Virus record (IMG/VR): IMGVR_UViG_3300035698_015276
Location: 1 to 21,305 of that record
Reading direction: 5' to 3' (one strand)
Length of the DNA: 21,305 nucleotides
Origin: a virus
The number at the start of each line of letters is the position of its first letter. The first letter of the stretch is position 1. Of this stretch, positions 1 through 21,305 are shown in pieces. The position numbers and the translations under genes are program-made. Below the pieces are notes generated by a model, which did no database searches, had not been told where the DNA came from, and worked only from the letters and a program-made list of their open reading frames with translations.

Positions 1-2
1 CT

Positions 3-34
3 TGACATTAATATAGTTATCATTTTTGTCCTTT
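3..34. repeat. 32-bp direct repeat, left copy
   Basis: This is an exact copy of positions 191-222 (it starts TGACATTAATATAG and ends TTTGTCCTTT). It is preceded at 1-6 by CTTGAC, one unit of the hexamer array found at 69-194. This suggests the window begins just inside a second array that is joined to the repeat in the same way, giving a repeat period of 188 bp. No gene is apparent between 35 and 68. Confidence 0.9.
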
Positions 35-68
35 TTCTACAAAGTTCTTTCTTTTAATTTAATATGCT

Positions 69-190
<122 letters not shown>

Positions 191-194
<4 letters not shown>

Positions 195-222
195 ATTAAT
201 ATAGTTATCATTTTTGTCCTTT
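191..222. repeat. 32-bp direct repeat, right copy
   Basis: Identical to positions 3-34. The copy overlaps the last hexamer unit and the final codons and stop (208-210) of the minus-strand gene at 208-552. The gene's tail is therefore contained in the repeated unit, which suggests the left copy is a duplicated gene end. Confidence 0.9.
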
Positions 223-552
223 AGGTAAATTGTGTTTCCATTCACAACCATCTACAACAGTATCAAGATTAAAAAACCAATCACCAACTTCTTCATACTC
301 CTTTATTTTTCCTTCTTTTACAAATTGCATAAATCTTCCGCTATCTGCAATCCATAAAGCCCTTTTAAGAAAAACAAATTTACCAACAATTTTAACAACC
401 TTTCCAACAAGATGATATGTAACTGTCCTTACAAAAACATTTTTTCCTATGAAATCCTCATAACAATTAATATCTACAACATTTTCGTCCACAAGCTGTT
501 CCTTGATCTTCTCATATGTTTCGTCTGAAATTTCTATTGTTCTTGTTTTCAT
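208..552 (-). CDS. Small phage protein of unknown function
   Basis: A 114-residue soluble protein with no signal peptide or membrane segment. The first 20 residues (EISDETYEKIKEQL) look like the strand-helix start seen in several small phage proteins and ribbon-helix-helix factors, but the rest does not match that fold. A hydrophobic beta-rich centre (residues 40-60) is followed by RALWIADSGRFMQF and an acidic end. The start is well supported by AAAGGAGAAAAGACATG, a leader shared by three other genes here. Its own promoter lies at 596-622. The TGA stop is followed immediately by TAA. The last coding bases fall inside the 32-bp direct repeat and abut the hexamer array. I do not recognise a function. 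Confidence 0.8.
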   Translation of the reverse strand: MKTRTIEISDETYEKIKEQLVDENVVDINCYEDFIGKNVFVRTVTYHLVGKVVKIVGKFVFLKRALWIADSGRFMQFVKEGKIKEYEEVGDWFFNLDTVVDGCEWKHNLPKGQK

Positions 553-595
553 GTCTTTTCTCCTTTGTTAATATTAATTTTCATTATGTAATAAG

Positions 596-622
596 TCTAT
601 AGTATGACCACGATATTGTAAA
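596..622 (-). promoter_or_regulatory. Minus-strand promoter for the gene at 208-552
   Basis: On the minus strand TTTACA (617-622) and TATAGA (596-601) are separated by 15 bases that contain CGTGGTCATAC. The spacer carries TGGT at the same position as in the promoters near 8.0, 16.27, 19.65 and 19.74 kb. Confidence 0.6.
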
Positions 623-637
623 GCTTTTTATTTTGAT

Positions 638-1672
638 TTATAACATTTTCATTATGTCTATCATGTTTGGTATTGCTTGTTTACCTTTGCAAGATAATTC
701 CCTTCTTTTCATATCTAAGAAATCTTTTGCTCTAACTTCATCTTTTACACACTCTTCTAAAGTGTCTATTAAATCGCTCCAGTTTTCATATCTAAATCTG
801 TCATTATACATCTCAGTATAGCTAAGTCTATCAGGAACTATAGGAAAGCAATCATTAAATACTGCTTCTTGTATCGCGATTCCCCACGTCTCTTGTTCCG
901 CAAACGATATAGCAATTTTAGAACGAGCTAGGAGGAGATAATATTGTATTTTACTTGTACAATGATCTTTAGTTTTTAAAAACTCCCAATCCTTAAATAT
1001 AGGATGTGTCTTTAATTCTATTTTCAACCTTTCAAATAAGTCTGGTCTTTTTTCTTCATCAAGTCTATGAGGAAATACAATAATATTCTCTTTTACAACA
1101 TGTTGATTAAACTTCCTATTGTAGTTAATCTCCTCTTCCATAATTGGGAACCCTGTAACTTCGATTTTTCTATGATCGACTTTTCTCATCTGTTGAATTA
1201 AATGTCTATGATACTCTGTTGCCACAAAGATTTTGTCTGCAATTTCAAACCAACTTTCTTCTAGTTTTTTACCCCAACTCCACATACATTTCTTAGCTAA
1301 GAAATCATTAGGATCATATGTACCAGCATGAAGACAAGAGCAGATTTTTATTTTCAAATTCATTCCGTCTCTGATATACGCTAACATTTCAAGTCCTGGA
1401 AACCATCCATCCAACATCAGAATAGTATCCCCATCTTTTATCTCTTTTGTGTAAATTGCTTTACAGAGTTTTTGTAGCTGAGTAGCTTTATAATAATTCG
1501 TTCCTATTACATCCAGAAATGCACCCGTTTCAATTTTATCTGTTAAAGGCTCCCCTGCTATTACAATGTAATCCAAACCTTGTTTATCAAACTCTTGTTT
1601 AAACCATCTTAACCATTGATTAGAATATCTCTCCTCCAAAGGTTCTATTGGTACTAATATTATTCTACCCAT
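638..1672 (-). CDS. GT-B glycosyltransferase-like protein (GT4 type)
   Basis: A 344-residue cytoplasmic protein resembling group 1 (GT4-like) glycosyltransferases, which move a sugar from a nucleotide-sugar donor. The C-terminal half has PHRLDEEKRPD (about residues 201-211), like the GRL..EK donor-side motif, and the EX7E pair E261/E269 inside ETWGIAIQEA, followed by FPIVPDRLSYTEM. The N-terminus MGRIILVPIEPLEERY fits a first Rossmann domain. The ATG at 1672 is chosen over one at 1720 because AAGGAG lies 9 bases before it. The start overlaps the end of the HNH gene (1660-2154), so the ribosome site lies inside that gene. The acceptor is unknown: modified DNA, a host surface sugar or a protein are all possible. 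The family is fairly sure, the role is not. Confidence 0.75.
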   Translation of the reverse strand: MGRIILVPIEPLEERYSNQWLRWFKQEFDKQGLDYIVIAGEPLTDKIETGAFLDVIGTNYYKATQLQKLCKAIYTKEIKDGDTILMLDGWFPGLEMLAYIRDGMNLKIKICSCLHAGTYDPNDFLAKKCMWSWGKKLEESWFEIADKIFVATEYHRHLIQQMRKVDHRKIEVTGFPIMEEEINYNRKFNQHVVKENIIVFPHRLDEEKRPDLFERLKIELKTHPIFKDWEFLKTKDHCTSKIQYYLLLARSKIAISFAEQETWGIAIQEAVFNDCFPIVPDRLSYTEMYNDRFRYENWSDLIDTLEECVKDEVRAKDFLDMKRRELSCKGKQAIPNMIDIMKML

Positions 1673-2154
1673 TTGTAACATCTCCTTTTTAAAATTTTTC
1701 CTATATTTTGTATCGAGCAAGAGTACTTTTCCGCCAATTCTCTTTTAGTACTTTTTGAGTTTCTAATAAATGTAACATTCTCTTTTGTTAATTTACCATT
1801 CCAAACTTTTTTAACTTGTCTAGTAATTTTAGAGTGTTCTAAAGGAGAAATATATTCCAAATTATTTATTTTGTTATTTCTCTTGTTTCCGTCTATATGA
1901 TGACAATGATATCCTTCTGACCTAGGACCTATAAATGTAAGAGCTATTAAAGTATGTAAAGCTCTATGTATAGGTTTTCCTTTTACACATAGCAAAATAC
2001 ATAAATATCCCCCTGTTGTTAAATTAAGATAGGGTTGTAAAATTCTATCTTCTTTATAATAAAAAACAGTTTCTTTTTTACGTTTAATTTGCCCTAAATT
2101 ACTTACTCGATAATAATCCCCATACCCTGGAACATCTTTCCATATTTCTTTCAT
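1660..2154 (-). CDS. NUMOD4/HNH homing endonuclease, copy 1
   Basis: A 164-residue free-standing homing endonuclease. It has an N-terminal NUMOD4 motif (EIWKDVPGYGDYYRVSNLG, residues 3-21), an HNH nuclease core HHIDGNKRNNKINNLEY (85-101) with the expected His-His, Asp and Asn residues intact, and a C-terminal helix-turn-helix of the ELAEKYSCSIQNIGKIL type (139-155). Such enzymes nick or cut DNA at a specific site and spread their own gene. It has its own promoter (2188-2216) and ribosome site AAGGGG. The leader and first codons closely match copy 2 at 2828-3304. Its last 13 bases overlap the glycosyltransferase start, and its terminal codons supply that gene's ribosome site. Confidence 0.92.
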   Translation of the reverse strand: MKEIWKDVPGYGDYYRVSNLGQIKRKKETVFYYKEDRILQPYLNLTTGGYLCILLCVKGKPIHRALHTLIALTFIGPRSEGYHCHHIDGNKRNNKINNLEYISPLEHSKITRQVKKVWNGKLTKENVTFIRNSKSTKRELAEKYSCSIQNIGKILKRRCYKWVE

Positions 2155-2187
2155 ACTATACCCCTTATTAAATTAATGATTATAAAA

Positions 2188-2216
2188 AGTATAGCATAAT
2201 TAATAAACCGTGTCAA
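2188..2216 (-). promoter_or_regulatory. Promoter of HNH copy 1
   Basis: On the minus strand TTGACA (2211-2216) is 17 bases from TATACT (2188-2193). The spacer ends in TTATGC and the sequence after the -10 box is T-rich. The arrangement is closely similar to that upstream of HNH copy 2. Confidence 0.8.
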
Positions 2217-2250
2217 TATATAACTTATTAACCTACAAATACGATTATTT

Positions 2251-2484
2251 TCATATTGTCCTCACTATTTCAATATCGTTTTGAATATCATCGCCCATAG
2301 GTTCACAATTAAACTTTCTACCAAAATAAGTTAAATTTCCTACTCCGACTTTTTTTAGCACAGTTTCTTCTGTATCTCCCCATTCAAAAAGTATTTCTGT
2401 GGAACCATAATAATTTACTTTCTTTTCATCCGTAAAAACAGGCCTATTCCAATCATCTATCCCTACAAAGTTAATTTTCTTCAT
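2251..2484 (-). CDS. Small conserved-looking phage protein
   Basis: A 77-residue soluble acidic protein. It contains VGIDDWNRPVFTDEKK near the start, YYGSTEILFEWGDTEE in the middle and YFGRKFNCEPMGDD near the end, a pattern I recall from hypothetical proteins of Gram-positive phages. It has no catalytic motif I can name. The start ATG overlaps the TGA stop of the upstream gene by one base (TGATG), so translation is probably coupled. The TGA stop is followed two codons later by TAA. Function unknown. Confidence 0.75.
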   Translation of the reverse strand: MKKINFVGIDDWNRPVFTDEKKVNYYGSTEILFEWGDTEETVLKKVGVGNLTYFGRKFNCEPMGDDIQNDIEIVRTI

Positions 2485-2717
2485 CAGTGTACACTCTCTT
2501 TCTTTTCATCTGTTTTTGGTATTTTACCATTATTATACTCAATATGTCTTTTCATCACATCCAAAGTATCTGTGAGTATTTTAATTCTTTGTTGTTGTAA
2601 CTCAGCTACTCGTGCTAATTCCGCAATCTTTTCATTTTTTATTTTTAATATACTATCAAAATCATCAATTAATGCTCCCCATTCTTTGAGTGTCTTGGTT
2701 CTTATAAGCCTTAACAT
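2484..2717 (-). CDS. Small coiled-coil protein
   Basis: A 77-residue protein with a long predicted helix: residues 22-60 run in heptad-like form through IKNEKIAELARVAELQQQ and on to MKRHIEY. Both ends are charged. It starts at ATG 2717 with AAAGGG five bases upstream, and overlaps the next gene (2251-2484) by one base. The 110 bases upstream hold only a weak TACAAT-like -10 box with no convincing -35, so it may be read from the HNH copy 2 transcript. Function unknown; it may be a small DNA- or protein-binding accessory factor. Confidence 0.7.
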   Translation of the reverse strand: MLRLIRTKTLKEWGALIDDFDSILKIKNEKIAELARVAELQQQRIKILTDTLDVMKRHIEYNNGKIPKTDEKKESVH

Positions 2718-2827
2718 TTTGCCCTTTCTTGCTAAATTGTATATGAAACATGAAAATTTTTACTAAATATCACGTCGATATCTTAACGATACCACATTAT
2801 TTTTGACTTAGCTATACATAGTGTTAG

Positions 2828-3304
2828 CTAAATATATTTATAGCATTTCCTACGCTTTATACAGTTTATATGATTTACAGAGACGTTATATTTTTTGGCC
2901 AAAACTTCTCCTGTTTCTAGAGATTCTCTTATATCTAAAACCTCTTGTTCATTAAATTTACTTTTTCGATTACCTTCTAGTAAAGAAAAAAGTACATTTT
3001 GAGAAGCGGTACAATACGTAATATTCCTTTCAGTATTATCATATATGTTATGATTTTTATGATGTATAGCATAATCTTTAGGTCTCGGCCCTATAAATGC
3101 TAATGCTACCAAAACATGTACAGGATATTGCTTAACATACCCATCTACAGAAAACTTTACTCCGTAATAATCATTTCCTTGAACAAAGTTTTTCATTATT
3201 TTCCCTTTTGTACGACCAAATCTAGGTAAACTTTTAACTTTTCCTAAATTACTTACTTGGTAACATCCTTCATACCCAGGTATATCCTTCCATATTTCTT
3301 TCAT
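2828..3304 (-). CDS. NUMOD4/HNH homing endonuclease, copy 2 (altered HNH core)
   Basis: A 158-residue paralog of copy 1. The NUMOD4 motif (EIWKDIPGYEGCYQVSNLG) is at residues 3-21, the HNH region HHKNHNIYDNTERNITYCT at 81-99, and a C-terminal helix-turn-helix VLAKKYNVSVNHINCIKRR lies near 133-152. Where copies 1 and 3 have His-His-x-Asp, this copy has His-His-Lys-Asn, so the usual Asp is missing and activity may be reduced or lost. The ribosome site AAGGAG and the start MKEIWKD match copy 1. It stands alone between small phage genes and the radical SAM gene, as expected of an inserted mobile gene. Confidence 0.9.
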   Translation of the reverse strand: MKEIWKDIPGYEGCYQVSNLGKVKSLPRFGRTKGKIMKNFVQGNDYYGVKFSVDGYVKQYPVHVLVALAFIGPRPKDYAIHHKNHNIYDNTERNITYCTASQNVLFSLLEGNRKSKFNEQEVLDIRESLETGEVLAKKYNVSVNHINCIKRRKCYKYI

Positions 3305-3337
3305 GCTATACTCCTTATTTTATTAGTAGTTACAAAA

Positions 3338-3372
3338 AGTGTAGCATAAAAATAAAAATAAAACCTTGTCAA
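3338..3372 (-). promoter_or_regulatory. Promoter-like region of HNH copy 2 with long spacer
   Basis: On the minus strand TTGACA (3367-3372) and TACACT (3338-3343) are 23 bases apart, six more than in the homologous region of HNH copy 1. The extra length sits in a TTTTTATTTTTA run, consistent with slippage of one six-base unit. As it stands the spacing is poor for a sigma-70 type promoter. Confidence 0.5.
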
Positions 3373-3381
3373 TAGCAAATG

Positions 3382-4728
3382 CTAGGATGTTATGAAATTT
3401 AACCGACAACATATCGCCAAATAAGTAATGCCCTCCTCGATAGTGCATAGTTTTTCAACCTCTACCATATGACATAATGCTTCACCCATCTTCATAGTAT
3501 TAAACTCAATAGGGGATGGTAATAAGTTAGGTAAATTATACAAGTCAAACCATTTACCAAAGTCGTAGGTACTTTTATTTAAATTCGCCAAGTCAACTTT
3601 TGCATGTATTCTGTCATCAAGTAAACTCATAGGTATAAAAGAAGGGATTAATCTTATTCTTCTGCTTGTAATATTAAGCCCCAACCCTTGTCTTTTTTCA
3701 TAATCCTTTACACCTGCATACCATTGAAAGAACTGACCTAATCCACCTTCCGTACTATTAGTTTGGATACGTCCATACAACTCTTCCATCTTATATCCAT
3801 ACTCTCTAAGAAACTCCCCTGTTTTGTTTAATGAGCTTATTGTTTCTCCAGGAAAGAAGGATAATGTTAACCAGAATATATTAGCTTCAGTCTTTTTAAA
3901 TAAACCAGCCAATTCTATATACTTAGCTAATTTAACTTTACCCATATCTTTTGCAAGTTTTTCATCAGCTGTTTCAAATCCTACTTCTATTAATTTAAGA
4001 CCTGCTCTGTCTATTATATCGACTCCATACTCGTCTACAAATTTAAGCAAAGTACCTACATGAGCCATAGCTATGAGTTGAAAATCTACATCCGACTTCT
4101 CTATCCAACTCAGTATTGCATATGCTCTATGTTTATCCCAAAAGAAGTCCTCATCTGTAAAATGTATATTTGTAACTCCTTGCTCTACACAAGAATCAAA
4201 CATCATTTGAACATCTAACATATCGGGCCATATTCTATTTCTATTACAATTCACAGTTGAAGGGCAAAAGTTACAACCCATAGGACAACCATAACTTGTG
4301 CATAGAGGATACACTTGACCTTCATACTTAGATAAATGCATATCGCAATCGCTTAATAGTAGGTATTTAAAATCCTTGTAATACTTGGGATAATTAATAA
4401 TACCCTTCAAAATAGCGGTGTCTGGTACAATATATACAGGAAAATGAAACTCTTTAATAAGTGCATAATATCCGAAAAACTTTACATTACCTCTAAGGTA
4501 TCTTTTGAGTACTGTGCATATCTCTATTTGGGGCTCAGACCATAAAGCGATATAGTAATTATCTGCTTCAGGTAAATTGTCTATATCTGCCACTGTAAAG
4601 TTTTCAATCAGCTTTACCTTTTTATTGTTTGCTCTCATTGAGCTATACAGAATGTAAGGTAAATAACAGAAAGAACCCCTATTGAATTCCGTACTTGCTG
4701 GATCTATTATTACTGTATTATATTTCAT
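3382..4728 (-). CDS. Radical SAM enzyme, BchE/B12-type layout
   Basis: A 448-residue radical SAM protein. The iron-sulfur cluster motif CX3CX2C is at C148, C152 and C155 (YGCPMGCNFCPS). It is followed by FTDEDFFWDKHRAY, typical of the radical SAM proteins that carry an N-terminal cobalamin-binding-like domain. Residues 1-140 have the alternating strand-helix pattern of such a domain, but I see no clear DxHxxG cobalamin motif, so B12 use is doubtful. Such enzymes perform radical methylations, thiolations or rearrangements. It starts at ATG 4728 after AAGGAGAGAAA, as the last gene of the block containing FolE and the QueD-like protein. A role in modifying a 7-deazaguanine base is possible but inferred. 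The substrate cannot be read from the sequence. Confidence 0.85.
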   Translation of the reverse strand: MKYNTVIIDPASTEFNRGSFCYLPYILYSSMRANNKKVKLIENFTVADIDNLPEADNYYIALWSEPQIEICTVLKRYLRGNVKFFGYYALIKEFHFPVYIVPDTAILKGIINYPKYYKDFKYLLLSDCDMHLSKYEGQVYPLCTSYGCPMGCNFCPSTVNCNRNRIWPDMLDVQMMFDSCVEQGVTNIHFTDEDFFWDKHRAYAILSWIEKSDVDFQLIAMAHVGTLLKFVDEYGVDIIDRAGLKLIEVGFETADEKLAKDMGKVKLAKYIELAGLFKKTEANIFWLTLSFFPGETISSLNKTGEFLREYGYKMEELYGRIQTNSTEGGLGQFFQWYAGVKDYEKRQGLGLNITSRRIRLIPSFIPMSLLDDRIHAKVDLANLNKSTYDFGKWFDLYNLPNLLPSPIEFNTMKMGEALCHMVEVEKLCTIEEGITYLAICCRLNFITS

Positions 4729-4775
4729 TTTCTCTCCTTTCGAAACACCAAGCTTCCATAGTTTCTACTACTATT

Positions 4776-4877
4776 TTATTTCCACCACCACCATTCTTTT
4801 TGATGCTTTTTACAATAGTCTGACGAGTAATGTATACATTGATCACATGTGAAGAAATTATATATCAATGCACTCAT
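4776..4877 (-). CDS. 33-residue zinc-finger-like peptide with WWWWK end
   Basis: A very short gene reading MSALIYNFFTCDQCIHYSSD and then YCKKHQKEWWWWK. Cysteines 11, 14 and 22 and histidine 25 form a CX2C...CX2H zinc-binding pattern. The start ATG overlaps the TGA stop of the preceding gene in an ATGA arrangement, a strong sign of translational coupling and evidence that this TGA is a true stop. Four consecutive TGG codons close the peptide. It lies between the QueD-like gene and the radical SAM gene. Function unknown; a small accessory subunit is possible. Confidence 0.65.
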   Translation of the reverse strand: MSALIYNFFTCDQCIHYSSDYCKKHQKEWWWWK

Positions 4878-5236
4878 ATCTTAATCTCCTCTTCAAACAT
4901 TTCTGCACCATTCTCATTATCTTCCATCACCCTCACATAACTAGCATTAAAGAAAACTATAAAAGTTTTACAAATCATTTCACAACTTTCTTGTCCTATA
5001 TCTTTTCCTTCCCAAAAATCATGTATATATGCAGTGATATCGTTTTTCATATTAATGAACTCAATATCTCTATCTTCATGAGATACAGGAAATTTAAGTC
5101 TAAGATAAAATGTATGCCTATGCGGATTTTTTAGATAATTTACTTCTTTTATGGGGCATTTAGACCAACAATGTACGGCAGAAAAACTAGTGTTAATTAT
5201 GATATTCGTGGAACGATTAACGATTTTAGAGTTCAT
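4874..5236 (-). CDS. Divergent QueD/PTPS-like (T-fold) protein
   Basis: A 120-residue protein that I read as a distant relative of 6-pyruvoyl-tetrahydropterin synthase/QueD. The zinc triad appears conserved as H22 in FSAVH and H39/H41 in PHRHTF, matching FSxxH and HGH of true QueD. IEFINMK (residues 58-64) matches the [DE]Fxx[LM]K strand, SCEMI matches the TAEN region, and VRVMEDNENGAE matches the C-terminal Glu region. C27 lies before the HxH but not at the CxxxHGH spacing, so the chemistry may differ. The start has AGGAGACATTAAAT before ATG. It follows FolE by 25 bases, so its substrate could be the FolE product dihydroneopterin triphosphate or a later intermediate. A canonical QueD is encoded separately at 7197-7619. 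Confidence 0.6.
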   Translation of the reverse strand: MNSKIVNRSTNIIINTSFSAVHCWSKCPIKEVNYLKNPHRHTFYLRLKFPVSHEDRDIEFINMKNDITAYIHDFWEGKDIGQESCEMICKTFIVFFNASYVRVMEDNENGAEMFEEEIKI

Positions 5237-5261
5237 ATTTAATGTCTCCTAAAAATTAAAA

Positions 5262-5822
5262 TTAAAGCTTAATCATACTTAGGACTTTTTCTTCCAATAA
5301 ACTATTCGTTTTGAATATACCAGAAACAACTGAGGTTACCATATTAGAACTAGGTTGTTTTACTCCTCGTACAGCCATACAATTATGTGATGCTTTCATC
5401 AATATCATAGAACCTTTCGGCTTAATATTTTCATTAAAACAATTTATGATTTCATGGCACAGATTCTCTTGTATTTGTGGTCTTGCAGAGTAATGTTCTA
5501 TAACTCTTGCTAATTTAGAAACACCAACTAATTTCTTATCTGGTATATATGCTATATATGCAAAACCAGTAAAAGGAAGAAAGTGATGCGAACAAGTGGA
5601 TACAAAAGATACTTTATCCGCCATAATTATCTGGTCATAACCTTCTTTATTAGGGAAGTCTTTCCAGTCAGAGAATTCTTTACCTACGTTTTTAAAGAAT
5701 TCTCTGCAATACATTTTTGCAACTCTCTTGGGAGTTTCGGTTAAGTTGGGGTCATCCAAAGACAACCCCAACCCATCCTCAAGTAGAGTTTGCATAGCAA
5801 GTTCTACTAATTTTTCATTCAT
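5262..5822 (-). CDS. folE: GTP cyclohydrolase I
   Basis: A 186-residue GTP cyclohydrolase I, which opens GTP and rearranges it to 7,8-dihydroneopterin triphosphate, the first step of both folate and 7-deazaguanine synthesis. The zinc ligands are C77 and H80 in STCSHHFLPFTG and C148 in SHNCMAVRG. GVSKLARVIEHYSARPQIQE (residues 100-119) is the family signature. The length fits the bacterial enzyme (about 185-220). The start ATG at 5822 overlaps the TAA of the upstream gene (TAATG). In phages this gene with queD and queE feeds synthesis of modified guanine for DNA, or queuosine precursors. No folate genes are nearby, supporting the deazaguanine route. Confidence 0.97.
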   Translation of the reverse strand: MNEKLVELAMQTLLEDGLGLSLDDPNLTETPKRVAKMYCREFFKNVGKEFSDWKDFPNKEGYDQIIMADKVSFVSTCSHHFLPFTGFAYIAYIPDKKLVGVSKLARVIEHYSARPQIQENLCHEIINCFNENIKPKGSMILMKASHNCMAVRGVKQPSSNMVTSVVSGIFKTNSLLEEKVLSMIKL

Positions 5823-6394
5823 TATACTGTAGCTCCCTCCGCTACTTCTACTACAGAACCCTCTTTCTTGATCTTCTTTACAGCAATATTCACATAAATT
5901 ATTGATCTACTCTTAATAAATTCTGCTTCAGTCTTAGGTGGAGTCTTGGCCGCATACAATGGAGTGTAAAGAGCAATCGCCGCTGTGAGTATTTCTTCAG
6001 GAGTCTTACCTTCCATACCTTTAACAAGCTCATATGCTTTCATCTCAAAGTTAGGTCCACGTGGTTTAGGATCTTTCTTTGCTTTCTTAGCTTTGATTTC
6101 TGCTTGTTCCTCAGGTGAAGGATCTTTTCCTTCTACAATGGAATTATAAAAAAGAATACATGACTCAGGGATCTTCTTTTCGTCTTCACTACCTACTGCT
6201 ACAGAATCAATACCATCAAGGAACAGGTGATACAGTTCTTCTCTTGACTTACCAACGGACATAATCTTTTCTTTAATAACACCAGACTTATTAAGTGCGC
6301 CACACTGTTTTCTGAGTTCTTTGTTACTTACAAATTCTGGACTCAGTCCTTTTGTCTCTACTACTTCTTCAACTACTTTTTTTTCATCAGCCAT
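5822..6394 (-). CDS. Unknown 190-residue phage protein
   Basis: A soluble, highly charged protein. Residues 1-15 are rich in Glu, Lys and Val; the middle holds a Lys-rich linker KAKKAKKDPKPRGPNFEMKA (residues about 102-121); the C-terminal part has a helical YELVKGMEGKTPEEILTAAI segment. I recognise no catalytic motif. The start has AAAGGAGAAATCAAATG, with a promoter-like region just upstream (6452-6481). It is the first gene of the block leading to FolE, with TAATG overlap to folE, so it is made together with that enzyme. Function unknown. Confidence 0.75.
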   Translation of the reverse strand: MADEKKVVEEVVETKGLSPEFVSNKELRKQCGALNKSGVIKEKIMSVGKSREELYHLFLDGIDSVAVGSEDEKKIPESCILFYNSIVEGKDPSPEEQAEIKAKKAKKDPKPRGPNFEMKAYELVKGMEGKTPEEILTAAIALYTPLYAAKTPPKTEAEFIKSRSIIYVNIAVKKIKKEGSVVEVAEGATV

Positions 6395-6451
6395 TTGATT
6401 TCTCCTTTGTTGTTTTTCGACGATTGTTCGCCTTGTTTAACTGTATAATTT

Positions 6452-6481
6452 ATTATAACATATGTTCGACAATTATGTCCG
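6452..6481 (-). promoter_or_regulatory. Promoter-like region before the FolE block
   Basis: On the minus strand a perfect TATAAT (6452-6457) lies 18 bases after CGGACA (6476-6481). The sequence CGAACATATGTTAT overlaps the -10 box and matches one half and part of the other half of the Gram-positive LexA/DinR box CGAACN4GTTCG. A second CGAAC lies downstream near 6426-6430. The operator reading is weak. Confidence 0.4.
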
Positions 6482-6498
6482 ATATTTTTAAATTTTTA

Positions 6499-7200
6499 TT
6501 AACGCCTCCTTTCCGTTGACTTCCAAATATATTTATGTAACTGAGTGTTAAGATACAAGTTGTGTTTTTCACGGGAAGTTAATTCTAACATCCATTCTAT
6601 TAATCTTTTGGGTGTGACTTTCCCATACATAGCAGAGATACAAAATTTAGGGCGATTATTGTAGATATTACCCTCTTCCACCACATACTTCTTAATCTCC
6701 ATTGCTACATCAAATTCCTGTCTATTTTTAACCACACATTTAATATAATCTGTATTTGTTAGTGATTTTACAAAGTTCTTATTTCTAATATCCTTTTGTT
6801 TCAAGGAAAGTGTAGGTATAAACTTACAATCCATCACCCAACTACGAACTTTATTAATTACATCATCAGGTATAGGTATTGTGCCATTGGTTTCTACAGA
6901 TATATTATAATCATTATCCCAAAGTCTATTAACAAGGGATTTAAAACCACCCATCTGCATTAAAGGTTCCCCACCAGTAATAGTAACATTTTCATTACCA
7001 TATTCTTCTACTTTGGCCATTATTTCTTTCGGTATGTAGTTTACCCAATCATCTCCGTTCTTTGTACCCCAAGTAAACTTGCTATCGCAATAATCACATC
7101 GTAAATTACAACCCTGCATACGAATGAAAGTAGTGAGAGCTCCTTGACCATGTCCTGACATTTCACCCTCTATGCTTTGGTATATCTCATTTATTTTCAA
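6499..7200 (-). CDS. queE: 7-carboxy-7-deazaguanine synthase (radical SAM)
   Basis: QueE converts 6-carboxytetrahydropterin to 7-carboxy-7-deazaguanine. The radical SAM cluster motif CNLRCDYC (CX3CX2C, C31/C35/C38 with the start chosen here) follows EIYQSIEGE and a TTFIRMQG strand, and TGGEPL is the SAM-binding segment. I choose TTG at 7200 as start because AAGAAGGAG lies six bases before it and it gives LKINEIYQSIEGE, the usual QueE beginning. A GTG at 7221 would add seven residues but has no ribosome site. The TTG overlaps the queD stop by two bases. The length of 233 residues is within the family range. Confidence 0.95.
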   Translation of the reverse strand: MKINEIYQSIEGEMSGHGQGALTTFIRMQGCNLRCDYCDSKFTWGTKNGDDWVNYIPKEIMAKVEEYGNENVTITGGEPLMQMGGFKSLVNRLWDNDYNISVETNGTIPIPDDVINKVRSWVMDCKFIPTLSLKQKDIRNKNFVKSLTNTDYIKCVVKNRQEFDVAMEIKKYVVEEGNIYNNRPKFCISAMYGKVTPKRLIEWMLELTSREKHNLYLNTQLHKYIWKSTERRR

Positions 7201-7619
7201 TTTATTCTCCTTCTTGTACACCAGCTATCATCCGTTTCTGAAATTCTTATGCATTCCAAAGAATCTTCAAATTTGCCATATAGCTTCCACCATATTAAAT
7301 CCAGCATATTTTCAGCAGTAGGCATCGCTTTCATTGTTTGAACTTCTTTTTTAAATTTTGCACCGAAAGTAATATCCCCTATCTCATTTAAATATTTATG
7401 ATCTAATTTTTTAACTATCAAGTTATTTATAGTGCTCTTTAAATCTTTAAAGTCACATATCATTCCGTTTTTACATTTACTGCCATCCAAAGGTCTTGAT
7501 ACACTAACCTCCATTGTACAGTTGTGGCCATGATAATTAGCACAATTCCCATCATAGTCTGGTAGATGGTGTCCATATGAAAATTTAACTTGTTTGGTTA
7601 CTGTTGTTCTGTAGTTCAT
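7197..7619 (-). CDS. queD: 6-carboxytetrahydropterin synthase
   Basis: A 140-residue QueD, converting dihydroneopterin triphosphate to 6-carboxytetrahydropterin. The zinc ligands are H17 (FSYGH), H30 and H32 (YHGHN); the catalytic cysteine is C26 in CANYHGH. CDFKDLK (55-61), DHKYLNE (73-79), PTAEN (100-104) and ISETDDSW (126-133) are the remaining family signatures. It is followed by queE with overlapping stop and start. Its TGA stop is followed two codons later by TAA. It is transcribed from the 8.0 kb promoter together with the gene at 7629-7973. Confidence 0.96.
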   Translation of the reverse strand: MNYRTTVTKQVKFSYGHHLPDYDGNCANYHGHNCTMEVSVSRPLDGSKCKNGMICDFKDLKSTINNLIVKKLDHKYLNEIGDITFGAKFKKEVQTMKAMPTAENMLDLIWWKLYGKFEDSLECIRISETDDSWCTRRRIN

Positions 7620-7628
7620 TTTACCCCC

Positions 7629-7973
7629 TTATTTTTTGTTTTTCTTATTTACTGAACTGTCTTTCCAGTTTGTGTCTCCTGCTTCTTTACTTTCAGCAAA
7701 ACCACTACTGAAACCACCAAGAGGTAAATTAGCATTGAAACCACCTTTAGCTGACCTTCTAACCATAGCTTTTTCAACTCTTGAAGGGTTCTTAAATATC
7801 TCAATACAACTGCCCTTATTACACGAATCGCCAGACCCCTGCAATCCTAAAGTCCTGTTGACTCTTCTTTTTTTGTCTAACTGCATTCCACAAACATTAC
7901 ATTGTTCATACAGGCCATGGGGTTTATGTAAAGGGCTGTTTGGATTAAACTCTCTGTCACATTTACATAGCAT
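7629..7973 (-). CDS. Cys-rich basic protein of unknown function
   Basis: A 114-residue protein with an N-terminal zinc-ribbon-like set of cysteines (C3, C5, C25, C28 in MLCKC and EQCNVCGM). A basic stretch KKRRVNR, a second Cys pair (SCNKGSC) and a glycine-rich, low-complexity end (GGFNANLPLGGFSSGF) ending in KKNKK follow. It starts after AAGGAGACCAAAC and lies nine bases upstream of queD, so it is the first gene of the queD-queE operon. It may bind nucleic acid. It does not resemble QueC, the next enzyme of the pathway. Confidence 0.7.
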   Translation of the reverse strand: MLCKCDREFNPNSPLHKPHGLYEQCNVCGMQLDKKRRVNRTLGLQGSGDSCNKGSCIEIFKNPSRVEKAMVRRSAKGGFNANLPLGGFSSGFAESKEAGDTNWKDSSVNKKNKK

Positions 7974-8008
7974 GTTTGGTCTCCTTATTGTTAGCTGTTA
8001 TATTATAT

Positions 8009-8035
8009 ACTATAGTAAGACCATGGTCGTGTCAA
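8009..8035 (-). promoter_or_regulatory. Promoter of the queD-queE operon with palindromic spacer
   Basis: On the minus strand TTGACA (8030-8035) and TATAGT (8009-8014) are separated by 15 bases containing the perfect palindrome GACCATGGTC (8019-8028). An overlapping TAGTAT gives the more usual 17-base spacing. The palindrome is a likely operator. Confidence 0.75.
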
Positions 8036-8038
8036 GTA

Positions 8039-8473
8039 TTAAATATATTTGTACACTCTCTTTCTTTTAATTGCTCCAATACTCTGATTAACCATATTAT
8101 ATTTTTCTCCTAATTCATATGTGTTTAATTTAGATGTTCTTATATCTAAAACTTCTTCTTTTGTTAGCCTTCTTTTATGATAACTATTATGATCTCCTAA
8201 AGTCATAAATTCAAGATTACCCACTAAATTATTAAAACTATCTTCGTCTTTATGATGTACTAGACAACCCTTTGGTATAAGTCCTAAAAAAGCTTTTGCT
8301 ACAAGACGGTGAACTAAGTACTCCTTTCTAAAAAGAGTTACCCTCCAATATAAGTCCCTCCACCTACCGCCTTTTACAATTTTTCCTTTATTATTTTTAA
8401 TTCTACCTATACTACTTACTTTACACCCTTCACATTCAGGTATATCCCTCCATATCTCCCTTGCTTTCCTCAT
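8039..8473 (-). CDS. NUMOD4/HNH homing endonuclease, copy 3
   Basis: A 144-residue HNH endonuclease with a NUMOD4-like start (EIWRDIPECEGCKVSSIGRI, residues 6-25), an intact HNH core HHKDEDSFNNLVGNLEFMT (73-91) and a C-terminal helix-turn-helix ELGEKYNMVNQSIGAIKRKR (120-139). Unlike copies 1 and 2 it has no promoter of its own: it begins three bases after the DnaB-like helicase stop, with GAGG eight bases before the ATG, so it rides on the replication operon. This is the least similar of the three copies. Confidence 0.9.
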   Translation of the reverse strand: MRKAREIWRDIPECEGCKVSSIGRIKNNKGKIVKGGRWRDLYWRVTLFRKEYLVHRLVAKAFLGLIPKGCLVHHKDEDSFNNLVGNLEFMTLGDHNSYHKRRLTKEEVLDIRTSKLNTYELGEKYNMVNQSIGAIKRKRVYKYI

Positions 8474-8476
8474 AAT

Positions 8477-10003
8477 CTATTCCTCTGATTTATCAAATAA
8501 TAATTCACCATCCAAATAAGCTTGACCTGCTTTTAACTGTTGCAAGATTTCTGCCTGTATAAATTCATCTGACATTTTGTGACGGTGTGCAATAATACCT
8601 ACTCTCATTATTCCCATACGTTTTTCAAGTGGGGTTTGATTAAGTACTGGCATCACGTCCACATGTGCTATTTTTCTAATATCTTCCCCTGTGTTAGTCT
8701 GTCTAACATTCTTACTTTCAATAGATGCTCTATTTGATTGTGTAGCTGTAACAACCAGGCATTTTCTCTTTTGTGCCATACTTTTGAGACCCATCCAAGT
8801 TTCATTGGTAGCCTCTCTACCTGTAAGTCTACTATCTTCAGTTCCTAAAATATCTGCATAATCTATTATAACTACATCAGGAATCCAATTCTCAGAATAT
8901 TCTAATAAATCTAAATCCCTTTTAATATCTTTCATATTAGCAGATTTCATAGGGTAAGCTTTAATTCTTAATAAATTAGAGCTATACATCATTTGATAAT
9001 CCTTCACATCATCAATAACTCCCTTTGTTGAAATTTCTTCTGTATCGTGTGTTTCATACCAAACAGCAACATCATATTCTTTAGGTTCTTTCTCCCTACA
9101 TTTTGTACACACCGTATACTCTAAATCTTCATCATACTGAGGTACATCACCATGCTCATCTACAAGTGTGACATGATTAGTTCTTCTTTCTTTTTCACAT
9201 TCCCCTGTCTGATTTCTTTTACAGTCAAAGACAGGAAATATTACTTTACCACCTTCATCTGTAAATCCTGTTAATCTTTTATACCCCCTAGTACTTAAAT
9301 CCTCATCTTGCATTTCAAGAGTTATCATTACTACTTTTAATCCTGCTTGCATAGCATGAAACATTATCTCTTGTAAGTAAAAAGTCTTACCTCTTTTCAT
9401 TGGACCCATTAAAGCTATTAACCATTCTCGTTTCAAAGGTCCCATTAATTGTCCTAAAACTCCGCTCATTTTAAATAGATAATTTTGGTCTTTATTCAAT
9501 GCTTTCTTAATGTACTCTTCATCAAAAGGATTTACCCATTGAGAAGTTGCTTTTGCTATCTCCCTATAATTTGCTATTTCTTGTTCCGCTTCCTCAATTT
9601 CACCCATAGACAATAACGACGATATCTTGTCTGTATGAAAAGTCAAGCCTTTATGCTTTAAAAAATTAATCGTCTGGTCTAGCACGTACTCCTCGTTGAT
9701 ATTAGCTAACTCGTCATAGTTTTCAGACAAGTTTGTCAAATATTTTTGTAATAGCGAGGTTACTTCTGGTTTTAATTTTATTGCTTTAGCTAAGAATATA
9801 TTTTCAATATCTTTACCTGGTGCTTTACCATATCTATCAAAATATTCTCTAACCCAATTTACAATTATTTTAGAGTACTCTATTTGTAAAAATTCTGGTT
9901 TGACTATAGGTAAAATATCTCTACAGAAGGTATCTGAAGTAATGAGACCGGTGAGCATGTTCTTTTCATTATGTGATTCTACATGTTTTCTTTTAATTTC
10001 CAT
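8477..10003 (-). CDS. DnaB-like replicative helicase with zinc-binding insert
   Basis: A 508-residue RecA-fold helicase that would unwind DNA at the phage fork. An N-terminal helical DnaB-type domain (about 1-150) is followed by Walker A GPMKRGKT (200-207), then ITLEMQDEDLSTR (about 227-239), Walker B VVIIDYAD (377-384) and TATQSNR. Between Walker A and B there is an insert with C261, C269, C299 and C302 that could bind zinc; I believe similar inserts occur in other phage DnaB-like proteins. The start ATG overlaps the upstream gene by 11 bases. It lies in one operon with the primase and a winged-helix protein, as in many phage replication modules. Confidence 0.92.
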   Translation of the reverse strand: MEIKRKHVESHNEKNMLTGLITSDTFCRDILPIVKPEFLQIEYSKIIVNWVREYFDRYGKAPGKDIENIFLAKAIKLKPEVTSLLQKYLTNLSENYDELANINEEYVLDQTINFLKHKGLTFHTDKISSLLSMGEIEEAEQEIANYREIAKATSQWVNPFDEEYIKKALNKDQNYLFKMSGVLGQLMGPLKREWLIALMGPMKRGKTFYLQEIMFHAMQAGLKVVMITLEMQDEDLSTRGYKRLTGFTDEGGKVIFPVFDCKRNQTGECEKERRTNHVTLVDEHGDVPQYDEDLEYTVCTKCREKEPKEYDVAVWYETHDTEEISTKGVIDDVKDYQMMYSSNLLRIKAYPMKSANMKDIKRDLDLLEYSENWIPDVVIIDYADILGTEDSRLTGREATNETWMGLKSMAQKRKCLVVTATQSNRASIESKNVRQTNTGEDIRKIAHVDVMPVLNQTPLEKRMGIMRVGIIAHRHKMSDEFIQAEILQQLKAGQAYLDGELLFDKSEE

Positions 10004-10247
10004 CTTTCTCCTTATCCATTAAATGTATTGTCCAAGCAAACCACATTATATTACATTGAGCCCAACCTATAAAATCCCAATCTAAACATTCCTTCCCTGT
10101 ATCTTTATGCATTTGATCAATAACCATAGATAAAAACATACCTATACAGTTTGAACATATCCATCTTCCACTGTTTGCATCATAAAATTGTTTTGTTGTT
10201 CCTACCTCCCATTCCTTATTTTTACAATAGCAACATTCTTTATCCAT
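9993..10247 (-). CDS. Small zinc-ribbon protein
   Basis: An 84-residue protein with two CX2C pairs (C5/C8 in CCYC and C31/C34 in ICSNC), then helical segments rich in Trp and Met (WAQCNIMWFAWTIHLM). The ATG at 10247 is chosen because AAGGAG lies six bases before it; an ATG further upstream at 10295 would run into the end of the previous gene and has no ribosome site. It overlaps the DnaB-like start by 11 bases. The position between a replisome protein and the helicase suggests a replication accessory role, but this is inference only. Confidence 0.75.
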   Translation of the reverse strand: MDKECCYCKNKEWEVGTTKQFYDANSGRWICSNCIGMFLSMVIDQMHKDTGKECLDWDFIGWAQCNIMWFAWTIHLMDKEKDGN

Positions 10248-10257
10248 ATCTTTCTCC

Positions 10258-11553
10258 TTAAATATGTATTGGTAGTTTTTCTTTCTTAATATCAATCATC
10301 AATGCTCCTTGTTTATTAAGATGTGCTGGTAATCTTCTATTAAATGTTATATCTGAACAGAACCATCCTGGACTTACTTGACTAATATCATTACAATCTG
10401 CTTGTATTGCTTCACATATTACTCTAGCAAATGCTTTTAATGAGCTTCCTCCTGTTACTGAACTTCTCATCTTTCTCTTGTTTTTAGTATAAAATTCAAA
10501 ACATTTTTCACTTGCCTCCATAAATTTAATTTTTTCTTGCCAAGAAAATTCACCAGGGTCTATTCCACCTAAAACTTTATTAATATAAAATCTAGTAAAT
10601 ACTCTTGTTACCTCTTTATGTTTATCATATAATGTTTTATCTAAAAATCTAACAAACTCACTTTTAAAAGGGTTGTAATTGTTATAAAGAAACTCTGACA
10701 ATATACATTTTTTTAATCTAAATATATCATTATTTGTTAATTTATATTTTCTGGGATTTTTTAATGCAAGATGAAAGTTATCTAAAGTTTTAAGTATTTC
10801 ATCAAGAGTATACGTTTTTACAAAATTCTTTAATTTTACATCCTTTTTAAATAAATTACCTGATTTAAGTTTCTTGATATAATCTATTGTAATGCGATAT
10901 ACATTAGTATCTCTGATATAAAATTTTCTAATCTCTTTACAAGAATTCCATTTATTTATTATTTCTTGTTCACATTTAGTAGGTATAGGTACATTTATTT
11001 TTCCATAATCTATTTTTGTGTCTGACAATGGAGTAGGTACATATTTTACTAATCTACTTTTTCTTGTTGTACATACAGATTTAACCGCCGTTATGCTTTT
11101 AACTTCCCTAGGTTGTCTTTTTAATGTATTACCTTCCTCCTTGTTAAGTCTCTTTAGCTTATGAAAAAAGGATATAGGACTAGGACAAATACATATACTG
11201 CTACGCAGTAGTAGTATTATGTCATTTGGACTAGGACTATTATACCCTGCTACTTTTTTTTCTACAGCACTTGTTGGAGAGTCGATAAAAGCAGACGGTG
11301 TAAGCTCAATGGTTATTATTGAGTCAATAGGATCAGAAATTTTAATATACCCCTTGCTAGATAAAAGTCTTGTGCTTTCCATAAAAGCACTTTGTTCAAA
11401 CCAATTACGTTTTACAAAAATTAAGGGATTACATTTTAAAATTCCTTCTTCATTTGCACGACCAATAATAAAAAGTAATGTTCTAATATCATGTGCAGTA
11501 AATTCTAAGTCTGTTGTAAGTGAATGAGGAACGAGTAAGAGTTTCTTTTTCAT
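10258..11553 (-). CDS. Winged-helix protein, possible replisome organiser/helicase loader
   Basis: A 431-residue basic protein. Residues 1-85 look like a winged helix (LTTDLEFTAHDIRTLLFIIG, then STRLLSSKGYIKI and a beta wing). A low-complexity linker (about 100-180) separates it from a long, Lys/Phe-rich helical domain to the C-terminus. Its place between the primase and the DnaB-like helicase is where phages commonly encode a replication initiator or helicase loader, but I see no ATPase motif and no clear DnaD or RepO signature. The linker DNA carries direct and inverted repeats (11177-11237) reminiscent of an origin inside an initiator gene. The ribosome site is AAAAGGATTTTTATG. Confidence in the role is low. 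Confidence 0.7.
   Translation of the reverse strand: MKKKLLLVPHSLTTDLEFTAHDIRTLLFIIGRANEEGILKCNPLIFVKRNWFEQSAFMESTRLLSSKGYIKISDPIDSIITIELTPSAFIDSPTSAVEKKVAGYNSPSPNDIILLLRSSICICPSPISFFHKLKRLNKEEGNTLKRQPREVKSITAVKSVCTTRKSRLVKYVPTPLSDTKIDYGKINVPIPTKCEQEIINKWNSCKEIRKFYIRDTNVYRITIDYIKKLKSGNLFKKDVKLKNFVKTYTLDEILKTLDNFHLALKNPRKYKLTNNDIFRLKKCILSEFLYNNYNPFKSEFVRFLDKTLYDKHKEVTRVFTRFYINKVLGGIDPGEFSWQEKIKFMEASEKCFEFYTKNKRKMRSSVTGGSSLKAFARVICEAIQADCNDISQVSPGWFCSDITFNRRLPAHLNKQGALMIDIKKEKLPIHI
11177..11237. repeat. Direct plus inverted repeats inside the putative initiator gene
   Basis: GGACTAGGAC occurs at 11177-11186 and again at 11228-11237, 51 bases apart. Between them is the inverted repeat TACTGC-TAC-GCAGTA (about 11196-11210). 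The cluster lies in the linker-coding part of the winged-helix gene. It could be a replication origin, as in lambda where the origin lies inside gene O, or a chance result of low-complexity coding. Confidence 0.5.
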
Positions 11554-11592
11554 AAAAATCCTTTTTCGGGTTTTAAAAAACTATTATAACAT

Positions 11593-12522
11593 TTATTCAG
11601 CAATATCATCAAAAATTTCTGAGATAAGTTTATTTGCTGTACTTTCCTCTAATGATGCAGGATCCCCTTCAGGTAATTCTAAAATTTCAACATGTGGTAT
11701 CAAAGAGGATAAAATATAGGCCATTTTGTTTGCTTGTCTTTGAGCATGTTTCTCCGTATCAAATAGAATGTATGCTTCCTTGAGTTCTTTACTAGCTAAA
11801 ATGTCTATCTGTTTATGTGAAAATTCTGAGGTTAGGGGGGAAATACAACCATCCCCCATCCTCCAAACATCCGTAGGACCCTCAACAATGAGAACTTTAG
11901 ATTTTACTGTATCTATGTTGTACCACCACTCTTTGTGGTCTGTGAGGCTTTCTTCGAATTTACATTTCTTATACCTTGTTTCATTTTTACCTGTATAGTC
12001 TCTACCTGTAAATCCTACTATTACCCCTTCAGTAATTACTGGTATTATTATTCTAAATTTATACTTCCCCATATTATAAGTACAGTACAAATCGTATTTA
12101 GGAATAATAATCTCTGGATCGAACCTTCTACTTTTTATATATTCTAAAGCAAGTTGATGAAAATCTTTACTTGCTTCTTTACATAGTGGACTGCCAGATA
12201 CTTTTAATTTCCTTTCTTCTTTCCTGTTTAAAAAGTAAGGGTCTTGGTATTCTTTAAGCCTGTCACACGCTTCACCATAAGAAATTTGTTCAATTTCTTT
12301 AATCAAGAGTGTGACAGGGCCAGATTTATGACATTTCCAGCATTTAAAAAGTTTAGAGTGTAAATTAATACCTAAATGATTACTTGTATCATCACAATCA
12401 GGAAATACACACTCTATACCTATCCAACCTTCCGAAATATTTTTACCTTCCTCATATATATTTACACCTTGATCTTCGAGGTAAGCAATAATATCAAAAA
12501 GTTGAAGATCAATCTTGTTCAT
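11593..12522 (-). CDS. DNA primase, CHC2 zinc finger plus Toprim
   Basis: A 309-residue DnaG-type primase, shorter than the bacterial enzyme as is common in phages. The zinc-binding domain has C38, C43, C61 and C64 (ECVFPDC and FKCWKCHKSG). The Toprim domain has VLIVEGPTD with catalytic E213, ILFDTEKHA with D254/E256 in place of the usual DxD, and LPEGDPAS. It would make RNA primers for lagging-strand synthesis together with the DnaB-like helicase at 8477-10003. The C-terminal helicase-binding domain of bacterial DnaG is absent. The start overlaps the upstream HTH gene by 14 bases. Confidence 0.93.
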   Translation of the reverse strand: MNKIDLQLFDIIAYLEDQGVNIYEEGKNISEGWIGIECVFPDCDDTSNHLGINLHSKLFKCWKCHKSGPVTLLIKEIEQISYGEACDRLKEYQDPYFLNRKEERKLKVSGSPLCKEASKDFHQLALEYIKSRRFDPEIIIPKYDLYCTYNMGKYKFRIIIPVITEGVIVGFTGRDYTGKNETRYKKCKFEESLTDHKEWWYNIDTVKSKVLIVEGPTDVWRMGDGCISPLTSEFSHKQIDILASKELKEAYILFDTEKHAQRQANKMAYILSSLIPHVEILELPEGDPASLEESTANKLISEIFDDIAE

Positions 12523-12697
12523 TTTTTTCTACAATCTTATATTTTTCAAGTAATTGATCTCTTCTTATTCTCCAACTACTTCCAATTTTTACACCCGGTA
12601 TATCTCCTTTTTCACACATCTTATAAATTGTTAGTTTACTTAATCTCAATAGTTTCGCTGTTTCATCTGGGGTCATAAATACCATATTGTCACTCAT
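12509..12697 (-). CDS. Excisionase-type helix-turn-helix protein
   Basis: A 62-residue DNA-binding protein of the excisionase/MerR-like HTH type: FMTPDETAKLLRLSKLTIYK (residues 7-26) is the helix-turn-helix, and GDIPGVKIGSSWRIRRDQLL (31-50) the wing. Such proteins act as excisionases, small regulators or replication factors. No integrase is visible here, and the gene is embedded between a small phage protein and the primase, so a replication or regulatory role is more likely than excision. The ATG at 12697 is preferred: it overlaps the TAA of the upstream gene (TAATG) and has AAAGGA nine bases before it; an ATG at 12730 has no such support. Confidence 0.88.
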   Translation of the reverse strand: MSDNMVFMTPDETAKLLRLSKLTIYKMCEKGDIPGVKIGSSWRIRRDQLLEKYKIVEKNEQD

Positions 12698-12909
12698 TAT
12701 CTTTTTTCCTTTCCAAAGGTTTCCATCCAATAACTTAGTATTACTCTTGCCATACTTCCTGATATTTCAAATTCCTCTTCCACATATCTTCCTGCACCAA
12801 ACATATTTGTTTCCCCTGACTCTCTCAAGTCGTCTAAATACTCCAGATGTTGTTGTTTTACTACAACAGGTCTGGTTTCACTTGGTAAGTATACGTGGTC
12901 TTCTGACAT
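12697..12909 (-). CDS. Small phage protein, helical
   Basis: A 70-residue protein. QHLEYLDDLRESGETNMFGA and EEEFEISGSMARVILSYWME form two helical blocks that resemble a small conserved family in Gram-positive phages and conjugative elements; I do not know its function. The start ATG has AGAGGAGGGTGTA upstream. It overlaps the 56-residue gene before it by 32 bases and the HTH gene after it by one base, so these three genes are tightly coupled at the head of the replication operon. Confidence 0.78.
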   Translation of the reverse strand: MSEDHVYLPSETRPVVVKQQHLEYLDDLRESGETNMFGAGRYVEEEFEISGSMARVILSYWMETFGKEKR

Positions 12910-13048
12910 TACACCCTCCTCTTTTGTTAAGATTAAAATAACTTTGATCTCTTCCCTTGTTTTTTCTAAATTTTCTAAATTCTGGAGACATACATTCCAT
13001 TTCTTTTACAATTTTAATAAATCCTTCTTTAACTTGGTCTATGGTCAT
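12878..13048 (-). CDS. 56-residue small protein heading the replication operon
   Basis: A short gene starting MTIDQVKEGFIKIVKEMECM and ending VRRPRILTK. It is basic and mostly helical. Evidence for it is the strong AAAGGAGAAAAGACATG ribosome site, the same leader as three other genes in this window, and its place directly behind the 13.1 kb promoter with no other start between. Its last 32 bases overlap the following gene in another frame. No known family is recognised. Confidence 0.65.
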   Translation of the reverse strand: MTIDQVKEGFIKIVKEMECMSPEFRKFRKNKGRDQSYFNLNKRGGCNVRRPRILTK

Positions 13049-13080
13049 GTCTTTTCTCCTTTATTTAAGTTTATATACTA

Positions 13081-13109
13081 ATTGTATACACTTATCAAGG
13101 TTGTGTCAA
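13081..13109 (-). promoter_or_regulatory. Promoter of the replication operon
   Basis: On the minus strand TTGACA (13104-13109) is 17 bases from TACAAT (13081-13086). The spacer begins CAACCTTGAT, similar to the AGACCTTGGT of the 16.27 kb promoter, but the palindrome is lost. Confidence 0.75.
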
Positions 13110-13119
13110 GCATTATTTC

Positions 13120-14655
13120 TTACCCCAACCAACCCACCTCAAAGTACATTGAGATTCTATGACCAAAATGAGCTACGAAAGTTGAGTGGTTGGGGTCAAA
13201 GAAATCTACTAATGTTCCATATTCTTTTCCAGGAGACTTAGTAAATGCTCGACTACCGCTTTGTATTGTTTGTGTTTCACTTTTACCCGCCCCTGCAAGT
13301 ATAATAGTGTTTAGTGTAGGAATATTCACGCCTTCATTGAATATATTGGTAGCAATTATACATTTAATTTCTCGATTATTTAATTTATGTTTAAATTCTG
13401 ATCTTTTTTCACTATTTTGTTGAATCTTTTTCTTCAAGTCTTGCAAGTCTTTTAGATAATATTCTAATTTTACTATTTTATTTTGTACTCTTTCTTTTTC
13501 TTTACCATAAGAAGAACCATACTTTATACCTAAAGTTTTTATTTGCCCTTTTGTTCTTTTAATATCAGCTACACTTTCGGAGTCTATTCCACCACATAAG
13601 AAAGGTACTTCAATATTAGGATAAAATTTCTCAAAGATATCTTTAAGATAAAACCCATGAGCAACTCTTCTTACAATAATCAATACCGTATTGTCATCAT
13701 CAATATACTCCTTAGCTATATCGACTATAAGTTTATTTCTTGACCTTTTACATACAATTAAATCTCTATACGCTTGTGCATAAGATTCCATTAAAGCTCC
13801 ACTAGTGTCTTGAGGTATCTTATATAATTTTACTTTTGTTTTTGCTAAGATACCCTTTTCTTGTGCTTCTTCATCTGTTACTTCCCCAATTTTAGGTCCT
13901 ATTAACCCTTCAAGAATTATTCTATCTTTTTCTTTTTCTGGCATAGTAGCAGTAAAGCCTAATTTTACTAAAGGTTCTAGGTGTAAGAGTATTTTTCCAT
14001 ATTGCCCATTAAAGTCGATAACGTGATGTGCTTCGTCAACAATTATTAAATCGAAGTAATCAGGTTCTATATCAAATACATGTTTGATAAATGTCTGTCT
14101 GGTAGCAACTGTGATTGTTCTTTTCCATCCATGTGCAAACCCTCCACCCATTATTCCTACATCAAACTCAAATTTTTGATATTCCTCCGCTGTTTGTTCC
14201 AATAGATCTTTAGTATGTACAAGGAATAGGGTTTTGGGACTTCCCAGAGCACTTATCACACCAGCCGCAATTACTGTTTTACCTGTTCTAGTTGGTGCTT
14301 TAAGTATACCCCTACTTAAATCTAGAGCATTATCTATGAGTCTTATTTGATCTTCTCTAAAAGTAATACCAGGAAGATTTGGTGTAGCAACATAAAGAGT
14401 TTTAGATAGTAGCTCTCCTCCTTCCCATTTTATCTCCTTCTTTTGTATCTTAGCTATTTCTACGAGTTTAGGAATATACCCAGCTAAAAATTTACCTTGT
14501 GCATCTACAAGATACTTAACATACTTTTGAGGTTCTTTCTTAAATCGCCCTTGTTTCCAAAATACATCCTCATATTGTAGACAAGACTTTAACCAGTCTT
14601 TGGTTTCTTGATCCATACCCTTACAGGTATTTTTGTTGAGTATTGTGATGTGCAT
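13120..14655 (-). CDS. DEAH-type superfamily 2 helicase with coiled-coil insert
   Basis: A 511-residue SF2 helicase of the SSL2/UvsW-like group, probably acting in phage recombination, repair or fork remodelling. Motifs: FREDQ (99-103), Walker A APTRTGKT (120-127), VDEAHH (206-211), GFTATMP (233-239) and FNEGVNIPTLNTIILAGAG (439-457). Motif VI reads QSGSRAF instead of the usual QxxGRxxR, so the arginine normally following the glycine is Ser and the Arg is displaced by one. An insert of about 45 residues (385-430) rich in Lys, Glu and Leu looks like a coiled coil and splits the second RecA domain. The start overlaps the upstream gene by one base (TAATG). Confidence 0.92.
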   Translation of the reverse strand: MHITILNKNTCKGMDQETKDWLKSCLQYEDVFWKQGRFKKEPQKYVKYLVDAQGKFLAGYIPKLVEIAKIQKKEIKWEGGELLSKTLYVATPNLPGITFREDQIRLIDNALDLSRGILKAPTRTGKTVIAAGVISALGSPKTLFLVHTKDLLEQTAEEYQKFEFDVGIMGGGFAHGWKRTITVATRQTFIKHVFDIEPDYFDLIIVDEAHHVIDFNGQYGKILLHLEPLVKLGFTATMPEKEKDRIILEGLIGPKIGEVTDEEAQEKGILAKTKVKLYKIPQDTSGALMESYAQAYRDLIVCKRSRNKLIVDIAKEYIDDDNTVLIIVRRVAHGFYLKDIFEKFYPNIEVPFLCGGIDSESVADIKRTKGQIKTLGIKYGSSYGKEKERVQNKIVKLEYYLKDLQDLKKKIQQNSEKRSEFKHKLNNREIKCIIATNIFNEGVNIPTLNTIILAGAGKSETQTIQSGSRAFTKSPGKEYGTLVDFFDPNHSTFVAHFGHRISMYFEVGWLG

Positions 14656-15014
14656 TACACACCCTCCTCCATTTCGTTTTTAAATTGTTTTAGCTCACTA
14701 AACACATTATTGATTGTCTTGTGTGGTAAACAACATTCTTTTAAATATTTTCTGAGTCTATGAATTCCTAATTTACTACCTCCACCAGTCAATTCTTCAT
14801 AAATTTCTAAGGGGCAGTTCATTAACATGGACATAACCTCCTTTGCTTCTTCTGACAAATTCGCTTTTGCTTGTTCAATAAAAAGATTTTTTTCACATGC
14901 AGGAAAGAAAGTAGCATGGATAGGATGCTCTGGATCATCTAAAGTTTTACAATCCCCAATAAATAGATTAATAGCTACTTCCAAATCCTGTTTTTGAATT
15001 TTAATTTGCGGCAT
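14655..15014 (-). CDS. Unknown 119-residue phage protein
   Basis: A soluble protein with predicted helices. FFPACEKNLFIEQAKANLSE and AKEVMSMLMNCPLEIYEELT come first; GSKLGIHRLRKYLKECCLPH and NNVFSELKQFKNEMEE close it. I recognise no family. The start ATG has TAAAATATGCC upstream and no good ribosome site, with CAAGGAATAAA about ten bases before it as the nearest. Its TAA stop overlaps the helicase ATG, so the two are made together. It follows the Gly/Arg mini-protein gene, from which it is separated by a strong hairpin. Confidence 0.72.
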   Translation of the reverse strand: MPQIKIQKQDLEVAINLFIGDCKTLDDPEHPIHATFFPACEKNLFIEQAKANLSEEAKEVMSMLMNCPLEIYEELTGGGSKLGIHRLRKYLKECCLPHKTINNVFSELKQFKNEMEEGV

Positions 15015-15047
15015 ATTTTATTCCTTGAATAAATCATTTAAAAGTAT

Positions 15048-15084
15048 AGATAGCATAGTAATTATTTATCATACTATGCTATCT
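15048..15084 (-). terminator. 13-bp perfect hairpin after the mini-protein gene
   Basis: AGATAGCATAGTA (15048-15060) and TACTATGCTATCT (15072-15084) are perfect inverted repeats with an 11-base loop. On the minus strand the hairpin begins seven bases after the stop of the gene at 15092-15187. It is followed by TATACTTTTAAAT, a weak T-run, so it may be a partial terminator or an mRNA stabiliser. Confidence 0.45.
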
Positions 15085-15091
15085 CACATTA

Positions 15092-15187
15092 TTACCTTCT
15101 AGGTCCTCTTCCACCACCACATGGACCTTGACCTCTACCTGTACCTGCCCCTTGACCTCTTGGGCCTGTACCATCTCCTCTTGGCAT
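15092..15187 (-). CDS. 31-residue Gly/Arg-rich mini-protein, DUF5320-like start
   Basis: A tiny gene reading MPRGDGTGPRGQGAGTG, continuing with Arg, Gly, Gln, one Cys and ending GGGRGPRR. The MPRGDGTGPxGxGxxTGRG pattern is that of the start of DUF5320-type proteins of anaerobes, which are normally longer with a helical tail; here only the head is present. Support is the ribosome site AAAGGAG seven bases before the ATG, its own promoter (15228-15256) and a hairpin after the stop. The GC-rich codons stand out from the AT-rich surroundings. Possible roles are RNA or DNA binding through RGG-like repeats. Function unknown. Confidence 0.7.
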   Translation of the reverse strand: MPRGDGTGPRGQGAGTGRGQGPCGGGRGPRR

Positions 15188-15227
15188 AATAAATCTCCTT
15201 TCTTCTTTAGGATTAATAGATAAATAT

Positions 15228-15256
15228 AGTATAGCATAAACCCATTTGTTATGCAA
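15228..15256 (-). promoter_or_regulatory. Promoter of the mini-protein/helicase operon
   Basis: On the minus strand TTGCAT (15251-15256) is 17 bases from TATACT (15228-15233). The GTTTATGC before the -10 box resembles the HNH copy 1 promoter. Confidence 0.6.
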
Positions 15257-15267
15257 GTTTATCTTTG

Positions 15268-16086
15268 TTATCTGTAAATATTGTTACGGAAAGCACTCTC
15301 CAGTTGTACTCTACGTGTTTCCTTCTTGATATTATGGGTTAAGAATTGTGTTACGATATTAAAAAAGACCCATCGAGTAATAATTATTTGCGTAGTTTCT
15401 GTAAATGTTAACCAGTCTACCAATTTAAGATTACTACTAACCTCCCTTGTATTGATTAATTCCTCTTTCTCTTTATTATTGAGTTTCATATTTTTGATTA
15501 CTTCATTAACAAATTTTTGTTCCTCAACCACATTATTCCATTCTGTCCATTGAGTAGCTTGTTCTGTCATTGTTTCAAGCCCTCCTTCCACAGCGTATTT
15601 AACATCTTCAAGGTAGAGGCTTGGTGAGTGTTTTTTCTTGAATGTTAAAAAGTTTTCTCCTACTACTATACCATTTTCACATATCATCCTATATGCACCA
15701 ATCATCACAGTATGTCTCCAAGATAAGTCATAACTATTAAAAACCTCAATAGTTGGAGAAATAAGGTCTTTATTATTTCCAATAGGTATTTCTACATCAA
15801 GAAATTTATATGTAGCTCTTAGTTTTGCCCCTTCTTTATCTGTACTAATAGCTTTTGTCCAATTACCATATTTATTAGATTTAAATATGACTTCCTCAAC
15901 ATTGTTCATTACTTCCTCATGTGTAACCAGTTTGTATTTATCTGAGGCTATTCCAAACACATGATTTGTTATAGGATTAATAATTGCTTTATGACCAGGT
16001 ATTTTATGTTTTGTTCCATCTTTTTCAAAGAGTGCTGGAACAGTTGTAACTTCTGGTAAAGGTGCTATTCTTTTCCTTAAACTCAT
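15268..16086 (-). CDS. DUF932 (phage/plasmid-like) protein
   Basis: A 272-residue protein of the DUF932 family, common in phages and plasmids and of unknown biochemical role. Family features are KAIINPITNHVFGIASDKYK with VTHEEVMNNVEEV (about 33-66), KLRATYKF, a central ISPTIEVFNSYDLSWRHTV (109-127) and AYRMICENGIVVGE (about 131-144). The C-terminal third is helical with a charged KNMKLNNKEKEELINT segment. The start overlaps the stop of the upstream broken small gene in an ATGA arrangement. It is transcribed from the tandem promoters at 16.26-16.34 kb. An early, abundantly expressed gene in similar phages would fit, but this is inference. Confidence 0.88.
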   Translation of the reverse strand: MSLRKRIAPLPEVTTVPALFEKDGTKHKIPGHKAIINPITNHVFGIASDKYKLVTHEEVMNNVEEVIFKSNKYGNWTKAISTDKEGAKLRATYKFLDVEIPIGNNKDLISPTIEVFNSYDLSWRHTVMIGAYRMICENGIVVGENFLTFKKKHSPSLYLEDVKYAVEGGLETMTEQATQWTEWNNVVEEQKFVNEVIKNMKLNNKEKEELINTREVSSNLKLVDWLTFTETTQIIITRWVFFNIVTQFLTHNIKKETRRVQLESAFRNNIYR

Positions 16087-16201
16087 TTCTTTTTCCCCTT
16101 TTTAATAAATAAATGTTCAAGATCTTTAGGTATTGTTATCGAAAAACTGAAAAATTTTCCTATTACCTTTAATAAATTATCTTTTCTTAAAGTAAAGTCA
16201 T
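16083..16201 (-). pseudogene. Small gene interrupted by a one-base frameshift
   Basis: AAGGAGACCAAACTATG gives an ideal start at 16201, but the frame reads only Met-Thr-Leu-Leu before TAA. The -1 frame is open for 38 codons (DFTLRKDNLLKVIGKFF and onward to KKGKKK), and its TGA overlaps the DUF932 start in an ATGA arrangement typical of real gene pairs here. Adding one T to the CTTTAA run would join start and body as MTLLLRKDNLLKVIG. So this is either a recent frameshift, an assembly error in a T-run, or a frameshifting site. I see no canonical slippery heptamer. The product would be basic, about 39 residues, of unknown function. Confidence 0.55.
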
Positions 16202-16255
16202 AGTTTGGTCTCCTTGTTTTGTTAACAGTTATTTGTATTTTTTCATTATGTAACA

Positions 16256-16284
16256 ATATTATAGTACGACCAAGGTCTTGTCAA
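16256..16284 (-). promoter_or_regulatory. Proximal leftward promoter for the DUF932 operon
   Basis: On the minus strand TTGACA (16279-16284) and TATAAT (16258-16263) are separated by 15 bases containing GACCTTGGTC. An overlapping TAATAT (16256-16261) gives the 17-base spacing. Both hexamers match consensus. Confidence 0.8.
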
Positions 16285-16315
16285 GTGTTTATTTTATTTT
16301 ATTTCATACTACTAC

Positions 16316-16344
16316 TATATAGTACATTTAAATTGACCTGTCAA
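16316..16344 (-). promoter_or_regulatory. Distal leftward promoter in tandem
   Basis: On the minus strand TTGACA (16339-16344) is 17 bases from TATATA (16316-16321). Its spacer (GGTCAATTTAAATGTAC) lacks the TGGT motif, so it may be constitutive while the proximal promoter is regulated. Its -35 end forms an inverted repeat with that of the rightward promoter. Confidence 0.7.
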
Positions 16345-16375
16345 GTAATTATTGTGTGTTATATTATTTTATTAC

Positions 16376-16404
16376 TTGACAAACTCATGGTATTGCTGTA
16401 GTAT
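16376..16404 (+). promoter_or_regulatory. Rightward promoter of the small-protein operon
   Basis: TTGACA (16376-16381) is 17 bases from TAGTAT (16399-16404). The spacer AACTCATGGTATTGCTG carries TGGT at positions 7-10, as in the leftward promoters. The ATTACTTGAC at 16371-16380 is the mirror of GTCAAGTAAT at 16341-16350, so two -35 boxes stand back to back. Confidence 0.78.
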
Positions 16405-16440
16405 GTATTTATAAACAAATAACATTATAGGAGAAAAGAC

Positions 16441-16665
16441 ATGAAAAAACCAACACAAGCAAGAATAAAAGTAAGAGGGTCTAAATGTGAAATAGGTAAT
16501 CATAAAAGGGAGTTTACAAAAGGTAAATGGTATGATATCATTGAATGTGATATGTCAAACAGTATATCTGGATATGGTTTTGATATATTAGACGATTATG
16601 GTATGAAAAGTTTTTGTCTTGAAAAAGGATGCCATCACATCGATGGAGATTGGGAACTTAAATAG
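16441..16665 (+). CDS. Small phage protein, unknown function
   Basis: A 74-residue soluble protein, first gene of the rightward operon, with the ribosome site ATAGGAGAAAAGACATG shared with other early genes here. The N-terminus is basic (MKKPTQARIKVRGSKCEIGN) and the end reads KSFCLEKGCHHIDGDWELK. I recall similar endings (FCLxxGCxHLDGGDWEL) in hypothetical phage proteins. The two Cys and two His near the end could bind a metal, but spacing does not match a standard finger. It is followed 11 bases later by the next gene with AGGAGG between. Confidence 0.75.
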   Translation: MKKPTQARIKVRGSKCEIGNHKREFTKGKWYDIIECDMSNSISGYGFDILDDYGMKSFCLEKGCHHIDGDWELK

Positions 16666-16676
16666 GAGGAAGTTGA

Positions 16677-17063
16677 ATGAAGTATTTGACAGATTATACA
16701 GAAGAAGGATTAACAGATATATTGTATAGGTTGGGTGCTTTCTTTGCGTTCAATAAGGAGCAGTTTGCAAAGGAGGAGAAAGAAGGTGTCAAGTATGTTT
16801 CTATGGGTGCTGGGTTGATATGCCCAAGAGATAATGTGAAACAGCTCATAGAAGAAATGGATGGGAACTATAAAAAAGGAATTGAAACAGATTTAAAAGA
16901 GAACGGTAAAGAGAATATCATTAAAAGAGAACTTGAAAATCATGAGTGTTACTATCAATATGATGTAGAACCTGCTATTAGAGCATTAGCGGGGTATGAC
17001 ATAACAGATGCGGAGGTAAGAAAAATATTTTGTAATAAAACCTCAAATCATTATGATGATTAA
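16677..17063 (+). CDS. Conserved phage protein, DUF7659-like
   Basis: A 128-residue protein. LGAFFAFNKEQFAKEEKEGV (residues 19-38) followed by KYVSMGAGLICPRDNVKQLI (39-58) is a pattern I associate with a small phage family (DUF7659-like: GAFFAF..QF, EGVKYV..G.GLICP). The second half is acidic and helical with ENHECYYQYDVEPAIRALAG. No enzyme motif is evident. It is the second gene of the rightward operon with AGGAGGAAGTTGA before the ATG. Family assignment is from memory of the pattern, function unknown. Confidence 0.78.
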   Translation: MKYLTDYTEEGLTDILYRLGAFFAFNKEQFAKEEKEGVKYVSMGAGLICPRDNVKQLIEEMDGNYKKGIETDLKENGKENIIKRELENHECYYQYDVEPAIRALAGYDITDAEVRKIFCNKTSNHYDD

Positions 17064-17074
17064 AGGAGTAGGTT

Positions 17075-17278
17075 ATGAAAAAGTATGATGAAAGACATGG
17101 TGGACCATTTGATAGAGGTAGTGCAGATCGGTGGTTTTTAAGAGATTTTAATCCGCATTATTTTAAAGGGTATACATCTATACCTTCGGAAGCTGTACTT
17201 TTAAAAGATATGAATAAAGAACAGGTGGAAGCTTATACAGCTGGGTATAATTCATATGGTGATCATAAAGTTTACTAA
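17075..17278 (+). CDS. Conserved small phage protein (HGGPFDRGSAD family)
   Basis: A 67-residue protein with RHGGPFDRGSADRW near the start, FNPHYF in the middle and NKEQVEAYTAGYNS near the end. This is a recognisable small family found in many tailed phages of diverse hosts (HGGPxDRGSAD..Y..R.F.PHY), with unknown function. AAGGAGTAGGTT precedes the ATG and the gene follows the previous stop by 11 bases. It is the last gene of this operon; an inverted repeat (17353-17408) lies about 75 bases downstream. Confidence 0.85.
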   Translation: MKKYDERHGGPFDRGSADRWFLRDFNPHYFKGYTSIPSEAVLLKDMNKEQVEAYTAGYNSYGDHKVY

Positions 17279-17352
17279 ATAATAATGAGTTATTGTTTTT
17301 GTAGTAGAAACAAAATTTCTCAAGCGTTTATCGTCAAAGGGTTTAGTGTTTA

Positions 17353-17408
17353 AAACAAGGGAAGTGCTGTTTGTGTCACATTGTACGCTTTCAACATTTC
17401 CCTTGTTT
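17353..17408 (+). other. 11-bp perfect inverted repeat with 34-base loop
   Basis: AAACAAGGGAA (17353-17363) pairs perfectly with TTCCCTTGTTT (17398-17408). It lies in the 259-base gap between the genes ending at 17278 and starting at 17538. The right arm is followed by CTCTTGTGT, not a good T-run. It may be a weak terminator, an RNase processing site or part of a small structured RNA. The rest of the gap holds only the promoter at 17460-17488. Confidence 0.55.
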
Positions 17409-17459
17409 CTCTTGTGTCGTAGTATTATATTTTTATTTGCTAGGATCAAAAGAAATTGC

Positions 17460-17488
17460 TTTACATATTCAAGGATATTGTGTAATAT
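17460..17488 (+). promoter_or_regulatory. Promoter of the zinc-ribbon gene at 17538
   Basis: TTTACA (17460-17465) is 17 bases from TAATAT (17483-17488). The spacer reads TATTCAAGGATATTGTG and has only a partial version of the TGGT motif. Confidence 0.65.
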
Positions 17489-17537
17489 GTAGTTAAGAAA
17501 GTAAACAAGTAAGAATATAAAGTACAGGAGAAAAGAC

Positions 17538-17720
17538 ATGAATGAAACAATAATGGAAAAAGCGGGTTTTGGTAAAGAAGTAGCAAGAGTAAGAAAAGGT
17601 TTATGCCCAATATGTTGTACAGATGTATGGCAGGAGGAGTTCAGAGATGCATTGAGTATAAAAGAGTTTGGTATTTCTGGTATGTGTCAGAAATGTCAGG
17701 ATAAGATATTTGGTAAATAA
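17538..17720 (+). CDS. Small zinc-ribbon phage protein
   Basis: A 60-residue protein with two CX2C pairs: C23/C26 in GLCPICCTDV and C50/C53 in GMCQKCQDKIFGK. Between them WQEEFRDALSIKEFGISG is a pattern I recall from small proteins of Gram-positive phages (EFRDELSxKEFxISGxCQxCQD). It likely folds around one zinc and binds protein or nucleic acid. The ribosome site is ACAGGAGAAAAGACATG, and it has its own promoter. A good terminator follows at 17741-17786, so it is a single-gene unit. Confidence 0.85.
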   Translation: MNETIMEKAGFGKEVARVRKGLCPICCTDVWQEEFRDALSIKEFGISGMCQKCQDKIFGK

Positions 17721-17740
17721 AAAGAATTAGTAGTAACGGT

Positions 17741-17786
17741 AAAGGGTTCGTATACTCCTATTTGCGAGCCCTTTATTTTTTTATTT
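17741..17786 (+). terminator. Rho-independent terminator
   Basis: AAAGGGTTCG (17741-17750) pairs with CGAGCCCTTT (17765-17774) with one G-T pair, and ATTTTTTTATTT follows. It ends the 17538-17720 transcript. In reverse it is followed by a mixed A/T sequence, so it may act weakly on the minus strand as well. Confidence 0.85.
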
Positions 17787-17815
17787 TCTGACCCAAATCA
17801 TACCATAATATAGCC

Positions 17816-17842
17816 AAAAAGAATGGCAGTTTCGACACTACC
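17816..17842 (-). terminator. Short terminator for the leftward SprT unit
   Basis: On the minus strand GGTAGT and ACTGCC form a six-pair stem with a GTCGAA loop, followed by ATTCTTTTT. It lies ten bases after the stop of the gene at 17852-18013. Together with the terminator at 17741-17786 it separates converging transcripts. Confidence 0.55.
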
Positions 17843-17851
17843 ATATCTTTA

Positions 17852-18013
17852 TTATGCGTATACTTTATCCTTTATGTAGAAACCTACCAATACATTAGCA
17901 CATCCTTTTCTTTGTTTGTGATCTCTTGCTATTGATTCAGCAAAGTCACTGTTGGCTAAACGATCTATTTCTCCACACTCTGTACAGTACACAACCCATA
18001 TTATTTTTTCCAT
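17852..18013 (-). CDS. 53-residue zinc-finger-like protein
   Basis: A short protein starting MEKIIWVVYCTECGEIDRL and ending VGFYIKDKVYA. C10 and C13 (YCTECG) with H32 and C38 (DHKQRKGC) make a plausible single zinc site. AGAGGACAGAAATT precedes the ATG at 18013, and the gene follows the SprT-like stop by 14 bases, with a short terminator after its own stop. It is therefore very likely the last gene of the SprT unit. Function unknown. Confidence 0.72.
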   Translation of the reverse strand: MEKIIWVVYCTECGEIDRLANSDFAESIARDHKQRKGCANVLVGFYIKDKVYA

Positions 18014-18027
18014 AATTTCTGTCCTCT

Positions 18028-18675
18028 TTAAGGATAAGTAATTTTTTCCCTACATTGATTTAATGATACATTACAACATTTTGTGTGCTTATTCATTTTA
18101 GGACGTCTGTAAAATCTTGCTACATGTGCTCCACAAGTACAGTAGTAATCGTATGTTGTTCTTTTTCTTTCTGGGATATTAGACTTGAGTGCCGCTTCTG
18201 CAAATTCATAACCCGCCATCGACTCTTTCATTGAACCGCCAAGCTCAGCACATAGCTTTTTAAAGTTCCAACTATGTCCACTTTCTTGATTATGTACGAG
18301 TTGATATAAATGACAGAACTCATGAATAAGTGACTTTCTGAACTGTTGATAACCATCATATGTGAAATGTTTCCAAGAGAAGCCAATATCTTTAATTTGA
18401 AAATCTCTTAATGCACCTTTTGTATATATTTTTCCGTGTGAAACACCAAATCTAATATTGTAAGTCCAACGTATTGATGCGAGTGTGTGCTGTGCATTCT
18501 GACTTAACCAGCGTAACATGGGGTTAATTAATTTATTCTCAGAGTCCTTAATATCAAACTCTTCACATAATTCTTCTAATTCCTCCCTGAGATACATCAT
18601 GGCATCTTCACCATTTGCAACTTTGTCGTCTGGGAGACTTTCCCAATGCTCTCTTTCCCATGCTTTGTAAGACAT
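18028..18675 (-). CDS. SprT-like zinc metalloprotease
   Basis: A 215-residue SprT-family protein, related to SPRTN, which cuts proteins crosslinked to DNA. The active site is HEFCH (118-122) with the third ligand H134 in SGHSWNF, spaced as in the family. A C-terminal zinc ribbon has C179, C181, C200/C201 and C208. The ATG at 18675 is chosen because GAGG lies nine bases before it and it follows the stop of the upstream small ORF by one base; ATGs up to 18762 lack ribosome sites. The phage may use it on protein-DNA crosslinks or host proteins. Catalytic residues appear intact. Confidence 0.9.
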   Translation of the reverse strand: MSYKAWEREHWESLPDDKVANGEDAMMYLREELEELCEEFDIKDSENKLINPMLRWLSQNAQHTLASIRWTYNIRFGVSHGKIYTKGALRDFQIKDIGFSWKHFTYDGYQQFRKSLIHEFCHLYQLVHNQESGHSWNFKKLCAELGGSMKESMAGYEFAEAALKSNIPERKRTTYDYYCTCGAHVARFYRRPKMNKHTKCCNVSLNQCREKITYP

Positions 18676-18676
18676 A

Positions 18677-18889
18677 TTATATTTCCTCATTGAATTTAAG
18701 TAACTCTGTCTTTGTTGGTTCAAATGTAACATTGAAACTCTCATAACATGAGTCACAATCAAACCTCACACACATATTGTCTATTTCTCAGTTAAATGCG
18801 TCATCCAAAGTTTCTGGATAGTTTAAACTCACGTTTGCACTTTTGCATCAATACGTTGGGCATACTATTTTGGTTTCTACTTTTTTTAT
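18677..18889 (-). pseudogene. Zinc-ribbon gene with two in-frame TGA codons and an ATA start
   Basis: One frame reads KKVETKIVCPTY-TGA-CKSANVSLNYPETLDDAFN-TGA-EIDNMCVRFDCDSC and on to LLKFNEEI, ending in TAA two bases before the SprT-like start. With the TGAs (18848-18850 and 18788-18790) read as Trp it is a convincing 70-residue protein with CX4C and CX2C zinc pairs. The expected start is ATA (18887-18889), eight bases after AGAAG. The same leader AATAATCAAATAG before the gene at 19334 continues GAGATCATT-ATG. A G-to-A change at each of four places (ribosome site, start and two TGG codons) would explain everything. The last 32 residues could still be made from ATG 18775, which has only a weak ribosome site. 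Decay is more likely than recoding, because TGA is a normal stop elsewhere here. Confidence 0.6.
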
Positions 18890-18911
18890 AACTTGGTCTT
18901 CTATTTGATTA

Positions 18912-19334
18912 TTATTTAAGAGTAAATAACTTAAACTTGATATTTTGTCTATCCAGTATCTGTATAACTTTCATTCTATACATTGATTTTTCATTATATT
19001 TTAAATAATCTACATATGTGTCATCAGAAATATTTTCAAACTCAGCAATATTGGTCCATACATCATGACACTCATTACCCTCATTTTTTATGTCATCCAT
19101 AACGTCATTTGTGAGTATGTCTGAGTCAATGTCATATGGTGAAAACAACAACTCTACATAACCATGATCGTCATTATTACTCTTTAAAATTATGAACCAA
19201 TTACCCTCATCTGCTAAACTAATATCTTTGGTTCTATACCATAACTTTGTGTAATCGCCAATCTCAATACAAAGTACATCTGACTTTATTATCTCTAACA
19301 ATAAGTTGGGTATGTCTAATTTTTCATGTTTCAT
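18912..19334 (-). CDS. Unknown acidic phage protein
   Basis: A 140-residue acidic protein with no recognised motif. It has LWYRTKDISLADEGNWFIIL (about residues 31-50), suggesting an alpha-beta domain, and an Asp/Asn-rich middle (SNNDDHGYVELLF). The start ATG 19334 is clear: AATCAAATAGGAGATCATT precedes it. It follows the zinc-ribbon gene at 19355-19573 by 20 bases and precedes the broken gene at 18677-18889 by 22 bases, so all appear to be in one leftward unit from the 19.65 kb promoter. Confidence 0.75.
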   Translation of the reverse strand: MKHEKLDIPNLLLEIIKSDVLCIEIGDYTKLWYRTKDISLADEGNWFIILKSNNDDHGYVELLFSPYDIDSDILTNDVMDDIKNEGNECHDVWTNIAEFENISDDTYVDYLKYNEKSMYRMKVIQILDRQNIKFKLFTLK

Positions 19335-19354
19335 AATGATCTCCTATTTGATTA

Positions 19355-19573
19355 TTATAGTTTGATTCCTAAAATGTCGTCTATTGTGAACGCTTGTTTA
19401 AGATTTTCTACAAGTATTTCTGGTTTATATTTCATCTTTTCTACACGACACTCTGTACAATGTCTGGTTTCTATTATGTCTTTGTCTTGGTCAATTTCTT
19501 GAATTTGTTTAAAAATTGTATGATGAATACACTCATTACATCCATAAAGTATATAAGTTTTTGGTTGTTTCAT
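19355..19573 (-). CDS. Small zinc-ribbon protein
   Basis: A 72-residue protein with CX2C pairs C12/C15 (YGCNECIHH) and C39/C42 (RHCTECR), a typical zinc ribbon, followed by a helical C-terminal half. The ATG at 19573 is chosen for its strong ribosome site AAAGGAGGTCACT; an ATG at 19651 would start inside the promoter. It is the first gene of a leftward unit that also includes the genes down to 17852. Function unknown. Confidence 0.78.
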   Translation of the reverse strand: MKQPKTYILYGCNECIHHTIFKQIQEIDQDKDIIETRHCTECRVEKMKYKPEILVENLKQAFTIDDILGIKL

Positions 19574-19624
19574 AGTGACCTCCTTTGAATAATGTTTGTT
19601 TTTCTTGTTTGTCATAATATATAT

Positions 19625-19651
19625 AATATAGTACGACCATGGTTCTGTCAA
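19625..19651 (-). promoter_or_regulatory. Leftward promoter with near-palindromic spacer
   Basis: On the minus strand TTGACA (19646-19651) and TATATT (19625-19630) are separated by 15 bases with AACCATGGTC, one base away from the GACCATGGTC palindrome. Confidence 0.75.
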
Positions 19652-19728
19652 GCGTTTTATTATACTATATGTCAGTCTGGTGTGGCGGTGTAAATCAAAT
19701 AAAAGTATGTATATATGTAAAATAATGC

Positions 19729-19755
19729 TTTACTTTATCGTGGTCATTGTATAGT
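19729..19755 (+). promoter_or_regulatory. Rightward promoter for the gene at 19813
   Basis: TTTACT (19729-19734) and TATAGT (19750-19755) have a 15-base spacer, TTATCGTGGTCATTG, which shares ATCGTGGTCAT with the promoter at 596-622. An overlapping TAGTAT gives 17-base spacing. It is divergent from the promoter at 19625-19651. Confidence 0.65.
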
Positions 19756-19765
19756 ATATAGTTAT

Positions 19766-19789
19766 AAACAAGTAGTTAAACAAGTAGTT
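19766..19789 (+). repeat. Two tandem 12-base repeats in a 5' leader
   Basis: AAACAAGTAGTT occurs twice in tandem, followed by AAACAATCAAAT, between the promoter at 19729-19755 and the start at 19813. It may affect translation or be the result of slippage. Confidence 0.8.
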
Positions 19790-19812
19790 AAACAATCAAA
19801 TAGGAGAGCAAC

Positions 19813-20124
19813 ATGACTGACCAATTAAGTATTAATAAAGATGAAGAGACATACAAATTTGTACCAATGACTGAAATGACAGATAAATTATTTGAAAGAT
19901 GTGGTGGCTGGGTAAGTAAGAAATTGTTTCATGACGAGTTGGGTTACAATTTTGAAGAGTTAGAGCATTGTACTTACCCAGTATGTAAAAGTGAGTTTGA
20001 TGACGAAACAAAGTTTGATGCATTAAATAGTGATCTAGAGAAAAACACTTTGTTCATATGTGGTTCACCCAAGTCAAGACTATATATGGTAACAGTAAGT
20101 GAATTTTTTAAAGAAATAAGTTAA
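19813..20124 (+). CDS. Unknown acidic phage protein
   Basis: A 103-residue acidic soluble protein with FVPMTEMTDKLFERCGGWVS (16-35) and a middle rich in Glu and Asp (GYNFEELEHCTYPVCKSEFD). Three cysteines in the centre do not form a clear zinc site. AATAGGAGAGCAAC precedes the ATG. The gene has its own promoter and a tandem-repeat leader, and is followed by an unusually strong 18-bp hairpin. No family recognised. Confidence 0.75.
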   Translation: MTDQLSINKDEETYKFVPMTEMTDKLFERCGGWVSKKLFHDELGYNFEELEHCTYPVCKSEFDDETKFDALNSDLEKNTLFICGSPKSRLYMVTVSEFFKEIS

Positions 20125-20130
20125 TAATAG

Positions 20131-20181
20131 TTGGGAAGAGCAAGCACTTTAATCAGATACTTTAGTGCTTGCTCTTCCCAA
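20131..20181 (+). other. 18-bp perfect hairpin between two genes
   Basis: TTGGGAAGAGCAAGCACT (20131-20148) pairs perfectly with the complement at 20164-20181 around a 15-base loop. It begins seven bases after a stop codon and ends 24 bases before the next start. There is no T-run, so it is not a classical terminator. Possible roles are an RNase III site, mRNA end protection, or control of the next gene. Confidence 0.85.
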
Positions 20182-20204
20182 CAAATCTTAAATGGGAAAT
20201 AAAA

Positions 20205-20432
20205 ATGAAAAGAGTACTGATTGAGTATGATGAAACTGACTCTTTGTTGGATAAGAGAGTTGAAAGAGTAATAAATATTACTGGTGTAATAAAACTTGAA
20301 TTTTCTGCTATGGAAAAACAAATAGAGTATTTACATGGTGTGGTTGCTGGTAAAGAAGAACAAATTAATCATTGGAGAAATAGATATATGGATACGATGA
20401 CCCAGATTACTAATATCATAAAAGAGCATTAA
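20205..20432 (+). CDS. Small coiled-coil-like phage protein
   Basis: A 75-residue protein starting MKRVLIEYDETDSLLDKRVE. Residues 30-70 are helical and charged (EFSAMEKQIEYLHGVVAGKE and on). The ATG at 20205 is preferred; a TTG at 20169 in the same frame lies inside the hairpin. The ribosome site is weak (TGGGAAATAAAA), so expression may depend on the hairpin or on the upstream gene. No family recognised. It is the last well-supported gene in the window. Confidence 0.68.
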   Translation: MKRVLIEYDETDSLLDKRVERVINITGVIKLEFSAMEKQIEYLHGVVAGKEEQINHWRNRYMDTMTQITNIIKEH

Positions 20433-20566
20433 AATCAATGTCAGATGTAGAACAGATAGAGCAATAATTTCTCAACAACAAATAAGAGATATAAATAACA
20501 GAAACAATCAGAACAACAAAGAAATTTCTGACCAAAATTTCTCAAGAAAATTTCTGACGGGTGATA

Positions 20567-20740
20567 CTAAGAATAAACAGAATAAAAACCAGACAAAGGT
20601 ATAAATGAAGAGATAAGAATAACTGATAATATCACACCAATAACTAATAGAAGGAGAAATAAACAGATAAAATAAAAAATTAGAAGAGTCATAGACAAAG
20701 AAATAAAGAACAGAGCAACGAACAACATATCAAATAACAT
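20567..20740 (-). CDS. Possible small membrane protein (doubtful)
   Basis: A 57-residue minus-strand frame from ATG 20740, very hydrophobic: MLFDMLFVALFFISLS followed by runs of Leu, Ile, Phe and Val, enough for two membrane spans. There is no ribosome site. The frame stays open well upstream, through LSTLIILATIGLTYILKVYP and KGALQEQGISKF, back to ATG-TGA-TGA near 20923. The full frame would only be a gene if two TGA codons were read through. Because the plus strand here is A-rich, the minus strand is bound to give hydrophobic codons, so chance is a real explanation. A holin-like or other small membrane protein is possible. Confidence 0.2.
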   Translation of the reverse strand: MLFDMLFVALFFISLSMTLLIFYFICLFLLLLVIGVILSVILISSFIPLSGFYSVYS

Positions 20741-20860
20741 ACTAAACTTTGATATACCTTGTTCTTGTAGTGCTCCCTTGGGATATACTTTTAGTATATA
20801 AGTAAGTCCTATAGTTGCGAGTATTATTAGAGTAGATAATGTGTATACCTTTTTTGTGTT

Positions 20861-20931
20861 GATGAAGTGGTGTGATGGTGGTGTGATGGTGGTGGTGAAT
20901 TGACGACCGCTTCATCACATACTTTTTTTTT
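20861..20931 (+). terminator. Terminator-like hairpin and T-run
   Basis: GATGAAGTGGT (20861-20871) pairs with ACCGCTTCATC (20906-20916) with one G-T pair. The 34-base loop carries two copies of GGTGTGATGGT, and nine T residues follow at 20923-20931. The loop is long and the T-run starts six bases after the stem, so efficiency is uncertain. A second short stem, GGTCTT/AAGACC, lies at 20932-20948. Confidence 0.45.
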
Positions 20932-21153
20932 GGTCTTTTTCTAAGACCACACCACCCAAGACCTAGGGATGGAATGGCTGACACAGATTTGATACGGAAC
21001 GATTTGATAAAGGAACTGGTGGTATCTTACTTTAAGTTTTTACCCTAACCAAATCTGACCACACCAAGACCTGCGACCTGTGAACTGTCAGAGCTATTTT
21101 GTATGAGCTTATGAGCAGGTTAGAACAGGTGAGGACAGGTGGTGAATACCCTG

Positions 21154-21229
21154 CTCAGCCCAGCCCAAGACGAAAAATAAAAAATTTTCATCTCAGCCCA
21201 GCCCAAGACGAAAAATAAAAAATTTTCAT
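21154..21229. repeat. Two perfect 38-bp tandem repeats
   Basis: Positions 21154-21191 and 21192-21229 are identical: each has a C-rich head (CTCAGCCCAGCCCAAGACG) and an A/T tail ending AAATTTTCAT. The contrast with the AT-rich surroundings and the position near the window end suggest a specific function (origin, packaging or terminus site) or a recent duplication. Confidence 0.92.
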
Positions 21230-21305
21230 TATTGTTTAGTATTAGTTATTATTACTATGTAGTTTATAACATTAGTTATATTTTATAACTATTATATTTT
21301 ATAAC

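Follow-up and report, generated by a model that had tools for sequence, protein, structure and literature searches.

A small phage frame interrupted by two TGA codons is probably the pseudogene of a putative metal-binding protein

Introduction

Pseudogenes of bacteria and phages, examples of which are covered by a prokaryote survey (PMC522871) and by a study of Salmonella (PMC2916853), show premature stops, a lost start codon or ribosome-binding site, normal neighbours and a position in a variable accessory region. Stop codons inside phage genes are also known from stop-reassigned phages, which use code 4 (TGA = Trp), code 25 or code 15 (PMC11210395, PMC10746230). Translation can furthermore start at AUA, which in Staphylococcus has about 10–30% of the efficiency of AUG when combined with a strong extended Shine-Dalgarno sequence (PMC13009471).

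The DNA analysed here, called the window, is a stretch of 21,305 nt (positions 1 to 21,305 of the IMG/VR virus record IMGVR_UViG_3300035698_015276). A sequence-only reading had described a zinc-ribbon gene at 18677–18889 for a natural-looking protein with paired cysteines, disabled at four places (two in-frame TGA codons, ATA for ATG and AGAAG for AGGAG), and had offered two explanations: a young pseudogene with a directional G-to-A mutation pattern, or decoding of TGA as Trp in some condition. The locus is like the pseudogenes above in its premature stops, its lost start and ribosome-binding site, its normal neighbours and its variable surroundings; it differs in that no intact parent gene was found, so that only its composition and its leader identify it. 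An in-frame TGA in a phage gene is what it shares with the stop-reassigned phages, but here one small frame is affected, TGA is still a stop elsewhere, and no suppressor tRNA was found in 25 kb. The small phage zinc-ribbon proteins of the CxxC...CxxC type, two of which are encoded in the window (genes 17538 and 19355), resemble the product of the disrupted frame in size, charge and a C-terminal CxxC with a beta-like stretch after it, whereas its N-terminal knuckle has no CxxC and it has no family match.

Results and Discussion

Read from 18889 to 18677 on the minus strand, the frame runs over 70 codons from ATA to TAA and gives IKKVETKIVCPTY, TGA, CKSANVSLNYPETLDDAFN, TGA, EIDNMCVRFDCDSCYESFNVTFEPTKTELLKFNEEI and the final TAA. 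It is supported by translation through TGA, by the sequence and by a codon score in the range of real genes. There are exactly two internal stops, both TGA, at codon 14 (18848–18850) and codon 34 (18788–18790), and together with the ATA at the start this is the frame as it had been described. The cysteines agree with the description in part. The C-terminal C45/C48 are a true pair and the sole CxxC of the frame; the first metal knuckle is C10-P-T-Y-stop-C15 (CPTY-TGA-C), which is not CxxC, so the frame lacks the two CxxC knuckles of a zinc ribbon. As the first knuckle deviates in this way a missense lesion is likely, and one metal ligand of the ancestral protein has probably been lost. It is thus doubtful that missense decay is absent between the TGA codons; CxxC pairs are present in the other small cysteine proteins of the window (ORFs at 17538 and 19355). 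The best-preserved part is a 32-codon stretch from an internal ATG (18677–18775, minus strand; MCVRFDCDSCYESFNVTFEPTKTELLKFNEEI), with one CxxC pair. An AlphaFold2 single-sequence model of the read-through protein was uninformative (mean pLDDT 41, pTM 0.18), and the best PHROG match of this protein was weak (E=0.31). The site is covered by a single assembled contig.

Upstream of the frame there is a leader, AATAATCAAATAGAAG (18898–18913, minus strand), which was identified by pattern search and assessed by anti-Shine-Dalgarno duplex energies. It has one mismatch to AATAATCAAATAGGAG, which precedes the working gene at 19334; the sequence-only reading had noticed this match, and a further copy precedes the gene at 19813. 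The pattern AATAATCAAATAG[G/A]AG is present in three copies within 1 kb at up to two mismatches, as compared to 0.05 expected, in a pattern search of the window, and the two other copies sit before these intact genes at 19334 and 19813. The AGAAG, which had been taken as damage, does weaken the Shine-Dalgarno interaction: the duplex at the ATA, with -1.0 kcal/mol, is weaker than in each of the 34 genes (-1.5 to -12.6 kcal/mol).

The neighbouring genes lie on the same strand. An intact 72-aa gene with two CxxC pairs is the first in the operon (19355–19573, minus strand) and is followed by an intact 140-aa gene with an undamaged leader (18912–19334, minus strand), both taken from the list of open reading frames; the 140-aa protein had no family match in PHROGs or NCBIfam. 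Downstream of the disrupted frame there is a gene of the SprT-like metalloprotease family (18028–18675, minus strand; Pfam SprT-like, E=3.4e-8), the ATG of which has a good Shine-Dalgarno sequence (-6.3 kcal/mol) located within the end of the disrupted frame. A promoter-like TTGACA-17-TATTAT at 19623–19651 on the minus strand, matching the consensus in 11 of 12 positions, is a candidate operon promoter from a consensus scan alone. The gap between the stop of the 140-aa gene and the ATG of the SprT-like gene is 236 nt, compared to a median gap of 25 nt in the window. An RNA element was rejected as an explanation of this gap, as there was no Rfam match and no conserved structure (folding z = -0.45).

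No homolog of the 70-residue frame was found in IMG/VR, INPHARED phages, GTDB genomes, PHROGs, Pfam, NCBIfam or 47 kin records, by searches of limited reach with exact 8-mers and with tblastn using the 70-aa query; the intact protein, which the sequence-only reading had advised to look for, did not appear in any of them. An 8-mer scan of viral contigs with the read-through protein, together with two motif patterns, gave chance matches only. Two weak matches to the same protein were discounted, one lying opposite a coding frame (G003) and the other having 24% identity inside a 564-codon frame (G032). Searches of viral contigs, phages and genomes gave no relatives of the SprT-like protein, and its match in G002 covers 19 residues within an ORF that is nuclease-like. 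Around the site in the 21.3-kb virus record there was no DNA match to a named phage.

Kin phages were found by a scan with a primase alignment. The best 80 loci come from a large uncultured lineage with contigs of up to 274 kb, which has DnaB-like helicase, UvsW-type helicase, primase, DUF932 and FolE genes in common with the window, and the DnaB-like helicases are up to 48% identical over nearly their full length. The 47 kin records that were searched whole (sets of 7 and 40, one record in both) contained no credible homologs of the 70-residue frame or of the SprT-like protein, and the small neighbour gene at 17538–17720 was found in four kin loci. Since the frame and the SprT-like gene were not detected in kin that share the replication genes, the region appears to be variable; the 18–20 kb region is probably accessory DNA, in which genes would be expected to be gained and lost. 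A sibling contig (L002/L014) is 99.94% identical to the window and extends the phage sequence by 3.7 kb. It spans window positions 8–10271 only and therefore gives no population variants at the site. In another relative, L020, both the helicase (8441–9055 and 10001–10813) and DnaB (15628–16254 and 17524–18411) are split, interrupted by roughly 0.9–1.3 kb of extra DNA, suggesting inteins or introns.

The best reading of 18677–18889, to which we give a probability of about 0.72, is a pseudogene whose product was small and probably bound metal. The basis for this is the frame, its lesions, the leader match and the gene-like codon usage. It agrees with the disabled small gene of the sequence-only reading. 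The ancestor would have been a translated gene of about 70 residues, probably binding metal and presumably zinc, and would have been third in a minus-strand accessory operon, after the genes at 19573 and 19334 and before the SprT-like gene. Its start would have been at the position of the ATA, and the TGA codons would have replaced sense codons. After the function was lost, drift may have led to the damaged ribosome-binding site, the lack of a usable start, the two stops and probably the loss of one metal ligand. Transcription presumably runs on into the SprT-like gene, for which a separate ribosome-binding site is present. As no intact homolog was found in the searched collections, the former function has to be deduced from composition and leader. 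The pseudogene reading has points against it: four disabling changes with near-normal composition elsewhere are odd for random decay, the coding signal is weak before the second TGA, and the site is seen in one contig. As a pseudogene, the locus matters little beyond illustrating gene turnover in this accessory operon, in a lineage of uncultured phages.

An explanation without any gene can be that the sequence is non-coding or composite and that the frame is coincidental, or a spill-over from neighbouring composition. Frames were scored by codon usage, with the genes of the phage itself as reference. The mean score of the whole frame, 0.146 per codon, is attained by 74% of true in-frame windows. 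Wrong-frame windows of real genes attain it in only 1.9% of cases on the same strand and in 0% on the antisense strand. In first-order Markov sequence, the p for 70 codons in a row without TAA or TAG is about 0.03; when TGA is limited to at most two as well, it is about 0.013. The failure to find a homolog in any searched collection and the weak signal in the first half fit a coincidental frame, and the codon score is also high in the A-rich non-coding DNA at 20433–21305, despite its many stops. Because the score climbs in such DNA, the frame contrast is the better guide, and in the best 40-codon windows it is large, 0.233 as compared to 0.01 and -0.021. The copy of the leader directly upstream of the first codon also argues against coincidence, and we find it quite unlikely that there never was a gene. 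A former gene is moderately favoured over chance by the codon usage, the lack of TAA and TAG, the common leader and the fit to the operon gap, lines of evidence that are partly dependent on one another. The signal is unevenly distributed. After the second TGA the score is at the 54th percentile of real genes and is attained by 0.9% of wrong frames, while in the first 99 nt it is at the 14th percentile and is attained by 7.5%. The combination of a coding-like frame and disabling lesions, typical of a pseudogene, is therefore clear after the second TGA and weak before it. It is conceivable that the well-preserved part is itself a functional gene of 32 codons from the ATG at 18775, and that the part upstream is either a leader without coding function or what is left of a longer ancestor. 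The strong coding signal is found solely in the 32-codon part, which has an ATG and no stop before the TAA. However, this ATG has a weak Shine-Dalgarno of -2.7 kcal/mol, which is matched by 36% of random ATGs and bettered by 97% of real genes; moreover one CxxC is left and the operon leader is misplaced for this start. Such a short gene is unlikely.

A gene that is still translated, with TGA read as Trp by suppression or by a near-cognate host tRNA-Trp and ATA as a weak start, would agree with both internal stops being TGA, with the existence of AUA starts, and with a kin phage, represented by two contigs, that has a TGA at a conserved Trp in the zinc knuckle of its primase. The use of TGA in the rest of the phage speaks against it. 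TGA terminates 7 of the 34 genes, three of which would have another 21 to 144 codons to the next TAA or TAG; all 92 Trp codons in the phage genes are TGG, and none of the other window genes has an internal TGA. No tRNA gene, and hence no suppressor tRNA-Trp(TCA), was found in the window and the sibling contig, 25 kb of an incomplete genome. The AUA starts described in PMC13009471 depend on a strong extended Shine-Dalgarno and the one here is the weakest of all, and TGA decoding leaves the damage to the start and the ribosome-binding site unexplained. Across kin loci, the stops that interrupt conserved frames make up 6 TGA, 6 TAA and 5 TAG rows, some of them from duplicate records, and thus there is no lineage-wide TGA excess. 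With seven genes ending in TGA and no other gene interrupted by it, the phage does not behave as a TGA-recoded phage with code 4, and code 25 (TGA = Gly) fails on the same grounds. The conditional decoding put forward in the sequence-only reading is accordingly disfavoured and unlikely, its proposed checks having turned up no suppressor tRNA in the 25 kb and no other window gene with in-frame TGA. Nothing testable in our analysis backs translation through the stops, and the locus looks like an ordinary dead gene. If TGA were decoded here, it would be a case of gene-specific stop-codon use in an otherwise standard-code phage, and would be missed by code-prediction tools that rely on coding density. 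A directional G-to-A (template C-to-T) process, for example deaminase attack, can be credited with hardly any likelihood. The four proposed lesions can be written as one change on one strand, but this pattern is partly or largely built in, because any TGA can be derived from TGG, and any ATA from ATG, by a single change. The G content of the frame is 19.2%, as compared to 20.9 ± 2.7% in phage genes, and the A content 0.404, as compared to 0.394 ± 0.029, which is neither the G depletion nor the A excess of G-to-A hypermutation. As the G content is normal, a region-wide process is not supported. With a G loss of 8%, which places the ancestor at the mean, the probability that at least 4 out of about 7 critical Gs, chosen post hoc, are hit is 0.001; a loss of 30% gives 0.13, but implies an ancestor that is 2.4 sd too G-rich. 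The window and the sibling contig have three clear differences over 10 kb, which are mixed transitions.

The kin primase is a better candidate than 18677–18889 for TGA read-through, or alternatively for a primase without its zinc domain. It is a homolog of the window primase at 11593–12522, and has TGA at codon 63 in L146 (7854–8747, TGA at 8010) as well as in L148 (TGA at 8297). These contigs have different metagenome ids, are 99.98% identical over 16 kb and represent one kin phage. Codon 63 is the Trp position of a C-W-x-C zinc knuckle, where 75 of 81 aligned hits have Trp. A strong Shine-Dalgarno (-8.8 kcal/mol) precedes the full-length start, and the next in-frame ATG has none (0.1). The terminator also seems to be TGA (codon 308), and tRNA-Asn was the only tRNA gene found in the contig. 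That a few zinc-knuckle proteins of the lineage are deliberately kept under TGA(Trp) control, to be expressed only when the host tRNA-Trp reads UGA, with the disrupted frame and the kin primase as two instances, seems highly improbable.

Some other features of the window were observed. A tandem repeat at 69–203 with 6-nt and 12-nt steps (CTTGACCWTGAC...) encodes an alternating V-K/V-R/V-M string and is flanked by a perfect 32-nt direct repeat at 3–34 and 191–222; near it, at 15–17, the sibling contig L002 differs from the window, possibly at an assembly edge. At 20121–20191 a 28-nt inverted repeat, 89% complementary and with a 15-nt loop, overlaps the stop of the gene at 19813–20124 and has no T-run. 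A perfect 38-nt tandem duplication (21154–21229) lies near the contig end, inside the repeat-rich non-coding 20433–21305. The short ORF at 15092–15256 on the minus strand contains MPRGDGTGPRGQGAGTGRGQGPCGGGRGPRR and has a very high codon score; a 30-residue piece of it had no NCBIfam match, and MPRGDGTGPRGQGAGTGRGQGPCGGGRGPRR may resemble the DUF5320-type MPRGDGTGP proteins of anaerobes. Judged by eye, the genes at 1660, 2828 and 8039 look like homing endonucleases. On the minus strand at 5262–7619, FolE (PHROG GTP cyclohydrolase) is found beside genes that by eye are QueE-like and QueD-like. Together they probably form a preQ0/7-deazaguanine cluster, homologs of which occur in about 22 kin loci.
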